From positions 9,667 to 66,340 of the forward strand of contig PLYV01000161.1 in assembly GCA_003151855.1 (NCBI GenBank): DNA of 56,674 nt, written 5' to 3'. Within the stretch, counting starts at the first letter, position 1; every line of letters starts with the position of its first letter. The stretch comes from Limisphaerales bacterium. GTDB taxonomy: Bacteria; Verrucomicrobiota; Verrucomicrobiia; Limisphaerales; UBA11358. Below, one piece after another: positions 1-56,674 of the stretch. Both the position numbers and the translations under genes were made by a program. The notes under the pieces were generated by a model, which was given only the letters and a program-made list of their open reading frames with translations, searched no databases and was not told the origin of the DNA.

Positions 1-486
1 TGCCAGCTCGGCGGCGGCATCCGCAGCGAGACCGACGTCGCGGAGGTGCTCGGCTGGGGTGTCTCCCGTGTCATTCTCGGTACACGGGTGCTGCAAGACC
101 CCGCGTGGTGCGAAATGGTCTGCCGCCGCTTTCCCGGCCGGGTCGCCCTCGGCATCGACGCTCGCAATGGCATGGTCGCCACTCAGGGATGGCTCGAAAC
201 GTCCGCCTGTCGGGCGCTCGACCTCGCGCGCCGCTGTGCCGACTGGCCTCTCGCCGCCATCGTCTACACCGACATCAGCCGCGACGGCATGTTGCAGGGG
301 CCGAATGTCGAGGCGACGGCCGAGATCGCCGCCGCCGTCCCCGTGCCGGTGATCGCCTCCGGTGGCGTCACCACGCTCGACGACGTGGCCCGTCTCGCCG
401 GCCGCGGCCTGGCCGGCTGCATCGTCGGCCGCGCTCTCTACGAAGGCCGACTCGATCTCGCGGCAGCGATCGCGCTCGCCAAATAA
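1..486 (+). CDS. hisA: HisA, 1-(5-phosphoribosyl)-5-[(5-phosphoribosylamino)methylideneamino] imidazole-4-carboxamide isomerase, 3' part
   Basis: The reading frame is open from base 1, so the N-terminal third of the TIM barrel lies outside the window. The visible part has the HisA landmarks in order: LGGGIRS at the left edge, VILGT, a DARNGMVATQGWLE segment, the second phosphate-binding half TDISRDGMLQGPN, and VIASGGV near the end. HisA isomerises ProFAR to PRFAR in cytosolic histidine biosynthesis. The sister enzyme HisF is less likely, because the GMVATQGWLE segment and the TDI.RDG.L.GPN run are typical of HisA. No other his gene follows; the next gene is an EF-G-like GTPase behind a palindromic repeat. 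Confidence 0.9.
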   Translation, partial: CQLGGGIRSETDVAEVLGWGVSRVILGTRVLQDPAWCEMVCRRFPGRVALGIDARNGMVATQGWLETSACRALDLARRCADWPLAAIVYTDISRDGMLQGPNVEATAEIAAAVPVPVIASGGVTTLDDVARLAGRGLAGCIVGRALYEGRLDLAAAIALAK

Positions 487-531
487 CGGAGGGGCAACAT
501 GGAACCACCCGGTCAGCCCGTTTAGGGTCGC

Positions 532-666
532 CTCGTTCCCACGCTCTGCGTGGGAACGCACGTGCGGGCCGCTCTGCGGCCAGTCAGTACAGCTTCCATG
601 CGCTGCGTAAGATGCGAACCGCAGAGCGGTTCGGAAGTGCGTTCCCACGCGGAGCGTGGGAACGAG
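532..666. repeat. Planctomycete-type palindromic intergenic repeat
   Basis: Two copies of a short palindrome of the form CGTTCCCACG..CGTGGGAACG stand at 533-560 and 640-666 as a large imperfect inverted repeat, with a second inner pair (CCGCTCTGCGG / CCGCAGAGCGG) between them. It fills the gap between hisA and the EF-G-like gene. The same theme recurs at 17040-17090. Such repeats are common between genes in Gemmata-like genomes; whether this one moves or acts in RNA cannot be told here. Confidence 0.75.
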
Positions 667-707
667 CAAAATTGCTCTCTTTCCCACAATCAACTCGCGG
701 AGCCACC

Positions 708-2852
708 ATGAGCAAGTACAAAGTGGAAGACATCCGGAACATCGCGCTCGCTGGACATGGGGCGTCGGGCAAGACCTCGCTTGCCGACGCCCTCCTGTTC
801 GCGGCCAAGGCGGTCGATCGGCACGGCAGTGTCGACGACGGAACTTCGGTCTCCGACTACGACGACGAGGAACACAAACGCCACTTCTCCATCGACACCG
901 CCGATCTGCACTTCGAGCACAAGGACGTCCACGTTCACCTTCTCGACACACCGGGTTACCCCGACTTCGTCGGCGCCGCGCTCGGCGCGATCAGCGCCGT
1001 CGAGACGGTCGTGATTACCGTGTCGGCCATCAACGGCGTGCAGGTCAATACGCGGCGCATGTTTAACGAAGCCGGGCGCCGCGGCCTGGCGCGGATGTTC
1101 GTCATTAACAAGCTCGACGGCGACAACGTCAAGTTCCTGGAGCTGCTCAAGATCATCCAGGACACGTTCGGCAAGCATTGCGTGCTGTTCAACGCCCCGA
1201 TCAACCCGGGTCCCAAGCTGAGCGGCGTCGTCAGCGTGCTGCACCCGCCGGCCTCACCGCCGGCCGGCTGTCCCGTGGACCTCGCCGCCGCCAAGGCGCA
1301 GGCAACCGATGCCGTCGTCGAGTGCGATGAAGAGCTGACCATGAAATATCTCGAAGGCGGCGTCACCGACGAGGAGATCGATGCCGTGTTGCCGCGGGCC
1401 ATCGCCGCCGGGACCGTTATTCCCATTTTCTGCACGGCCGCCAAGAAGGACATCGGTATTCCCGAGCTGATGGAGGCCCTCTGCATGGACGCTCTCTCGC
1501 CGCACCAGGGCAAGAAGCGTACCGCGCTCAAGGGCCAGGGCGATCACGCCGTCGAGGTGACGCTCAAACCCGATCCCAACGCTGAGTTCGTCGGCCAGGT
1601 CTTCAAGACGCTGACGGACAAGTTCGTCGGCAATCTGAGCTTCATCCGCGTCTACTCGGGCACCTACAAACCGGATCAGCCCCTGGTCAACGTGCGCTCC
1701 GGCAAGTCGGCCCGCACCGGCGGTATCTCGTTGATGCAGGGCAAGAGCGCGTCGCCGCTCGCCGAAGCCATCCCCGGAGACATCATTGCCGTCTCCAAGG
1801 TCGAGGACTTGCACATCGGCGATACGGTCAGCAATCACGCCGGGGCGCCGCGGTTGCCGGAACTCGCGTTCCCAGCACCGATGTTCGGTCTCGCCGTCGA
1901 GCCGAAGGCGCGCGGCGACGAGCAGAAGATCTCCGGCAGCCTGGCCAAGATCGCCAACGAGGATCCGACCTTCCAGGTGACGCGCGACGAGCAGACGCAC
2001 GAGATGGTCATCACCGGCATGAGCCAGCTACACCTGGAAGTGATGCAGCATCGGCTCAAGCGGCGCTTTGATGTGGACGTCGTCACGCACGATCCGAAGA
2101 TCCCTTACCGCGAGACGATCATGAGCAACGGCGAGGCCGAGTACCAGCACCGGAAGCAGTCCGGCGGCCGCGGCCAGTACGCCAAGGTGCTGCTCCGCGT
2201 CTATCCGCTGCCGCGCGAGATCAAGACGAAGGAAGAGTTCTTCGAGAAGTTCGCCAACAAGTCGAAGTTCGAGAAGATTCGCATCGACTCCAGCCATTAC
2301 GAGCCGGAGCACAACTTCGGTTTCATCGATCACATCGTCGGCGGCAGCATCCCGAACCAGTTCATCCCGGCCGTGGAAAAGGGGTGCAAGGAGTTGCTGG
2401 AGCGCGGCGCTCTCGCCGGCTACCGCATTCAGGACGTGGCCGTCGAGGTTCATTTCGGCAAGGCCCACGACGTTGACAGCTCGGAAGCCGCGTTCAAGAC
2501 AGCCGGCCGCCTCGCGTTCAAGAACGGCTTCCTCGCCGCCCATCCGGTGCTGCTGGAGCCGGTGGTGACGATGGAAATCACCGTGCCGTCGCAGTACACC
2601 GGCACGATCCTCGGCGACCTGAACACGAAGCGCGGCCGCATCGAGAACCAGGACAGTCTGCCCGGCGACCTGGCGGTTATCAAGGCCATCGCACCGCTGG
2701 CCGAGGTGACGCGCTACAAGGCGTCGCTGGACAGCATCACGCAGGGTCAGGGGTCGTATACGATGGAGTTCAGCCATTACGATCAGGTGCCCGGCAATGT
2801 GCAGCAGCAGATCGTGAGCAAGGCCAAGCTCGGGCCGGATGAGGACGAGTGA
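708..2852 (+). CDS. Elongation factor G-like translational GTPase
   Basis: A 714-residue protein starting at the ATG of MSKYKVEDIRN, after a GGAG-type ribosome site. The G domain shows a P-loop GHGASGKTS (residues ~17-25), LDTPGYPDF (G3) and NKLD (G4), followed by the domain II beta barrel, domain III, a domain IV segment and a C-terminal EF-G fold with the MEITVPSQYTGTILGDL stretch. Length and order fit EF-G. The P-loop (GHGASGKTS rather than GHIDAGKTT) and the short G domain are those of the EF-G2-like paralogues found beside a canonical fusA, so this may not be the main translocase. No rpsL/rpsG/tuf neighbours support that. It is followed by a hairpin at 2875-2913. Confidence 0.85.
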   Translation: MSKYKVEDIRNIALAGHGASGKTSLADALLFAAKAVDRHGSVDDGTSVSDYDDEEHKRHFSIDTADLHFEHKDVHVHLLDTPGYPDFVGAALGAISAVETVVITVSAINGVQVNTRRMFNEAGRRGLARMFVINKLDGDNVKFLELLKIIQDTFGKHCVLFNAPINPGPKLSGVVSVLHPPASPPAGCPVDLAAAKAQATDAVVECDEELTMKYLEGGVTDEEIDAVLPRAIAAGTVIPIFCTAAKKDIGIPELMEALCMDALSPHQGKKRTALKGQGDHAVEVTLKPDPNAEFVGQVFKTLTDKFVGNLSFIRVYSGTYKPDQPLVNVRSGKSARTGGISLMQGKSASPLAEAIPGDIIAVSKVEDLHIGDTVSNHAGAPRLPELAFPAPMFGLAVEPKARGDEQKISGSLAKIANEDPTFQVTRDEQTHEMVITGMSQLHLEVMQHRLKRRFDVDVVTHDPKIPYRETIMSNGEAEYQHRKQSGGRGQYAKVLLRVYPLPREIKTKEEFFEKFANKSKFEKIRIDSSHYEPEHNFGFIDHIVGGSIPNQFIPAVEKGCKELLERGALAGYRIQDVAVEVHFGKAHDVDSSEAAFKTAGRLAFKNGFLAAHPVLLEPVVTMEITVPSQYTGTILGDLNTKRGRIENQDSLPGDLAVIKAIAPLAEVTRYKASLDSITQGQGSYTMEFSHYDQVPGNVQQQIVSKAKLGPDEDE

Positions 2853-2874
2853 GACCTCCGCGGCGTGAGCAATA

Positions 2875-2913
2875 CGTTCCTCGTGCTCACGCTCCGCATG
2901 GGCACGAGGAACG
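2875..2913 (+). terminator. Hairpin after the EF-G-like gene
   Basis: CGTTCCTCGTGC pairs with GCACGAGGAACG around a short loop, 22 bases after the stop codon. It has no T tract, so it may be an intergenic palindrome of the same class as the one at 532-666 rather than a classical terminator. Confidence 0.45.
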
Positions 2914-2959
2914 TGGCGCCGACCCAGACTTGGTAAACTGCACGCAGTCAGGTTGAGGT

Positions 2960-3032
2960 GAGCGTCGCGGCGTAGGCCCGATGTGATATGGTCCGAGCCG
3001 GGATCACACGTCGGGCTTACGCCGCGATGCTC
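2960..3032. repeat. Long imperfect palindrome
   Basis: GAGCGTCGCGGCGTAGGCCC...ATGTGAT on the left pairs with ATCACACGTCGGGCTTACGC...GATGCTC on the right, with few mismatches and a loop of about 15 bases. It lies between the EF-G-like gene and the aldo/keto reductase remnant and codes for nothing visible. Confidence 0.6.
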
Positions 3033-3126
3033 GCCAAATGTTATTTGTCAATAACCCTGGGAAGCACCGCGGCGCGTTCAGCGCGTGAACGTCGAATGCC
3101 CCCTCCAACCACTACCTGGATCGACC

Positions 3127-3598
3127 GTGTCTCACGCCAAGACATACAAAGGGGAACGCGCCCGCTGACGGCCTCAAGGTGCTGTTCATCTCTTACCTCG
3201 AACGGCACAAGGACGACCTGACCTACATCACCAACCGCTATCCCGTCGGCCCGGTCAAGGGCTTCGAGACGACCGGCGTCCTCGATCCGGCGTCGGGCAC
3301 GCGCTTCACCCTCGGCAAGACGGGCGAGTTGTACCGCGAACGCTACTGGCATTCATCAATGCTGGAGGCCGTCGCACGCTTGCGGACGTTCTTCGAGCCG
3401 CGCCGCCGCTCGCTGGTGACGGTCGCGGTGGCGTGGGTGCTGGCTCAGTCCGGCATCACGTCGGCGGTCCTCGGCGCCAGCAAGCCGGAGCAGCTCGACG
3501 CCAGCCTGGCGGCCGTCAACCTGACGCTGGATGAGGAGGAGCGCGCGGCGTGCGATCTGGCGTGGTATGGGATTCCGCGGACGGCGCCGACGCGGTGA
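3127..3598 (+). pseudogene. Aldo/keto reductase remnant
   Basis: The frame from about 3155 to 3598 encodes the C-terminal third of an aldo/keto reductase: GTRFTLGKTGELYRERYW, then AVAWVLAQSGITSAVLGAS and PEQLDASL, the region that helps bind NADP(H). The catalytic Asp-Tyr-Lys-His part of the barrel is absent. A plausible start, GTG at 3127 reading VSHAKTYKGERAR, is in another frame and meets a stop at 3166-3168, exactly where the downstream frame continues. The simplest reading is a deletion plus a one-base frameshift in a decayed gene. A short in-frame GTG at 3179 could still give a 139-residue peptide, but it would lack the active site. Confidence 0.6.
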
Positions 3599-3668
3599 GC
3601 CTGATGCATTCTCCCGCCGGTCATCGTCGACAGCACGATTCGTGTTACGTGTCAGTGGGGCGGGGGGG

Positions 3669-3805
3669 GCTTTGCTCCTTTTTAAGTCTCTGAAACGAAA
3701 TAGGCTGATTCCGTCCTGAGCCGCTGTTGGGAAATAAGGACTTACGGCGATCCACAACGGCTCTGAAACGAAACGGGCCTTCTCGGAGTCAAAAAGGAGC
3801 AAAGC
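3669..3805. repeat. Inverted and direct repeats in a non-coding stretch
   Basis: The 3599-4060 stretch has no convincing gene. Inside it, GCTTTGCTCCTTTTT (3669-3683) is perfectly inverted as AAAAAGGAGCAAAGC (3791-3805). Between them CTCTGAAACGAAA occurs twice in direct orientation (about 3688 and 3761). This could be the edge of a small miniature element. No transposase or target duplication was seen. Confidence 0.5.
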
Positions 3806-4060
3806 CGGCGGGGGGAAGAACCCAAACTGACATGAATCGGTGTTTTTCCTAGAAAAGGCGCAGATCGGGCGCGCATTCATGTTATTTTTTACCCTGTTTC
3901 GACCGATTCGTGTCATTCGGTCCAAGATGACAAACTTGGTGATCTTTCCATTCGCTGCGAGGCGAGTCTTCCACAGAGCCGACATGGAATGACCGAATGA
4001 ACAACGACTTTCGCTCGCGGAGCGTTCAGATATCGTGGACACCGTGAGGAGGCCGAAAGT

Positions 4061-4465
4061 ATGAAGACGATAGTAGCAAGATCCGAATTGGCCACGCGCG
4101 TGGAACGCGCTCTGAAAGAACTGGCGGCCCAGGTCCAGCGCAGCGTGCCGGCCGTGCGTTGTACCGTCCAGCACGGCGGCAATGACAGTTTTCCCTGGTG
4201 GATCGTGGCCCGTTTCGCCAACGGTGCGGACGAGAGCAAAGTAGTAGACGTCTCAATCGAGTGTCGGGGGACGTCGGAGGATTGGACGATCCGAGCCGAC
4301 CTCGCGCGCGAGAATGGTTGGGTTATTCGAGAATCTTCCGCCCTCTCGTCCAGCGCGCCGGCGAATGGGGCGGAACGACCCGGCGAGCCGGAGGAGGACG
4401 GCGTGAAGCAACTCGAAGTCTTCTTGATCGAACAGGCGGATTGTCTTCGTCAGGAATTGACATGA
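4061..4465 (+). CDS. Conserved-looking hypothetical protein
   Basis: A 134-residue soluble protein with no signal peptide, preceded by a strong ribosome site (GAGGAGG about ten bases before the ATG). The first 90 residues look like a compact alpha/beta domain (SFPWWIVARFANG, VVDVSIECRG, WTIRADLARENGWVIRE). The rest is a low-complexity linker and a short helix ending in LEVFLIEQADCLRQELT. I recognise no family. It is followed by a strong hairpin and then by the convergent PRTase cassette, so it is probably monocistronic. Confidence 0.6.
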   Translation: MKTIVARSELATRVERALKELAAQVQRSVPAVRCTVQHGGNDSFPWWIVARFANGADESKVVDVSIECRGTSEDWTIRADLARENGWVIRESSALSSSAPANGAERPGEPEEDGVKQLEVFLIEQADCLRQELT

Positions 4466-4476
4466 AACGAGGAAAA

Positions 4477-4512
4477 GGGACGCGGATCATCCCCAAGAAT
4501 GATCCGCGTCCC
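4477..4512 (+). terminator. Strong hairpin after the 134-residue gene
   Basis: GGGACGCGGATCAT (4477-4490) pairs perfectly with ATGATCCGCGTCCC (4499-4512) around an eight-base loop, 11 bases after the stop. The left arm (AAAAGGGACGCGGATCAT) resembles AAAAGGGGATGCGGATTAAT at 7471-7490 on the other side of the Dam-ParB-PRTase cassette. Confidence 0.6.
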
Positions 4513-4571
4513 CATTGATTTTCCTCCACCCCGTTTTCCGCCTCTTCTTTTCTATTCTACAGGTGAGACAG

Positions 4572-5411
4572 TTACGCAGGTGGATTTGTCCTTGGAAAAA
4601 GCGGAACCCACTTATCCTTATTGTAGCTGTGCAGAATGGGGATGGTATTGTTCGGGCAATCATGGTTTAGAACAAACAGCAATCCACAATCCCCGTATCC
4701 CTTCGGCTTTTCTGGGAAGTGTTCTGTACAATACCTTAATACAATTTCTTTGTCAGAGGATGTAAAATGACAGCAGTCGTCTGAGAAGAAATTGTCCGAG
4801 CCGATCAAGTTGTAATGGGTCATGAGCTGGAGATCAGTGTTCATGCGAATCTCATCATGTGCTTGGACAGTAGCTGCCACGACCATGAGGTACACCGTGC
4901 CAACACCGCCTGCCAACTCTCGAAATAGTCCATTCCAACTTGCACATGCTTGAGTACCCGTGCCCGCAAAGTCATCGATTAGCACGACAGTGTCATTGCC
5001 GGTTAGTTTCTGTGCGGGAAGTTCATGGGCATAAACGAAGAGCGAGTTGAAATACCTCTCCCTCATACTCATCGCCTGACGGAAGCAAGCCGTCATATGG
5101 TCCCCACTCTCTCCTGGCCGTACGGCGTAGGGCACGAACCGCCACTCCCCAGTTCTACTTGTCTTGTTTCTATGCCAACCGGGCAGAGCTCGCATGAGAC
5201 TTTGAAATGCGAGTTCCATCTCCGCCCGCGTGACAAGCTGGACGGAGTCGAGAAGGCGCGCAGCCACATCCCTATCCTGTTTCTTGAACTGACCGACCCA
5301 AGCATCGATGTCTCCAGGAGTGGGCGGATGCTTGTAGTTCAAGAAGTGATTGTACCACTTCTTTTTTCGGGAGTTGTTGATCTTTGTGTCAACTGGGGCA
5401 GGCTGTTTCAT
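4572..5411 (-). CDS. PRTase-CE family phosphoribosyltransferase-like protein
   Basis: A 279-residue protein of the conflict-associated phosphoribosyltransferase-like family. The N-terminal helical part has W..QF...D...AARLL and LVTRAEMELAFQSL. The central PRPP-loop-like motif VVLIDDFAGTGTQ lies around residues 142-154. The C-terminal segment has the family's GYGDCGLLFVLNHDCPNNT followed by IPILHSY..DKWVPLFPR. It is the last gene of a three-gene operon: its ATG overlaps the stop of the ParB-like gene by four bases (ATGA). Family members are mostly seen in predicted nucleotide-centred conflict and immunity operons; the reaction is unknown. Base composition is clearly less GC-rich than the flanks, suggesting transfer. 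Confidence 0.8.
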   Translation of the reverse strand: MKQPAPVDTKINNSRKKKWYNHFLNYKHPPTPGDIDAWVGQFKKQDRDVAARLLDSVQLVTRAEMELAFQSLMRALPGWHRNKTSRTGEWRFVPYAVRPGESGDHMTACFRQAMSMRERYFNSLFVYAHELPAQKLTGNDTVVLIDDFAGTGTQACASWNGLFRELAGGVGTVYLMVVAATVQAHDEIRMNTDLQLMTHYNLIGSDNFFSDDCCHFTSSDKEIVLRYCTEHFPEKPKGYGDCGLLFVLNHDCPNNTIPILHSYNKDKWVPLFPRTNPPA

Positions 5412-6424
5412 TTTTTTGATCGCCGTCCGAGTTCTTGAAGCTTGGCTTGGATGGTTGCGGCTAGTTTCTCCAGATCTTCCCAGAGTTGCTCCTCAGCGAA
5501 AAACTCATCGATGTCGATATCCTTGATAGCTTGGCGAAGCTTGCCAACGTCTTTCGTCAAGGCCCTGACCTGTGTGGCTACGCCGACCCCTTCAATCTCA
5601 AGATGATCGACTCGGAGGTCTGGTTGTTTGGTGAACTCCTCGAGACGCTTTGATAATTGCCTCAGCTTGCCGGCTTTGTTCGCATTGCTAATGTGTTGCT
5701 TGATGATCCTGAAATCGGTAACAGCCTTCAAGCCTTTGGCTTTCTGCTTCTCTATCATTGCGTCGGTGAACTCGTCGCGGTCGAACCAGTCGAAGTTATT
5801 CACGAGGCGATCGTTCCTGATGACATACATCTCGATGAAAAAGTCTGCCTTCCATCGCTCTTCCGGGTTGGCCGTCAACATCATTTCCTGATACTTGCCG
5901 TCGTAGGACAGTAGCTTCTTACACCTCACGATCACCGCCACGTCCATGCCGGTCAGCTCGGCAAGTTTCTGGTCATTCGACTCTTGCATCTCGTCCATCA
6001 ACACCTGCATCTTGAGGGCGGTTGGCATCAACTCCCAGTCTGCTCTTAACTTGTGGATTTGGAACATCGTGATGATGTTCTGAAATGTCGATGGCTCCGC
6101 TACGATGTTGACGGGCACTTTTTGCAATTCGGCTTTTTGCGCGCAGATCCAGCGTCGCTGGCCGTCGAGGATAACGTACTTACCATTGATCCTCGCCTTC
6201 TCGTACACCGTCAACGGCACGAGAATGCCCACTTTCCTGATCGACTCTTCTAGTGTCTGCATGGGCACATCGTCGAACAGCATGCGCGGGTTGTGCGGAT
6301 TCGGCTCAAGGTCAATAATCTTGACCTCCTTGATGCCGATCAGCTGTACAGCATGTTCCTGCCTGTCGGGCTTTTCGTTCGAGGCCGCTTTCCTCTTCTG
6401 TCCCGATGGCTTTTTCATAGCCAT
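5408..6424 (-). CDS. ParB/Srx-fold protein of the Dam-PRTase cassette
   Basis: A 338-residue protein. I chose the ATG at 6424 (MAMKKPSGQKRK) because GAGGGAG stands just upstream and the methylase stop is four bases away; a longer frame reaches 6466. After a basic tail, residues ~35-110 form a ParB N-terminal (sulfiredoxin-like) domain: LEPNPHNPR, LEESIRKVGILVPLTVYE and VILDGQRRW. The last matches ParB box II, whose GERR motif binds CTP in true ParB. Next comes a helical region with an HTH-like KLAELTGMDVAVIVRCKKLL, then a charged C-terminal coiled region. No ParA partner is present. Coupling to a methylase and a PRTase argues against chromosome partitioning and for a DNA-sensing or nuclease role in a conflict system. 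Confidence 0.75.
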   Translation of the reverse strand: MAMKKPSGQKRKAASNEKPDRQEHAVQLIGIKEVKIIDLEPNPHNPRMLFDDVPMQTLEESIRKVGILVPLTVYEKARINGKYVILDGQRRWICAQKAELQKVPVNIVAEPSTFQNIITMFQIHKLRADWELMPTALKMQVLMDEMQESNDQKLAELTGMDVAVIVRCKKLLSYDGKYQEMMLTANPEERWKADFFIEMYVIRNDRLVNNFDWFDRDEFTDAMIEKQKAKGLKAVTDFRIIKQHISNANKAGKLRQLSKRLEEFTKQPDLRVDHLEIEGVGVATQVRALTKDVGKLRQAIKDIDIDEFFAEEQLWEDLEKLAATIQAKLQELGRRSKK

Positions 6425-6428
6425 ACCG

Positions 6429-7322
6429 TCACTCCCTCTTGGTGCCCCGACGGAATTCCTCGGCAATCGGCTTGTTCGAGATCAGCCATTCGTAGGCATG
6501 TCGGCGACTCCCTGTGAAGCCCGCCACGTGACGTCGTATTGGGAGACGAACTGCATTCCACTTTCGAGCGATTTCCCGTGATTCCTTGCAGTCGGCGTAA
6601 CTTACGAGAAAGTCAGCACCAGTTTGGACGATTCGCGTCAGGCTTGTGGCCATCCGTTCAATGTCAGGCGTATCGAAGAGGGTGGCCCCGTACTCGCGGA
6701 ACACCCGGCGGGATCTCACTGCGTACGGCGGATCCAAGTAGACGAAATCGCCGGACTGCACGTGCTGGAGAGTTCGCTCGAAGTCTCCTGCGATCAGCTT
6801 AGTCCGCTTTAGTAACGATGAACATAGTAGCAGGTCCGCTTTCGAGAAGTACGCACCGGGCTTGGTGCCCATTGGGACGTTAAAGTCCCCGCTCGTATTC
6901 GTTCGGTAGATGCCGTTAAAGCAGTTGCGATTCAGGTACAGGAAGCGGAGCGCGCGCGTTTCGGGATCGAGTTCGTCTTGTTGCTTGCTCCGCCATCGGT
7001 AGTACGTTGACTCATCCCGCTTAATCCGGCACAGGCGCTCATAAAGTCGGACGGGATGATCACGGACGACCCGGTATAGTTCGATCAGGCTGGCGTTCTT
7101 GTCGCCGAGGATTCCCTGATTTGGGGCGATCTCGAAGAACAGGCACGCCGAGCCTGCAAAGGGCTCGACGTACCGCTGGTGTGAATTAGTCCAGAATTGA
7201 ATCAGCCTCGGGAGTTGCTTCCGCTTGCTACCAGCCCAGCGAAGAAATGGCTTCGCCCGCTGATCTGGCCTGCTCTGCGTCGTGCGTCCGAAGTCAGATG
7301 CATGGGAGCGCGAATCGGCCAT
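6429..7322 (-). CDS. DNA adenine methylase (D12 class, Dam-like)
   Basis: A 297-residue N6-adenine methyltransferase of the Dam/DpnM type. KPFLRWAGSKRKQLPRL at residues ~24-40 and YVEPFAGSACLFFE at ~51-64 form the SAM-binding motifs. FLYLNRNCFNGIYR is the usual mid-domain segment, and VYLDPPY (DPPY catalytic motif) is near residue 200. It is the promoter-proximal gene of the three-gene cassette, four bases upstream of the ParB-like start. The role is probably to mark host DNA, as in a modification-linked defence or regulatory system. The target site cannot be read from sequence, though GATC is typical of the class. Confidence 0.88.
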   Translation of the reverse strand: MADSRSHASDFGRTTQSRPDQRAKPFLRWAGSKRKQLPRLIQFWTNSHQRYVEPFAGSACLFFEIAPNQGILGDKNASLIELYRVVRDHPVRLYERLCRIKRDESTYYRWRSKQQDELDPETRALRFLYLNRNCFNGIYRTNTSGDFNVPMGTKPGAYFSKADLLLCSSLLKRTKLIAGDFERTLQHVQSGDFVYLDPPYAVRSRRVFREYGATLFDTPDIERMATSLTRIVQTGADFLVSYADCKESREIARKWNAVRLPIRRHVAGFTGSRRHAYEWLISNKPIAEEFRRGTKRE

Positions 7323-7499
7323 AGCTGTGATCCGATACTTCGGGAAAGTAAGCGTAGATGTCCTTCTGTCCCGGCAAACGCTGCGGTGCCCGGCCCGCGA
7401 TCGGCTGCATCGCTCAAGACATCAAGAGAATAATCTATCCCGCCAAGCATGCTGAATCAATCCGGAGCAGAAAAGGGGATGCGGATTAATTTTGTCGCA

Positions 7500-7676
7500 T
7501 CACGACACCAACGCCCTGCACTCCACCCCCTCCCGCCGAAACCGCTCCAGCAACTCCGCCTGCTGCTTCTCATCTCGGCACGTCACCAGCACCAGCCACT
7601 GCTCCGGCACGTCCTGAATCCCCGGCCGCACCGCCGCCGTCAGCGCCGCCAACTCTGGGTTTGCCGCCGCGCCCGT
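7500..7676 (-). pseudogene. Orphan C-terminal gene fragment
   Basis: Directly after the DUF1080 stop codon and in the same frame, 58 codons remain open with coding character: NPELAALTAAVRPGIQDVPE, QWLVLVTCRDEKQQAELLERF, ending ECRALVS. There is no ATG, no ribosome site, and only weak GTG/TTG options. It looks like the tail of a protein of unknown family, stranded between the PRTase cassette and the DUF1080 gene, perhaps at a breakpoint of the cassette insertion. Confidence 0.45.
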
Positions 7677-8423
7677 TCACTCCTTCATCGCCAGCAGCCA
7701 GATATTGCGAAACTGCACCGGGCAACCGTTCTCCTGAAGCAGAATCGGCCCGGCGCTACACGGGTCGCCGCCCAATCCGCGCAAGGTGTTGTCAGTGGTG
7801 ATCGGCACGTTGTCGTGGATCTTCACTCCGTTGTGATAGACCGTCGCCACCGCCGGCATCACTTTCTTGTCGCCGTCGCACTTCGGGGCGGTGTACTCGA
7901 TGTCGTAACTCTGCCAGACGGTCGGCGCCTTGCAGACGTTCTCCGACGGCGCGGCGATGCTGTAGATGGCGCCGCAATCGTCCTTCTGCCGTACCTTCGC
8001 GCCATAGCTGTCGAGCACCTGGATCTCGTAACGCCCTTGCAGGTAGACGCCGCTGTTGCCGCGCCGCTGGCCCATCGCCTTCGGCTGGTAGGGAATGCGG
8101 AATTCGACGTGCAGCTTGAACTTACCGTCGAATTGCTGCTTCGTGATGATGTCGGCGGTCGGGCTTTTCACTTCCACGACGCCGCCGTCGAGCAGCTTCC
8201 AGTTGGCCGGGTCCTTGCCGTTGCGGCCGGTCCAGTTGTCGAGGCTTTTGCCGTCGAGAAGGAGGATGGCGCCTTTGGGAGTCGGGGTGGTCGGTACATC
8301 GACCTTGTCTTCGGGCTTTAACAGCTTCAGATCGCTGATATCGCCGAACGGATCCTGGGCCGCAATCGGCGAGCCGACTGTCAGGACGAAAGCCGTCATG
8401 AGCGCGACGCAGTGCGGACGCAT
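7677..8423 (-). CDS. Secreted DUF1080 (3-keto-disaccharide hydrolase family) protein
   Basis: A 248-residue exported protein. The ATG at 8423 is preceded by GAGGAG and begins a signal peptide (MRPHCVALMTAFVLTVGSPIAAQ); the frame stays open further upstream without a better start. The mature part is one DUF1080 beta-sandwich related to concanavalin-like lectins: ILLLDGKSLDNWTGR, EVKSPTADIITKQQFDGKFK, LHVEFRIPY, RRGNSGVYLQGRYEIQVLDS, CGAIYSIAAPSENVCK. Members are very numerous in Planctomycetes and act on sugars outside the cytoplasm; some hydrolyse 3-keto-glycosides. The substrate is unknown here and no sugar-oxidising neighbour is present. Confidence 0.85.
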   Translation of the reverse strand: MRPHCVALMTAFVLTVGSPIAAQDPFGDISDLKLLKPEDKVDVPTTPTPKGAILLLDGKSLDNWTGRNGKDPANWKLLDGGVVEVKSPTADIITKQQFDGKFKLHVEFRIPYQPKAMGQRRGNSGVYLQGRYEIQVLDSYGAKVRQKDDCGAIYSIAAPSENVCKAPTVWQSYDIEYTAPKCDGDKKVMPAVATVYHNGVKIHDNVPITTDNTLRGLGGDPCSAGPILLQENGCPVQFRNIWLLAMKE

Positions 8424-8466
8424 CGTGGGTATCTCCTCATTCAGGTGTTGGGCGGCGCGCTGCTGA

Positions 8467-8522
8467 CAGAGGCCGAGCGCCAGCGAGGACTTAGTTCCGT
8501 CCTCGCTGGCGCTCGGCCTCTG
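8467..8522 (-). terminator. Perfect 24-bp stem hairpin
   Basis: CAGAGGCCGAGCGCCAGCGA... (8467-8490) pairs perfectly over 24 bases with its complement at 8499-8522, leaving an eight-base loop. It lies between the stop of the MmcQ/YjbR gene and the start of the DUF1080 gene. It probably separates the two transcripts, or is another palindromic repeat. Confidence 0.6.
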
Positions 8523-8529
8523 ACGCGTT

Positions 8530-8868
8530 CTACTCAAGGTCATGCTCTTGAACAAGTCGCTTCGGAGCGGTGTTGCGCCAGGCCGCACTCAGGGCTTGCC
8601 GGACGGTCACCTCGTCGGCGTCGCAAAGGGTGACGATGGTGCAGCCGCGACGCCCCCACGCGCCGCTGGCAGGTCTGTAGACATGCGGTTCCGTGCGGAT
8701 GAACGACGCCTGCTGTTCCGCCGTCAGCTTCACCATGCCCCAATCCTCGTCCGGCCCGAGGGTCGCGAAGATCTTGCCGCGGACGCGGAAGTCGGGATGG
8801 CCCATGTGCGCTTCTTCCGACGCTTCGGGAAAACTGAGCGCCAGGCTGCGGAACTCGGCTGCGGTCAC
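8530..8868 (-). CDS. MmcQ/YjbR family protein
   Basis: A 112-residue protein with a GTG start at 8868. It shows the family layout: RSLALSFPEASEEAHMGHPDF, FRVRGKIFATLGPDE, WGMVKLTAEQQ, and a C-terminal helix with RQALSAAWRNTAPKRL. MmcQ/YjbR proteins have a double-wing fold (CyaY-like) and are annotated as DNA-binding, with no clear function. It stands alone between the exporter genes and the DUF1080 gene and ends at a strong hairpin. Confidence 0.85.
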   Translation of the reverse strand: MTAAEFRSLALSFPEASEEAHMGHPDFRVRGKIFATLGPDEDWGMVKLTAEQQASFIRTEPHVYRPASGAWGRRGCTIVTLCDADEVTVRQALSAAWRNTAPKRLVQEHDLE

Positions 8869-8906
8869 GTGTTTCCCCCACGGCAGCGGCGCCGCGACTG
8901 TCAGAG

Positions 8907-8964
8907 TCTGTCCGGAATGCCCCCCTCGCCCCCGTACTCGGGGGAGAGGGGCTTATCGGACAGA
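8907..8964. repeat. Nested palindromic intergenic repeat
   Basis: Outer arms TCTGTCCG / CGGACAGA enclose an inner palindrome of C-rich and G-rich arms (CCCCTCGCCCCCG.ACTCGGGGGAGAGGGG). The same C-rich/G-rich core occurs in two copies at 10866-10976, so it is a dispersed family in this genome. Confidence 0.65.
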
Positions 8965-8982
8965 TTCTCAATCGAGGAGCCA

Positions 8983-10131
8983 TCAGATCGCACGCAGCGA
9001 TTCGACAATATCGGCGCGCGCCGCTTGCCACGCGGGGGCCATCCCGGCGACGACGCCGATAACCAGTGCGGCACCCATCCCGTGGAGCGCCAGAGTCCAC
9101 GACGGCGTGAACGCAATGGTCACGCCTTCCGTCCCGACCGCCAGCCGGCTCAGCCCGAGTGTTGTGAGCGCCGCACCCACGCCAAGCACGCCTCCTCCCA
9201 CGCCGACGATCATACTCTCGCTCAGCACGAGGCCGAAGATGCGCAAGCCCGTGAACCCCAGCGTCTGCAACACGGCATGTTCCCGAACCCGGTCCTGCAC
9301 CGCCATCAACGCAGTCGTCGAAACGATCGCCAGCACGAGACCGACACAGGCGTAACCGAGGTAGTGCGCGAAGCCGATGAGTTCCGCCAGATCGCCGACG
9401 GCATTCGCTTCGAAAACGCCTTTGGGCCGCGTGTCCGTGGCGACGGGACCGCCGTGAAATGCGGCGTCGATGGCCCGGCTCACCGCGTTGGCGTCCGCTC
9501 CCTCGGCCAGTTTGACCTCGAATTGCGTCACCGTGCCGACGGAGTTCAACCCGCGCGTCCGTTGCAAGAAGTCCAGATGAGTGTACAGGAAATTCTCCTC
9601 GGCCGGACTCGACGCCGTGAAAATGCCGGCGATGTGGACCGTCACTTCGCCGATGGCAAAACGCTGCCCAACCTTCAAGTGGCGACGATTCGCCAGCGCC
9701 TGGCCGACGAGCGCCGCATCCGGCCGTTGCTCGAATGATTGCAGGCCGCCGTCGATCACATTCATCTCGCGGAAGCGGCGCAATTTATCCGGCGGCATGC
9801 CGTGGAAGACGACGAGATCGAGACTGGCGCGACAGTTGTTCATGAACACCTTGATCGGCGTCACATCCCCAACGCCGGGAATCTCGGCGATGGTGCGCCC
9901 GTAATCTTCCGGCAGCTTGCTCGTGCTAGGACAGAAGCGATTCGTCTGAAACACGATCAAGGAGCGTTCCGCCTGTCGATTCTGCGTCAAGCGCGCCAGC
10001 CCTTCCTGGACCGCGCCGACAAAACAGAACACGAACAGCGCCACGGCCGAGCCGCTGACGGTCAGCCCGGTGCGGACGCGGTGCCGCCAGAGGCTCTTGA
10101 CGAGGTAAGGGAAGAAACGCAGCATGTTCAC
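8983..10131 (-). CDS. MacB/FtsX-type ABC transporter permease
   Basis: A 382-residue inner-membrane protein with the FtsX-like layout. One N-terminal membrane segment (residues ~20-42) is followed by a large periplasmic MacB-PCD domain (~45-260). Three C-terminal segments (~275-300, ~320-345 and ~352-375) surround [20 protein letters not shown] and end in [17 protein letters not shown]. The GTG at 10131 overlaps the stop of the ATPase gene (GTGA), with an ATG six bases inside as the alternative, so it is translationally coupled to it. With the ATPase, the HlyD-like adaptor and the second permease it should form a mechanotransmission-type exporter. The substrate is unknown. Confidence 0.85.
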
Positions 10132-10838
10132 GCCCCCCGCGACACGAGCGCCTGGAGCGGCGGCTCCGGTTCGAGCAGTTCGCCTTTTTCCAGTCGTATG
10201 CGCCGCCGCGCAATCGCCGCCGCCTTTGGATCGTGCGTCACCATCAGAAACGTCGTGCCAAGCTCCGTGTTGAGGCGTTGCAGCAGATGCTGGATTTGGT
10301 CGCTCGTTTCCGCGTCGAGATCGCCCGTCGGCTCATCGGCGACGACGAGCAGCGGATCGGCGACGATCGCGCGGGCGATGCCGACACGCTGTTCCTGACC
10401 GCCGGAGAGTTGACGCGGGTAGTGATCGGCACGATCCGACAGGCCGACGGCTTCGAGCGCGATACCGACGCGCTTGTGCCGCTCGGCGCGCGCCAGCGGC
10501 AGCAACAGGAGTGGCATTTCGACATTCTCATACGCCGTCAGGACGGGGATGAGGTTGTAGAGTTGGAAGATGTAGCCGACATTGGCAGCGCGCCAGTGGG
10601 CGAGTTTCGTCCGCGATAAGCGCGTAATATCGACGCCGTTGACACGGACCTCGCCGCGTGTTGGGCGGTCGATCCCGGCCAGGAGGTTGAGCAACGTGCT
10701 CTTGCCGGAACCGCTGGCACCCATGAGTGAGAGGAAATCGCCGCGCTCGACGTCAAGGTTCACGTCGCGCAACGGCGTGATGGTTTGCTCGCCTTTGCGG
10801 TATTCCTTCGTCACATTCCGGATTTCAACCAGTGGCAT
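10128..10838 (-). CDS. MacB/LolD-type ABC transporter ATPase
   Basis: A 236-residue ATPase. I chose the ATG at 10838 ([13 protein letters not shown]), which follows GAGGG; the longer frame only translates an upstream repeat. Walker A is GASGSGKST (residues ~41-49), the Q-loop is [19 protein letters not shown], the signature LSGGQEQR, Walker [12 protein letters not shown], and the switch His is in MVTHD. The [19 protein letters not shown] stretch is typical of the LolD/MacB group. It energises the permease at 8983-10131, which it overlaps, and probably the one at 13121-14305. The repeat at 10866-10976 separates it from the adaptor gene. Confidence 0.9.
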
Positions 10839-10865
10839 CGTCAATCCCTCAATGTGATCGATCTT

Positions 10866-10976
10866 CCTCCCCTCGCCCCTATACTCGGGGGAGAGGGGTC
10901 GGGGGTGAGGGGTTTGGCGTCTCACTCGCCCCTCACCCCTGCCCCTCTCCCCTGAGTACAGGGGAGAGGGGAGATA
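10866..10976. repeat. Double palindromic repeat inside the exporter cluster
   Basis: Two copies of the C-rich/G-rich palindrome (CCCCTCNCCCC..GGGGAGAGGGG), one with a TACTCGGGGGAG centre and one with TGAGTACAGGGGAG, are joined by a GGGGTGAGGGG / CCCCTCACCCC pair. It separates the adaptor gene from the ATPase gene on the minus strand. It could make a strong RNA structure that tunes expression within the transcript. Confidence 0.7.
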
Positions 10977-10980
10977 CGGG

Positions 10981-12576
10981 TCAATGTTTCCCTTGGTGGT
11001 CGCCGGTTTTCGCCGGCGCGGCAGGGGCGGCCGGCGTCCGTTCCTCGCCGGTAACCGTGATGCGCGCGCCGTCGTTCAACCCGTCGCGTCCGGAGGCAAT
11101 AATTTTGTCCGTGGCATTCAACCCCTCCAACACCTCGACCAATCCCTCAGACCCCGCCGGTCCAAGTTTGACGACGCGCCGCCGTGCCACACCGGCCGCC
11201 TGGTCCGCGAGCCACACCGTCGGTTTCTCACCTGCGTTCTCCACCAGCGACCGCGGCACGAGCAGACGCAACGGAGGCGTCTCATCCTGCGCCGGTCGAG
11301 CCGAGGCAACGGCGAGAAACGTCACCTGAACGAGCATATCGGGCCGTAGTGTGGAGGGCGGCTTGTCGATGGCGACCTTGACTTGCAGTGTGTTTTTCTG
11401 GATGTCGGCCTGCGAGGTGGGGAACAACACTTCGCCGAGCAGCGGTCCGCCCGGCGCCGCCGGTGTCTCGATTTTGACGCGCTGGCCCGGCCGGACGCGC
11501 GGCACGTCCTCCAGGCGAACGTCGGCGCGGACCTGCAAGCGCGCCGGATCATACAGGCTGACAATCGCGCTGCCGTCATGTCCACCGCTCGCCGTACTCA
11601 TGACGCGCGCGCCCGGCCGCGTGAGCAAGCCAAGCACCCGGCCCGCGACGGGCGTTTTGACGGTCATCCGGCGGAGGCGTAGTTGCGCGGTATCGACAGC
11701 CGCTTGCGCTTGCAGCACCCGCGCCTCCGCGGCTTCAACCTGGGCCTCCGTGTCCGCTTTCTGCCGCTTTTCTTCCGTCTTCAGCTCCAACCGCTGACGA
11801 ACGGCGTCGGACTTTTGCTGCAACGCCGCAACCTCCCGCTCCAGGCGAACCATGCGGCTCTTCAATTCCTCGAGGCTCACCGAAAGCAGATCAAGCTCGT
11901 TTTGCACTCGCCTGACGCCCAGTTCCGGCACCAACGTACCGACGGACTTGACGCCTTCCAGCTCCCGCTGCGCCAGCCGATGTTTCGCTTCGGCCGTGCG
12001 CAGTTGAAACGGCAGCACCGTCCGCTCCGTTTGTTTCTGCGCCAGCATGGCCTCGGCTTCGGCCAGCGCCGCCTGCAAGTGCGCCGGTTTCTCCACGTTC
12101 ACTGCCGCGGCCGTTCGTGACGCCAGCGCCGACTTCAACTCGGCCTGACGCAACAGCAAGTCCGCCTGCGCCGCGTTCACGGCCAGCTTGACCTCGGCAT
12201 CGATCAAGCGCGCGACCGTCTCTCCCGCCTGGACCTCCTGGCCTTCGACGACCAGCAATGCTTCAACGACGCCCTCGGCCAGCGCCGGCACGGTAATCGA
12301 CGTCGGCCGTGGTTCGACCCAGCCCGCCGATTGGAAGAGCGGCTCGCCCTCCCGCGAAACTTCGCCGCGCGTCGTCAGCACGGGAACGACCGTCACGGAC
12401 CGCGACGGCAGCAGACTATCGCGCGCCGCCCACGCGATCACGGCGACGAAGCCGAGCAACACACCCGCCGGCAAGACGACGCGCGACAGCCAGCGGCGCG
12501 GACGGCGCGCCGCTGGAGGCGTGGCCGGCCCCTCGCGGCGAACGGCGAGTTGACGCAGATCGACGTTTGGATTCAT
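10981..12576 (-). CDS. HlyD/RND-type periplasmic adaptor subunit
   Basis: A 531-residue membrane-fusion protein. A basic N-terminus is followed by one membrane anchor (residues ~32-50). A biotinyl-lipoyl half ([29 protein letters not shown]), a long alpha-helical hairpin (~125-290, rich in Ala, Glu, Gln, Arg) and the second lipoyl half ([15 protein letters not shown]) come next. The beta-barrel and membrane-proximal domains follow ([23 protein letters not shown]), ending in a Pro/Ala tail. It bridges an inner-membrane permease to the outer envelope in export. Neighbours on both sides are MacB-like permeases and an ATPase, so a MacA-like role is likely. Confidence 0.88.
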
Positions 12577-12585
12577 GGCTTGCCT

Positions 12586-13101
12586 CTACTTTTGGTCAGC
12601 TCGAACATACAGCCCCATCGCCAGGATCGTCAGATTGCCCTTGTCGTCGCGCTTCGCCTTGCCGCGCACGACCACGGTTTGGAGTTCCTTCACACCGAGA
12701 AGCTCGCGCGCCGGCGTCTGCACCGTGTCCCCCTGTGCGTCAACGATGTTCACGGTCGCCATCGAGGCGAGCAGGCGTTTCGGATCGTCGCAGCAGTAGT
12801 CCCAGGGCGTATCGCAATTGTCGCCCTCAATTTCGCTGCAAGGCACGAGCGAGGCATCGATGAGCGAGAAACTCGCCTGACCGCTGCCCCAGGGGTCTTT
12901 GCGGCCGCCGATGCGTCCGACGATGACGACGTCGTCGCCGTCCTTTGTTTTCTTCCGGGTATCGAGGACGCTCTGCGCCTCGGCCGGCTCTTCCTTCAGC
13001 AGGTACTTCGCGCCGTCTCCGGAGAAACCACTCCCCGGTTTGTTGTCCGAGCAACCCAGGCACGCCGCGAGGAGCAGCGCTGGCACGGTGATCCACTTCA
13101 T
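12586..13101 (-). CDS. Putative lipoprotein of the exporter cluster
   Basis: A 171-residue protein with a short signal peptide and a lipobox (LLAACLGCSDN; either Cys could be lipidated). The mature part has a KEEPAEAQSVLD start, a strand-rich core (DVVIVGRIGGRKDPW), two acidic Cys pairs (EGDNCDTPWDYCCDD), and a second strand set (ATVNIVDAQG, LQTVVVRGKAKRDDKGNLTI). The pattern suggests a small OB-like barrel, but I name no family. It lies between the adaptor gene (9 bases away) and the second permease (19 bases), so it is very probably an envelope component of the same exporter. Confidence 0.7.
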   Translation of the reverse strand: MKWITVPALLLAACLGCSDNKPGSGFSGDGAKYLLKEEPAEAQSVLDTRKKTKDGDDVVIVGRIGGRKDPWGSGQASFSLIDASLVPCSEIEGDNCDTPWDYCCDDPKRLLASMATVNIVDAQGDTVQTPARELLGVKELQTVVVRGKAKRDDKGNLTILAMGLYVRADQK

Positions 13102-13120
13102 GGGAACCTCCTTCGAGAGA

Positions 13121-14305
13121 TCAGATCGCTTTCAAACCTTCCGCGATTACCAGCCGCGTCGCCCGCAATGTCGGCGGGATCGAACCGATCACGCCGAGCG
13201 CCACGCCGACTCCGCAGCCTGTCAAGATGGCGATACTGTCGATAAAAAGCGGGAATGCGCCCATCGTGAACCGAACCGCGGTGCCGTTGATGAAGATGAG
13301 CGCGATTCCTGCCGCCAGTAGCGCCGCTGCCGTCGCCAGCAACACCCCCTCCTGAACCAGACTGAAGGCGATGGCGCGCCGCGTGAAACCGAGGGTTTGC
13401 AGCGTCGCCAGCTCACGAACCCGGCCGACGACGGCTCCATACATCGTGTTCAGTCCTGCGAACACTCCCGCACCAGCAACCAGACAGACGACCAGCCAGG
13501 CGAGCATACGCACTGGGCGATAGTGCTTCGTCAAGGATTCGTAATAAGTCGTCTCGGGCGTTGCTTGCAGTTCGAGATCGAGACGCTCACGGCAGAAGTT
13601 ATCGATGCCGGCGAAGCGTGCCCCCGATGCGAGGGTCACCGCGACGAGGCTGATGTCCTGGCGTTTCATCGCCTGTTGCAGATCGTCGAGCGGACACCAC
13701 AATTCCGATTCGAAGGCCGACCCCGCCGCCGCGAAACGACCGCTGATACGCCACGATCGACCTTCCAGTATCACTTGTCGCCCGACAGCGAGTGCCGCCG
13801 CTGCACGGCCCAGTTTCGTCGCGACGAGTCGGCCGACCACGACCTCGCCCGCTTTCGGCCAGTCGCCATCGATCAGTTGCACTTTCCGCCGCACGAGCAG
13901 AACCGACGGCGTGACTCCGCGCACCAGGCCGAGCGTCGGCCGCGCGTCTCCTTCGACGGCGACATTCGTGCCGAGATAGAGTTCCTCGGAGGCGTAAGCG
14001 GCCTGGCTGCCGTCCGGCAAGGTGCGCCGCTGCACGCCCGGCAAACTTGCGGCCAGCAGCGTCGCCGTTCCGCGCGGGAGTGTGGAGTTCTCGACGTTTT
14101 CCGATGCGCCGAGTGCATGGATGAAGATAACTTCCGGATCGCCGCTGACCGCCAAGCTCGTTTCGAGGCCGCGGATAAAGCCCACGACGACGAACACCAG
14201 CAGCACAACCAGCGTGAGACACCCAAGTGTCAGCGCGCTGCGTGTTGGTCGGCGGAACAGATTGCGAACGCCGTACTCCCACGGCAACGGACGGAATCCG
14301 AGCAT
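13121..14305 (-). CDS. Second MacB/FtsX-type ABC transporter permease
   Basis: A 394-residue permease with the FtsX topology: N-terminal membrane segment (residues ~24-45, [20 protein letters not shown]), a periplasmic domain (~50-265), and three C-terminal segments around [20 protein letters not shown] and [14 protein letters not shown]. It is the first gene of the run permease-lipoprotein-adaptor-(repeat)-ATPase-permease, all on the minus strand with gaps of 9-20 bases apart from the repeat. Two different permeases with one ATPase suggest a heterodimeric MacB-like exporter, a common planctomycete arrangement. Confidence 0.85.
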
Positions 14306-14375
14306 GGTAACTGAACCTTGGAAGATGTCGAAAGAGCCGTTGTCTTGATCGGCGGATCAAGGAAGTGCGCGCGGT

Positions 14376-14783
14376 CTAGCAAAGCCAGACACAACAGCGC
14401 AGATGAAGTGCTTGAGAGGAGTCGACGGACAGTGGATCGGCGGGAGGGAAGGAGATTGGTAGGACAGGTTCATCGACGAAGAGCGCTGTTGTCGATGCGG
14501 GAGCGAGACAATCGACGAAAGTCAGCGCCGAAAGCGGCGGAGCCATCGAAACCCGATCGTAGCAGGGACAGTCGCCCTGATCCGGCGGCGATTGGTCGTG
14601 TTCGGGGTGAGACGGCTCGTCGTGGCTGGTGCAATGGTCACACTCGCAGCAGCTAGACAGCGCTTCCTTCGACAACATCGGAAACGCACCTGCGGACAAG
14701 ATGCAGCACCAGCCCGGCGGCAGTGCGAGCAGGACGGTCACAACGAACACCAGCGATCGAACGAACACCTTCATGAGACGCAT
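14376..14783 (-). CDS. Cysteine-rich secreted hypothetical protein
   Basis: A 135-residue protein with a signal peptide (MRLMKVFVRSLVFVVTVLLA; the second Met is an equally good start). The mature part is rich in Cys and His: CCILSAGAF, CCECDHCTSH, HPEHDQSPP, CPCYDR, and a terminal CCVWLC. The arrangement suggests metal binding or disulfides in the periplasm. I recognise no named family. It precedes the exporter operon by about 70 bases on the same strand and could be its first gene, which would hint at metal-related export, but this is only context. Confidence 0.55.
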   Translation of the reverse strand: MRLMKVFVRSLVFVVTVLLALPPGWCCILSAGAFPMLSKEALSSCCECDHCTSHDEPSHPEHDQSPPDQGDCPCYDRVSMAPPLSALTFVDCLAPASTTALFVDEPVLPISFPPADPLSVDSSQALHLRCCVWLC

Positions 14784-14813
14784 GCTATCACAGACTGCCC
14801 CATCGTGACAAGG

Positions 14814-14928
14814 GCATGGTTCAAACGCCGGTAGCGCCGTGGGGCAGACATTCCTGTCTGCCGCAGCAGGGCAGACAGGAATGTCTGCCCCACGGCGCCA
14901 TCCGCAGCGCCCCGTATTTGAACCATGC
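14814..14928. repeat. Nested perfect hairpin, MITE-like
   Basis: GCATGGTTCAAA (14814-14825) is inverted as TTTGAACCATGC (14917-14928). Inside, a 29-bp perfect stem runs from GCGCCGTGGGGCAGACATTC (14834 on) to its complement ending at 14898, with a seven-base loop GCAGCAG. The two levels of perfect symmetry suggest a non-autonomous mobile palindrome or a very strong bidirectional terminator between two minus-strand genes. Confidence 0.7.
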
Positions 14929-14989
14929 GTCGTCGTTGCCCAGCTGACGCGGGGAAGCTATTTCGGCACCGCTGTTCCATCGGCCCAGC

Positions 14990-15751
14990 TCACGGCTTGG
15001 CGAAGACACTGTCGTCCAGTTCCCCCAGCGCTCGGATGTCGCTCAATTCCGCGTCGAACAGCTTCGCGCCGTCCACCTCCAGAGTGAACTGGGTGAAGTG
15101 CTTGAGCCCGTCGAAATCCTTGTAATCGCTGACCAGGAACACCACGATGACTTCCCGCTCGTCCGGCAGCTTGAGGCGGGCCTCGGTTTTGACCAGCAAT
15201 CCCGTCTTCTTGTCGAAGAAGACGCTGAGATCGGTATACCCTTTCCGTTCAACCAGCACGCCCACGGCCAGCCGCTCGCCGATCCGCACCTCGCCCAGCG
15301 GCGACAGCTTGCTCTCCCCGGCCTTGAGGGGCAACAGCATCTCCGGCAGCCGCAGGAAGTAGAGGATCTCTCGGCGGGGAGCGAGGAAATCGGCTGGGGC
15401 GTCGATCGTTTTGCCGCGGGTGTGGAACCAGCCCTTCTTCCGGTTGATGAGCAAGATGGCGTTGGTGACGCGGCCGCCCTCCCCGGCAGTTATCTCGGCT
15501 CGGTACTGGTCCAGGTCTTGCGCACTGCTCTCGTCGGAGTAGATGGGTAAGCCGCCCGTCGGTGCCGTCACCTTGGTTTTCCAGGTGACGGCGCGGAGTT
15601 TGGCGACCCGCGCCTCGCCGCCGGAGGCTCGGATCGCCTTGTCGATGATGGCACGCATGTCCGCCGTTTCATCGGCTCGAACGGAGGGAACTGCGATCAA
15701 CACCAACACCGGCAGGCTCAGGACGATCATCCTTGCGAGTAGCGTTTTCAT
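14990..15751 (-). CDS. Secreted LolA-like hypothetical protein
   Basis: A 253-residue exported protein. I chose the ATG at 15751 (MKTLLARMIVLSLPVLVLIA), since it begins the signal peptide; a Met five codons upstream is less natural. After ADETADMRAIIDKAIRASGG the mature part alternates strands (AVTWKTKVTAPTGGLPIYSD, QYRAEITAG, AILLINRKKGWFHTRG, DLSVFFDKKTGLLVKTEARL, VFLVSDYKDFDGLKHFTQF), the pattern of the LolA/LolB-like half-barrel seen in many planctomycete secreted proteins. Function is unknown. It is flanked by the nested hairpin and by a divergent gene. Confidence 0.65.
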   Translation of the reverse strand: MKTLLARMIVLSLPVLVLIAVPSVRADETADMRAIIDKAIRASGGEARVAKLRAVTWKTKVTAPTGGLPIYSDESSAQDLDQYRAEITAGEGGRVTNAILLINRKKGWFHTRGKTIDAPADFLAPRREILYFLRLPEMLLPLKAGESKLSPLGEVRIGERLAVGVLVERKGYTDLSVFFDKKTGLLVKTEARLKLPDEREVIVVFLVSDYKDFDGLKHFTQFTLEVDGAKLFDAELSDIRALGELDDSVFAKP

Positions 15752-15940
15752 TGCTCCCTCTGGCACGTCCGGGGAATCGGTTCGTCGAGAAGCGGAACAG
15801 CAAGGGCATTATCACCGGGAAATCGTTGGAAAGCAACGAAACACAGGACGGCGAAGCATCGCGGCTCGTCGAGAATCCAGTGGTTCGTAAAATCTGCTTC
15901 AGCGATCCCCTGTCTGTCCCGCGCGAAAGAGGCATCGGCC

Positions 15941-16858
15941 ATGAAGCTCACTGCCACGGAAGTGGAACGGTTCTACGCTGTGTGGATGCCACTGATCCTC
16001 TTCGTGAATCGGCGGCTGCGACTCGTGCCCGAGATGCTGCCGGCCAAGTTCAAAGGCCCTTGGGATGTTGAAAAGGTAGCGAAGATCCGCGACGCTATGT
16101 GGGCCGACGATTCCCATCGCCATGCCTTCATTGCCGAGAACCCGGCAAAGCTGTCCACGAACGATCTGGCGCTAGTGGCGAGTTGGCAGCACCGCCTTGT
16201 CGGAGAGTTCTACGTTCTGAGACAACTCAAGCAGTATGGCATCCTCCTTCACGAATCCAACGTGTATGGCGTGCTGGGCCTCACCGATCCACTCGGAGAA
16301 ATCGTTCCGTTCATGCCCTGCTTCATCAAGACCGTGTTGATTCCGTTCGGAGATCGCATCATCTACGACAGTCTGCTGACAGGCTACAACGTCTTCCTCG
16401 GCAAGGGCATCCGAAGTTCGCTGGAAAAGCAATACAAAGACGCCAAGGAACGCGGACCGATCATCACCTCGCTGCTGCCCTCGCTCGGCGCTGCCAGCCA
16501 TCAGGATCAGCAGGAGACGGTCCTTGCCACGAACGCCAAGGTGCTGGACGCCTTCCGTACGCAGCTCTATCGCGCGGGGCTGAGTCCGAAAGTGGTCGAG
16601 CGTGACCTGGCTAACGTGACTTCCTTCGCGGAAGACCATCTGCTGAACCTGCCCTCGCCCTGTTCACTCCGTCAGTTCGACTCCGACGATGTGCGCAAAT
16701 ACGTGTCGTTCGTCCGGACCAGCGCAGATTTCACGGACGCACGACGCCGGGCGGCCTTGACGAGCTTCAAGCGCTTCCTCCGCTTCTTGTTGGACACGGA
16801 ACGGATGGATTTCGAGAGTGCCGAGTCCGCCCTGGAAATGCTCAAGGGCCGTGGGTGA
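15941..16858 (+). CDS. Hypothetical protein with an integrase SAM-like C-terminal part
   Basis: A 305-residue soluble protein behind a GAAAGAGG ribosome site. The first ~180 residues form a helical domain I do not recognise (FYAVWMPLILFVNRRLRLV, LVASWQHRLVGEFYVLRQLK, GYNVFLGKGIRSSLEKQYK). Residues ~195-290 resemble the N-terminal core-binding domain of tyrosine recombinases: a helix with VLDAFRTQLYRAGLSPKVVE, then FAEDHLLN, DSDDVRKYVSFVR, and a final helix with RRAALTSFKRFLRFLLDTER. No catalytic domain follows, so this is not an active recombinase. It may be a DNA-binding protein built on that fold. Confidence 0.55.
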   Translation: MKLTATEVERFYAVWMPLILFVNRRLRLVPEMLPAKFKGPWDVEKVAKIRDAMWADDSHRHAFIAENPAKLSTNDLALVASWQHRLVGEFYVLRQLKQYGILLHESNVYGVLGLTDPLGEIVPFMPCFIKTVLIPFGDRIIYDSLLTGYNVFLGKGIRSSLEKQYKDAKERGPIITSLLPSLGAASHQDQQETVLATNAKVLDAFRTQLYRAGLSPKVVERDLANVTSFAEDHLLNLPSPCSLRQFDSDDVRKYVSFVRTSADFTDARRRAALTSFKRFLRFLLDTERMDFESAESALEMLKGRG

Positions 16859-16880
16859 CGCGGGGCCAATTCCCGCTTTC

Positions 16881-16922
16881 GCCGTTTGCGGGTTCGCACG
16901 CCCCTGCTAAGCCGCAAGCGGC
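16881..16922. repeat. Palindromic repeat, CCGC..GCGG family, copy 1
   Basis: GCCGTTTGCGG and CTAAGCCGCAAGCGGC form a hairpin with a diverged left arm. A cleaner copy lies at 19708-19753. The two copies flank the ATP-grasp and alpha-E genes. Confidence 0.55.
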
Positions 16923-17133
16923 AGACGCGCACGGCAGCGCTGAAAATACCAGCGCTCGCAGCTGATCGCGCTCAACATTTTTGCAAACAGGTTCGACACT
17001 GGCCGCGCCGGTGATATGACTACTTGTGAAGCGCAACGAGTCTCTCCCTCGTTTTCCTCGTTTCCAGGCCCACGCTCGGGAACGAGGACAGCGGCGCGCG
17101 CCCTTGCCTTGCGATCGCAGCCGGGAGAGAACG

Positions 17134-18645
17134 ATGCAAACAACTCAATCGATCAGTCAGGACCCACTCGTCATGAATGCCGAGCGCAGCGATCAGGGCT
17201 CGCTGTTCGGGGACTATCAGCGCCATCCGACGGCGTGGGACGAACTTTTCGACGCCGCGGGTGAGCCGCATCCGCACTGCAATCTGCTGGTTGATTGCCT
17301 CAATCAGCTGCGGCTCGGCGAGTTTCAGAAACGCCGCACCAGCGCCGACCTGGTGTTTGTCAACCAGGGCGTCACCTTCTCGGTCTACGCGGACCGGCGC
17401 GGCGTCGAGAAAATCTTTCCCTTCGACCTGATCCCGCGCCCGGTGGCCGCCGCCGAATGGGTCCAGCTCGAGGCCGGCCTGCTCCAGCGCATTCATGCGC
17501 TCAACCTGTTCCTGTACGACGTCTATCACGAGCAGCGCATCCTCAAGGAAGGGATCATCCCCGCCGAGCTGGTGCTGGGATCGAAGGGTTTCCGCAAGGA
17601 GATGATCGACTTCGAGCCGCCGGGTGGGCAGTACATCCACGTCGTCGGCACCGACCTGGTGCGCGACGCCGGCGGCATCTTTCGCGTCTTGGAGGACAAC
17701 GCCCGTACGCCGTCCGGCGTCAGCTACGTCCTGGAAAATCGCGTCGTGATGAAGAAGGTCTTTCCGCAGCTGTTCCAGTACTGCCGGGTGCGCCGCGTCG
17801 AGGATTATCCGCGGCGTTTGCGTGAGGCGCTCGATTCGGTGGCACCGGCCGGCGCCGGCGTCGCGCCATGCACGGTCCTCCTGTCGCCGGGGCCGTACAA
17901 CTCGGCCTACTTCGAGCACAGTTTCCTGGCCCGCCACATGGGCATCGAGCTGGTGCTCGGGCCGGACCTGTTCGTCCACGAAGATCGAGTCTATCTGAAG
18001 ACGACGCGCGGGCCGCAGCGGGTCGACGTGATCTATCGCCGGCTCGACGACGATTTCCTCGATCCCCACGTTTTCCGGCCCGACAGCCTGCTCGGCGTGC
18101 CCGGCCTGTTCCACGCCTATCGCGCCGGCAACGTGACGCTGGCGAACGCGGTCGGCACCGGCGTGGCCGACGACAAGGCCATCTACCCGTTCGTCGAGGA
18201 CATGATTCGCTTCTACCGCAGCGAGGAGCCGATTCTGAACAACGTCCCCACGCACATCGGCGCTCGGCCGGAGGATTGTGCCTATGTCCTCGACAATCTC
18301 GACAAACTCGTGGTCAAGGCGGTCAATGAGTCGGGCGGTTACGGCATGCTCATGGGGCACACGGCCAGCGCGAAAGAGCGGTTGGAATTCCGCGACAAGA
18401 TCAAGGCCAATCCGCGCAACTACATCGCTCAGCCGGTGGTGACGCTGTCCACCTGTCCGACCTGGACCGACGACGGACCGGCTCCCCGGCACGTCGATCT
18501 GCGTCCTTACATCGTCAGTGGGAAAACGTCGTGGGTGCTGCCGGGCGGGCTGACGCGCACGGCACTCGTTCCGGGATCGCTCGTGGTGAACTCCAGCCAG
18601 GGAGGAGGGAGCAAGGATACGTGGGTGATGGAGAACGGGAAGTAG
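17134..18645 (+). CDS. Circularly permuted ATP-grasp type 2 protein
   Basis: A 503-residue protein. I chose the ATG at 17134 (MQTTQSISQDPLV) after GGGAGAG; the frame upstream only runs through a palindromic repeat. Landmarks are FPFDLIPRPVAAAEWVQLEA, LNLFLYDVYHEQRIL, the permuted ATP-grasp core (FRVLEDNARTPSGVSYVLENR, LVKAVNESGGYGMLMG) and TLSTCPTW with DLRPYIV near the end. Such proteins are predicted to form amide bonds with an alpha-E partner and a transglutaminase. That exact trio follows here, and is thought to make or process an isopeptide-linked peptide or amino acid. The real product is unknown. Confidence 0.88.
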   Translation: MQTTQSISQDPLVMNAERSDQGSLFGDYQRHPTAWDELFDAAGEPHPHCNLLVDCLNQLRLGEFQKRRTSADLVFVNQGVTFSVYADRRGVEKIFPFDLIPRPVAAAEWVQLEAGLLQRIHALNLFLYDVYHEQRILKEGIIPAELVLGSKGFRKEMIDFEPPGGQYIHVVGTDLVRDAGGIFRVLEDNARTPSGVSYVLENRVVMKKVFPQLFQYCRVRRVEDYPRRLREALDSVAPAGAGVAPCTVLLSPGPYNSAYFEHSFLARHMGIELVLGPDLFVHEDRVYLKTTRGPQRVDVIYRRLDDDFLDPHVFRPDSLLGVPGLFHAYRAGNVTLANAVGTGVADDKAIYPFVEDMIRFYRSEEPILNNVPTHIGARPEDCAYVLDNLDKLVVKAVNESGGYGMLMGHTASAKERLEFRDKIKANPRNYIAQPVVTLSTCPTWTDDGPAPRHVDLRPYIVSGKTSWVLPGGLTRTALVPGSLVVNSSQGGGSKDTWVMENGK

Positions 18646-18710
18646 GTTAGCCGCGACGCGATAGCGGAGCGCTGGCGCACCAGCGCTCCGCTATCGCGTC
18701 GCGGCTAACC
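18645..18710. terminator. Long perfect hairpin between the ATP-grasp and alpha-E genes
   Basis: GGTTAGCCGCGACGCGATAG... pairs with its complement over about 31 bases around a four-base loop, starting at the last base of the ATP-grasp stop codon. In RNA it would be an extremely stable stem and could attenuate the downstream genes. It is also one of the genome's many palindromic repeats. Confidence 0.6.
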
Positions 18711-18726
18711 GGCCGGAGTTCGAGAA

Positions 18727-19704
18727 ATGATCTCGCGTGTCGCCGAGCATTGCTTCTGGATGAGCCGTTACCTGGAACGCGCCGAGAATACCGCTCGTAT
18801 CCTCGACGTCAACCAGACGCTGCTCCTCGACTTCCAGGTGCCGCTGGAACAGCAGTGGCGGCCGCTGCTCATCATTTGCGGCGTCAACGACATGCCCGGC
18901 AAGCCGGAGGCGGAAGCCGTCCAGCATTTCATGACGTGGGAGCCCGCCAATCTCTCGAGCATCGTCGCCTCGGTCGCCGGGGCGCGCGAGAACGCCCGCA
19001 TTATCCGGGAGGTCATCAGCGCCGAGATGTGGGAGCGCTTGAACTACTACCATCTGTGGATGCAAGGGCTGCAAGCCCGGGCGCTGTATGAGAGCAGCCG
19101 CAGTGAGTTCTACAACCAGATCAAGCGGATCAACCAGCTGCTGCACGGCATCGCCGGCGGCACCATGGCGCACGGCGAGGCGTGGGAGTTCTACCAGCTC
19201 GGCCGCTATCTCGAACGCGCCAGCCAGACGGCCCGCATCCTCGACGTGAAGTATCACATCCTGCTGCCGACGCCGGACCAGGTCGGCACGCCGGTGGACC
19301 AGGCGCACTGGGTGGCCATCCTGACGAGCTGTTCCGGGTACGAGCCGTTCCACAAGAAGATGCGCAGCCCGGCCGACATGGGCGTCGCCGTGGCCGACTT
19401 CCTGATCCTTGAACCGCAGTTTCCCCGGTCGGTTTGCCACTGCCTGAACGAATGCCGAAGTGCGGCGAGTGCCATCGCGGGCCAGAATGGCAGCGAGGTC
19501 GAAGTTCAGTTCGCCGACCTTGCCAATTGGCTGACCAAATCCGACATTACGGAAATCATCCGCAACGGACTGCACGAATCGCTCACCACCGTGGTCAATC
19601 GCATTCACGAAATCGGTGAGCTAATCCATCGAACCTACTTCGACGTGAGCATGCAGTCGCCGCCGCTGAAGCGCGCGGTGGGACAGAGTCAATCGCAATC
19701 GTAA
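18727..19704 (+). CDS. Alpha-E domain protein
   Basis: A 325-residue all-helical protein that begins MISRVAEHCFWMSRYLERAE, the hallmark of the alpha-E family. Further conserved pieces are NTARILDVNQTLLLD, ARENARIIREVISAEMWERL, EFYQLGRYLERASQTARILD and SVCHCLNECRSAASAI. Alpha-E proteins always travel with a circularly permuted ATP-grasp and often a transglutaminase, as here, and are thought to be a scaffold or second subunit of that enzyme. The CDS stands between two palindromic repeats, with only short spacers. Confidence 0.9.
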   Translation: MISRVAEHCFWMSRYLERAENTARILDVNQTLLLDFQVPLEQQWRPLLIICGVNDMPGKPEAEAVQHFMTWEPANLSSIVASVAGARENARIIREVISAEMWERLNYYHLWMQGLQARALYESSRSEFYNQIKRINQLLHGIAGGTMAHGEAWEFYQLGRYLERASQTARILDVKYHILLPTPDQVGTPVDQAHWVAILTSCSGYEPFHKKMRSPADMGVAVADFLILEPQFPRSVCHCLNECRSAASAIAGQNGSEVEVQFADLANWLTKSDITEIIRNGLHESLTTVVNRIHEIGELIHRTYFDVSMQSPPLKRAVGQSQSQS

Positions 19705-19707
19705 CGG

Positions 19708-19753
19708 TCGCCGCTTGCGGCTTGGCAACTCCTTGCTAAGCCGCAAGCGGCGA
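19708..19753. repeat. Palindromic repeat, CCGC..GCGG family, copy 2
   Basis: TCGCCGCTTGCGGCTTGGCA and its inverted partner TGCTAAGCCGCAAGCGGCGA form a near-perfect stem with a short loop, directly before the ribosome site of the transglutaminase gene. The copy at 16881-16922 is diverged. Confidence 0.65.
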
Positions 19754-19770
19754 CTCTGGGAGATAGTTCC

Positions 19771-22700
19771 ATGCCAATCCGTGTGGCGCTGAACCACAAG
19801 ACGGTCTACCACTACGACCGGCTCGTGACGCTCCAGCCGCACGTCGTCCGGCTCCGGCCGGCGCCGCATTGCCGTACCCCGATTCTCAGTTACTCGTTGC
19901 GTGTCACTCCAGAGCAGCACTTTCTGAACTGGCAGCAGGATCCGTACAGCAATTACCTCGCCCGGCTCGTTTTCCTCAAGCCGGCGGAGGAACTGTCCGT
20001 CGAAGTCGATCTCGTCGCCGAGATGACGGCGATCAATCCGTTCGACTTCTTCATCGAACCCTACGCGGAACGCTTCCCCTTCGCCTACGAGCCGAACCTG
20101 GCCCGCGAGCTCGTGCCGTATCTGGAAACCGCTCCGGCCGGCCCGTGTCTGCTGGGGTTGGTGGAAACACTCCGCCGCCGTGATCTCCGCTGCCAGGATT
20201 ATCTGGTCGAGATCAATCGGCACCTTCAGAAAGAGATCCGCTACCTCATCCGCATGGAACCGGGCGTGCAGAGCTGCGAGCAGACGCTGACCCTGCGCAG
20301 CGGTTCCTGCCGCGATTCCGCCTGGTTGCTTGTGCAGACGCTGCGCCAGCTCGGGCTGGCCGCACGCTTTGTCTCCGGCTACCTCATCCAGCTCACGTCG
20401 GACGAAAAATCGCTGGACGGTCCCTCCGGACCTGAGCGCGATTTTACCGATCTTCATGCCTGGGCCGAGGTGTACTTGCCCGGCGCCGGCTGGATCGGTC
20501 TCGATCCCACCTCCGGACTGCTGGCGAGCGAGGGGCACATTCCGCTGGCGTGTGCCGCCGATCCGATCATGGCCGCCGCCGTCACCGGCTCGTTCTCGTG
20601 GACGCCGGACCCGGCCAAGGGCGCCGCCGAGCAGTGCCAGGAAGCGTTCCACGTCGAGATGACCGTGTCGCGCATTCACGAAGATCCGCGCGTCACCAAA
20701 CCGTATTCCGACGAACAGTGGTCGAAGATCGAGGCGCTGGGCCACCACGTGGATGCGGAGCTGAAAGCCAATGACGTCCGGTTGACGATGGGCGGCGAGC
20801 CCACATTCGTCGCGATCGACCATCCCGACGACGCGGAGTGGAACACCGACGCGCTCGGGCCGCGCAAACGCATTTACGGCGGCGTGCTGCTCAAGCGGCT
20901 GCGCGACAAGTTCGCGGTTGGGGCGCTGCTGCATTACGGACAGGGAAAATGGTATCCGGGCGAATCGCTGCCGCGCTGGGCGCTGGGGTGTTACTGGCGC
21001 AAAGACGGCCAGCCGATCTGGCGCAATCCCGATTTGATCGCCGACGAATCGAAGCAGTATGCATTCAAGAGCCCCGAGGCGCAACGCTTCATCGCGGCGC
21101 TGGCGGCGAGGCTCGAAGTCGATCCGGCGCTGGCGATGCCGGGCTACGAAGACGCGTGGCACTACATGCTGCGTGAGCGCCGGCTGCCGGTGAACGTCGA
21201 TCCGATCGCCAGCCGGTTGGAGGACGCGGAAGAGCGCAAACGCATCAGCCGCCTGTTCGATCAGGGGTTGAATGCGGTGGTCGGTTACGCGCTGCCGTTG
21301 CAGCGGCGCCTGGTGGACGGACAGGTGCGCTGGGTCACGGGTCCGTGGTTCCTGCGGCGCGAACACTTGTACCTGATTCCCGGCGATTCTTCGATGGGAC
21401 TGCGCTTGCCGCTGGACTCGCTGCCCTGGGCAAAAGAAGAATATCCGAACACCGCGTTCGACCCGATGGCGACGTCCGATCTGCCGCCGCTGCCCGCCTC
21501 GCTCGCGCAACCGCCCGGCGGGCCGCCACGCGACGAACTGCAGCGCCCGGCGGCAGCGACGGAAGGCCGCCGGCGCGAGCGCGTGAATCGCGACGCATTC
21601 CGCATGCAGGGCGGCCCAACTCTGACGCACCAGCGCGAAAGCGAAGCGGTGGAAGCGGCGCGCGCGAAACGCGATCCGGTTAAATACGACGTAGTGCGCA
21701 CGGCGCTGTGCGTCGAGCCGCGCGACGGGCGGCTGTACGTCTTCGCGCCGCCGCAACGGTATCTCGAAGATTATTTGAACCTGGTCGCGGCGATCGAGGA
21801 CACGGCCGGCGATCTGCGCATGCCGGTGCTGATTGAGGGCTACACGCCGCCGCACGACAGCCGCTTGAACGCGATCAAAGTGACGCCCGATCCGGGCGTG
21901 ATCGAGGTCAACATCCATCCGTCGGGCGCGTGGGACGACATGGTGAAGACCACGCAGGTTCTATATGAAGAGGCGCGCTTGACGCGGCTGGCAAGTGAAA
22001 AGTTCATGCTCGACGGCCGCCACACGGGCACGGGCGGCGGCAACCACATCATCTTCGGCGGACCCACCCCGGCCGACAGTCCGGTGCTGCGCCGGCCGGA
22101 CCTGCTGCGCAGCCTGATCGGGTACTGGCACAACCATCCGTCGCTGTCGTTCCTGTTCTCAGGCTTATTTCTAGGTCCGACCAGCCAGCATCCGCGCGTG
22201 GACGAAGCGCGCAACGACAGCATTTACGAGCTGGAGCTGGCGTTCAAGGATCCGCGGTTCGGCGCGCCCAATCGGCCCAATCGGCCCGATCGGCCCGAGC
22301 CGGCGCCGTGGCTGACCGACCGGCTGCTGCGAAATCTGCTGATCGACTGCGCGGGCAACACGCATCGGACTGAATTCTGCGTGGACAAGCTGTACTCGCC
22401 GGACACGAGCAGCGGGCGGCTGGGACTGGTGGAACTGCGTTCGTTCGAAATGCCGCCGCATTACCGCATGAGCCTGGCGCAGCAGCTCTTGTTGCGCGGG
22501 ATGATTTCGAATTTCTGGCGCGCGCCCTACGACCGCAAATTGGTGCGCTGGGGCACGGAGCTGCACGACCGCTTCATGCTGCCGCATTTTGTCGCGCAGG
22601 ATTTCGACGATGTGCTCGAAGATCTGAATCGCGCCGGCTATCCCTTCCGCAATGATTGGTTCGCGCCGCATCTCGAGTTCCGTTTTCCGCCGATCGGTTC

Positions 22701-23232
22701 GTTTGCGCAGCGCGGAATCGAGGTGGAACTGCGCCAGGCGCTCGAACCCTGGCACGTGATGGGCGAGGAGGGTGCGCCTGGCGGAGCAGTGCGCTACGTC
22801 GATTCGTCGGTCGAGCGCATGCAGATCAAAGTCAAGGGCATGACCGGCACGCGGCACGCCGCCGCCTGTAACGGCCGGCGCATTCCGCTCCACCCGACCG
22901 GCGTCAACGGCGAATTCGTGGCCGGCGTGCGCTATCGCGCCTGGCAGCCGCCGTCGTGTCTGCACCCAACGATTCCCTCTCACGCGCCGCTGGTCGTTGA
23001 CCTCTTCGATACATGGCAAAATCGATCGATCGGCGGCTGCACCTACCATGTCGCGCATCCGGGTGGGCGGAATTACGAGACGTTTCCGGTCAACTCCTAC
23101 GAAGCGGAAAGCCGCCGCGTCGCGCGATTTTTCCAGAGCGGACACACGCCCGGGCCGCTGGCCGTAGCGCCCGAAAGCGGCACAGCCGAGTTCCCGTTCA
23201 CTTTGGATCTGCGGTTGCCGCCAAAAATATAA
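19771..23232 (+). CDS. Transglutaminase / DUF2126 fusion protein
   Basis: A 1153-residue protein. Residues ~1-300 are a bacterial transglutaminase: an N-terminal beta domain (LNHKTVYHYDR, VRLRPAP), the catalytic Cys in LRSGSCRDSAWLLVQTLRQL, the His in FTDLHAWAEVYLPGAGWIGL, and the Asp in DPTSGL. Residues ~320-1130 are the DUF2126 part, an amidoligase/ATP-grasp-like region with NDVRLTMGGEPTFVAID, TGTGGGNHIIFGGPT, YWHNHPSLSFLFSGLFLGPT, LVELRSFEMPPHYRM and GGCTYHVAHPGGRNYETFP. A low-complexity Pro/Arg linker sits near residues 575-625, and a small run of NRPNRPDRPE near 835. It closes the ATP-grasp/alpha-E cluster. Codon and repeat style change just downstream. Confidence 0.9.
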   Translation: MPIRVALNHKTVYHYDRLVTLQPHVVRLRPAPHCRTPILSYSLRVTPEQHFLNWQQDPYSNYLARLVFLKPAEELSVEVDLVAEMTAINPFDFFIEPYAERFPFAYEPNLARELVPYLETAPAGPCLLGLVETLRRRDLRCQDYLVEINRHLQKEIRYLIRMEPGVQSCEQTLTLRSGSCRDSAWLLVQTLRQLGLAARFVSGYLIQLTSDEKSLDGPSGPERDFTDLHAWAEVYLPGAGWIGLDPTSGLLASEGHIPLACAADPIMAAAVTGSFSWTPDPAKGAAEQCQEAFHVEMTVSRIHEDPRVTKPYSDEQWSKIEALGHHVDAELKANDVRLTMGGEPTFVAIDHPDDAEWNTDALGPRKRIYGGVLLKRLRDKFAVGALLHYGQGKWYPGESLPRWALGCYWRKDGQPIWRNPDLIADESKQYAFKSPEAQRFIAALAARLEVDPALAMPGYEDAWHYMLRERRLPVNVDPIASRLEDAEERKRISRLFDQGLNAVVGYALPLQRRLVDGQVRWVTGPWFLRREHLYLIPGDSSMGLRLPLDSLPWAKEEYPNTAFDPMATSDLPPLPASLAQPPGGPPRDELQRPAAATEGRRRERVNRDAFRMQGGPTLTHQRESEAVEAARAKRDPVKYDVVRTALCVEPRDGRLYVFAPPQRYLEDYLNLVAAIEDTAGDLRMPVLIEGYTPPHDSRLNAIKVTPDPGVIEVNIHPSGAWDDMVKTTQVLYEEARLTRLASEKFMLDGRHTGTGGGNHIIFGGPTPADSPVLRRPDLLRSLIGYWHNHPSLSFLFSGLFLGPTSQHPRVDEARNDSIYELELAFKDPRFGAPNRPNRPDRPEPAPWLTDRLLRNLLIDCAGNTHRTEFCVDKLYSPDTSSGRLGLVELRSFEMPPHYRMSLAQQLLLRGMISNFWRAPYDRKLVRWGTELHDRFMLPHFVAQDFDDVLEDLNRAGYPFRNDWFAPHLEFRFPPIGSFAQRGIEVELRQALEPWHVMGEEGAPGGAVRYVDSSVERMQIKVKGMTGTRHAAACNGRRIPLHPTGVNGEFVAGVRYRAWQPPSCLHPTIPSHAPLVVDLFDTWQNRSIGGCTYHVAHPGGRNYETFPVNSYEAESRRVARFFQSGHTPGPLAVAPESGTAEFPFTLDLRLPPKI

Positions 23233-23233
23233 T

Positions 23234-23283
23234 GACCTATTGGGTCGCGCGCAGCTCTTTAGCTGCGCGCGACCCAATAGGTC
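23234..23283 (+). terminator. Perfect hairpin after the transglutaminase gene
   Basis: GACCTATTGGGTCGCGCGCA... (23234 on) pairs perfectly over 23 bases with its complement ending at 23283, with a four-base loop, two bases after the stop codon. It separates convergent genes and may terminate from both sides; it has no long T tract. Confidence 0.6.
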
Positions 23284-23326
23284 CTTTTCCGTTCTCCGCG
23301 TCTTCGCGTCTCCGGGGTGAAAAGGG

Positions 23327-24820
23327 TTACCCCGGCTCCGTCATCTTCCTCGCATCCAGCAGTTCGTTGAGCTCCGTCTCCGGCAGCAGTTTCTTTTCAC
23401 GCGCCAGCTCGCGCACGGTTTTGCCGGTCTTGTAGGCTTCCTGCGCCAGCTTCGCCGATGCGTCGTAGCCGATTTTGGGCGCCAGCGCGGTGCACATCAT
23501 CAGGCTCTTCTCGATCAGTTCCTCGCAGCGTTCGCGGTTGGCTTTCAAGTCCTTCACGCAGCGGTCGGCGAAGGCGCGGCAGCCGCTCGAGAGGATCTGC
23601 ATGGCGAAGAGCAGATTGTACGCGATCAGCGGCTTGAACGTGTTGAGCTCGAAATGGCCTTGCATGCCGCCGGCGGTGATCGCAGCGTCGGCGCCGATCA
23701 CCTGAGCGGCGACCATCGTCAGCATTTCGGGCATCACCGGATTGACCTTGCCGGGCATGATCGAAGAACCGGCCTGCCGCGCGGGCAGCCGAATTTCGCC
23801 GAAGCCGGCTTCCGGCCCCGACGACAGCAAGCGCAGGTCGCCGCAAATTTTCAGCAGCGAAACCGCGTGCGCCTTGAGAATGCCCGAAACCTCGACGAAT
23901 ACATCGGCATTCTGTGTGGCGTCCACGAGATTTTCCGCGCGGGCGAAACCGATGCCGGTGATTTCGCGCAACTGGTCCACAACTTGGAAAATGTATTGGC
24001 GCGGCGCGGCCAGGCCGGTGCCGATGGCGGTGCCGCCGAGATTCACGACGCGCAGCCGCTCCTCGCATTTGTAGATGCGCCAGCGGTCGCGATTGATGGC
24101 TTCAGCGTAGGCGCTCATTTCGCGGCCGAGCGTGGTCAACACGGCGTCTTGAAACTGCGTGCGGCCTACTTTGACGACGTGCGCGAATTTCTTTTCCACC
24201 GCCTGAAACGATTCCTGCAACGCGACAACATTTTTTTCCAGCGCCTGCAGCAACCGAATCGCCGCCAACCGCAGCGCCGTCGGATAGGTATCATTCGTGG
24301 ACTGGTGCAAATTCAAATCGTCCAGCGGCGAAATGTAATCGTAGCAGCCGACGTGAGGTTTGGAGTGCGCGGACAAGTCCGCGCTTTGGTTCGACGCGAC
24401 ATGTCGCGTCGAAGAAAGCGGCGACGTGTCGCCGCACTCCACATTGCGGATTTCGGAAATGATTTCCAATGCGCGATTGGCCAGCACCTCGTTGACATTC
24501 ATGTTCGTGCTGGTGCCGGCACCGCCTTGCAGCGCGTCCACGATGATGAAACCGCCGAGATCGCCATTCGCTAGTTCGCGGCAGGCGCGATCAATGGCGT
24601 CAGCCTTCAGGCGGTCATCTGCCCACGCGCCGAGCGTGCGGTTGGTGCGGGCGCAGGCGAGTTTTACATCACCAAACGCGCGGGCGAGTTCGGGATGAAC
24701 CGATTTGCCGGCGAGCGAAAAATTCTCCAATGCGCGCGCCGTGTGGATACCATGCAACGCCTCCGCCGGAATCGGCAGTTCGCCGAGTAAATCTCGTTCG
24801 ATGCGAAAGGCGTTGTTCAT
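23327..24820 (-). CDS. aspA: Aspartate ammonia-lyase with an in-frame repeat insertion
   Basis: A 497-residue fumarase/aspartase-superfamily enzyme that interconverts aspartate with fumarate and ammonia. The ATG at 24820 (MNNAFRIERDLLGE) is eight bases after the hydG stop; a TTG overlapping hydG is the alternative. Landmarks: GGAGTSTNMNVNEVLANRAL, LHQSTNDTYPTALRL, TLGREMSAYAE, and the family signature SSIMPGKVNPVMPE. Residues ~127-154 are foreign: an 81-base triple palindrome is inserted exactly in frame between the NRALEI helix and the SPLDDLNLHQSTND segment, lengthening a normal ~470-residue enzyme. Coupling to hydG fits hydrogenase-maturation clusters, where aspartase genes recur. Confidence 0.88.
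   Translation of the reverse strand: MNNAFRIERDLLGELPIPAEALHGIHTARALENFSLAGKSVHPELARAFGDVKLACARTNRTLGAWADDRLKADAIDRACRELANGDLGGFIIVDALQGGAGTSTNMNVNEVLANRALEIISEIRNVECGDTSPLSSTRHVASNQSADLSAHSKPHVGCYDYISPLDDLNLHQSTNDTYPTALRLAAIRLLQALEKNVVALQESFQAVEKKFAHVVKVGRTQFQDAVLTTLGREMSAYAEAINRDRWRIYKCEERLRVVNLGGTAIGTGLAAPRQYIFQVVDQLREITGIGFARAENLVDATQNADVFVEVSGILKAHAVSLLKICGDLRLLSSGPEAGFGEIRLPARQAGSSIMPGKVNPVMPEMLTMVAAQVIGADAAITAGGMQGHFELNTFKPLIAYNLLFAMQILSSGCRAFADRCVKDLKANRERCEELIEKSLMMCTALAPKIGYDASAKLAQEAYKTGKTVRELAREKKLLPETELNELLDARKMTEPG
24361..24441. repeat. 81-bp triple-palindrome repeat inserted in frame in aspA
   Basis: Outer arms TGGAGTGCG / CGCACTCCA enclose three smaller palindromes: GCGGACAAGTCCGC, a 22-base perfect one centred on GCGACATGTCGC, and GCGGCGACGTGTCGCCGC. 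The length is a multiple of three and no stop results in the aspA frame. In protein it reads ECGDTSPLSSTRHVASNQSA and further low-order residues. This type of unit is usually intergenic in verrucomicrobial genomes. Confidence 0.8.
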
Positions 24821-24828
24821 GGTGAGAA

Positions 24829-26235
24829 TCAAACGAAGACGTCGCGCTCGTTTTTGCGGACGCGGCTGACGAGTTCGTTGGCGGTTTTACCGATGCTGCC
24901 GGGCATCGTTTTCAATTCGTGGTTCACGAGTTTTTCGCCGGCCTGACGCGTTTCCGACGAGGCGTAGCCCATCAGATACTCCATGCAGCTCGACAACGCA
25001 TTCGGACTGCAATGTTCCTTGATCAAGCCGGGCTTGGCCAAGTCCATGAAGTCCGCGCCAGTGCGGCCGAGGCGGTAGCACGCGGTGCAGAACGACGGTG
25101 TGTAGCCGAGCGAGGCGACGTCGCGCACAACTTCGTCGAGCGAACGATGGTCGCCGAGCTGAAATTGCTCAGCGTCGTGGCCGTCGCCGAGTTCGGCGTA
25201 GCCACCGGGATTGCAGCGGCTGCCCGCCGAAATCTGCGACACGCCCAGTTGAAATGTCGCGCGGCGCGTGTCGGCGTTTTCGCGGGTGGACATGATGATG
25301 CCGGTGTAAGGCACCGCGAGGCGCAGGATGGCGACGATTTTTTTGAAATCATCGTCCGACACCGCATGCGGCGGACGTTCGGCCAACGACGATCCGACCG
25401 CCGGTTCGATGCGCGGCACGCTGATGGTGTGCGGGCCGACGCCGAATTTTTCCTCGAGATGATGGATGTGCTGCTGCATGGCAAGCATTTCGAATTTCCA
25501 ATCGTAAAGCCCGAACAGCACGCCGATGCCGACATCGTCAATGCCCGCTTCCATCGCGCGATCCATCACGTTCACGCGCCAGTCGAAGTTTTTCTTCGCG
25601 CCGGCGATGTGGACTTTGGCGTAGGTTTCGCGGTGATACGTTTCCTGGAACAACTGATAGGTGCCGATGCCGGCTTCCTTGAGTTGCTTGAATTGATCCA
25701 CCGTCAGCGGCGCGATGTTCACGTTCACACGGCGAATTTCTCCACGGCCGCTCTTGGTCGCGTAGATCGTGTCAATCGCCTTGAGGATGTAGTTGAATCC
25801 TTCTTTCGGATATTCCTCGCCGGAGACGAGCAGCAACCGTTTGTGGCCTTGATCAATGAGCACTTTCACGTCGGCGGCGATTTCGTCCGGCGTCAGCGTG
25901 CGGCGTTTCAGCTCGGTGTTTCCAGCGCGGAAGGCGCAGTAGCTGCACTCGTTCTTGCAGAGGTTGGCAACATAAAGCGGCGCGAAGATCACGAGCCGGT
26001 TGCCATAGATTTCATCCTTCACGAAACGCGCGGCGGCGAACATTTCTTCGAGCAGCGCGGAATCGCTGATTTCCATCAGCACGGCGACTTCGTCGGCATC
26101 GAGGCCTTCGAGCTGCCGCGCCTTGGCAATCACTTCGCGGACGCGCGCCGGACTGGACCGGCGGGCGGCAGCCAGGGTTTCTGCGATTCTCCCCTCATCA
26201 ATAAATCTGGTCGTCTTGTCGGTATCGGGCTTCAT
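24829..26235 (-). CDS. hydG: [FeFe]-hydrogenase H-cluster radical SAM maturase HydG
   Basis: A 468-residue tyrosine lyase that makes the CO and cyanide ligands of the H-cluster. The radical SAM motif is CKNECSYC (CX3CX2C, residues ~93-100). The HydG-specific second cluster motif CX2CX22C is intact in CTACYRLG...IKEHC near residues 386-412, which separates it from its relative ThiH. Other landmarks: LLLVSGEEYPKEG, GIGTYQLFQETYHRETYAKVH, ISVPRIEPAVGSSL. It is followed by aspA after eight bases. HydE, HydF and the hydrogenase are not in the window, so they must lie elsewhere. nikR diverges upstream beyond a 700-base gap. Confidence 0.92.
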   Translation of the reverse strand: MKPDTDKTTRFIDEGRIAETLAAARRSSPARVREVIAKARQLEGLDADEVAVLMEISDSALLEEMFAAARFVKDEIYGNRLVIFAPLYVANLCKNECSYCAFRAGNTELKRRTLTPDEIAADVKVLIDQGHKRLLLVSGEEYPKEGFNYILKAIDTIYATKSGRGEIRRVNVNIAPLTVDQFKQLKEAGIGTYQLFQETYHRETYAKVHIAGAKKNFDWRVNVMDRAMEAGIDDVGIGVLFGLYDWKFEMLAMQQHIHHLEEKFGVGPHTISVPRIEPAVGSSLAERPPHAVSDDDFKKIVAILRLAVPYTGIIMSTRENADTRRATFQLGVSQISAGSRCNPGGYAELGDGHDAEQFQLGDHRSLDEVVRDVASLGYTPSFCTACYRLGRTGADFMDLAKPGLIKEHCSPNALSSCMEYLMGYASSETRQAGEKLVNHELKTMPGSIGKTANELVSRVRKNERDVFV

Positions 26236-26949
26236 ATTTTTTATTCATTTCACCGTCAGGCCATGGCGACCGTGGCGGGGTTTTGTTTGCAGTTTATTGC
26301 CAGGCTGGCAGTCATAGGATTCCTTCGTTACTGAGGATTTGGAGACCGTGCGGATTCTGCTTAAACCGGGAACTGCGTTGGCCCAGCACGCGCGCAGACC
26401 CCAAGGCAATCTCCAAAGGCTTATGTCTTTTCAACAGGCACATTGACGATATCAAAACTGGACTTTGAAACTTTGTTTATTATACAACGAACAACTTTAT
26501 TAAAGTTATCTTATTTATTACACTTAGCCTCACCAGTTTTGGCATACATCCGCCCTTTCTTGCTAAAAAAGCCGTCAAAAATGGAATTTCGGCCACCCTC
26601 CTCGCCCTCGGTTTTTTGGAGAATTTCGAGGATGAGGCCATCGCCTTACTTGCCAGAGTGCAACTTGACCCGCCCCCGCAGTGTGAATCCTGAGCCAACG
26701 CGCAGGTGCCTCCGGCGGCAAAACCCACGCCCGTCGTGCGCAGTCGCGTGCTGGGAGACAAGCCGCACGCCGGTGCGCTGGCGCGCACCAACGGCAGCAA
26801 TCTATTTCTTCATTCGTGGCCAGTGGTCCCCGCTTCACTCGCGTAATGGCTTTCGGCTGGTGGCGGGAGGCTGTTCATTACCGCCGAATGAATCCTTGAA
26901 CCATAATTGCCCGCTTGCGTTGCTGCGCTGGTTGCAAATAATTATCACC
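26236..26949. other. Non-coding gap between hydG and nikR
   Basis: About 700 bases without a convincing gene. The part nearest nikR (26580-26940) is GC-rich and without coding features that I trust, although it is open in the nikR frame up to 26443. The middle (26460-26530) is strikingly AT-rich and holds the promoter-like site described at 26479-26507. Confidence 0.5.
26479..26507 (-). promoter_or_regulatory. Candidate hydG promoter with overlapping palindrome
   Basis: On the minus strand a perfect -10 hexamer TATAAT (26479-26484) sits in an AT-rich island. A near-perfect palindrome AACTTTATTAAAGTT (26493-26507, only the centre base unpaired) covers the expected -35 zone, where no good TTGACA is seen. 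That layout suits an activator or repressor site controlling hydG-aspA. The leader would be about 240 bases. No NikR consensus half-sites were found. Confidence 0.4.
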
Positions 26950-27378
26950 ATGAAAAAAGAAACCGCCACGCGCTTCAGCGTTTCCCTGCCGCCCGCGCTG
27001 CTCGATCAGCTTGACGAAATGACCGCTGAGAAAGGCTATGACAACCGTTCGCTCGCCATCGCTGACATGATCCGCGCCCAACTGATTGAGCACCGCCAGA
27101 AATCCGACTCGGGCGAAATTGCCGGCACCATCACGCTGGTCTATGACCATCACAAGCCGCATTTGCAGGCGAGCCTGACCGACATTCAGCACGACCACCA
27201 CGACGCCATTCTCTCCACCGTCCACATCCATCTGGACCATCACAACTGCCTGGAAGTCCTGATCGTTCGCGGCAAGGCCAGCGTCATCCGCAAGATCGCC
27301 GACGAACTCATCGCCGCCAAGGGCGTGAAACACGGCAAGCTCACCGTGACCACCACGGGAAAAGATTTGCCGTCGTGA
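26950..27378 (+). CDS. nikR: Nickel-responsive regulator NikR
   Basis: A 142-residue ribbon-helix-helix/ACT-like metalloregulator. I chose the ATG at 26950 (MKKETATRFSVSLPPALLDQ); the longer open frame upstream is not plausible. The RHH domain covers residues ~5-50 (NRSLAIADMIRAQLIEH). The C-terminal domain carries the nickel ligands: QHDHHDAILSTVHIHLDHHN followed by CLEVLIVRG, matching the H..HxH..C set of E. coli NikR. It normally represses nickel uptake genes as a tetramer. None are in this window; the neighbour is an [FeFe]-hydrogenase maturase, and a nickel enzyme elsewhere is implied. Confidence 0.92.
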   Translation: MKKETATRFSVSLPPALLDQLDEMTAEKGYDNRSLAIADMIRAQLIEHRQKSDSGEIAGTITLVYDHHKPHLQASLTDIQHDHHDAILSTVHIHLDHHNCLEVLIVRGKASVIRKIADELIAAKGVKHGKLTVTTTGKDLPS

Positions 27379-27385
27379 AATGAAA

Positions 27386-27413
27386 AACGCGGCGTTCCTA
27401 AAAACGCCGCGTT
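27386..27413 (+). terminator. Hairpin after nikR
   Basis: AACGCGGCGTT (27386-27396) pairs perfectly with AACGCCGCGTT (27403-27413), seven bases after the nikR stop codon. A T tract is lacking, but the position between convergent genes fits termination. Confidence 0.6.
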
Positions 27414-27419
27414 GAAACC

Positions 27420-27530
27420 GGAACGCCGAACTTTGGTTCGGCCGGTTGCCGTTGGAATTCAAACTTTAGTTTGTTCGGGAAACAGGCTGAAGCCTGAATT
27501 CCAACTTGCCGATCGGGAGATCGGCGTTCC
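27420..27530. repeat. Nested inverted repeat between nikR and galE
   Basis: Outer arms GGAACGCCGA (27420-27429) / TCGGCGTTCC (27520-27529) enclose GTTGGAATTC (27451-27460) / GAATTCCAAC (27496-27505), with small palindromes between (AACAGGCTGAAGCCTG). It resembles the palindromic intergenic family of verrucomicrobial genomes. Confidence 0.6.
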
Positions 27531-27533
27531 ACC

Positions 27534-28505
27534 TCAATCCGCGTAGCCGGTCGGGTGCTTCAGGTGCCACGCCCAGGCGGTTTTCACGATGTCTTCCAGC
27601 TTGGGATACTGCGGCTTCCAGCCGAGTTCCGTGTGCGCCTTGGTCGCGGCGGCGATGAGCCGGGGCGGGTCGCCGGCGCGGCGCGGCTGCTCGATCACCG
27701 GGATTTTCTTGCCCGTGACCTTTTCGCATGTCTCGATGACTTCCTTCACCGAATAGCCGTCGCCGTTGCCGAGGTTGAAAAAGCCGCTCTTGCCCGGCTG
27801 CAATCCCAGGATGTGCGCCTGCGCCAAATCCTTGATGTGAATATAATCGCGGATGCAGGTGCCGTCCGGCGTGGGATAATCCGTGCCGTAAATCTCCAGA
27901 TGCGGCTTCCGTCCCTGCGCCACGAACAGCACGTTCGGAATCAGGTGCGACTCGATGCGATGATGCTCGCCGAATTTTTCGCTCGCCCCGGCGGCGTTGA
28001 AATAGCGGAACGCGACGAAATCCAGCTTGTAAATTTCGCGATACCACAGCAGCGCCTTTTCAAACATCAGCTTCGATTCGCCGTAGGGATTGATGGGGCG
28101 CTGCGGGAGGTCTTCCGTCATCGGAATGCGATCCGGCGGGCCGTAGGTGGCGCACGTCGAGCTGAAGACGAATTTTTTCACGCCACATTCCACGGCGGCG
28201 TCGGCGAGCTTGAGCGCGTTGACGAAATTGTTGTGGAAATACTTTTTCGGATTGGTCATGGACTCGCCGACCAGCGCGAACGCGGCGAAATGCAGGATGG
28301 CGTCCGGCATCACCGACTTGACGGCGGCGAGGATGTTCCCCTCCTCTTCCGGTTTGGCGAAGATGAATTTGGCGCGCGGATCCACGGCGGAGCGATGGCC
28401 TTCCGTGAGGTTGTCATAGACCGTGACCTGATGTCCGGCGTTGAGAAGTTCCTCGGTGCAAACCGAGCCGATATAACCGGCACCGCCGGTGACAAAGACG
28501 TTCAT
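27534..28505 (-). CDS. galE: UDP-glucose 4-epimerase
   Basis: A 323-residue extended short-chain dehydrogenase. It has NAD-binding GGAGYIGS at residues 7-14, VYDNLTEGHRSAV after the second strand, the catalytic SSTCATYG with the YGESK (YxxxK) pair near residue 141, and RYFNAAGA, DGTCIRDYIHIKDLAQAHI and RRAGDPPRLIAA typical of GalE. It interconverts UDP-glucose and UDP-galactose for sugar use or envelope glycans. It appears monocistronic: a nested repeat lies downstream and a C/G-tract-rich gap upstream. The length is near the usual ~330. Confidence 0.92.
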   Translation of the reverse strand: MNVFVTGGAGYIGSVCTEELLNAGHQVTVYDNLTEGHRSAVDPRAKFIFAKPEEEGNILAAVKSVMPDAILHFAAFALVGESMTNPKKYFHNNFVNALKLADAAVECGVKKFVFSSTCATYGPPDRIPMTEDLPQRPINPYGESKLMFEKALLWYREIYKLDFVAFRYFNAAGASEKFGEHHRIESHLIPNVLFVAQGRKPHLEIYGTDYPTPDGTCIRDYIHIKDLAQAHILGLQPGKSGFFNLGNGDGYSVKEVIETCEKVTGKKIPVIEQPRRAGDPPRLIAAATKAHTELGWKPQYPKLEDIVKTAWAWHLKHPTGYAD

Positions 28506-28657
28506 GCCGGCAGTTTAGAAAATTTTCGCGCCGGTGAAAGTTCAAAAAAATGTCCGAAGCGGAATCCCCCCCCCAATACGGGGCAAAGAATCCAATGAAA
28601 GAACCTGCCGTTTTTTGAAATGCTCCAAAACACGGAAGATGTTTGATTTAAAAAAAT

Positions 28658-28730
28658 CAGCTCCGCCCCGCCCGCCATAAAATCCCAAATCCCCCCCCCC
28701 GCCCGCCCACCCCTATTGGGGCGGAGCTGA
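28658..28730. repeat. Inverted repeat and homopolymer C tracts
   Basis: TCAGCTCCGCCCC (28658-28670) is inverted as GGGGCGGAGCTGA (28718-28730). Between and around them are C tracts of nine to ten bases (near 28567 and 28692). The whole 28506-28920 stretch shows no gene. Long C runs are slippage-prone and may also contain assembly errors. Confidence 0.55.
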
Positions 28731-28920
28731 AAAATCAAAATCCGGGAAACACGAAAGACCACGCTTTATCTCCGCATTCGATGCTTCTCCCTACCCCTAA
28801 TACGTGGAAAAAAACCAAATCTGTCAAAAAAAGTGAAAATATTTTTAAAACCCCGCCTTTCGCCCGCTTCCGCTGGTCATCCGACAATGGGGCAGAACCA
28901 TGTGAAAGGGCCGACCAACC

Positions 28921-29118
28921 AAATGAAAGTGTCAGGTTTTCAAATGAAAACGGGGGACTTTCAAATGAAAACGTCAAACTTTCATATGGATGTGGAACAC
29001 TTTCAAATGAAAGAGTGAAACTTTCAAATGGAAACGTCAGGCTTTCAAATGGAAATGTCAGATTTTCAAATGGAAGTGCGAGACTTTCAAATGGAAACAT
29101 CAGACTTTCAAATGAAAT
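28921..29118. repeat. 21-bp tandem repeat array
   Basis: Nine consecutive 21-base units and one partial unit, each built on AAATG(A/G)AAACGTCAGACTTTC. The AAATG start and the CTTTC end are nearly fixed, while the middle varies. Because 21 is divisible by three and the unit lacks stops, several frames stay open and give heptapeptides such as SDFQMET on the plus strand and LTFPFES on the minus strand. No start, ribosome site or folded flanking domain supports translation, so I treat it as non-coding. It lies between galE and the sigma-factor gene. Confidence 0.85.
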
Positions 29119-29370
29119 CCTGTCTAAAAAGAGACAGTTGGCGGGCAGGAAATGTGGTTAAATTATTGAAAATTACTTTTTTATGCAAAAACCAGCGTTT
29201 TCCCCACTATTTTCGGTGGAGTTGAAACTGGAGCAGGCGAAGTTGCCCCGCCTTGAAGCAAAACCTAGTGATGAGACGAAGTGGAACGGCAGCCAACACC
29301 TCCGTCCAGCGCACCAAAAACAGCGGCGAAGCCACACGGCATTGCGGCGGGCGAGCCGACGCCGGCAAAA

Positions 29371-30015
29371 TCACAGCATTTCTTTTTGAAGCCGTTCAAT
29401 TTCCAGCCGGATCGTTTCAGTCACCCGGCTCTTGGCCAGATAAACCTGATTTAACGAAACACCAAACAGTTTGGCGACCCGGTCGGCCTCCCACTCCTTG
29501 TTCACATAGAAGTCGAAAAGCTGGTATTGTTTCGGGTCGAGGTGCCGCCGGGCCTTGGCGAGGGCCACTTCCAGCAGATTTTTTTCCCATTCGTCGTCCC
29601 AGATCCGGTCCAAATCCGGCAAAACATGAGCTCCTTTTCCGGCGGTTTTTTCCCCATCCATTTTGGCGTCGCCGAGGGAGGTTTCAGAGGTGGATTCCTG
29701 ATATTCGACCGATGACTCACGCTTGCGAAACTGGTCGGCGATGCGCCAGCGCGTCAGGTTCATCAGCCAGGACTTGAAGGAGCCGGTGGCGGGATCGTAT
29801 TTGAACGCCGGCATTTGCTTGGCAACCGCCACCATGGTTTCCTGCACCACATCCTGAGCTTCGACCTTGGACAGCCCCTGCTTGATGGCAACGCCATGGA
29901 TGAGCCGCCAGTAGGCATCAAAAAAATCCTGCCAGCTGGCCTGATCCTGCCAGTTCTTGAGGCGTTGAATCAGCGTCGCCCGCGTTGGAATCAACTCTTC
30001 TTCCGGTTCTGCCAT
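29371..30015 (-). CDS. ECF-type RNA polymerase sigma factor
   Basis: A 214-residue sigma-70-family protein. I chose the ATG at 30015 (MAEPEEELIPTRATLIQRLK), the usual start for this verrucomicrobial/planctomycete subfamily; the open frame extends 49 codons further into a less plausible sequence. Region 2 covers residues ~20-100 (DFFDAYWRLIHGVAIKQGLS, VEAQDVVQETMVAVAKQMP, SFKSWLMNLTRWRIADQFRK). An acidic linker follows. Region 4 is ~145-205 (LDPKQYQLFDFYVNKEWEAD, RVAKLFGVSLNQVYLAKSRV). It is divergent from the FecR-TPR-barrel gene, with only about 137 bases between the starts, so the two probably share a control region. Confidence 0.85.
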   Translation of the reverse strand: MAEPEEELIPTRATLIQRLKNWQDQASWQDFFDAYWRLIHGVAIKQGLSKVEAQDVVQETMVAVAKQMPAFKYDPATGSFKSWLMNLTRWRIADQFRKRESSVEYQESTSETSLGDAKMDGEKTAGKGAHVLPDLDRIWDDEWEKNLLEVALAKARRHLDPKQYQLFDFYVNKEWEADRVAKLFGVSLNQVYLAKSRVTETIRLEIERLQKEML

Positions 30016-30152
30016 GCGGAAATTAATGCGGTTTTGCGCTGCCTTTTGCAATTCAAATGGAACACTTTTTTCGGCTAAAATAGATTGAATAACCATGCCG
30101 AATATGTTTTCTAAAGAGCGTAATCCGTTGAATTTGTAACCGTGAGGAACCC

Positions 30153-33100
30153 TTGAACCCAAATTTCAAACACCGGAACGGGATACGACTGGCTGCGATA
30201 TTTGTTTTATGCGCAGCCAGCGTGGCAAAATGCCCGGCTCAAAACACCACCGCCGCGCCAGCCACCAACGGCATCCAGATTGTCGAGCTTCAGGGAACGG
30301 TGGAAATTCTCCCCGCCCAGACAACCGCCTGGCGCACGGCCAGCGCCGGCCAGATTTTGCAGCCGCTGGACCGGATTCACACCGCCGAAAACAGCCGCGT
30401 GGCCCTGCGCTGGTCCGACCAGAGCATCGTCCCGTTCGGCGCCTCGACGGAGCTGGAAATTTTGCCGCCGGATGCGGCTGACAATCAGGCCGGACTGCAT
30501 CTGGTGCGCGGCGTCCTTTCATTTTTCCACCGCGACCAGCCCGGACGCATCCGCATTATCACGCGCGGGGCCGTGGCCGGCGTGGAAGGCACGGAATTTG
30601 TCCTCGCCGTGGATGCCGCCGAACAGACCACGCTATCGGTCGTGGACGGCAAGGTGAAATTCGGCAACGACCAAGCCACGCTGTCGCTGACCAACGGCCA
30701 GCAGGCATCCGCCGCCCCGGGCCAGCCGCCGATCCGCACGGCGGGCTTCATCGCCAACAATCTTTTGCAATGGTGCTTTTATTATCCGGCGGTGATTGAT
30801 CCGGATGAATTGCAGCTCACGGCGGACGAGCAAAGCCGGCTGGCGGAATCGCTCGCCGCCTATCGCGCCGGCGATTTGCCGGCGGCGCTCCAGAAATTTC
30901 CCGCCGGGAATCCCGGTTCCGATGCGGAAAAAATCTACCAAGCCGCGCTGCTGCTCGCGGTCGGCGAAGTCGAAAAGACCGAAGCCGCGCTGACGACGCT
31001 GCCGAAAAATTCCGAGCGCAACGAACGCCTCGCCCGCGCCCTGCGCCAGCTCATCGCCGCCGTGAAACGGCAGCCGGCGGCCTCGACCGAAACCCCGCAG
31101 CTCGCGTCCGAACTGCTCGCGGCTTCCTATCTTGAACAATCCCACGCCGTCCGCGAAACCTCGCTGCAAAACGCGTTGCGCCTGGCGAAACAGGCTGTCG
31201 CCATCTCGCCGAAGTTTGGCTTCGCGTGGGCGCGCGTGGCGGAACTGGAGTTCAGCTTTGGCCGCACCGGCGACGCGCTGAAAGCTTTGGACCAAAGCCT
31301 CGCGCTCGCCCCCGGCAACGCCGAGGCGCTGGCGCTGAAAGGTTTTATTCTCGCCGCGCAAAACAATCCGCGCGCGGCGCTGGCCGGCTTTGACCGCGCC
31401 CTCGCCGTGGATGCCGCGCTGGGCAACGCCCGGTTGGGCCGCGGCCTCAGCCGCCTCCGCCTCGGTGATTTGAAAGGCGGCCGCGAAGACCTGCTCGTGG
31501 CTGCCGCGCTCGAACCGCAGCGCGCGGAACTCCGCAGCTATCTCGGCAAGGCTTACGCGCACACGGGCGACAACGCGCACGCCACGAAGGAACTGGCGCT
31601 GGCCAAAAAACTCGATCCGAACGACCCGACCGCGTGGCTGTATTCCGCCCTGCTGAACCAGCAGGACAACCAGATCAACGACGCCATCCGCGATCTGGAA
31701 AAATCACAGTCCCTGAACGACAACCGCAGCGTGTATCGCTCGCAGCTTTTGCTCGATGAAGACCGAGCGGTGCGCAGCGCGAACCTCGCTGGCGTATATC
31801 TCGACGCCGGCCTGACGGACGTGAGCCTGCGCGAGGCCGGCCGCGCGGTGAGTTCCGATTACGCGAATTACTCCGCGCACCTGTTCCTGGCGAACAGCTA
31901 TGAACAGTTGCGCGATCCGAACTGGAGCAACCTCCGTTACGATACTCCGGCGACCGAAGAATTCTGGATCGCCAACCTGCTCGCGCCGACGGGGGCCGGC
32001 TGGCTGTCCTCCACCCGCTCGCAACAACCGTATGCCCGGTTGTTTGACCAGAACCGCTTGGGCTTCGATTCCGAGACGACCTATTTGAGCCGGGGCGCGT
32101 GGACGGAACAGGCCGACGGATATTATACCTCCGGCAATTTCAGTTGCGATGTGGCGACCGGCTATCGTTACGACCCCGGCCAGCGGCCGAACAACGATTT
32201 TGAAAACCGCGAGGTGGACATCAGCCTGAAGGGCCAGTTGACCGCGCAGGACAGCCTGTTCGCCAGCATCCAATTGGCCAATATCAATTACGGCGACAAC
32301 AGCCAGTATTACGATCAGGCCAATGCTTCGCCTGATTTCCGGCTCGATGAAACGCAGCAGCCCAATTTGTTTTTGGGCTATCACCACGAATGGAGTCCGG
32401 GCGTCCATACGCTGTTCTTCGCGACGCGACGGACGGCGGATGAAAACGCCAGCATCCCCAATTCGGAACAGATAATTGGTAATATCAGTCACGGAGTGAT
32501 TAATGGAATCGGAGCTTTCAATGCGGATGAAGCGGTAAGCTTGTCCCCAAAAGAATATTCAATCGAACTCCAGCAGATTTTCGAAACCGTGAATCATACG
32601 ACCATTGTCGGAGCGCGTTATCAGTGGGGCGATGTGCATGATCGGAATGCTCTGGGACCTGCACACTCAGGTCGTTTTACCTCCGACTTATTTCCTGACC
32701 CTTGGGCGATTCCGGTTCAGTATCTGACTTTGGATTCCCGGCAAATCTCTGTTTACGGCTACCATAACTGGCAGGTCGCCGATGCTTTTGCACTGAACGT
32801 TGGCTTGAGTTATGACTACCTGCATCAACCGGCGGATATCGCGACCACGCCGTTCTCCAGCCAGGAAAAAAACACCGTTCAGTTCTCACCCAAGGTTGGA
32901 TTCATCTGGACACCCGCCGCCAACACCGTCGTCCGTGCCGCCTACACCCGCTCGCTGTCGGGTTTCATTGACGGCCAAAGTTATCAACTGGAACCGACGG
33001 AGGTGGCCGGTTTCAACCAGTCTTTCCGCAGCCTCGTTCCTGAATCGGTGGCGGGTGACACCAGCGGGTCTCAAATTGACACGTATGACGTTTCCCTGGA

Positions 33101-33722
33101 GCAGAAGTTTGACACGGGGACTTATCTCGGATTATCGGGAGAAGTATTGTATTCAAAAGATTCCGATGTCATGGGAGCTTACACCTACAACTGGGACCAG
33201 CTTGGCACCAACCTATACCCCACCTATACCTCCGGCCTGCGCCAATCCAAGAACTTTCGCGAGCGTTCCTTGCTTTTTACGGTGGACCAATTGCTGGGCA
33301 AACAATGGTCAGCCGGCGCACGCTACCGGCTCTCGCAGGCAAACCTGGATGTGAACTATCCGGACATCAATCCGGCAATCGTTTTAAATCATGTTCCATC
33401 TTTTCATCCCCTCCAAAAATTGGATAGCGTGCTGCACACGGTGAACCTGCACGCCAACTGGAACCATCCCTCCGGCCTATTTTCGGTTCTCGAAGGCAAC
33501 TGGTATCTCCAGAGCAATTCTGGTTTTTTGCCCACCGAACCCGGCGATGATTTCTGGCAGTTCAATGCCTATGCCGGCTACCGCTTCTGGCATCGCCGGG
33601 CGAAACTCACCGTCGGTCTGCTGAATGTCTTTGATCAAAACTACCGGCTGGAACCGTTGAACCTCTACAACGACATGGCTCGCAGCCGGACGGTTCTGGC
33701 ACGCCTAGAGATCAGTTTCTAA
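30153..33722 (+). CDS. FecR domain - TPR - outer-membrane beta-barrel protein
   Basis: A 1189-residue exported protein. The start is probably TTG at 30153, five bases after GAGGAA, beginning a signal peptide (GIRLAAIFVLCAASVAKCPA). Residues ~40-190 are a FecR-like domain (VELQGTVEILPA, LQPLDRIHTAENSRVALRWS, RGAVAGVEGTEFVL). Residues ~240-590 are TPR-like helices (FGRTGDALKALDQSLALAPG, NAEALALKGFILAAQNNPRA). From ~640 on there is an aromatic, alternating beta-barrel with a terminal LARLEISF ending in Phe, typical of outer-membrane insertion. No plug domain was seen. It may sense or transport something across the outer membrane, possibly linked to the divergent sigma factor and the kinase downstream. 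Confidence 0.75.
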   Translation: MNPNFKHRNGIRLAAIFVLCAASVAKCPAQNTTAAPATNGIQIVELQGTVEILPAQTTAWRTASAGQILQPLDRIHTAENSRVALRWSDQSIVPFGASTELEILPPDAADNQAGLHLVRGVLSFFHRDQPGRIRIITRGAVAGVEGTEFVLAVDAAEQTTLSVVDGKVKFGNDQATLSLTNGQQASAAPGQPPIRTAGFIANNLLQWCFYYPAVIDPDELQLTADEQSRLAESLAAYRAGDLPAALQKFPAGNPGSDAEKIYQAALLLAVGEVEKTEAALTTLPKNSERNERLARALRQLIAAVKRQPAASTETPQLASELLAASYLEQSHAVRETSLQNALRLAKQAVAISPKFGFAWARVAELEFSFGRTGDALKALDQSLALAPGNAEALALKGFILAAQNNPRAALAGFDRALAVDAALGNARLGRGLSRLRLGDLKGGREDLLVAAALEPQRAELRSYLGKAYAHTGDNAHATKELALAKKLDPNDPTAWLYSALLNQQDNQINDAIRDLEKSQSLNDNRSVYRSQLLLDEDRAVRSANLAGVYLDAGLTDVSLREAGRAVSSDYANYSAHLFLANSYEQLRDPNWSNLRYDTPATEEFWIANLLAPTGAGWLSSTRSQQPYARLFDQNRLGFDSETTYLSRGAWTEQADGYYTSGNFSCDVATGYRYDPGQRPNNDFENREVDISLKGQLTAQDSLFASIQLANINYGDNSQYYDQANASPDFRLDETQQPNLFLGYHHEWSPGVHTLFFATRRTADENASIPNSEQIIGNISHGVINGIGAFNADEAVSLSPKEYSIELQQIFETVNHTTIVGARYQWGDVHDRNALGPAHSGRFTSDLFPDPWAIPVQYLTLDSRQISVYGYHNWQVADAFALNVGLSYDYLHQPADIATTPFSSQEKNTVQFSPKVGFIWTPAANTVVRAAYTRSLSGFIDGQSYQLEPTEVAGFNQSFRSLVPESVAGDTSGSQIDTYDVSLEQKFDTGTYLGLSGEVLYSKDSDVMGAYTYNWDQLGTNLYPTYTSGLRQSKNFRERSLLFTVDQLLGKQWSAGARYRLSQANLDVNYPDINPAIVLNHVPSFHPLQKLDSVLHTVNLHANWNHPSGLFSVLEGNWYLQSNSGFLPTEPGDDFWQFNAYAGYRFWHRRAKLTVGLLNVFDQNYRLEPLNLYNDMARSRTVLARLEISF

Positions 33723-33939
33723 TTATTTCTCAATGGCAACGGGCAAATGGTTATGCCACCGCCCCATTCGAGGCTGAAAATGGCTGGCTGGCCAATCCAA
33801 TGGTTTCACCGTGGGCTGTTCTCTTTTCGTTGTTCCCTGCGCGCCGCCCTTGGCCAGATCGACGACGGCGCGCGCGGCGCGACGCGCCCTTGTGCCAGGT
33901 TGTTTGAAACCGCTATTAAAAGCCGACGCTAAGCCAAAA

Positions 33940-34377
33940 TCACTGCCAGGTGATCTGCAAATTCATCGGCTGGCCATTCGTCGGAGGCGGCGTGGGGCTT
34001 TTGACATAAACCGTCAACGTGTAAGTTTTGGAATGGGTGGCGGGAAACGTCACGCTGTTGGTGTCGCACCAGGACGAAAAATCACTGCATGACACGTTGG
34101 CAACGGAAACATAAGGTGAAGGAAAGCCCGACGCATCCGTCAGCGTGCCGCTCACGACATTTGTCGGCGGGGTGATCGAAAACGTGCCGGCGCTGTTCGT
34201 CATTTTAGCGTAGCCGGTGTAGGTGCCTGGGCAGCCACCTCCGCTGCCGCCGGATTTTTTCGTGAAGGAAATACTTTGCTGGTCCGCCCAAGCCACCCCG
34301 GCGGCGAAGCCGGTGAGCGCCACGGCGGTGATGAGGTATCCGAACTTTGATTTAAGTTTCTTGATCATAATATTCAT
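33940..34377 (-). CDS. Small exported hypothetical protein
   Basis: A 145-residue protein with a clear signal peptide (IKKLKSKFGYLITAVALTGF, probable cleavage after VAWA). I used the ATG at 34377; the ATG three codons later is equally good. The mature part is Gly/Ser/Thr-rich with three Cys, and strands such as GTYTGYAKMTNSAGTFSITP and TYTLTVYVKSPTPPPTNGQP, suggesting one small beta-sandwich. It diverges from the kinase gene and converges with the barrel gene. Family unknown. Confidence 0.6.
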   Translation of the reverse strand: MNIMIKKLKSKFGYLITAVALTGFAAGVAWADQQSISFTKKSGGSGGGCPGTYTGYAKMTNSAGTFSITPPTNVVSGTLTDASGFPSPYVSVANVSCSDFSSWCDTNSVTFPATHSKTYTLTVYVKSPTPPPTNGQPMNLQITWQ

Positions 34378-34493
34378 GTGGTTATTGATCGAATGTTTGA
34401 TGCTTGATTTGTTTCCCGATGAGGCTGGGACCGACACCGAAATGTCACACCAGCATCGGTCTGTAAAGATAATAGTAAAGTGAAAATTGTCCT

Positions 34494-36518
34494 TTGCTCC
34501 GTTCCCAACTAGACTGGCGACCGCAATTTGTGACCGGCCAAGCCGCCAGACCAAAACCTCTGTTCATCTCCGCCCTGGGCGCGGCGCTGGCGGTGCTTTG
34601 CGGCCTGGTCCTGTGGTGGACGCCGCTGGGTGATGCCTGGACGAATGCCAGCTATGACAATCTGTTCCGCTTCGGTTCCCATGCCATCACCAATCAGGTG
34701 ACGCTCATCCTGATGGACAATGCGGCGTTCGACCAGTTCCACCAGACGCGCGGCCAGCCGTGGGACCGCGCGCTGCACGCGCAGTTGCTGAACCGGCTGG
34801 CGGATGACGGCTGCGCGCTCGTGGTGCTGGATTCGTTTTTCCGCGAACGGCGCGACCCGGCCCAGGATGAAGCCTTGGCCGCCGCCATGCGCCGCCAGCG
34901 CCACCTCGTCCTGATGGCCGAGCAGTCGCAGGTGACCCATCCCGAATTGGCGGGGGCGCAGCCGGTGCTGCCGGACAATCTTTTCCTCGCGGCGGCGAAA
35001 ACCAATTGGGGCGTCGCCTGGCTTGATCCTGATCTGGATTCCATCGTGCGGCGGCAATGGCCTTTCCCCTCGCCCGGCCCGTATCCGAGTCTGCCCTGGA
35101 CGGCGGCGCGCTTGCTGGGCGCGAAATTAAGCGCGGCCCCGCAGGAACGCTGGTTGCGCTATTACGGCCCGGCCGGCCGGTGGACCCGCCTGAGCTACCG
35201 GTATGCGCTGGCCCAGCCGAAGAATTTTTTCCGCGATCAAATCGTCTTCGTCGGCCTCCAGCCCAAGACCTCCCTGCCGGACGGCGAGGCGGACAAGTTC
35301 AGCACGCCCTACACGCGCTGGACGGGCGAGGCGGGCGGCGGCGTGGAAATCCTGTTGACCGAGCTGCTGAATCTGCTCAATCACGACAGCCTGCAGCGCC
35401 CGCCGGGGTGGCTTGAACTTTTGCTCCTGACGACCGGCGGAATTTTCCTGGGCGGCGGCCTGGGGCGGTTGCGCTTGAAATTCGCCCTGGCCGTCGCCGG
35501 GGGATTGTTTTTGTTCCTGCCATTGTTCGCCGTGTTCATCAGCTACCACACCAGCTACTGGTTTCCCTGGCTCATCATCACCGGCGGACAATTGCCCTGC
35601 GCCCTGCTCTGGGCCGCCGCCCTGCGGAGCCGCCGCGCGGACGAGGCCGCCAAGACGCAGGTGATGGAAACCCTGCCGGCAACCCCCGGCTACGAGCTGT
35701 TCCATCCGCCATTTGCCGAAGGCGCCTACGGCAAAGTCTGGCTCGCGCGCACGAAGGCCGGAAAATGGGTCGCGCTGAAGGCGGTTTACCTCTCCAAGTT
35801 CGACAACAATCCGGGACCGTATGAACGCGAATTCAACGGCATCCAAAAATACCTGCCCCTTTCCGGCCAGCATCCTGGTCTGTTGCACGTGGATTTCGTC
35901 AGCAAGAAAAACCAGGCCGGCTATTTTTATTATGTGATGGAACTGGGCGATTCGCTGGAACCGGGCTGGGAGAGCGCGCCCGCCACCTACCGCCCGCGCG
36001 ACCTCGTCAGCGAACGCGCCCAGTTGCGGCAACGGCGGTTGCCGGTGAAAGAGTGCGTGTCCATCGGCATCACCCTGTGCGAGGCGCTGGAGTTTCTCCA
36101 TCAGCAGGGCATGACCCACCGCGACATCAAGCCGCAGAACATCATCTTCGTCAACGGCCAGCCCAAGCTGGCGGACCTGGGCCTCATCACCGACCTCCGC
36201 CCGGAGGATCAGGAGCGCACGCTGGTCGGCACGCCGGGTTATATGCCGCCCTCGCCGGAACGCCCCGGCACGGTGGCGGCGGACATCTATGCCCTGGGCA
36301 TGGTGCTGTATGTGCTTTGCACCGGGCGCGCGCCGGCGCTGTTTCCCGAAGTGGCCACCACGCTCGTGAACACGGCGGAGCCAGCGGAGTTTTTCATCCT
36401 CAACCCCGTCATCCTGAAAGCCTGCCAGCCGCTGCCCGCCGACCGCTATGATTCGGCGGCGCAACTGCGCCTGGACTTGGAGGCCATCCAAAACAACGCC
36501 GGCCACTCTGCGCGGTAA
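34494..36518 (+). CDS. CHASE2 sensor - serine/threonine protein kinase
   Basis: A 674-residue membrane kinase. The start is uncertain: TTG at 34494 or GTG at 34530. A membrane segment at residues ~22-43 leads into an extracytoplasmic CHASE2 domain (~50-295; VTLILMDNAAFDQFHQTRGQ, IVFVGLQPKTSLPDGEADKF). Three membrane segments (~308-375) follow, then a cytoplasmic kinase: GAYGKVWLAR (P-loop), VALKAVY (Lys), THRDIKPQNIIF (catalytic loop), KLADLGL (DLG instead of DFG) and GTPGYMPP (activation segment). The polarity, sensor first and kinase last, is unusual, since CHASE2 is more often joined to cyclases or histidine kinases. It lies beside the FecR-TPR-barrel and sigma-factor genes. Confidence 0.82.
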   Translation: MLRSQLDWRPQFVTGQAARPKPLFISALGAALAVLCGLVLWWTPLGDAWTNASYDNLFRFGSHAITNQVTLILMDNAAFDQFHQTRGQPWDRALHAQLLNRLADDGCALVVLDSFFRERRDPAQDEALAAAMRRQRHLVLMAEQSQVTHPELAGAQPVLPDNLFLAAAKTNWGVAWLDPDLDSIVRRQWPFPSPGPYPSLPWTAARLLGAKLSAAPQERWLRYYGPAGRWTRLSYRYALAQPKNFFRDQIVFVGLQPKTSLPDGEADKFSTPYTRWTGEAGGGVEILLTELLNLLNHDSLQRPPGWLELLLLTTGGIFLGGGLGRLRLKFALAVAGGLFLFLPLFAVFISYHTSYWFPWLIITGGQLPCALLWAAALRSRRADEAAKTQVMETLPATPGYELFHPPFAEGAYGKVWLARTKAGKWVALKAVYLSKFDNNPGPYEREFNGIQKYLPLSGQHPGLLHVDFVSKKNQAGYFYYVMELGDSLEPGWESAPATYRPRDLVSERAQLRQRRLPVKECVSIGITLCEALEFLHQQGMTHRDIKPQNIIFVNGQPKLADLGLITDLRPEDQERTLVGTPGYMPPSPERPGTVAADIYALGMVLYVLCTGRAPALFPEVATTLVNTAEPAEFFILNPVILKACQPLPADRYDSAAQLRLDLEAIQNNAGHSAR

Positions 36519-36599
36519 GCCGGCACCGGCGGGTTTAATCGGCCTTCTTCCCCGGTTTTTCCGTCCCCTTTGGTTTTTTGAAAGATTCTAAAGAATTTT

Positions 36600-36630
36600 T
36601 TGACAGATTTCGGCTTTTTCCACGTATTAC
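36600..36630 (+). promoter_or_regulatory. Candidate sigma-70-like promoter
   Basis: TTGACA (36600-36605) and TATTAC (36625-36630) are separated by 19 bases, longer than the ideal 17, in a T-rich stretch after the kinase gene. It would drive the structured region that ends at the hairpin at 36772-36795. Confidence 0.35.
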
Positions 36631-36635
36631 AGGTA

Positions 36636-36805
36636 GGAGCGGAAAAGATTTCGCTGTCCGTTCAGGGTTGGCATAGGGGTTTTTGCTCGCGGTGCGCCCG
36701 GACAGCGACACTCAGGGTTGCACCGCACTTCTGAGCGCCTGGATGAAGGCGTATAAAACCTCATCACCAACAGAGCCGGACGCAAGTCCGGCTCTTGTTA
36801 TGTTT
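36636..36805 (+). ncRNA. Candidate structured non-coding RNA with its own terminator
   Basis: Between the kinase gene and sppA there is no reading frame of interest, but there are layered stems. TTCGCTGTCCG pairs with CGGACAGCGA (about 36650 and 36699), TCAGGGTTG occurs twice inside (36662 and 36712), GCGCC..GGCG forms a small hairpin, and the 3' end is AGAGCCGGAC-GCAA-GTCCGGCTCT (36772-36795) followed by TGTTATGTTTT, a good intrinsic terminator. A promoter-like site precedes it. It could be a small regulatory RNA, or the leader of the downstream gene. I match it to no known class. Confidence 0.4.
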
Positions 36806-36840
36806 TGCGTGGCCACCCGGCCCCACAGCTACCGCCATGG

Positions 36841-36926
36841 TAGTGTCCTAATCATAATCCTGCTCTTAATCGTAATCGGCAGAAAACAGGGATTAAGATT
36901 AGGATTACGATTGAGATTAAGACACA
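36841..36926. repeat. Imperfect palindrome of TAATC/GATTA units
   Basis: GTGTCCTAATCATAATCCTG and further TTAATCGTAATC units on the left are answered by GATTAAGATTAGGATTACGA and GATTAAGACAC on the right. The repeat separates the candidate RNA from sppA. Similar TAATC-rich inverted repeats are typical intergenic elements in verrucomicrobial genomes. Confidence 0.6.
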
Positions 36927-36982
36927 GCTACTGCCATCCGCCGCTTGCCGCCCTGCCCGGTTTACGTTAGCTTGCGCGAATT

Positions 36983-38143
36983 ATGGATGAAACGCCTTTT
37001 ACGCAAACCCCGCCCCCACCGCCGTTGACGCCCCCGCCGGTCATCACGCCGCCCGCGCCCAAGCGCTGCCGCAGCGTGGGCTGGATGATCACCGCCATCA
37101 TTCTCGCGCTGCTGCTGGGGCTGGCGGGACTGGTCATCATCGGACAGTTCGCCACGCACTCGCTGAATTTCAACCGCGGCTTCAAGAGCGCCAGCGCCCG
37201 CGAGGTCGGGCCGAAGCTGGAGGAATGTATTTTGGAGGACAACGATTCGCAGAACAAAATCGCCGTCATCACCGTGGACGGCATCATCAGCGGCCACCAA
37301 TATGACGGCAGCGGCAACAACCTCGTGGACGTCGTCAAGGCGCAGCTCGACCGCGCGGCGGACGACAAACACGTCAAGGCCGTGCTGCTGAAAATGGATT
37401 CGCCCGGCGGTGAGGTGCTGGCCTCGGATGAAATTTATAATGCCGTCCGCGCGTTTCAGGAAGACGAGGCGGATGACCACGGCAAGCCCGGCCGCAAGGG
37501 CAAGCCGGTGATCTGCTCGATGGGCAGCCTCGCGGCAAGCGGCGGCTATTACATTTCCTGCGGCAGCCGCTGGATTGTCGCGAACGAGCTGACCATCACC
37601 GGCAGCATCGGCGTCATCATGCACGGCTACAATTATCGCGGCCTCATGGACAAGGTGGGCGTGTCGCCGATGACCTACAAAAGCGGGAAGTTCAAGGACA
37701 TGTTGAGCGGTGAACGCGCGACGAACGAGATTCCGCCGGAGGAAGCCGCCATGGTGCAAGGCTTGATCAACGAGACTTACGAGAAGTTCAAGGACGTCGT
37801 CGCCGACGGCCGCAGCGCCGCGCATGAATTGAACAAGAAAGCCGGCAAGACGCTCGTGGAAAACTGGGAGGACTACGCCGACGGTCGCGTGGTTTCCGGC
37901 ACGCAGGCGCTCAACCTCGGCCTCGTGGACGAACTCGGCAATTTCGACACCGCCGTGGATCGCGCGATGGACATCGCGAAGATCAAGACCGCCAACCTCG
38001 TGGAATACCGCGAGCGCTACGACCTTTCCAACTTCCTCTCGCTGTTCGGCCAGAGCGAAAAGTCCCATGACATCAAGCTCGACCTCGGCATGGAATCGCC
38101 CAAGCTCCGCGCCGGGCTGATGTATTTCCTCTACCAACCCTGA
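36983..38143 (+). CDS. sppA: Signal peptide peptidase SppA (peptidase S49)
   Basis: A 386-residue inner-membrane protease. A Pro-rich cytoplasmic tail (residues ~1-28) is followed by one membrane anchor (~33-56) and a single S49 domain: IAVITVDGIISG, KAVLLKMDSPGGEVLASDEI, the nucleophile Ser in SMGSLAASGGYYIS, ITGSIGVIM, and the general-base Lys in TYKSGKFKDMLSGE. A single S49 domain makes it the short bacterial type, which works as an oligomer to clear signal peptides from the membrane. The gene is monocistronic with a terminator at 38202-38243. Confidence 0.9.
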   Translation: MDETPFTQTPPPPPLTPPPVITPPAPKRCRSVGWMITAIILALLLGLAGLVIIGQFATHSLNFNRGFKSASAREVGPKLEECILEDNDSQNKIAVITVDGIISGHQYDGSGNNLVDVVKAQLDRAADDKHVKAVLLKMDSPGGEVLASDEIYNAVRAFQEDEADDHGKPGRKGKPVICSMGSLAASGGYYISCGSRWIVANELTITGSIGVIMHGYNYRGLMDKVGVSPMTYKSGKFKDMLSGERATNEIPPEEAAMVQGLINETYEKFKDVVADGRSAAHELNKKAGKTLVENWEDYADGRVVSGTQALNLGLVDELGNFDTAVDRAMDIAKIKTANLVEYRERYDLSNFLSLFGQSEKSHDIKLDLGMESPKLRAGLMYFLYQP

Positions 38144-38201
38144 CGTAGGCTACCTCCTCCCCGGTCTCGGCAACGCGGGCGAACGGCTGTTTGGAATATA
38201 A

Positions 38202-38243
38202 AATAAAACCGCCGCCACGGTTGCCCGCAGCGGCGGTTTTATT
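38202..38243. terminator. Bidirectional intrinsic terminator
   Basis: AATAAAACCGCCGC (38202-38215) pairs with GCGGCGGTTTTATT (38230-38243), giving a GC-rich stem flanked by A and T tracts on both sides, between convergent sppA and the LamG gene. Confidence 0.8.
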
Positions 38244-38279
38244 GAACTTGATGCCAAAGGTTATGGAGAAGCGGACTCC

Positions 38280-40205
38280 TCAAGGCGAATGTAAGCGGAA
38301 GTAAGCGGCATCACCTGTTAGCGGCACGGCGACACCGTAACGCCCGTTTTGAAGGATGGGCGTTGCCGGAACGGGATTCCACGCGGCACCAGTTCCCAGC
38401 ACCGGTGTGGTTTGCAGCACCAGATTCGTGGCGGACGGCCCCCAAGTGACAGCTAAACCATTTGTCGTAGCATAATTGTGTAGCACAAAATCTACACCGA
38501 CTGCATCTGGACCGGCGACATAATCGGCCGCCACATCCGCGTCTGACAGCAGGCCGCGGTAAATGCGGAATTCATTGTAGCGTCCACCGAAATAGGCATC
38601 GCCATAATATTGCGATCTTCCCAGCCAGTTATTGGTATCAATAATTGCCGAAAGTGGAATGACGGCTTTGCCAGAACTGATTAATTGACCGTTCAAATAG
38701 AATTTTGTAATCCCACGAACCGGACTATAAGTCACGGCCACATATGAGGTCATGTTCAGCGGCAAAATATTTGTCCAATTCAACCGGGGTGATTCGGCAT
38801 TAATCCCGTTTGTGCTAATGGTAAAGCGGGCAAGATTGGCGTTGCCGGTCACGAAGGTGTTTGCCTCGGTAGTAAGAAAAAAATAAGTGACGCCTGAAGC
38901 GTAGCTCCCACCGACGTTATTTCCAAAATCAAAAATCCGCTGCCAGGGCCAGCCTGTTCTCAGCGTCCAAGTCACCCAAGCTTCAACTGTCACTTCGCTC
39001 ACGGATGAAATCATTCCTAGCGGTAAAGCCGCATAACCAAGAACGGCAGGATTTCCACCGCCACCGCCACCGGTCAATTTCATCTCTCCTTTACCTGTAA
39101 AAACAGCGTTGGGAGATGTTATCGATGCCGTGTTAAATAGCCGCCCGTTCGCCCCACCGACAGAATCATGAACAATCCAGTCGTTGGTCGACTCATTGAA
39201 ACCATAACGATGAATGAGCGCGATGTCCTGCGGCACACCGACCGGCACCGGCACTGTGTTGGAAAATCCCTGCCAGATTGCCGTGATGTTGGCCGTGCCC
39301 AGCTCCAGCGTCTGTAGCCGCTGATCCGGCGCAAAAGCTATCACGTTGGTATTATCGGAAATCAAAACCAAATCCGGCTGCGTGCTGATGTTGACATTGG
39401 TGATGCCGGAAAAATCCGCAAAAACGCCGGCGCGGAACAACGCGCCCGGCCCGGTCGGCGATGGGATTACCAAGCGCACGGCTTGCAGCGCGCCGGGATT
39501 CAACTGCGGCTGGTCCGGTCCATAGGCATCCAGCACCGCCGCATCCAGCGGAGCCAGGGCGCCTTGATAGGTTCGGAATTCCAGTATGCTCCCCTTGAAA
39601 TTGGAAGCGGCCACATTGGTTTGGCCTGCGCCAATCAAATTATTCGTCGTCGAGCCAATCATGGCCGGGGTATTGGTGAAGCTGGTGTTTAGCGCTGCTT
39701 GAATACCGTTGATGAAAATCCGGGCGGTTTGCGATGCGTTGTCCTGCGTCCAGATCAGATGATTGGTGCCGCCCACTGCCGGGATTGGCAGCGTTACCAG
39801 ATTGGAAGCGCTGCCGATAAAGTGATTGCCCTGTCCAAACAGACAGCCATACATCCCGGCACCCGCCCGACTGAAATTGTAGAGCTGATTGTTGGGATTG
39901 CTGACCGGCGCATCCGCATACCAGACCTCGAAGCTGATGGAGTCATAATTGGTGAACAGGTCGTTGGGCAGCCGGACGCTGCTGTTGGTTCCATCCAGCA
40001 CCAGCGCGCCATTGGCGATGACGGCTTTCCCCAGCAAGACACCGTTGGCGTTGGTGATGGTGTCGCTCGCGTCGGCATCAAACGAATAACGGTGCGTTAG
40101 CACGGCGGCAGGAACCGGATAAGCTAATAATAATGCCCACAGCCCCAAGCCCACGCCCAGCAGTTTGCCCCAGAGTGTTTTCATGTTCGGATTGAGTTTC
40201 ATCAT
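38280..40205 (-). CDS. Secreted LamG/concanavalin-like double-domain protein
   Basis: A 641-residue exported protein, starting at MMKLNPNMKTLWGK with a signal peptide ending PVPA. Two LamG-like jelly rolls are visible. One spans about residues 35-225 (HRYSFDADASDTITNANGVL, TNYDSISFEVWYADA, FINGIQAALNTSF, ILEFRTYQGALAPLDAAVLD). The other spans about 325-560 (HRYGFNESTNDWIVHDSVGG, EVTVEAWVTWTLRTGW, KFYLNGQLISSGKAVIPL, YNEFRIYRGLLSDADVAADY). A bacterial Ig-like segment lies between them, and the C-terminus is a strand-rich VTWGPSATNLVLQTTPVLG type found in verrucomicrobial surface proteins. The likely role is carbohydrate binding or cell-surface adhesion. It carries a Gly run (TGGGGGGNPAV). Confidence 0.78.
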   Translation of the reverse strand: MMKLNPNMKTLWGKLLGVGLGLWALLLAYPVPAAVLTHRYSFDADASDTITNANGVLLGKAVIANGALVLDGTNSSVRLPNDLFTNYDSISFEVWYADAPVSNPNNQLYNFSRAGAGMYGCLFGQGNHFIGSASNLVTLPIPAVGGTNHLIWTQDNASQTARIFINGIQAALNTSFTNTPAMIGSTTNNLIGAGQTNVAASNFKGSILEFRTYQGALAPLDAAVLDAYGPDQPQLNPGALQAVRLVIPSPTGPGALFRAGVFADFSGITNVNISTQPDLVLISDNTNVIAFAPDQRLQTLELGTANITAIWQGFSNTVPVPVGVPQDIALIHRYGFNESTNDWIVHDSVGGANGRLFNTASITSPNAVFTGKGEMKLTGGGGGGNPAVLGYAALPLGMISSVSEVTVEAWVTWTLRTGWPWQRIFDFGNNVGGSYASGVTYFFLTTEANTFVTGNANLARFTISTNGINAESPRLNWTNILPLNMTSYVAVTYSPVRGITKFYLNGQLISSGKAVIPLSAIIDTNNWLGRSQYYGDAYFGGRYNEFRIYRGLLSDADVAADYVAGPDAVGVDFVLHNYATTNGLAVTWGPSATNLVLQTTPVLGTGAAWNPVPATPILQNGRYGVAVPLTGDAAYFRLHSP

Positions 40206-40361
40206 TTCAATTTTTCGTTCCCGGTCAAGGCCATTTTGGTTGGTGAGAAAGTCGCACTTGAACGCGATCTCTTCGCGATAAATTACGATTTTTACCGGAG
40301 AAATTGCGTTCACTCCGCGCCTTTTCGCTTTCCCTTCGCGCGGTATCATGCGGAACCGAAG

Positions 40362-41030
40362 TTATTCTTTCCGCAATTTCCGGTGCAGGTTGCCGGAGTG
40401 GAATTCCAGCGTCGGCAGCAGCAGCGGCTTCAACAGCACCGCCAGCGGAATCGAGAGCGCCGTGGACGCCACCACGTCGGAGAGATGATGGCATTGCAGC
40501 GCGAGGCGCGACCACATCACCGCCAGCGCATACACCGCCGCAACCGCGCCCCAGCCGCGGTGCACCAGCCACGCCGCCGCCGCGAAGCCTGCCGCCGTCG
40601 CCGCATGGCCGGACGGGAAGGAGGCGAACGAAAATTTGCCGATGATCCAATGGCCGTCGTGCCACACGCCGTAAAAGCCTTGCGGCACATCGTGGTTCAG
40701 CGGGCGCGTGCGGCCGGTGAACACGCGGAGGATCAGCGCCGCCAGCCCGGTGATTTCGGAAGTCAGCGCGACGAAAAAGATTTGCGCGGCGGCCACGGGG
40801 CGGTTCACCGCCAAAAATATCGCGGCGCAGACGATGCCCCAGACCGCCGTCACCCAGCCTTCGCCAATCTTGGAGCAGACCCACGCAAGCTTGTAGAGAT
40901 GGTTGACCTGGTGCGTCGCGTCCAGCGCGGTGTCCACGCGGGTGTCGAACGGCCACGCGAGCGCGATGGCGGCCACGCCGGCGCAGAGCCAGAGGAGCGG
41001 ACGCCAACGTGATTTGACCGGTTCGGACAT
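40362..41030 (-). CDS. PAP2-family membrane phosphatase
   Basis: A 222-residue inner-membrane protein starting at MSEPVKSRWRPLLWL (ATG at 41030; the open frame extends 23 codons further). It has about six membrane segments and the three phosphatase signatures in order: RVFTGRTRP (KX6RP type with Arg in place of Lys), FPSGHAAT (PSGH) and SRLALQCHHLSD (SRX5HX3D). Members dephosphorylate undecaprenyl pyrophosphate or lipid phosphates. The gene is divergent from the family-39 glycosyltransferase, which also uses polyprenyl-phosphate sugars, so a shared envelope function is possible. Confidence 0.85.
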   Translation of the reverse strand: MSEPVKSRWRPLLWLCAGVAAIALAWPFDTRVDTALDATHQVNHLYKLAWVCSKIGEGWVTAVWGIVCAAIFLAVNRPVAAAQIFFVALTSEITGLAALILRVFTGRTRPLNHDVPQGFYGVWHDGHWIIGKFSFASFPSGHAATAAGFAAAAWLVHRGWGAVAAVYALAVMWSRLALQCHHLSDVVASTALSIPLAVLLKPLLLPTLEFHSGNLHRKLRKE

Positions 41031-41180
41031 CGCCCGAAGATATGCGTTGCGCTTGCAAATAAAAATCCAAATTTCCATTCCTCCCGCCGTGGAAGCCAAG
41101 GTGACGAGGTTCAGATTAAAAAATGTTAGCGACTCCTAACGTCGTCTCCGACATCTTGTGGGCGAGAATTATCGCCGTCC

Positions 41181-42638
41181 ATGCAATCTGTCTTTGAAAA
41201 AGCCGCCGCCTATCCGCTGCGCGCCATCGTTTTGTTCAGCCTCGCGCTGCTGCTCTGCGGCAACTGGCTGCTGCCGCTGACCGACCGCGACGAGGCGCGC
41301 TTCGGCGAGGCCTCGCGCGAGATGCTCCAGCGCGGCGACTACGTGGTGCCGTGGTTCAACGGCCACTGGCGCTTCGACAAGCCGGTGCTGATCTACTGGT
41401 GCCAGGCCGCCAGCTACCGCGTGCTCGGCGACAATCCCTTCGCCGCGCGGCTGCCGTCGGTGCTGTTCACCACCGGCATCGCGCTGCTGCTGGCGAACTG
41501 GGGGCGCAAGACCACCGGCAACAACAAGGTCGCGCTCATCGCCGGCGCGATGTTCGTGACCGGCCTGCACATCGCGCTGATCGGCCGCGTCGCGACGGCG
41601 GACATGGCGATGGTCTTCTTTTTCGCGCTGTCCGCGTGGAGCGGCTGGGAATTGACGCGACCGGAGCAGCCGCAAAGAAAATTGTGGTGGTGGACATTTT
41701 ACATTTCGCTCGCGCTGGGATTTTTGGCGAAGGGACCGGAAGCGTGGTTGCCGCTCATCGGCCTGATTCTGGGCCGGAGCCTGCGCAAAGAATCATTTCG
41801 CCTACCGCTGATGGAAACGCTCGTGGGCCTCGTTGTCACCGTGACGTTGGTCTGCCTATGGGGCGTGCCGGCCTTGTTGCAAACCGGCGGCGCGTATCTC
41901 CACGTCGGCATCGGCGAACATGTCCTGAACCGCAGCATCAATGTCAACGACAGCCACGGCCTCGCGGGCGCGCTCGGCTTCATCGTCACGCTGCCGGTGT
42001 ATTTCCTGACATTCTTCGTGAGTTTTTTTCCGTGGAGCACGCGCGTGCCGTCGGCGCTGCGCCGCTGGTGGCCGGAGCGGAGCCGCGACGATCTGGGCTG
42101 GTATCTGCTGGTGCAGGTCGCGCTGGTGTTCGCGGTGTTCTCGCTGGTGCGGACGAAGCTGCCGCATTATACCGCGCCGGCATGGCCGCTGCTGACGCTG
42201 TGGTTCGCGCGGCAAATCGGCGGCGACCACGACCACGATCTCGGCGCGTGGTTCAGCAAACGTATCGTGGCGATGACCGCCGTGGTGCTGGCGCTGACGC
42301 TGGTCGGGTTCCCGCTGGCGCGCGGGAAAATTCTCACGGAAAATTTATGGGACGCCGTGCAGCCGCACGTCCGCCCGGAAACGAAAGTGGGCTGCTTCGG
42401 TTTCACCGAAGCGAGCCTCGTGTGGAAATTCCGCGCGGTCGTGACCAACAACCTCGTCCTCGGCGACGACATGGCGACAGCGAAAAAATTCCTGACCAAC
42501 GCGCCGCCGCTCATCATCGTGGTGCCGACGCAATATGCCAACCTGTTGCCGGAGACGAACGGTGTGCGGACGGAGGTTCACGGCCTCGACATGGTGCGGT
42601 TCAAGCAAATGAACCTGACCGTCATCATGCGGCCATGA
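41181..42638 (+). CDS. Family-39-type membrane glycosyltransferase (ArnT-like)
   Basis: A 485-residue polytopic protein with about ten membrane segments. The N-terminal periplasmic loop has the family's catalytic acidic signature DRDEARFGEASREMLQRGDY followed by PWFNGHWRFDKPVLIYW, as in ArnT/PMT-like enzymes using a polyprenyl-phosphate sugar donor. A second cue is LAKGPEAWLPL and the SLVRTKLPHYTAPAWPLLTL stretch in the C-terminal half. The sugar and acceptor are unknown. A short C-terminal soluble domain ends NLTVIMRP. Its partner may be the divergent PAP2 phosphatase. Confidence 0.85.
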   Translation: MQSVFEKAAAYPLRAIVLFSLALLLCGNWLLPLTDRDEARFGEASREMLQRGDYVVPWFNGHWRFDKPVLIYWCQAASYRVLGDNPFAARLPSVLFTTGIALLLANWGRKTTGNNKVALIAGAMFVTGLHIALIGRVATADMAMVFFFALSAWSGWELTRPEQPQRKLWWWTFYISLALGFLAKGPEAWLPLIGLILGRSLRKESFRLPLMETLVGLVVTVTLVCLWGVPALLQTGGAYLHVGIGEHVLNRSINVNDSHGLAGALGFIVTLPVYFLTFFVSFFPWSTRVPSALRRWWPERSRDDLGWYLLVQVALVFAVFSLVRTKLPHYTAPAWPLLTLWFARQIGGDHDHDLGAWFSKRIVAMTAVVLALTLVGFPLARGKILTENLWDAVQPHVRPETKVGCFGFTEASLVWKFRAVVTNNLVLGDDMATAKKFLTNAPPLIIVVPTQYANLLPETNGVRTEVHGLDMVRFKQMNLTVIMRP

Positions 42639-42696
42639 TCCCCTGCCCCGCATAATTTAATTTGAATGACGCCGGCGCGCGCCGGTCAAACCTTCG

Positions 42697-43326
42697 ATGA
42701 TGAAAGCGACTTTAACAACTTTGCTCGCGGCAGGCGCATTAAATTTCGCCGCCGCCGCCCAGTCCACGAATGTCATGAACACAAATCAAATCGAGACCGC
42801 CACGTTTGGTGGCGGCTGTTTCTGGTGCATGGAAGCCGTCTATGAACGCCTGCCCGGCGTGCTGTCCGTGACCAGCGGCTACGCGGGCGGCCACACCGTG
42901 AACCCGACCTACCACCAGGTCTGCGGCGGCGACACCGGCCATGCCGAGGTGACGCAGATCAAATTCGACGCGACAAAGATTTCCTTCGCGCAACTGCTGG
43001 ACGTGTTCTGGCAAGCACATGACCCGACGACGCTGAACCGTCAGGGCAACGATGAGGGCACGCAATACCGTTCCATTATTCTTTACGCCGACGAACAGCA
43101 GAAGCTCATCGCCGAAAAATCCAAGCTCGCGGCGCAGGCGAATTTTTTCAAGCCGATCGTCACGGAGATCGTGCCGCTGACAAAGTTTTATCCGGCGGAA
43201 GATTATCATCAGGGATATTTTGACGCGCACGGCCATGAGCCGTATTGCCAACTCGTCATCGCGCCGAAGCTGGAGAAACTGGAACACAAGGAAATCATCA
43301 AGCCGACGGTGCAGATGCCGAAGTGA
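42697..43326 (+). CDS. msrA: Exported peptide-methionine (S)-S-oxide reductase
   Basis: A 209-residue MsrA. A signal-peptide-like N-terminus (MMKATLTTLLAAGALNFAAA) precedes the catalytic GGCFWCMEAVYERLPGV, in which the first Cys attacks methionine sulfoxide. Other landmarks are SGYAGGHTVNPTYHQVCGG, TGHAEVTQIKFD, VFWQAHDPTTLNRQGND, GTQYRSIILY and FYPAEDYHQGYF. Repair would occur in the periplasm. The gene lies directly before the tRNA junction of the integrative element and has host-like codon use. Confidence 0.92.
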   Translation: MMKATLTTLLAAGALNFAAAAQSTNVMNTNQIETATFGGGCFWCMEAVYERLPGVLSVTSGYAGGHTVNPTYHQVCGGDTGHAEVTQIKFDATKISFAQLLDVFWQAHDPTTLNRQGNDEGTQYRSIILYADEQQKLIAEKSKLAAQANFFKPIVTEIVPLTKFYPAEDYHQGYFDAHGHEPYCQLVIAPKLEKLEHKEIIKPTVQMPK

Positions 43327-43402
43327 AAACGCGGCGCCTTTTGCCTTGCCAGCAGCTTGGCAAATCAAATACTCTTTGCGCCGCAGTTGAACGCACTTGG
43401 AT

Positions 43403-43440
43403 GGGGTCTTAGCTCAGTTGGTAGAGCGTCTCGTTCGCAA
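43403..43440 (+). tRNA. 5' half of tRNA-Ala(CGC), interrupted after the anticodon loop
   Basis: GGGGTCT (acceptor strand), TA, the D arm GCTC-AGTTGGTA-GAGC, and the anticodon arm TCTCG followed by the seven-base loop TTCGCAA, whose anticodon CGC (43436-43438) reads the alanine codon GCG. The next bases, CAAGA, only nearly complete the stem, and no T arm or acceptor complement follows. The gene is therefore cut at the anticodon arm, a known crossover place for tyrosine-recombinase elements. I take this as the left end (att site) of the element that fills the rest of the window. Confidence 0.75.
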
Positions 43441-43639
43441 CAAGATTTGCCCAATTTTACCCATTTGGACCCACCTAGACTTTAGCGGACAAGTTTTTTG
43501 TTTATAGGCACTTCCACAAATTTCCACTGGAACCACACGAACTCATTTTACCCCCATTTTTGCCCGACCGTGTGAAAGCATGTGTGTAAGCAAATTGACT
43601 TTTTTGGGGACGATTTTTGGGTCTGTAATGTTCTATTTA

Positions 43640-43657
43640 ATAAGCAGTTTTGCTTAT
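43640..43657 (-). terminator. Small hairpin after the ATPase gene
   Basis: ATAAGCA-GTTT-TGCTTAT forms a seven-base-pair stem, 23 bases beyond the minus-strand stop of the ATPase gene. It is weak, with an A-rich/T-rich surround. Confidence 0.4.
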
Positions 43658-43679
43658 CAAAATGACTGAAGCAGCATCG

Positions 43680-44942
43680 TCATTTTCCCAGAATGCTGGC
43701 ATCCAAAACTTCAAACCTGACGCCCCGGAAACGACGGGACAGCGCGCACCCCTGCCAGCCATTCGCCAGATGATGCTCCAGTTGCCGGTGCTCGGCGGCA
43801 GTCAGTTTCTTAAATTTTACTTCCGACACCACGGCACTTCCTTGCTCGTCGCGGACGTAGTCAAACTCCACGTTGGCTTCCCAATACCGCGCAGCGTCCG
43901 GATGTTGCTGGCGGCAGAAATCTTCAAACACCGTTGAAGCGTGATCGTGGATCAACTTCTCCCGTTCCGTCCGGTTGTAGGTCTGCCAGCGCGTCCGATG
44001 CGGGGAATAGACTTGAAACCAGAACCGCAACGCCGGGTCTTGAATACGATAGCGCGATTTTTTCGACGAGCGCAGGCTCTCGCCGAACGGAATCTCCCGC
44101 GCCAGAATCGAAGCATCCAGCAGTTGTTGAAAGGTTCGTCCCAGATTCGTCTGCGCCGTGCCGAGTCGCGCGGCGATCTCCGAAGGTTTTTCCGCCCCCC
44201 GCCCCACCGCCTCTAAAACCGACTGGGCGGTCATGCCGGCGATGTTTTCGTCGCGCAGGATGCGCAACGGCTCGTCTTCGAGAAATGCCGACCGGCCAAA
44301 AAATAATTCGTCCGCCAAATCCAACGCCGACGCCTTCGGTTCAACAAACTCCCAGTATTTCGGGATGCCGCCAACCAGCGCGAAACGCGTGAAGGACTCG
44401 ATATCGCCCGGCTTGACGCCGCACGCTTCGCAAAATGCCCGATAGCTCATGGGTTCAACGTGGATCAATTTGCGAGCACGCTGATACAGCGGTGCGGCAC
44501 GGTTCAAGAAACAGTCATTCATCGCCCCCGCACTGGAACCCGAGAGAACCAGCGTGAACGACTTGGGGCGTTGATGATCCAGCCAGCGTTGCAACACGCT
44601 CGGCAAGGAGGGGTCGGAAGCGACCAAATAGGGAAATTCGTCAAGACACAGGATGGAATGCCCCTTCTGCATACTGACCAACTCCAGAAGTTCAACCCAG
44701 TTTTTCGGAGTGATGTTGGTTTTCAGCGCCGGGCCAATATCCCGGATCACCTGCTCGATCTGGATGGCGGTGGCGGCTTCAATCGCCTGGCTGTAAAGTC
44801 CGTTCCGGGGCTTGAGCCAGTGGGTCAACAGGCGCGTCTTGCCGACGCGGCGGCGGCCAAACACGACCAACAAGCCGCCGGTTTTGGCGGCGGAATCCAG
44901 TTCCGCCAATTCATCGGTGCGGTTTGTGAACAACAGTTCCAT
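43680..44942 (-). CDS. Archaeal-type AAA ATPase with C-terminal DUF234
   Basis: A 420-residue protein starting MELLFTNRTDELAELD at 44942. Walker A is VFGRRRVGKTRLL (residues ~27-39), Walker B HSILCLDEFPYLV, the sensor LVLSGSSAGAM. A winged-helix part follows (RGAEKPSEIAARLGTAQTNL), and the C-terminal DUF234 nuclease-like fold has WEANVEFDYV and VSEVKFKK. The family has a STAND-related P-loop and is common in mobile DNA; its action is unknown. It is the last gene of the element's minus-strand run, next to the left att site. A palindrome at 44976-45002 precedes its start and could control it. Confidence 0.82.
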   Translation of the reverse strand: MELLFTNRTDELAELDSAAKTGGLLVVFGRRRVGKTRLLTHWLKPRNGLYSQAIEAATAIQIEQVIRDIGPALKTNITPKNWVELLELVSMQKGHSILCLDEFPYLVASDPSLPSVLQRWLDHQRPKSFTLVLSGSSAGAMNDCFLNRAAPLYQRARKLIHVEPMSYRAFCEACGVKPGDIESFTRFALVGGIPKYWEFVEPKASALDLADELFFGRSAFLEDEPLRILRDENIAGMTAQSVLEAVGRGAEKPSEIAARLGTAQTNLGRTFQQLLDASILAREIPFGESLRSSKKSRYRIQDPALRFWFQVYSPHRTRWQTYNRTEREKLIHDHASTVFEDFCRQQHPDAARYWEANVEFDYVRDEQGSAVVSEVKFKKLTAAEHRQLEHHLANGWQGCALSRRFRGVRFEVLDASILGK

Positions 44943-44975
44943 ACGGAAAGCTTGCATTACAGATTATGCGTGTCA

Positions 44976-45002
44976 AACATTATGTTTATAGAGCATAATG
45001 TT
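44976..45002 (-). promoter_or_regulatory. Operator-like palindrome before the ATPase gene
   Basis: AACATTATG (44976-44984) is perfectly inverted as CATAATGTT (44994-45002) around TTTATAGAG, 34 bases upstream of the ATPase start. The nearby HTH protein is an obvious candidate binder. Its AT content could also include the -10 region. Confidence 0.5.
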
Positions 45003-45021
45003 GAGCTAGTTGTCAGCCGGC

Positions 45022-45282
45022 TTATTTTACAGTGGTTTGCTCAAGAAACCGTTCGATCTCTTTTTTTGGAATCAAAAGGTGGCGCAGTGCGCGCGACGGC
45101 CGGAGCAGTCCGCGACGGATCAACCGCCTCACGGTCTTTTCCGATATGCCCAACATCTCCGCCGTCTCCCGGACACTGAACGCCAAACGTCGCAGCAGCA
45201 ACAAATCCTTGGGCTCGCTAGAAACCGGAGTCGGCTTGTCGTTCGCATTCGCGGTTAGGGTTCCGTCAATTTCAGCATTCAT
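45022..45282 (-). CDS. Excisionase-like helix-turn-helix protein
   Basis: An 86-residue protein with a disordered N-terminus and one MerR/AlpA-type winged HTH (residues ~32-80): FSVRETAEMLGISEKTVRRL, RRGLLRPSRALRHLLIPKKE, IERFLE. Such proteins direct tyrosine recombinases toward excision or regulate element genes. It is the only obvious excisionase candidate in the window and lies between the ATPase gene and the mobilization genes on the same strand. Confidence 0.82.
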   Translation of the reverse strand: MNAEIDGTLTANANDKPTPVSSEPKDLLLLRRLAFSVRETAEMLGISEKTVRRLIRRGLLRPSRALRHLLIPKKEIERFLEQTTVK

Positions 45283-45301
45283 GGTGGTTTGCTTTCTCTA
45301 A

Positions 45302-45323
45302 CGCCCGGCGGTGTAACCGGGCG
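45302..45323 (-). terminator. Hairpin between the 94-residue gene and the HTH gene
   Basis: CGCCCGG (45302-45308) pairs with CCGGGCG (45317-45323), and CGCCCGG occurs again near 45350. The G/C-rich stems lie in the 86-base gap and may terminate or pause the long minus-strand transcript. Confidence 0.4.
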
Positions 45324-45368
45324 GAAGACTGTTGGCCTCCCGCCCGGCTTGCCGCCCTCACATTCATA

Positions 45369-45653
45369 TTATTGAGCGGGAGTTGTTGCGGTGGTTTCCT
45401 CTTTTGTTTTTTTGACCGACGACGCTGCCCATTGTTCCTGCTGGTGAATCCAGGAATGGGCTTGATCGGCAACTTTGGCCAAGGGCAACAAGTCGTCGCG
45501 ACCGAAGTATTCGGTGGACTTCCATGCGTCTCCGTCCTTGTAAATGCGACTGAACTTCACGCTGAAGCGGGTGTCGCCGGTTTCTGTGGAGTTCCTCCAG
45601 ATTGCCGCTTTTACAACGCCAAGCCGGACCTCATGTGTTGGTTTATCTTTCAT
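45369..45653 (-). CDS. Small mobile-element protein
   Basis: A 94-residue soluble protein, MKDKPTHEVRLGVVKAAIWR, with an antiparallel strand set (RFSVKFSRIYKDGD, WKSTEYFGRDDLLPLAKVAD) and a helix with QAHSWIHQQEQ, then a Lys/Thr-rich tail. I recognise it as a recurring hypothetical of mobilizable elements rather than a named family. Single-stranded DNA or relaxosome binding is possible but not shown. It follows the membrane-protein gene by 55 bases. Confidence 0.6.
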   Translation of the reverse strand: MKDKPTHEVRLGVVKAAIWRNSTETGDTRFSVKFSRIYKDGDAWKSTEYFGRDDLLPLAKVADQAHSWIHQQEQWAASSVKKTKEETTATTPAQ

Positions 45654-45708
45654 TGTTTTGTTTTTGTTTGGTTATGTGCGTCGGGAAATGGTTTTGATTT
45701 GCTAAATT

Positions 45709-46518
45709 TTATCGGCGTGGGGATTTAATCCTTGGCAAATGGGCCAATGGCCCGCCGTATTCATGTGAACCGGAGTTGCTTTGGGAAGCACGACTGTTTG
45801 AGTTGGGAGCAGTGCTGTTGGCTGGTGTGATTATTTGACGGAGTGCCGGATCCAGATTTCCAAAAATCTGTTCGTGTGACTGCGGTAGTTGTGACTGTGG
45901 CGGTTCTGAAGCTTGTCCCATGCTGACGGGTATTGCGCCGGTAGCCGCGCGTGCTCTTGGGACGGTGCGCTGCCTGACGGCCTCATTTAATTGTTCACCT
46001 TCAACCCGAGTATCGAGGACATCCATGAGGTGATGCCACTTCTTCCATGAAGAAACCGCTCTCTTGAAAAACAGACTCAAGGCAGACAATTGAAACCAGA
46101 TTGCCAGCGCGTCATCGTGGGAAACCAAAAGTAGTCCGACGACCAACAGGAATCCCGGCTCAAGAATCAAATCAACCACCATCGGCTTCGCACAAAAGCG
46201 ATGCCAGAACGGCCACGGAGCTCCGCTAGAATAACTGTGAACGGATGAGTTCTGCCGGCGAAGCATCGAAACGATGTGAAAACAAACCAACGCAAAGTAA
46301 CAGCCCAGATAGAAATTAAGGAATGGTGATTTGATCTGGCCAAAACATCCAACCACGGTCGCGTAGATGAAAAAAATCAGAAAGCTGACTACTATGTCAT
46401 TCATATAGCGGATGCCGAAGGTGTGACGACAAAACACCTCCGCGCTTACCGCCAGATAACGGTAGAAGACTTTAGCGCTGGCTAAAGCCCACTTTGATAT
46501 GGTTTTTATTTGTGGCAT
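45709..46518 (-). CDS. Element-encoded membrane protein
   Basis: A 269-residue protein. I chose the ATG at 46518 (MPQIKTISKWALASAKVFYR), which has GGAAGGA upstream and lies inside the end of the coupling-protein gene (47-base overlap). It has about four membrane segments (VVSFLIFFIYATVVGCFG, LNFYLGCYFALVCFHIVSML, the LEPGFLLVVGLLLV region and the following LAIWFQLSALSLFF). A cytoplasmic C-terminal part is rich in Gln, Ser, Pro and Asn. The overlap suggests partnership with the TraG/VirD4-like protein, perhaps supplying the membrane anchor that the latter lacks. Confidence 0.65.
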   Translation of the reverse strand: MPQIKTISKWALASAKVFYRYLAVSAEVFCRHTFGIRYMNDIVVSFLIFFIYATVVGCFGQIKSPFLNFYLGCYFALVCFHIVSMLRRQNSSVHSYSSGAPWPFWHRFCAKPMVVDLILEPGFLLVVGLLLVSHDDALAIWFQLSALSLFFKRAVSSWKKWHHLMDVLDTRVEGEQLNEAVRQRTVPRARAATGAIPVSMGQASEPPQSQLPQSHEQIFGNLDPALRQIITPANSTAPNSNSRASQSNSGSHEYGGPLAHLPRIKSPRR

Positions 46519-47929
46519 GCCAAATCCTTCCGCCTTGGAACGCGATTGCTTCGACGCAGTAACCATGTTCCGGCCCGCCTTTGCGCAGGCTGGTAAACTC
46601 TCCCGGCAACACCTCGGAATCGAGTGAGTCGCTGGCTCCATAATTCCGCGAAACCGTCTGACGACCGGGACTGTCCGAAGTGGATGCACTGGCGGAAGCA
46701 CGCATTTGCCAGCTCTTGGAAAAGAGATCGGAACTCCAGTTGTTTGTCAGCGTGTCTCCGTTGGCGTGAAATAATTTCGTCTGGAGATTACCCATCACGC
46801 TGTGGGTTTCAGACTGGCCGATGTGGGCATAATACGCCCCGATGTTTTGACTTAGATAAATGGTCGCGATCCGGGAACTGCGGGCGGTTGACTGAAATTC
46901 AGCGTCACGCGGCGAAACAAAAAACTGGGCTTCGTCGGCCCACAGAAAAGCAACGCGGCCATGCTTACGGACATCCCGGCGTTCGCTGGCCCGCTGCCAG
47001 ACAAACTTCATCAACATTTGGGCGAGTTGCCCCACCTCGGCGAATTCCTTGACCGGCAAATCGAGCACCAAGATTGCGCCCTCATGCGTCACCTCGGGCA
47101 CAATATTTGTGGTCGTGCAAAACAGTTCACGGAGCGCCCCACGCAAAAACAAATCCAGCATACTGGTCAGGTTGGTGACGATGATGCTGCGCGTTTTTGA
47201 TGACAGCGCGGGAAATTCCCGGAGCCAATATTTTACCGCAAGGGCAAAGTCGTTGGCCTGCCGATCCGTTTTTGGTTTGGCTTCACCTTCCTTAACGCAA
47301 CGCCAGCAAAGCGAAGATTCCTGCCACGCCGGATCATTGACTTCTTCGGGCGTGGTGGGCGCTGACACCAGCAGATCGTAAATCTCCTGCAACATCAGCC
47401 GTCCCCGGGCGATAATCATCAACTCAAAACAATTCCGCAGAAGTTGCTTGGTCGTGCGTTCCCAAAAATCGTGATTGTTGCCGCCCCGACCGCGTTCCGC
47501 GACTTCCAGCGTGCTCGAAAACAGACGCACCAAGTTTTCAGTCAGGCCGGCTCCGGCACCTGGCCGTGACAACTCGTAGCTAAGAAAATTAAATCTCCAT
47601 GGTTCGGTGGGCGAAAAAATGATAAGTGATTTCGACCGGTTTGTTTCCTGACAATAGCGCTTCCATAAAGACACCTCGTCAGTTTTGGCACAGAGCACCA
47701 ACCCGCCACAACCTGCCCGAAGCAATGATTTGGCGATAGCCGCCCCACTACCGCTGGTTTTTCCTGAACCCGTGGCACCAAAGACGGCGGTGCCTTCACA
47801 GGCATCGCGGACAGTCCATTGATCACGCGGCCCAAATTGCAAAAGGGGAACGTCTAGCTGGTCAACCGGTTTGGGGGCGGGTGTTGCAGCCGGCGGTAAT
47901 CCTGCGAGCATTTGGAAAAAGTTTTTCAT
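46472..47929 (-). CDS. Type IV coupling protein, TraG/VirD4-like
   Basis: A 485-residue P-loop ATPase of the FtsK/HerA class. Walker A is GATGSGKTSGSG (residues ~51-62), Walker B VAFLWADEAQFF near 325. Coupling-protein features follow: LSQNIGAYYAHIGQSETHSV, LQTKLFHANGDTLTNNW. Unlike VirD4 it lacks N-terminal membrane segments, so the overlapping downstream membrane protein may anchor it. It passes relaxase-bound DNA to a conjugation channel. No channel genes are present, so the element should be mobilizable and borrow a helper's secretion system. ATGA overlap with the relaxase gene. Confidence 0.85.
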   Translation of the reverse strand: MKNFFQMLAGLPPAATPAPKPVDQLDVPLLQFGPRDQWTVRDACEGTAVFGATGSGKTSGSGAAIAKSLLRAGCGGLVLCAKTDEVSLWKRYCQETNRSKSLIIFSPTEPWRFNFLSYELSRPGAGAGLTENLVRLFSSTLEVAERGRGGNNHDFWERTTKQLLRNCFELMIIARGRLMLQEIYDLLVSAPTTPEEVNDPAWQESSLCWRCVKEGEAKPKTDRQANDFALAVKYWLREFPALSSKTRSIIVTNLTSMLDLFLRGALRELFCTTTNIVPEVTHEGAILVLDLPVKEFAEVGQLAQMLMKFVWQRASERRDVRKHGRVAFLWADEAQFFVSPRDAEFQSTARSSRIATIYLSQNIGAYYAHIGQSETHSVMGNLQTKLFHANGDTLTNNWSSDLFSKSWQMRASASASTSDSPGRQTVSRNYGASDSLDSEVLPGEFTSLRKGGPEHGYCVEAIAFQGGRIWHATNKNHIKVGFSQR

Positions 47930-49089
47930 CGGTCGTTAAGGGTCATATCCATTTCAATTTCCAGACCGCGCACGCGGGTCGGTTTTGTTTTCTCAGCCCC
48001 ATTCTGTTGGCGGGCTGGAATGCCATATTTTTTCAATAACGGATTAATTTCCACTGGAGACGAAGCCGGTAGAACAGATTTCGCTGTATTCGGCAGCGCG
48101 GGAACTGCCGTTGTCATGCGTTCCAACGAACTCACTTTTTGTTCAAGATTGATTGCAAGTGTTCGATACGCCCGTTCAAACCTTGCATGCGAAGATTCAA
48201 GACTTCCACATGCTTGACGCCATCGTTCAGTTGCCTGCTCAAGTTCGCCAGCGTAACGGCAAACTGCCGGTCGCGCTCCTGATATTGGGATTCGAGCCGG
48301 TTGAGCGAATTCAGGAGATGACGTTCTAGCTCGGTCATAAATTGGAGAAAAGTTTTGTGATTCAGGAACGGGTGTGGGGTAGCGTTCTTGATGATACGCC
48401 GCCCGGCGTTCGACCAACTTTTGCAACTGCGCTTCCAGCAACCTGGCCCGTTCCGGGTTCGGCGTTCCTTTGGCTGCCCGGAGATTGATAATTTTACTGG
48501 CATCCTGCTTGGCTGCTTGAATCTTTGCCCGATGGCTGGGTTCGCGTTCTTTGCGTGCCCGCGCCGGATCGGACGGGTCGGCCAAACCATACTCCGCGTT
48601 AATTTTCGACCGGAGCGTGTCGAACAATTCGCGGGTGGATTTCCGGGGCGGAGCGATGTTGAGACTTTTGCCAGTCACCAAATCCAAGCGCGGGGTCAGG
48701 AAATGCAACTCGTGCCGGTGCGCTTTGGTATGCTGGTGCCGGACCCAAAGAATTTCATACCGGTCGGAATTCAGGCCGGCGAACGCGGCCTGCTCAAATT
48801 CGGTGATGATTTTTTCTTCCATCGCCGGAGTGATGATTTCGTTCGGGCTGAAACTCAAAACGCCGGAGGTGTATTTGTGTTTGAATTTGACGGAGTCAAT
48901 CAGTTCCTTAATCCGGTCAGGGTCACCCCGCACGACCACCGGAAACGGCTCCCGGCGGACACCCTTTTTGCCCTTACCGCCTGTCAGGTAGCCGACCGGA
49001 GCGTTGCTGACCTGAACCGTCTCGGCGGTGAGATAATCCACCGGACGGGCGGCCTTGCCAGTTCCGTGTTTTGAAAATCCGATCAACAT
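47926..49089 (-). CDS. ColE1 MbeA-type relaxase
   Basis: A 387-residue mobilization nuclease. It begins MLIGFSKHGTGKAARPVDYL like MbeA, and continues DPDRIKELIDSVKFKHKYTS, GVLSFSPNEIITPAMEEKII, then EILWVRHQHTKAHRHELHF and LTPRLDLVTGKSLNI, the metal/active region. ColE1 relaxases have an HEN motif here; the third residue is His (ELHF for ELNF), so the triad would be H-E-H. The C-terminal half is an Arg/Ala/Pro-rich coiled segment. It overlaps the MobC-like gene by seven bases upstream and the coupling-protein gene by four downstream. A second gene is nested in its 3' part. Confidence 0.85.
   Translation of the reverse strand: MLIGFSKHGTGKAARPVDYLTAETVQVSNAPVGYLTGGKGKKGVRREPFPVVVRGDPDRIKELIDSVKFKHKYTSGVLSFSPNEIITPAMEEKIITEFEQAAFAGLNSDRYEILWVRHQHTKAHRHELHFLTPRLDLVTGKSLNIAPPRKSTRELFDTLRSKINAEYGLADPSDPARARKEREPSHRAKIQAAKQDASKIINLRAAKGTPNPERARLLEAQLQKLVERRAAYHQERYPTPVPESQNFSPIYDRARTSSPEFAQPARIPISGARPAVCRYAGELEQATERWRQACGSLESSHARFERAYRTLAINLEQKVSSLERMTTAVPALPNTAKSVLPASSPVEINPLLKKYGIPARQQNGAEKTKPTRVRGLEIEMDMTLNDR
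48132..48338 (-). CDS. Nested MbeD/MobD-like mobilization protein
   Basis: A 68-residue frame lies completely inside the relaxase gene, in another frame on the same strand. It starts MTELERHLLNSLNRLESQYQ and continues RDRQFAVTLANLSRQLNDGV, a helical coiled-coil pattern with clear resemblance to MbeD/MobD (MTELE..LL.AL..L...Y). In ColE1-type plasmids mbeD (and mbeB) are nested inside mbeA in exactly this way. Function there: mobilization accessory and entry exclusion. No good ribosome site is visible upstream (CTCCAATTT), so expression is uncertain. Confidence 0.6.
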   Translation of the reverse strand: MTELERHLLNSLNRLESQYQERDRQFAVTLANLSRQLNDGVKHVEVLNLRMQGLNGRIEHLQSILNKK

Positions 49090-49394
49090 GGAATTTTGGT
49101 TTTGCTGAGCCGGTGAATGGCCCAGTTAAGCTGCCGATCGATGGTGATGAGCCAAGCCAGAATCTCGACCGCCCGGCCGGCTGGAAAATGCTTCGTCTCA
49201 CGGGCGATAAAACTTAAATTCCGGCTCAACCGGGCAAGCTCGCGCAACGCCTCCCATCGCATCTCCTTGTCACCGTGCTTGAGCAGATGACGACGAACCA
49301 AAGCGGAGACGCCGCCGACGGCCTTACCCATGCGGGTAAGGGCCGCATGTTCGGCATCATTGACTCGGATTTTGACCACCCGTTTGCGACCCAT
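49083..49394 (-). CDS. MobC/MbeC-like relaxosome accessory protein
   Basis: A 103-residue basic protein. I chose the ATG at 49394 (MGRKRVVKIRVNDAEHAALT); the open frame to 49505 runs through the candidate oriT. The pattern KIRVNDAEHAALTRMGKAVG followed by GVSALVRRHLL is a ribbon-helix-helix as in MbeC. A helical C-terminal part (LRELARLSRNLSFIARETKH, LAWLITIDRQLNWAIHRL) probably binds the relaxase. It overlaps the relaxase start by seven bases, the ColE1 order mbeC-mbeA. No strong ribosome site. Confidence 0.75.
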   Translation of the reverse strand: MGRKRVVKIRVNDAEHAALTRMGKAVGGVSALVRRHLLKHGDKEMRWEALRELARLSRNLSFIARETKHFPAGRAVEILAWLITIDRQLNWAIHRLSKTKIPC

Positions 49395-49411
49395 TTTGAA
49401 TGGTTTGACCA

Positions 49412-49456
49412 CAAGGCGCACACACACCCCGCTGTGGCCACGGCGGGGTAGCCTTG
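49412..49456. other. Candidate origin of transfer
   Basis: Just upstream of the MobC-like gene, CAAGGC (49412-49417) and GCCTTG (49451-49456) enclose ACCCCGCTGTGG / CCACGGCGGGGT, a near-perfect inverted repeat with one mismatch. It occupies the place where ColE1-type elements hold oriT. The nick site cannot be read from sequence, and the element might use another site. Confidence 0.45.
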
Positions 49457-49520
49457 TTTGGCCAAAAATATGTGACTTTTCTAACGCTTGTTTTGGGGTG
49501 GTCATATCCGGGTTTTTGTT

Positions 49521-50528
49521 TCAGGAATTGATGATGCGCGTGTCTGCAAAGGCACCGATGCGCTGGGTCAAATTCCCGGTGCCGCCGCAGTCCGGACAGG
49601 GCCGGGAATAGCCGGTGTTGGGGTGCTCTGGAATCTGGCGACGCCAGATGGTTTCGCCGAAGAAGATTTGGTCGGAATTGGCGGCTGAAAACGCTTGGCT
49701 AAAATTGTTCAGGCCAAGCAATTTTTCAGCGTCAGGGTGACACCGGATTTGAACCAAATTCCGGTCGCCAATCCGGGCAAGCAGGTCACCCCAACGCGGC
49801 TGTTCCGTTCCGTGATGTAGGATGGCCATTTCGATGTCCGTGCACAGCGCATTTATCTTGCCCGATGACGATATGGGGCTACCGGCCGAGCCGACCGGAT
49901 TTTTGAACCCATGATTCAAATATGCTTCGTAGCGACTGCTGAGGATGCAGCGATGACAGGCTCGGACGGTCACCGGATGTGTGAACGTAATCTCGCTGGC
50001 GAGCCCTTCCGCATAGTGCTGGCAACAGATGCTCGGAATGCCAAAATGCAGGGCCAGTGAATTGACCCTGGCCTGACAAAAAAAGTCGTCGGTTGCACCG
50101 ACCAGAACCGTTTGGCTGGCTCCCGGCGCCAGTGCGGATGTTGCGGAGTCAACGAACGGATCGAAGGCGAGGCGCTTGATGTCGTCGTCCGTCAAATCGT
50201 GGAACGATCCATAGATGGCCTGGACAGCGACCGCCGGATTAATGGCACGCAGGCGCTCGGCCATCACCACCACTTTGGGTCGGCCGATGTCCGGCACGAG
50301 GTAGCCCTGTGTGGCTACATTCGAGCGCTCGACGACATCCTTGTCGACCAATGTGAATTGACCGACACCGGAGCGGGCAGAATTTTCCAGTGCGCCGGTC
50401 GCGCTACCGACACCGATTTGAACCCTCCGAGACTTGGCGAGGATCTCAAGATTGTTGACGCTGGCGACCCGGGCGAAGATTTCGGTGTCGATTTTGAACG
50501 GAGCATTTTCGGGGAAAATATTTTTCAT
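49521..50528 (-). CDS. ThiF/E1-like adenylating enzyme
   Basis: A 335-residue protein starting at MKNIFPENAPFKIDTEIFAR (ATG at 50528, overlapping the JAB stop by four bases); the open frame extends 73 codons upstream. Residues ~30-180 are the ThiF/E1 Rossmann domain: QIGVGSATGALENSARSGVG, QFTLVDKDVVERSNVATQGY, DIGRPKVVVMAERLRAINP and a GATDDFF segment. Two CxxC pairs (CHRC near 210, CPDC near 310) probably bind zinc. It would adenylate a C-terminal carboxylate of a ubiquitin-like or peptide partner. Together with the JAMM protein and two small partners it suggests a modification/removal module. Confidence 0.82.
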   Translation of the reverse strand: MKNIFPENAPFKIDTEIFARVASVNNLEILAKSRRVQIGVGSATGALENSARSGVGQFTLVDKDVVERSNVATQGYLVPDIGRPKVVVMAERLRAINPAVAVQAIYGSFHDLTDDDIKRLAFDPFVDSATSALAPGASQTVLVGATDDFFCQARVNSLALHFGIPSICCQHYAEGLASEITFTHPVTVRACHRCILSSRYEAYLNHGFKNPVGSAGSPISSSGKINALCTDIEMAILHHGTEQPRWGDLLARIGDRNLVQIRCHPDAEKLLGLNNFSQAFSAANSDQIFFGETIWRRQIPEHPNTGYSRPCPDCGGTGNLTQRIGAFADTRIINS

Positions 50529-51043
50529 GATATTAATTGGCGAGTGGCGGTGACTGTGATGTTTATTTCGGGAATGATTTTTTTCATTTTTCCGGCATTC
50601 AAGGGAACGCGCCAGATGGCAACCTCGCCGCCGGTCGGGGTGGCGACAAAAACCCGTATCCGAAACGGTGAGCCGGTGGCGGAGGAATTGACGATGGGGA
50701 TGATTAGAAACGGCAGTTCTGGATTCGCGGCGAATATTTTGCGGCAATAATATTTGTCACCACCGCTCGGATAATGGAGTCCGGCTGGATGGCTGTGAAC
50801 AAATCCCATCATGTCCATTCCCTCGGCATTAAGTTTGACGAGCAGCCGATTGAGCGTGACGGTGTCGGGGGAATAGCCAACCGACGAACATTTGGCCCGC
50901 GTATCGAAATGAAAAAAGGTGATGACTCCAGTTTTGCGGCTACCGGCCAGCAAACCGCCTGATTCCGGTGGCAGGGTGCCGATCGTTTTGCGAATGGCGT
51001 TGAAAACCGCAATGGAAAAAATTGGTATCTTTGGTGCCTTCAT
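50525..51043 (-). CDS. JAB/JAMM metallopeptidase
   Basis: A 172-residue protein, ATG at 51043 (MKAPKIPIFSIAVFNAIRKT). It has the complete JAMM signature: ESGGLLAG with the catalytic Glu, GFVHSHPAGLHYPSGGD fitting HxHx7Sx2D, and flanking strands (ITFFHFDTRA, FRIRVFVATP). JAMM enzymes cleave isopeptide bonds or process ubiquitin-like C-termini. ATGA overlap with the ThiF-like gene and an 11-base gap after the upstream small gene suggest strict co-expression. It could be a deconjugase or a maturase. Confidence 0.85.
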   Translation of the reverse strand: MKAPKIPIFSIAVFNAIRKTIGTLPPESGGLLAGSRKTGVITFFHFDTRAKCSSVGYSPDTVTLNRLLVKLNAEGMDMMGFVHSHPAGLHYPSGGDKYYCRKIFAANPELPFLIIPIVNSSATGSPFRIRVFVATPTGGEVAIWRVPLNAGKMKKIIPEINITVTATRQLIS

Positions 51044-51054
51044 AAATTTGATTT

Positions 51055-51345
51055 TTAATTTCCGGGAAAGCCCTGGCCGGTGATGATGTATTGCTCCGTA
51101 AAATCCGCCCACAGGCCTGCGACGTTTTTGGCGACGGTTATATTTGGCATCAGCCCGGTCCAACAGACGAGACGATCATCGCCTTCACGAATCCGATGTG
51201 TCGTGTGCGGGTCGTCCGGGCGACCGCCGTAATCTGGCTGGTCGAGGATGAAAATAACGTAAGTCGCTTCCTGTCCTTTCATCCGTTGTTCAAAACCAAA
51301 TGTAAACTTGGTTCCCAATTTGGTGATGTATTGGTCGGTTGTCAT
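51055..51345 (-). CDS. Small protein of the ThiF-JAB operon, paralogue 1
   Basis: A 96-residue protein, ATG at 51345 (MTTDQYITKLGTKFTFGFEQ). The central block ILDQPDYGGRPDDPHTTHRI and REGDDRLVCWTG, then ADFTEQYIITGQGF, is closely shared with the adjacent 98-residue protein. The layout, strands with an HTTHR turn, a C/N-W pair and a long helix, recalls a minimal ubiquitin-conjugating (E2) fold, but I do not claim it. A single Cys sits at the place where the paralogue has Asn. No C-terminal Gly-Gly. Confidence 0.6.
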   Translation of the reverse strand: MTTDQYITKLGTKFTFGFEQRMKGQEATYVIFILDQPDYGGRPDDPHTTHRIREGDDRLVCWTGLMPNITVAKNVAGLWADFTEQYIITGQGFPGN

Positions 51346-51358
51346 AATCCCGGGTGGA

Positions 51359-51655
51359 TCAATTTTGTTTTTCAGAAAAAGGCTGCCCAGTCGCGATGTA
51401 GCGTTCGGTGAGATCCGACCAGCAAGCCGCAATGATTTTGGCATCATCTAAAGTCGGCGCTGGTCCCGGCCAATTAATCAGCCAATTGTCACCCTCACGA
51501 ATCCGATGTGTCGTGTGCGATTCATCCGGGCGACCGGCGTAATCTGGCTGGTCGAGAATCAGAACCGCAAAGCGTTTTTCCTGGTTCACCTCACGCTCTT
51601 CAAAACCGAATTTGAATGGCATGCCTGCTTTTGTGGTATAAATGTCTATTTTCAT
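51359..51655 (-). CDS. Small protein of the ThiF-JAB operon, paralogue 2
   Basis: A 98-residue protein, ATG at 51655 (MKIDIYTTKAGMPFKFGFEE). About half of the residues match the 96-residue paralogue downstream (13-base gap), including ILDQPDYAGRPDESHTTHRI, REGDNWLINWPGPAP and SDLTERYIATGQPF. The paralogue's Cys is Asn here. The similarity extends to DNA (for example a shared run reading HTTHRIREGD in both), so this is a fairly recent tandem duplication. The family appears conserved in mobile DNA but unnamed to me. Confidence 0.6.
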   Translation of the reverse strand: MKIDIYTTKAGMPFKFGFEEREVNQEKRFAVLILDQPDYAGRPDESHTTHRIREGDNWLINWPGPAPTLDDAKIIAACWSDLTERYIATGQPFSEKQN

Positions 51656-52082
51656 ATTCTTGTTATTTTGTTTTTGGAAGGGGCGTCGGAGCAATTTTTT
51701 GAATCGCCCCGACACCTTGTCACCGCGCTGTTAGGTCAACACCAGGTCCCTGTGGGGACAGTGTCGCCATGCAGTATTTGTTTCATACAGCATCCTTTTG
51801 TTTGCCGGCAGGCAGGCCAGCGATTACGTTTCCACCCGGCACGCGAGTGCCGGCAACAGTGGGTTTGGCCAAATTGTTACGATTTTTAATTTTCACTTTT
51901 CCAGTTCGTTGTTGTTGTCACTTTTTGATTCGCCAACTTCATTTAACGTTTTGATCATCTCAAAAAGGCAGTTCGCGTTGCAAAAGAGCGCATTCGGATC
52001 ATTCGGAAGCCCATTCGGAAGAACATGACAAACGCGGGTTTTTGCTGTAAACCAATGCGAATATCCAACGCTTGAAACCAAA
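51656..52082 (-). other. Leader region with a chain of overlapping mini-frames
   Basis: No normal gene. On the minus strand, three small frames are joined by start/stop overlaps: ATG 51958 (21 residues, MIKTLNEVGESKSD), GTG 51896 (37 residues, TVAGTRVPGGNVIAGLPAGK), and ATG 51786 (16 residues, MKQILHGDTVPTGTWC, after a good AAAGGA ribosome site). They may be leader peptides, peptide substrates for the ThiF-like enzyme, or chance. The promoters of this operon and of the divergent NB-ARC gene must also lie here. Confidence 0.4.
51991..52019. promoter_or_regulatory. Three CATTCGGA direct repeats
   Basis: CATTCGGA occurs at 51991, 52000 and 52012 in the intergenic zone between the two divergent cargo units. 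The close spacing (9 and 12 bases) suggests a binding site for a regulator of the NB-ARC gene or the divergent operon. No protein is known to bind it. Confidence 0.35.
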
Positions 52083-55010
52083 ATGAACCAGCAAAATGCA
52101 GAGTCGACTGCTAGCGCAAAGCCACCGTCTGGCATTTCTGAAGCCAAACAAAAAGGCAGGTATTTGCGATTAACATTCAGGGGTGATTTGCTGGACCGGG
52201 TTGAATTTCGATTTGCCGAAAAATGGGTGACGCCATATTTGCAACGAGGGGATGAGCGATTCCCGCTGAACTGGCCTGATGTGGAGGTGGCTTTTAGCCT
52301 ATGCTTTCTTGATTATATTATTTGGGTGCGAAGCAAGAAATCGGGAGTGTTTCTATTCGGCGTTGAAGCAGCGGATGTTGGTTTCGCCAAACAATTGAGC
52401 AGCGCGATCTACCAGACAACCCACAAGATACACCAAGTGTTTTTTGGGGAAAACCTGAAAGGCAAAAATGAAGAAATGTTCGTCACCCACTTAATATTCC
52501 CGAAAGTTCCTGGAATTAGTAAATCTGGGAAGGGTAAGTCAACATTGGCCTTAGCTGTCAGCAATATTTTTTTACCACCAGATTGCATTGAGATATTTTG
52601 GGATTCTGAGCGCACAGGAAATTCAAAGAGAATTGACGACCTTGGGACAATTCAAGAATTGGCAAAACAGATTCGCATCTCACAAACCCCACCAATACTA
52701 TATCATGACGCCCACAACTTTTCGGGATATGCTGTAAAGGAGTCACACAATGATTTGACCAAATCAGGCGATCAAAGGACTGCGGCTCATTCAGCTTCCT
52801 GTCCCTTGCTAGATACCGCCAAAGGGCAAATTGAGCCACCGGTAGGTGATTTTGTGGGCCGGATAACCCAACAAGGTGAATTAATATCCAAAATAATCAG
52901 CGGTGCAAAGACGGAAGTCGGCATTGCGATGATTCATGGGATGCCTGGGGTTGGAAAGTCGGAAATGGCATTGATGATCGCAAAGAAATTGAAGGGAGAG
53001 TTTCCTGATGCTCAACTGTCAATCAAACTGAACGGAGATGATGATAAATCGAGCAGAACAGCCGATGCCTTAGCTTTAGCAATTAGATCCATGAAGGGAC
53101 TGGCCTTGGAACTGCCTCCTGACCTAGATTTTCTTAGGCATATTTATCTAAGTTCGCTCAATGAGACAAAATCTCTCGTTCTAGTCGATAACGCCCGAGA
53201 CACTTCTGATGTGGGATGGTTTGTTCCGCCGGATGGCTGCGCAATGATAGTCACATCGAGAGGTAAGATTCCATTGCCTCGAAATTCGAGTGTGTCTATC
53301 CATCTTGATGAACTTGAGCCGGATAAAGCCAAAGAATTGCTTGTAAGTATTTGCTCGCGAATCACTTTGCCAATCGCCGAACAGATTTGCAGGTATTGCG
53401 GTTGCCTGCCCCTGGCAATCCGTGCCGCCGGAAATTATTTAGACACAACCCCTGGAGTGATGCCATCGGAATACCTTGAATTGTTGAAAGATGAGCATCA
53501 TCGCCTTGAATTGATTGGCAACCAAGGCGTGCCAATAGGAATCGAGGCTTCCTTCAATCTTAGCTACCATCGACTGCCCGAGAAAACTGCACAAGTATTC
53601 AGATTTTTGTCCCTGTTCCACACAAGATTTGATTCGGCAGCGGAGGCAACAGTTTGCGACGATCAAAAAAACGAACATCTGCACTACTTGCATCGTCAGG
53701 CATTGGTCAATTATGAGAGCAGTTCCCGGCGATATTATCTTCACGATTTAATGAGATTGTTCGCCAGCAACTACTTTGCTCGCGAACAACAGAGCGAGGT
53801 AGCCGCCGCAAGATTTGCCGAGCATTATTTGGCGCTTTATGAAAGGGCTGAAGCGCTTTTTGATAGCGATCTCAATAATTTGAAAGCCGGAGCTAAACTA
53901 TTTGTTCAAGAGCAAACCGCAATACTGGCTGGCTGGCGATGGTGTGTTACCAAGCGAAACACCAATCCTACCGCTGCCCGCTTGTGTTGCCGTTTTGGCG
54001 AAGCCGGCGCTTACTTGTCTGGCAATTTTATCCTTCCGGCAGACCGGGTAGAATTATATGCGGCTACGCTCGATGCGGCGAGGATTTTGCGAGACACAAA
54101 GAGTGAAGTTATTGCTTTAAGACGTCTCGCCCGCGCTCACTATGACAGTGGAAAACACTTGCAGGAATCTTTGGAATTGCTTCAACAGTCTTTCAAACTA
54201 GCTGTAACAATCGGGGATGTTCAGCAGCAGGCAGTTGCACTTTCGCATCTCGGGCGCGTCGAAATGCGTGAACGTAAAATAAAAGATGCGCTGCGAACGC
54301 ATATCCATGCGGTCCATCTCGCAAGAATTTCAAACGACCTTGATTCACAAATGGTATCGCTTGGCCACCTGGGGTCGACATACACTGACCTAGGCGAATC
54401 GCCACAGGCAATTTGCTGTTACAATGCTTCGCTAAAATTGGCGCGGCGTTTAAGAAAATCACGAAACGAGGCGATCGCGCTAGGTGGTCTAGGTAGAGCT
54501 TACGACAAAACCGACAAACCGAAGGCACTAAAATATTTCGAGGATTGTCTGAAGCTCGCTAAAGAGATTGATGATCTTAAAACGGTTAATACCGTGACAC
54601 TTAATCTCGGCAGATATTTTCTCCAAACTGATCCCAAACGAGCATTAAAATATTTCCAACGCTCGCTGGAATTGAATCGAGAGCAAGGCAATCGCAAAAG
54701 GGAGGGCGGCGCATTGTATGATTCGGGTTTGGCACTGAAGGCCATGGGCGATAAAGATGATGCGATAAGGGCATTCTCCGAATCGCTTAGAATTGCGCGT
54801 GATGCTTTAGACTACATTGGCGAGGGAAAAGCGTTGGAGCAATTGTGTTACATTTACGGTAAATCTCCGGCTACAACGTATCGCGCGTTGATACTCGGCG
54901 AAGCGGCTGTCAGGATCTATCAAAAGAAAGCGCAAACATGGGTTTATAGGTTGCAGCCAAAAATTAAAAACTGGCGGCAGACTTTGAAACGCCCAAGCAA
55001 GCGACTATAA
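52083..55010 (+). CDS. NB-ARC/TPR STAND protein with an unknown N-terminal domain
   Basis: A 975-residue signalling ATPase. Residues ~1-250 form an unknown domain (YLRLTFRGDLLDRVEFRFAE, VRSKKSGVFLFGVEAADVGF). NB-ARC follows at ~265-500: Walker A MIHGMPGVGKSE (~281-292), Walker B KSLVLVDNARD, sensor CAMIVTSRGKIPL, and the CGCLPLAIRAAG loop. A winged-helix part (NLSYHRLPEKTAQVFRFLSL) precedes a TPR array from ~690 to 960 (ALSHLGRVEMRERKIKDALR, ALKYFEDCLKLAKEIDDLKT, KALKYFQRSLELNREQGNRK). Such NLR-like proteins sense phage or nucleic acids and trigger the N-terminal effector. The gene is AT-richer than its neighbours and runs opposite to them, which supports cargo acquisition. Confidence 0.85.
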   Translation: MNQQNAESTASAKPPSGISEAKQKGRYLRLTFRGDLLDRVEFRFAEKWVTPYLQRGDERFPLNWPDVEVAFSLCFLDYIIWVRSKKSGVFLFGVEAADVGFAKQLSSAIYQTTHKIHQVFFGENLKGKNEEMFVTHLIFPKVPGISKSGKGKSTLALAVSNIFLPPDCIEIFWDSERTGNSKRIDDLGTIQELAKQIRISQTPPILYHDAHNFSGYAVKESHNDLTKSGDQRTAAHSASCPLLDTAKGQIEPPVGDFVGRITQQGELISKIISGAKTEVGIAMIHGMPGVGKSEMALMIAKKLKGEFPDAQLSIKLNGDDDKSSRTADALALAIRSMKGLALELPPDLDFLRHIYLSSLNETKSLVLVDNARDTSDVGWFVPPDGCAMIVTSRGKIPLPRNSSVSIHLDELEPDKAKELLVSICSRITLPIAEQICRYCGCLPLAIRAAGNYLDTTPGVMPSEYLELLKDEHHRLELIGNQGVPIGIEASFNLSYHRLPEKTAQVFRFLSLFHTRFDSAAEATVCDDQKNEHLHYLHRQALVNYESSSRRYYLHDLMRLFASNYFAREQQSEVAAARFAEHYLALYERAEALFDSDLNNLKAGAKLFVQEQTAILAGWRWCVTKRNTNPTAARLCCRFGEAGAYLSGNFILPADRVELYAATLDAARILRDTKSEVIALRRLARAHYDSGKHLQESLELLQQSFKLAVTIGDVQQQAVALSHLGRVEMRERKIKDALRTHIHAVHLARISNDLDSQMVSLGHLGSTYTDLGESPQAICCYNASLKLARRLRKSRNEAIALGGLGRAYDKTDKPKALKYFEDCLKLAKEIDDLKTVNTVTLNLGRYFLQTDPKRALKYFQRSLELNREQGNRKREGGALYDSGLALKAMGDKDDAIRAFSESLRIARDALDYIGEGKALEQLCYIYGKSPATTYRALILGEAAVRIYQKKAQTWVYRLQPKIKNWRQTLKRPSKRL

Positions 55011-55044
55011 AAAAGCCCGGCCAATAATGGTCGGGGTTGTTTTT
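55011..55044 (+). terminator. Intrinsic terminator of the STAND gene
   Basis: GCCCGGCC-AATAAT-GGTCGGGGT forms a stem with one wobble, preceded by AAAA and followed by TTGTTTTT, directly after the stop codon. Confidence 0.7.
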
Positions 55045-55090
55045 AGCTATAGAAGAATCCTAATTCTCGCAAAGAGCTATAGTTCGGATT

Positions 55091-55122
55091 GCCGATTTAT
55101 GTGGAGCTGCACATAAATCGGC
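55091..55122. repeat. Perfect palindrome before the recombinase
   Basis: GCCGATTTATGTG pairs with CACATAAATCGGC around GAGCTG. It stands about 120 bases upstream of the recombinase start. Short palindromes of this kind lie at the ends of tyrosine-recombinase elements, so it may be an end or a binding site. ATGTTGAGTT is repeated directly behind it (55125 and 55142). Confidence 0.55.
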
Positions 55123-55166
55123 TTATGTTGAGTTCCCAATAATGTTGAGTTGAGGCAGATTCTCCC

Positions 55167-55196
55167 AGTTCCCCAGCGTTTCGGCGCTGGGGAACT
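55167..55196 (+). terminator. Hairpin before the recombinase gene
   Basis: AGTTCCCCAGCG pairs with CGCTGGGGAACT, followed by TCACATTTTT. It lies between the STAND gene and the recombinase gene and would block read-through. Confidence 0.55.
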
Positions 55197-55242
55197 TCAC
55201 ATTTTTGGGAGTGACAGCCGCCGGGGATAAAATGACCCGGTT

Positions 55243-56674
55243 ATGAAAAATAAATCCTACCTCAATCGGCTCCATTGCAAACAATCGGGTCGTTTCATCG
55301 CAGTCCCCAATGCCGTCATCAATGACTTTATGGTCTGGTGTCGTCAGCGCGGGGTCTCGGCAATTAAAGTTCACAGATATTGTGACCATCTGCGGCGACT
55401 GCATCCGCGATTTCGATGGCGGCAGAAAGCAAACCTGCTCGACCTCACCGTGGACGACTTGGACGACATCCAGCGCTTCTGTCGTCTTCGGTCTCCATCG
55501 CTTGCACGCGGGATTGCTGTGTTTAGATCGTTTTTGCAAAGCACGGATCGCTTGGCTCCGAGCGAACCCGTTCGCGTGGTCAAGCCCCGCAGTTATCGAA
55601 GGTATCGGCGAGTGCCGATTTTCGGCCCCATCGTTGATGACTTCGTTAAATGGTCTATGGGCCGCAAGTCGTCCCCCAGCACGATCCGAATGCACTTGCA
55701 GGTTTTAGGCTGTCTCGCACCCCGATTTATCCTTCTGGGCAAGCGAACTTGTCGTGATTTTGATCGCGATGATTTTAGGCGGGCACGGCAGGTCTTCCAT
55801 GCACGCAAGCCACGCTGGATGCCTGGCATCGTGCGTTTGGAGGACTATTTGGAAGCGCGTGGCTGGCTGAAGCACGACCGTTGCAACCAGCGTCGAACAC
55901 TTTCCGAAAACATCCTCAAGAGATTCAGCGAGCATTTGAAAAGGGATCGTGGTCTGGCGGAGAGCACGATTCAGGGCCATGACAAGTATTTGCGCCGATT
56001 TCTCACGTTCACTGGTGTTGATCAAGGCATGGCAAGATTGCGTGAGCTGAAGCTGGCTAAAGTGCAGCGTTTTCTGCGGCAAGCTTCACAGCGTTGCTCG
56101 CGCCGGACCATGAAAGGCGTAGTGGGCATGGTCCGGGGGTTTCTACGTTTCCAATACATGAAGGGTGTCCTGCGTCAACCGTTGCACACACAGATCGATT
56201 CCGTTCGGGTTTATCGGGAAGAACTGTTGCCCCATCCCTTGCCTTGGTTGGAACTTCAGAAGTTGCTAAAACGCATGGATCGTTCCACTCCTCTGGGTTC
56301 GCGCGATTTTACGATTTTACTGCTCGCGGCTTCATACGGCCTTCGGCGGTCGGAGGTCGCGGCGTTGACGCTTGATAGCATCGACTGGCGAAAACGCACC
56401 CTGCATATTTTCCAGCCCAAGACCCGGCAGACACTGGCTCTGCCAATCACTGCCCCGATTGGCAGGGCCTTGGTGGACTACTTGCGCAAGGGGCGTCCAG
56501 CCTCGGAAGCGCGTCAGTTGTTTCTACGACAGCGCGCTCCTGCCGGCCCCCTTGCGGCTCCGGGTGTAGCTTGTGCGTTGGCGCGTGCCGTCCGTTCCAC
56601 CGGAGTGAAGATTGAGACTACGAGTTTCCACGGTTTGCGGCACGCCTTCGCGTTGCGACTTCTTCGTCAGGACA
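55243..56674 (+). CDS. Tyrosine recombinase/integrase, 3'-truncated by the window
   Basis: An ATG at 55243 opens a frame without stop to the last base (477 codons). It begins MKNKSYLNRLHCKQSGRFIA. Residues ~225-330 are a core-binding SAM-like domain (SENILKRFSEHLKRDRGLAE, STIQGHDKYLRRFL). The catalytic part shows the first Arg in ASYGLRRSEVAALTLDSIDW and the HxxR in SFHGLRHAFALRLL. The last His and Tyr lie beyond the window. The extra ~200 N-terminal residues (a duplicated core-like module, PNAVINDFMVWCRQRG) resemble recombinases that act in pairs or trios. It may mobilise the whole element or belong to a second one. Confidence 0.85.
   Translation, partial: MKNKSYLNRLHCKQSGRFIAVPNAVINDFMVWCRQRGVSAIKVHRYCDHLRRLHPRFRWRQKANLLDLTVDDLDDIQRFCRLRSPSLARGIAVFRSFLQSTDRLAPSEPVRVVKPRSYRRYRRVPIFGPIVDDFVKWSMGRKSSPSTIRMHLQVLGCLAPRFILLGKRTCRDFDRDDFRRARQVFHARKPRWMPGIVRLEDYLEARGWLKHDRCNQRRTLSENILKRFSEHLKRDRGLAESTIQGHDKYLRRFLTFTGVDQGMARLRELKLAKVQRFLRQASQRCSRRTMKGVVGMVRGFLRFQYMKGVLRQPLHTQIDSVRVYREELLPHPLPWLELQKLLKRMDRSTPLGSRDFTILLLAASYGLRRSEVAALTLDSIDWRKRTLHIFQPKTRQTLALPITAPIGRALVDYLRKGRPASEARQLFLRQRAPAGPLAAPGVACALARAVRSTGVKIETTSFHGLRHAFALRLLRQD

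Follow-up and report, generated by a model that had tools for sequence, protein, structure and literature searches.

A three-gene operon encoding a DNA adenine methylase, a ParB-like protein and a phosphoribosyltransferase-like protein of the PRTase-CE family lies in a 56,674-nucleotide stretch of a Limisphaerales bacterium (UBA11358; GCA_003151855.1, PLYV01000161.1, forward-strand positions 9,667 to 66,340), the whole of which we call the window. The cassette recurs in other genomes with conserved gene order, the type of ParB is paired with the type of effector, and both the methylase and the effector are exchanged among its relatives. We consider it somewhat better than an even proposition that these genes form a modular, restriction-modification (R-M)-like system for telling self from non-self with a non-nuclease effector, and we infer defense against phages or plasmids as its putative function. 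In view of the related MTase-ParB-HEPN operons tabulated in 2013 and of DprA-PRTase, a proven antiphage system, the cassette is a variant of an already known type, in which the effector is a PRTase-CE accompanied by a methylase and a ParB.

The three genes lie on the minus strand in the order dam, parB-like and PRTase-CE with the spacing of an operon, the parB-like ATG at 6424 standing four bases past the dam stop and the parB-like and PRTase-CE genes overlapping by ATGA. These coordinates agree with the single-strand arrangement described in an earlier note on this DNA, and the low GC content reported there is likewise borne out (0.530 in the cassette versus 0.632 in the flanks); all seven related cassettes treated below are AT-richer than their surroundings. 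The same note had placed a stranded gene fragment just outside the cassette: the fragment exists, comprising the C terminus of an aldo/keto reductase (3179 to 3598, plus strand; 71 of 291 profile positions), but it lies ∼870 bp off the left end and does not directly adjoin it. Chromosomal genes flank the cassette in the window, no defense island was found near this copy, and a search for an empty site that started from the flanking 3-keto-disaccharide hydrolase gave no clear orthologous site (best identity ≤48%). All three motifs that the earlier note had picked out (DPPY, DDFAGTG, and GQRR, the last as DGQRR) are found in the cassette proteins.

The first gene, dam (6429 to 7322, minus strand; 297 amino acids), encodes a D12-class DNA adenine-N6 methyltransferase with a D12 fold match (PF02086, E 1.5e-44), a DPPY catalytic motif and a score of 203 bits against TIGR00571 (cut-off, 115); its nearest solved structures are DpnM (2dpm, 3.8e-39) and Escherichia coli Dam (4rtj). 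At the five positions of E. coli Dam that we take to determine specificity for the GATC target (K9, L122, R124, P134, and Y138), R124 and P134 are kept, whereas L122 is replaced by I, K9 by R, and Y138 by K. It is plausible that the enzyme marks self DNA at this predicted target. PD-lambda-5, to which Dam has a weak match, was set aside as a counterpart: the main text of its description presents a compacted RM+Abi system of prophages and does not mention ParB.

The second gene (5408 to 6424, minus strand; PF02195, E 2.4e-15) encodes a protein of ∼338 amino acids counted from the ATG, or 352 from a mechanical TTG start at 6466, with a ParB_N domain, a helix-turn-helix region and a coiled C terminus. 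It matches TIGR00180 above the cut-off across residues 45 to 195, and its profile (A4) scores 80 bits against solved ParB/Noc CTPase structures. The ParB_N domain, GERR box, and helix-turn-helix of partition CTPases are all present, with DGQRRW replacing GERRxR. The CTP-hydrolysis box ENxQRxDL, in contrast, is missing from all seven subfamily members, which carry MFxIHxxRxxW instead (MFQIHKLRADW in the window protein), whereas three of the four housekeeping ParBs compared have ENLQRxDL. Together with the full-length profile scores (250 to 487 bits within the subfamily and ∼80 bits for housekeeping ParBs), the alignments place this protein in a distinct ParB subfamily. The earlier note had proposed that it senses or cuts DNA; its sequence favors a sensor or switch, while cutting finds no support. 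A regulatory, KorB-like repressor role fits the same sequence, which has KorB-like matches as well as matches to phage ParBs. Classical restriction, with the ParB acting as a nuclease on unmethylated DNA and the PRTase as a backup or repair enzyme, is in our view hardly probable: nuclease activity occurs in some ParB/Srx-fold proteins (literature cited in PMC12839542), but this ParB has no fused HNH or other nuclease domain, the solved structures that its domain resembles are ParB/Noc proteins of the CTPase type, and the putative effector motifs of its relatives sit on the exchangeable gene rather than on the ParB.

The last gene of the operon (4572 to 5411, minus strand; 279 amino acids) encodes the putative effector, a phosphoribosyltransferase-like protein assigned to PRTase-CE by its match to PF24390 (E 1.1e-42; 147 bits, cut-off 27), by a PRPP-loop motif (VVLIDDFAGTGTQ; IDDFAGTGT), and by a type I PRTase fold. 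The AlphaFold model (pLDDT 82) resembles UPRT, OPRT, and HGPRT in the PDB (E 1.7e-5, probability 1.00), and the sequence matches the PADLOC PRTase_III-A models at an E value of 1.4e-28. This membership in the family of the retron III-A PRTase, the fold, and literature precedent back the earlier suggestion that the PRTase is an effector. Other PRTase-CE loci usually combine methyltransferases with an ORC/CDC6-like ATPase, and further ones are HsdM/NADAR loci. No relatives emerged when genome contigs were scanned with the single PRTase and ParB proteins or when viral contigs were scanned with the PRTase (A7) and third-gene (A6) alignments.

We define an MTase-ParB-X family by an MFxIHxxRxxW ParB that stands beside, or is clustered with, a DNA methyltransferase and one further gene. 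Seven ParBs belong to the subfamily (window, L147, L154, L066, L067, L068, and L097), and a DNA methyltransferase adjoins or shares the cluster in all seven cases. The G277 ParB (L150; 119 bits, partial) was excluded, as no Dam relative adjoins it. The earlier note had let its reading depend on co-location of the homologues elsewhere: L147 holds the same Dam-ParB-PRTase trio in a second genome and at a different chromosomal site (identity to the window proteins, 50% for ParB, 44% for PRTase, and 41% for Dam), and L154, in a third genome, holds ParB and PRTase with an N6_N4 methylase. That the exact trio is confined to two genomes and that L154 is divergent both count against our preferred reading. 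The third gene is PRTase-CE in three of the seven loci, a family with an invariant, HEPN-like RNxxSHxPK motif in three others, and another, unrelated gene in one. We did not accept the RNxxSHxPK family as HEPN: the motif is its sole HEPN feature, and its model (pLDDT 67) has no HEPN match and weakly resembles a restriction-endonuclease-like fold at its N terminus (YaeQ, Bax1; E 5.8e-3 at best). The third gene of L068 matches no family or structure; by motif alone, it is a possible nuclease. The swap of the third gene between loci and the recurrent partners of the PRTase had both escaped the earlier note. Among the other surroundings, L066 adjoins a type III R-M locus, and L097 is a viral contig with a phage integrase alongside.

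This distribution bears on whether the cassette is ordinary phage or plasmid maintenance cargo, that is, an orphan Dam, a partition ParB, and a passenger enzyme. Although Dam matches the phage methyltransferase family phrog_56, the ParB resembles phage ParBs, and the viral contig L097 carries an integrase, we judge this very unlikely. It predicts ParA or replication-gene neighbors for most subfamily members, a prediction that failed in the seven loci; no adjacent parA was recognized in the ORF listings of any of the seven cassettes, and the CTPase box is missing from the ParB. Moreover, no relative of Dam, the PRTase, or the third gene lies within ∼1.5 kb in any of the 34 housekeeping ParB loci, and of the 40 other viral-contig loci that match ParB or Dam, L105 alone combines the two, ∼2.8 kb apart. 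A search of 50,697 phage records and of PHROGs gave no match to PRTase-CE, and the window cassette lies among chromosomal genes.

The ParB tree follows the effector, with a branch setting the PRT group apart in 85% of bootstrap trees and the X1 group in 94%, whereas the window and L147 Dams are no nearer to each other than to the remaining Dams. Such a pattern, in which the ParB pairs with the effector and the Dam does not, is what one would expect of a ParB in contact with the effector and a methylase whose part is confined to providing the mark. The same pairing would also suit a toxin-antitoxin or addiction module, with the PRTase as a toxin that inhibits growth, the ParB as repressor and antitoxin, and Dam as an epigenetic timer of expression, by which the cassette would maintain itself or its mobile element and not defend the cell. 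The overlapping operon with the effector encoded last, the low GC content, the helix-turn-helix and KorB-like matches of the ParB, the exchange of the third gene, and the integrase beside L097 all agree with such a module. Yet all seven loci retain a methylase, of one or the other of two classes, which exceeds the needs of a two-component toxin-antitoxin system, and PRTase-CE is repeatedly tied to R-M genes. We therefore hold this alternative to be rather unlikely, and in practice it overlaps strongly with defense.

The earlier note had also reported a partly similar motif at both ends of the cassette, which exists and is out of the ordinary: the 3.8 Mb of genome examined contain GGGGAYGCGGATYA just twice, once at each cassette end, and shuffles of the window never contain it. 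The left copy forms one arm of a perfect 14-bp hairpin with GATC in each arm (4477 to 4512, minus strand; minimum free energy, −40.3 kcal/mol; z, −6.5), located 60 nucleotides past the PRTase stop. As TTTT comes next on the operon strand, this copy may simply belong to a terminator, and the hairpin is probably the intrinsic terminator of the operon. For the second copy (AAAAGGGGATGCGGATTAAT; 7471 to 7490, plus strand), ∼150 bp upstream of dam, an insertion footprint and an operator are the candidates. Two other interpretations were rejected: a genus-wide dispersed repeat, since 30 other genomes of the genus have 0 to 1 copies each, and a conserved ParB operator, since no matching pair surrounds the related cassettes.

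Several known systems share part of this architecture. The MTase-ParB-HEPN operons (HEPN family MAE_28990), one table line without experiment in Anantharaman et al. 2013 (PMC3710099), likewise join a DNA methylase, a ParB gene, and a predicted effector in one operon, but their effector is a HEPN RNase and not PRTase-CE; a search of 165 genomes from the phylum with PF18737 (HEPN_MAE_28990) came back empty, a negative of no weight, as the 14 control genomes gave no match either. DprA-PRTase of P2-like phages, which defends E. coli against T7 and lambda (Rousset et al. 2022, PMC9122126), also combines a DNA-binding protein with a PRTase, and its authors propose that DNA sensing triggers a suicidal PRTase (PMC9122126). 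Its sensor, however, is DprA, and no methylase is described. Retron type III-A comprises a PRTase, a winged-helix protein, and a reverse transcriptase (PMC12548924); the cassette PRTase matches its models, but the cassette has a ParB as sensor and a methylase, and we ruled out membership because no reverse transcriptase is found among the three genes or neighboring ORFs. The loci in which PRTase-CE accompanies an ORC/CDC6-like protein and a methyltransferase (PF24390 with PF24389; L034, L035, L036, and L042 to L045) similarly unite PRTase-CE, a DNA methyltransferase (C5, N6, or N4/N6), and a putative DNA-binding NTPase, except that an ORC/CDC6-like ATPase and an extra gene stand where the cassette has ParB. 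In Ssp and Dnd systems (SspE, DndI; PMC13251355, PMC11662687), a ParB-superfamily domain is likewise joined to a DNA-modification module, and that of SspE (DGQQR) senses the modification and licenses its nuclease (PMC13251355); there, the mark is phosphorothioation instead of methylation and an HNH nuclease is fused to the sensor, unlike the separate PRTase here. Finally, a type II R-M system pairs a methylase with a cognate restriction nuclease; the three genes include no nuclease family, and the PRTase occupies the nuclease's place.

Since the ParB-like protein recurs beside a methylase with varying third genes, the cassette looks like a modular self/non-self alarm. By analogy with its family, Dam would methylate adenines across the host genome at a short recognition sequence, probably one resembling GATC. 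The ParB-like protein, which has a helix-turn-helix and the nucleotide-binding fold of ParB yet lacks the standard CTP-hydrolysis box, would bind DNA according to this mark and keep the effector off on marked DNA, assuming that ParB and Dam sites overlap. Unmarked incoming DNA would then release or load ParB and so switch on PRTase-CE, which may act on PRPP together with a base, a nucleotide, or a similar substrate and so stop growth of the infected cell (abortive infection). A broader reading, to which we give only tentative credence, is that of an undescribed R-M class, in which a ParB fold devoid of the CTPase box reads methylation for interchangeable, mostly non-DNase effectors (PRTase-CE, HEPN-like, and others), unmethylated DNA leads to metabolic shutdown instead of cleavage, and PRTase-CE serves methylation-gated systems in general as an effector, whether their reader is ParB or ORC/CDC6. 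The usual view of R-M is to mark self and cut non-self; here, the marking enzyme stays, and the cutter has apparently been swapped for exchangeable effectors that share a single, conserved type of ParB-like reader. MFxIHxxRxxW can serve as a search motif for further members among proteins annotated as partition ParBs. If this view is right, the cassette would be a minimal, testable system for the reading of DNA methylation by a ParB fold and would offer a route to the substrate of PRTase effectors, including those in retrons and other methylase-linked loci.

The dam, ParB-like and PRTase-CE genes run in that order from 7322 to 4572 on the minus strand of the window, with all family matches above curated cut-offs. 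The dam stop is followed after four bases by the parB ATG at 6424, and the parB stop overlaps the PRTase start by ATGA; this close, same-strand spacing bears out the earlier note, as does the cassette's lower GC content (0.530 compared to 0.632 in the flanks). Downstream of the PRTase stop, a perfect 14-bp hairpin (4477-4512) with TTTT next on the operon strand is likely the operon's terminator. One further copy of the hairpin-arm sequence lies upstream of dam (7471-7490), and the end motif is real, since GGGGAYGCGGATYA is confined to the two cassette ends in the source genome, a draft of 3.8 Mb (331 contigs, 70% complete). The previously noted end similarity thus holds for this cassette, but related cassettes carry no matching pair that we could find, and a search for the empty insertion site also found none; the motif may be an insertion footprint, an operator or a chance reuse of the terminator arm. 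A 134-amino-acid open reading frame (4061-4465, plus strand), with no match in Pfam or NCBIfam, lies between an aldo/keto reductase fragment and the cassette.

Relatives were sought with the ParB; the genome searches as a whole drew on overlapping samples of one phylum, that of the window genome (1,980 genome look-ups, repeats included), where draft genomes may be incomplete or misbinned and counts are small; other phyla were sampled through plasmid, phage and viral collections alone. The relatives are full length and clearly set apart by score, with subfamily members at 300 to 487 bits against the A1 profile (252 bits for the L154 ParB with the wider A4) and the top housekeeping-type match at 82 bits. 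Seven cassettes were read. Against the refuting case that the earlier note set, the genes are colocated elsewhere: the Dam-ParB-PRTase trio recurs in L147, which comes from another family of the same order and has different flanking genes, and L154 pairs ParB-PRTase with a convergent N6_N4 methylase. Three loci, L066, L067 and L097, the last of them on a viral contig that also encodes an integrase, carry a D12 methylase, ParB and a third gene of a new shared family, and L068 carries Dam, ParB and an unrelated third gene. Intergenic gaps range from −38 to +29 bp, and AT content exceeds that of the flanks in all seven. No Dam, PRTase or third-gene relative lies within ∼1.5 kb of 34 housekeeping ParB loci, and only one (L105) of 40 other viral-contig loci matching either ParB or Dam has both, ∼2.8 kb apart. 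At L150 (6420-9008, minus strand), a partial relative (119 bits), possibly a more distant subfamily variant, precedes a 507-amino-acid protein, with no Dam adjoining.

The window ParB matches solved ParB/Noc CTPase structures across the nucleotide-binding and helix-turn-helix regions. All seven members carry MFxIHxxRxxW in place of the ENxQRxDL box while retaining D-G-(E/Q)-R-R-W, and no parA adjoins the cassettes; therefore, judging from sequence, these proteins are ParB folded yet probably not partition CTPases. The L154 ParB (1694-2848, plus strand) has an N-terminal extension weakly matching DpnI_C, the Dam-replacing winged-helix domain (E 0.0076, below cut-off), and may thus be a methyl-DNA reader fused to ParB. 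A precedent for a modification-sensing ParB fold is SspE: its ParB-superfamily domain, which carries a DGQQR motif, detects modification of DNA and licenses the SspE nuclease (PMC13251355).

The window PRTase matches PF24390, and its PRPP loop (IDDFAGTGT) is intact; structural matches to its AlphaFold model (pLDDT 82) are the uracil, orotate and hypoxanthine-guanine PRTases. PADLOC classes relatives as retron III-A effectors; among NCBIfam models, the antiphage family DS32_1 is a distant relative, scoring 18.9 bits where the cut-off is 250. In neighborhoods drawn from the window's phylum and rhizobial plasmids, PRTase-CE genes lie beside C5, N6 or N4/N6 methylases and an ORC/CDC6-like ATPase (L034-L036, L042-L045), and thus the window ParB occupies the place held there by ORC/CDC6. 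The order methyltransferase, PRTase-CE, ORC/CDC6-like ATPase and unknown gene is recurrent (L035, 8203-10460; L036, 6357-8635; L042-L045), often with thyX adjoining on rhizobial plasmids. Other partners are HsdM, HsdS or DUF1156 plus NADAR genes, where the NADAR domain comes after PRTase-CE and is fused to type I HsdS in L031 (8180-11304) or to a DUF1156 protein in L033 (7766-12653). Some loci depart from this pattern: L039 has ORC only, and no methylase was seen near the longer PRTase-CE proteins of L037 and L038.

In the ParB tree, effector type groups the proteins: a branch separates the PRTase-associated ParBs from the others in 85% of bootstrap trees, and does so for those of the L066/L067/L097 family in 94%. 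The Dams of the window and L147, 41% identical, are no nearer each other than to those of the remaining cassettes (40 to 50%). That ParB tracks effector type whereas Dam does not is suggestive rather than proof, because the sample is small (seven ParBs, five Dams); the pattern fits a model in which ParB would touch the effector and the methylase would only supply the mark. Methylase class can change as well: L154 has an intact N6_N4 enzyme (3683-4900, minus strand). Directly 3′ of the L147 PRTase-CE gene, in the same convergent position, lies a 93-residue N-terminal remnant (9876-10124, minus strand) 70% identical to that methylase. Either Dam replaced the methylase, or two different ParB-PRTase cassettes arrived next to one and the same methylase gene; each history implies exchange around a methylase. 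Among alternative third genes, RNxxSHxPK (HEPN-type R-x4-H) is invariant near the C terminus in L066, L067 and L097, and a modest model of that family (pLDDT 67) shows, in its N-terminal part, a weak likeness to restriction-endonuclease folds. In the L068 protein, a stretch that may be PD-(D/E)XK-like was picked out by eye only; we treat these as hints.

Elsewhere in the window, a TraG/TraD-like coupling protein, a MobA/VirD2-like relaxase, a small MobC-like open reading frame and a tyrosine integrase (46472-49505, minus strand, and 55243-56673, plus strand) form an apparent integrative mobilizable element. Adjoining the integrase, an NB-ARC and TPR (STAND-type) protein (52083-55010, plus strand) is a candidate conflict gene.

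We observe an operon, its recurrence, exchange of its parts, and enzyme folds and motifs; the best supported reading of the cassette is a methylation-gated alarm. Dam would mark self DNA, ParB would read the marking, and unmarked DNA would activate the PRTase, which could then disturb nucleotide metabolism and halt the infected cell. Its chief competitor is an addiction module whose expression Dam would control. The alarm reading resembles DprA-PRTase, likewise a DNA-binder and PRTase pair but with DprA as sensor, which guards Escherichia coli against T7 and lambda (PMC9122126). No described system with the trio was found in the literature searched, which covered few subscription papers. The trio is not wholly without kin: a table published in 2013 (PMC3710099) includes a HEPN family, rather than PRTase-CE, whose genes share an operon with those for ParB and a DNA methylase, and PRTase effectors are already known from retrons and DprA-PRTase. 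What is new is the Dam-ParB-PRTase combination, a methylase-linked ParB subfamily without the CTPase box, and the exchange of effectors behind that subfamily.

Follow-up and report, generated by a model that had tools for sequence, protein, structure and literature searches.

Bacterial systems built from E1-like, E2-like and JAMM proteins are linked to phage defence, and their known substrates are beta-grasp proteins and, as was found later, whole cGAS enzymes; each new substrate class altered the view of these systems. The operon described here lies in a window of 56,674 nucleotides from a Limisphaerales bacterium (the whole stretch of DNA that was analysed) and raises the question of which partner such enzymes would have where a beta-grasp ubiquitin-like gene is not found. 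No Pfam ubiquitin-like domain was detected in the scanned window proteins and no constant extra gene was seen in the type I loci, in agreement with the first-pass annotation, which had noticed no obvious ubiquitin-like protein ending in Gly-Gly. With a probability of about one half, we consider that the operon represents a bacterial E1-E2-JAMM conjugation system whose partner is a short tandem peptide rather than a beta-grasp protein.

The operon, its element and its relatives

The features of the window that bear on this question are the following.

51736..51786, minus strand: short ORF MKQILHGDTVPTGTWC, 16 aa, candidate single repeat-peptide unit, 80 bases upstream of small2
51359..51655, minus strand: small2 (P0004, 98 aa), UBC-fold paralogue with Asn61 replacing Cys, presumed inactive; assigned as a member of the same family as the modelled P0003
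51055..51345, minus strand: small1 (P0003, 96 aa), E2-like UBC-fold protein with conserved Cys61, assigned from an AlphaFold2 model
50525..51043, minus strand: JAMM (Prok-JAB) metalloprotease (P0002, 172 aa), Pfam PF14464, 38.6 bits against a cut-off of 25, motif intact
49521..50528, minus strand: ThiF/E1-like adenylating enzyme (P0001, 335 aa), Pfam ThiF (PF00899), 68.6 bits against a cut-off of 28.1, with four invariant CxxC...CxxC Cys
49083..49505, minus strand: MobC/NikA-like mobilization protein (element backbone), NikA-like, 17.8 bits, sub-threshold (cut-off 27)
47926..49089, minus strand: MobA/VirD2-type relaxase (element backbone), PF03432, 31.1 bits against a cut-off of 24.6
46472..47929, minus strand: TraG/VirD4-like (TraG/TraD-like) coupling protein (element backbone), PF12696, 30.0 bits against a cut-off of 22

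The coupling of the genes by overlaps or gaps below 15 bases, pointed out in the first-pass annotation, is borne out by spacings of 13 bases between small2 and small1 and 11 bases between small1 and the JAMM gene, and by a 4-base overlap of the latter with the E1 gene. The 16-codon ORF is a further likely gene, lying outside the limits of the original finding (49521-51655), and a gene for an NB-ARC protein adjoins the operon. The proposed location on a mobilizable element also holds, the relaxase and the coupling protein exceeding their Pfam cut-offs and the MobC-like protein remaining sub-threshold, with a counterpart that scores 41.1 in locus L026. This locus, from a Verrucomicrobia MAG, is a sister element in which related cargo stands beside the same MobC, relaxase and coupling protein, the relaxases being 47% identical over 180 aa and the coupling proteins 49% over 340 aa.

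A search of genome contigs with the E1 as query gave 24 loci, from Verrucomicrobia, Planctomycetes, Acidobacteria, Proteobacteria, Clostridia and others, L025 and L033 tracing to Pontiellaceae isolates, and 23 E1s were taken into the alignment. Residues R7, G28, D49, N57, Q61, K72 and D134 (trimmed-alignment numbering) are present in 23/23. Hence, the full E1-like site described at first sight stands as regards the ThiF-type adenylation residues, but the enzyme is not canonical throughout, since the 23 aligned E1s have no universal Cys in the crossover-loop region, as located by alignment. The only universal Cys are the four of the CxxC motifs, and a further Cys occurs earlier in the domain in 15 of the 23; the lack of a universal catalytic Cys counts against a conjugation system. 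The JAMM motif H-x-H-x7-S-x2-D, called perfect, is indeed intact in P0002, and E...HxHx7Sx2D is intact in the window and in all loci having a whole JAMM. In many relatives the JAMM is fused to the E1, and the short remnants fused to the E1 in L034/L035 lack the motif.

Constant co-occurrence of the four genes, proposed earlier as a check, is largely seen: 23 of the 24 E1-selected loci contain an intact-motif JAMM, the exception being L034, where an inserted element and a contig end leave only a remnant, and 22 contain a small protein, the two misses (L022 and L034) being cut. Close relatives of the small protein were not found in plasmids, phages or viral contigs, save one non-significant plasmid match; likewise, viral contigs gave nothing with the E1 alignment, nor plasmids with the JAMM-E1 of L028. 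Three matches of the first genome search, L019-L021 (G349, G284, G191), were dropped as chance because no E1 or JAMM adjoins them. Matches to defence genes are scattered among the neighbours (7 neighbour proteins tried; for instance MkoA by L043 and HEAT-ARM by L027), and for this reason no defence role is claimed.

The small proteins

A gap-free alignment of P0003 with P0004 covers 93 residues at 56% identity and places C61 of the former opposite N61 of the latter, exactly the tandem Cys/Asn pair first noticed. These proteins had been thought to be either an E2-like protein with its inactive variant or the substrate. The AlphaFold2 model of P0003 (pLDDT 94.7, pTM 0.85) argues for the first of these proposals, as its predicted fold is UBC-like and not an unrelated one: the best 25 of the 42 matches listed by VIA-align are E2/UEV structures (Z 7.2 to 3.6), headed by CdnG-E2 of CBASS (Z 7.2, 90 residues, 2.5 A). 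The top Z lies below the aligner's own comfort level of 8, which counts against a conjugation system, and Foldseek returned no significant match with the same model (best E 2.3). No E2 family was matched in a Pfam scan of 29 members of the small-protein family, and no E2 was found among PDB sequences, either with the family profile or with the type II E2-like protein of L044.

In the predicted model, Cys61 is located directly after strand 57-60 and before helix 69-89, the place expected of an E2 active-site Cys. Conservation of this Cys, on which the E2-like proposal had been made to depend, extends to at least one small-protein copy at 33/33 loci having the protein; in L069-L072 and L076, the last with a split protein, it was recognized on reading of the sequences. 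Extra copies without Cys, two each in L024 and L026 and one each in L029 and the window, are consistent with pairs of active and inactive proteins. The model thus supports P0003 as an E2-like UBC-fold protein and points to a minimal E2 of ~90 residues. A role of the small proteins as substrate is not favoured, because the separate repeat peptide described below suits that place better.

The short tandem peptide

The new element described here is a short repeat-peptide ORF beside these genes. No description of such a peptide with these genes was found in the open-access literature, which is weak evidence of absence given that the search was confined to open-access papers. An ORF of 1-5 tandem units like GGESVPSGTFR adjoins the E1, E2-like and JAMM genes in 21 of the 22 assessable loci (L022 and L034 could not be assessed). 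The only miss is L026, the element nearest to that of the window, where no motif match was obtained, and this counts against the peptide as modifier. In an independent set, gathered with the small protein as query, the ORF is present in 9/9 retrieved regions where an E1 lies within range. The units measure ~10-13 residues, with a consensus about G-[GDE]-[DE]-x-[ILV]-[PE]-x-G-[TG]-F-[HR], and the motif is specific, 50 of 52 matches above score 12 falling inside peptide ORFs when 389,841 frame positions were scanned. Off-target matches were taken as chance, namely 'GEPDDPPGTFR' (score 22.2), ~7 kb from the Multi_ubiq gene in L081, and others at window position 26853, in L036, L068, L071 (minus strand) and in L082. 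Ribosome-binding-site-like sequences precede most peptide ORFs.

Comparison of successive units (36 pairs, 18 loci) gave 32, 19 and 201 base differences at codon positions 1, 2 and 3, and 167 synonymous versus 30 non-synonymous codon changes, the shifted frames giving 6/192 and 8/186; in L029 and L033, whose arrays hold 4-5 identical units, the counts are 31/0 and 23/0. Because the differences between units are almost confined to synonymous sites, as in polyubiquitin, the ORF is, on this comparative evidence, translated and its amino-acid sequence under strong selection. The units end in F-H, in F-R or a few residues beyond, and not in Gly, which also counts against the peptide as modifier. 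The type II loci (L039-L045) carry the motif embedded in a protein of 65-99 aa. Therefore, activation of the C-terminus would need a prior cut. In the window, MKQILHGDTVPTGTWC is a candidate single repeat unit, weak by its own sequence; its motif score of 10.6 ranks third among the 113,348 positions of the window. A stop codon follows directly after the unit, AAGGA stands ~8 bases ahead of the ATG, and the position of the ORF is that of strong peptide ORFs at related loci.

Proposed pathway, alternatives and known systems

A Clp-like AAA+ ATPase is encoded in 13 of the 24 loci and accompanies most relatives whose JAMM is fused to the E1. It is present in neither mobilizable element, a further point against conjugation of the peptide; L026 retains the AAA+ N-domain only, and the window and the rest of its genome (69.67% complete) gave no N-domain, every match starting at profile position 123 or later, within the ATPase part. 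The N-terminal domain carries a peptide-like stretch, [DQE]-x-[ML]-P-P-G-[ST]. Its homology with the UBC-fold small proteins was rejected (hhalign probability 1.7%), no Pfam family was matched at a convincing E-value, and its model (pLDDT 87.8) resembles no known structure clearly, with a best Z of 4.9 and a best Foldseek E of 0.08.

Conjugation of the peptide is backed by the UBC-like model, the conserved Cys, the co-occurrence of the small protein with the E1, the co-occurrence, specificity and selection of the peptide, the ribosome-binding-site-like sequences and the precedent of Cap2. The relatives give the best view of the full pathway, since the window lacks an AAA+ gene and contributes just one, weaker unit of the peptide. 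We infer the cleavage site, activation, thioester, conjugation, target and ATPase role as follows. The JAMM protease would trim the poly-peptide, perhaps at the invariant Gly, and the E1-like enzyme would adenylate the C-terminus so freed; the UBC-fold protein would take over the acyl group on its Cys, with the Cys-less paralogue helping without catalysis, as UEVs do for E2s. The peptide would end up on a target protein, on which, in most JAMM-E1-fused relatives, the Clp-like ATPase would act. Such a tagging pathway, in which a modifier of ~11 residues encoded head-to-tail like polyubiquitin has its own miniature E2 with inactive twin, a JAMM, an E1 and often a Clp-like unfoldase, is put forward tentatively.

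The lack of a terminal Gly and the variable position of the motif would also suit a peptide acting as regulator, that is, a substrate mimic, adaptor or sensor binding the E1, the E2-like or the AAA+ protein, with the real modified protein encoded elsewhere in the genome. The similar stretch in the AAA+ N-domain, as though one partner binds both, agrees with this, and so does the CBASS precedent, in which a whole protein is conjugated. Nevertheless, arrays of units identical at the protein level resemble a processed or multivalent product, and no other conserved substrate candidate adjoins the type I operons in the gene lists, so that regulation is judged unlikely. A different possibility concerns the window alone, whose operon could be a decaying member with the AAA+ gene lost, the peptide being lost and the chemistry only partly working. 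The missing AAA+ partner, the single weak unit and the state of sister L026, with two Cys-less small domains besides its Cys copy, point in that direction; however, the JAMM motif, the E1 site and Cys61 have all been preserved, little space separates the genes, and AAA+-less sets are common (11/24 loci, some cut by contig ends), which makes decay improbable. MccB modifies a peptide C-terminus in microcin C, known RiPPs include short peptides of ribosomal origin that are worked on by E1-like enzymes, multi-core precursors occur among RiPPs, and the window ThiF domain is weakly similar, among many E1s, to MccB and PaaA; but a RiPP whose C-terminus is modified by the E1-like enzyme and whose cores are excised by the JAMM, giving a small signalling or inhibitory peptide, is likewise improbable, as one would not expect there a Clp-like ATPase or a UBC-fold protein with a Cys and, often, an inactive twin, and in the gene lists a transporter gene is not a constant neighbour.

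Returning to conjugation of the peptide, an additional substrate class is suggested by a conserved, selected, tandem peptide of ~11 residues whose gene stands next to those of an E1, a JAMM and a minimal UBC protein. If such tagging is real, E1/E2 chemistry would not require the ubiquitin fold when the small modifier is freestanding. The proposal lends itself to direct tests, because the candidate substrate is small, easy to synthesise and naturally repeated, and Cys and Cys-less copies are adjacent.

Among known systems, MccB-type modification shares an E1-like enzyme beside a very short peptide gene, whereas the JAMM, the UBC-fold Cys protein and the AAA+ partner belong to the present system. 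The PRTRC ThiF model (TIGR03736) scored 17.5 bits, below its cut-off of 144.75. The polyUbl (row 6e, multi-ubiquitin) operons of Iyer et al. 2006 (PMC1779556) resemble the present ones in a JAB-E1 fusion, a UBC/RWD-like protein, tandem presumed-modifier repeats and, for some, location on conjugative elements; the repeats there are beta-grasp domains, of which none was found among the proteins scanned here, and their UBC protein is described as inactive. None of the four Multi_ubiq loci examined matched the small protein, and JAB-E1-type proteins of three of them reach 24-34 bits with the present E1 profile versus 227-522 for family members. BilABCD (PMC11354881) also has separate E1, E2 and JAMM genes, but BilA is a protein with a double ubiquitin-like domain, none of which was seen here, and the present E1 has no universal catalytic Cys. 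Type II CBASS, with Cap2/Cap3 and CdnG-E2, differs in that the E1 is not fused to an E2 here, the PADLOC E1-E2 and JAB models match weakly and partly, and neither Pfam nor PADLOC found a CD-NTase among the four operon proteins and the NB-ARC protein. It is alike in having E1, E2 and JAMM without a beta-grasp modifier, and its CdnG-E2 is the protein that the small-protein model matches best. Moreover, Cap2 takes bacterial cGAS as its substrate through the C-terminal Gly/Ala (PMC10097602), a precedent for an E1/E2 substrate outside the beta-grasp fold.

The operon and its relatives

The first-pass annotation had claimed a JAMM and an E1-like gene coupled to two small paralogues, and all four were confirmed on the minus strand at the following window positions:

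51359-51655, minus strand: small2 (P0004), first in transcription order
51055-51345, minus strand: small1 (P0003), second
50525-51043, minus strand: JAMM protein (P0002), third; Pfam Prok-JAB, 38.6 bits
49521-50528, minus strand: ThiF/E1-like protein (P0001), fourth; Pfam ThiF, 68.6 bits

The tight spacing it described also holds (13 bases between small2 and small1, 11 between small1 and JAMM, a 4-base overlap of JAMM with E1), as does the paralogy of the small proteins, which are 56% identical with Cys61 opposite Asn61. Neither P0003 nor P0004 matched a family in Pfam, NCBIfam or PADLOC. The genome containing the window has 3.8 Mb and is 69.67% complete. MobC-, relaxase- and coupling-protein-like genes lie downstream of the operon; divergent from it, at 52083-55010 (+), is a 975-aa STAND-type NB-ARC ATPase with TPR repeats, and at 6429-7322 (-) a putative DNA adenine methylase, assigned by eye, stands beside a ParB-like protein (5408-6466).

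P0003, searched against 387 genomes of the window's phylum, matched nine: the window's own, five taken as real because E1 and JAMM adjoin the match, and three dropped as chance. A profile from the alignment of the window E1 with five other E1s, scanned against genome_contigs, gave 24 loci (L022-L045), including the five already known, in Acidobacteria, Kiritimatiellae/Pontiellaceae, Verrucomicrobia, Lentisphaerae, Victivallales, Planctomycetes/Phycisphaerae, beta- and deltaproteobacteria, Ruminococcus/Clostridiales and Babeliaceae. Co-occurrence of the small protein with E1 was borne out by a small-protein profile search in 22 of the 24; the others are L022, whose contig begins within the JAMM-E1 gene, and L034, which begins in an inserted element and whose near-identical sister L035 has the small protein.

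Three layouts were distinguished. Type I has a JAMM-E1 fusion. Behind it there usually comes an AAA+ ATPase (Pfam AAA_2) that bears an N-terminal domain of its own; 13 of the 24 loci (L022-L025, L028-L033, L036-L038) have this ATPase, and L026 retains the N-domain alone. In type II (L039-L045) JAMM and E1 are separate, in several cases with a CxxC protein and a HerA-like ATPase next. Type III (L069-L072, from two genomes of a Planctomycetota search) has the order E2-like, peptide, JAMM, E1, with an ATPase of sub-threshold HerA similarity further along. The window has JAMM and E1 unfused and no AAA+ gene. Judged by sequence identity to the window (E1 42% over 330 residues, relaxase 47% over 180, coupling protein 49% over 340), L026 is a second mobilizable element of the same kind, and the AAA+ ATPase is absent from both.

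Several loci carry further peculiarities. Two tandem JAMM genes precede E1 in L039 (8842-9969) and L041 (8848-9969). An inserted element with a putative istA/istB-like pair, recognized by eye, separates JAMM from E1 in L035 (3157-5747) and L034 (1-1498), leaving a motif-less JAMM remnant fused to E1. A second ThiF-type protein lies near the L028 operon (11322-12902, +; weak E1-profile match, 48 bits), and a 1427-aa neighbour in L043 (2460-6740, -) matches the MkoA defence model (E 1.7e-105).

The small protein and its E1

That the small proteins might be E2-like is supported by modelling. AlphaFold2, given 29 sequences from the window and the E1-scan loci, produced a model with mean pLDDT 94.7 and pTM 0.85, in which P0003 forms strands at 2-7, 13-23, 26-35, 51-54 and 57-60 followed by a long helix (69-89), with Cys61 in the segment that joins strand 57-60 to the helix. 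The top VIA-align match was the CBASS CdnG-E2 (8hsb_B, 90 of 96 residues, 2.5 A) at Z 7.2, in a range (below 8) that may reflect merely a common arrangement. It was followed by 8yjy_B (CdnG-E2, Z 6.8) and then by UFC1, UBE2W, the UEV domains of TSG101 and Vps23, UBE2V1 and UbcH7; every one of the first 25 of the 42 rows listed is a UBC fold, and the first unrelated row is Mfd (Z 3.5). A Foldseek search with the model gave no significant match. The consistency of the match list and the operon setting argue for a predicted UBC fold.

The proposed Cys conservation was upheld, since at least one Cys copy occurs in all 33 loci with a small protein (22 E1-scan loci, ten later fetched regions and the window). 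Cys is present in 36 of 42 small domains, counting a split L076 protein once; the six without it are two in L024, two in L026, one in L029 and one in the window. In L026 (11403-12602, +) a 400-aa protein bears two Cys-less small domains behind a hydrophobic stretch.

The E1 is unusual. All 23 aligned E1s (L035 and L038, nearly identical to L034 and L037, were left out) share the nucleotide-site residues and two CxxC pairs. A further universal Cys was sought in this alignment and not found, the best occurring in 15 of 23; the stretch following the first CxxC pair, one place to look for a catalytic Cys, mostly reads [TS]-S-x-G in the family. Activation may therefore go no further than the adenylate; alternatively, the acyl group may be accepted directly by the E2-like Cys.

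A translated repeat peptide

In nearly every locus, the sequence ahead of the small genes proved on reading to contain a short repeat ORF, such as MKTMKLEF(GGESVPSGTFR)x5 in L029, MKKFGAEVKVVFR(GEEELPPGGFR)x3-S in L031 and MIKRR-GDDELPPGTFR in L035; type II loci have one to three units within a 65-99 aa protein. A position matrix built from 19 units of 16 loci gave, at scores above 12 among 389,841 frame positions, 50 matches in peptide ORFs and two elsewhere. The ORF is present in 21 of 22 assessable loci (L022 and L034 excluded, the shorter L035 ORF counted), five of them independent of matrix building (L024, L027, L036, L038, L040), and was not found in L026. It lies ahead of JAMM-E1 in L029, between small copies in L024 and elsewhere before the first small gene. 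A sequence resembling a ribosome-binding site precedes the ATG in most of these ORFs, with a mild bias from taking the best such sequence where several starts were possible.

In an independent test, the small protein instead of the peptide was the query against 392, 297, 297 and 297 genomes. Eleven matched, four being search centres, and the remaining seven supplied ten new regions. All nine with E1 in reach (L067-L075) have the peptide, eight detected by the matrix and that of L071 by reading (MKIVLFGIEELDGGTLHSDN); the fetched stretch of L076, at a contig start, contained neither E1 nor peptide.

Between 36 pairs of successive units from 18 multi-unit loci there are 252 base differences, distributed 32/19/201 over codon positions 1/2/3, and 167 synonymous against 30 non-synonymous codon changes, the units having been chosen at motif score above 15, which favours alike peptides and cannot create silent changes. 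Shifted frames gave 6/192 and 8/186 and the opposite strand 7/190, 4/194 and 144/50, the last sharing wobble positions with the peptide frame. L029 has 31 silent and no replacement changes, and L033 23 and none. The pattern indicates that the peptide is translated and its units kept alike long-term, as in polyubiquitin genes.

The window has one candidate:

51736-51786, minus strand: candidate peptide ORF MKQILHGDTVPTGTWC, 17-codon frame with stop

It sits 80 bases ahead of small2, with AAGGA upstream, and its unit scores 10.6, third among 113,348 window positions; an equal score would arise by chance in the approximately 400 coding-strand positions upstream of small2 about once in 100, leaving the stop codon behind the unit uncounted. 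Its form is not odd, since L074 also ends in FC and L035 also has a single unit. This ORF is likely the window's repeat peptide.

Possible mechanism and known systems

The modelled fold, the Cys, the gene set and the selection on the peptide underlie the best explanation, conjugation of a peptide-sized modifier (probability roughly one half), from which we infer the remaining steps: JAMM would trim the peptide, E1 would adenylate it, the E2-like Cys would carry it and it would be joined to targets, with handling by a Clp-like ATPase in many lineages. Its main rival, in which the peptide acts as a regulator, is less probable. The AAA+ N-domain (L025 2236-3633 and relatives), for which no convincing Pfam match or clear structural relative was found, contains a stretch, [DQE]-x-[ML]-P-P-G-[ST], resembling the peptide unit, and one surface may bind both.

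Of described operons the polyUbl (6e) sets come nearest; they combine JAB-E1 fusions and RWD/UBC proteins with beta-grasp repeats in tandem (Iyer et al. 2006, PMC1779556). Multi_ubiq E1s from four loci scored 24-34 bits against the window-family E1 profile in three and did not match in L081, and the small protein was not found in these loci. CBASS demonstrates that E1, E2 and JAMM need no beta-grasp modifier to function (Jenson et al. 2023, PMC10097602). By the features tested the window set belongs to neither polyUbl nor CBASS, and it may function as they do.
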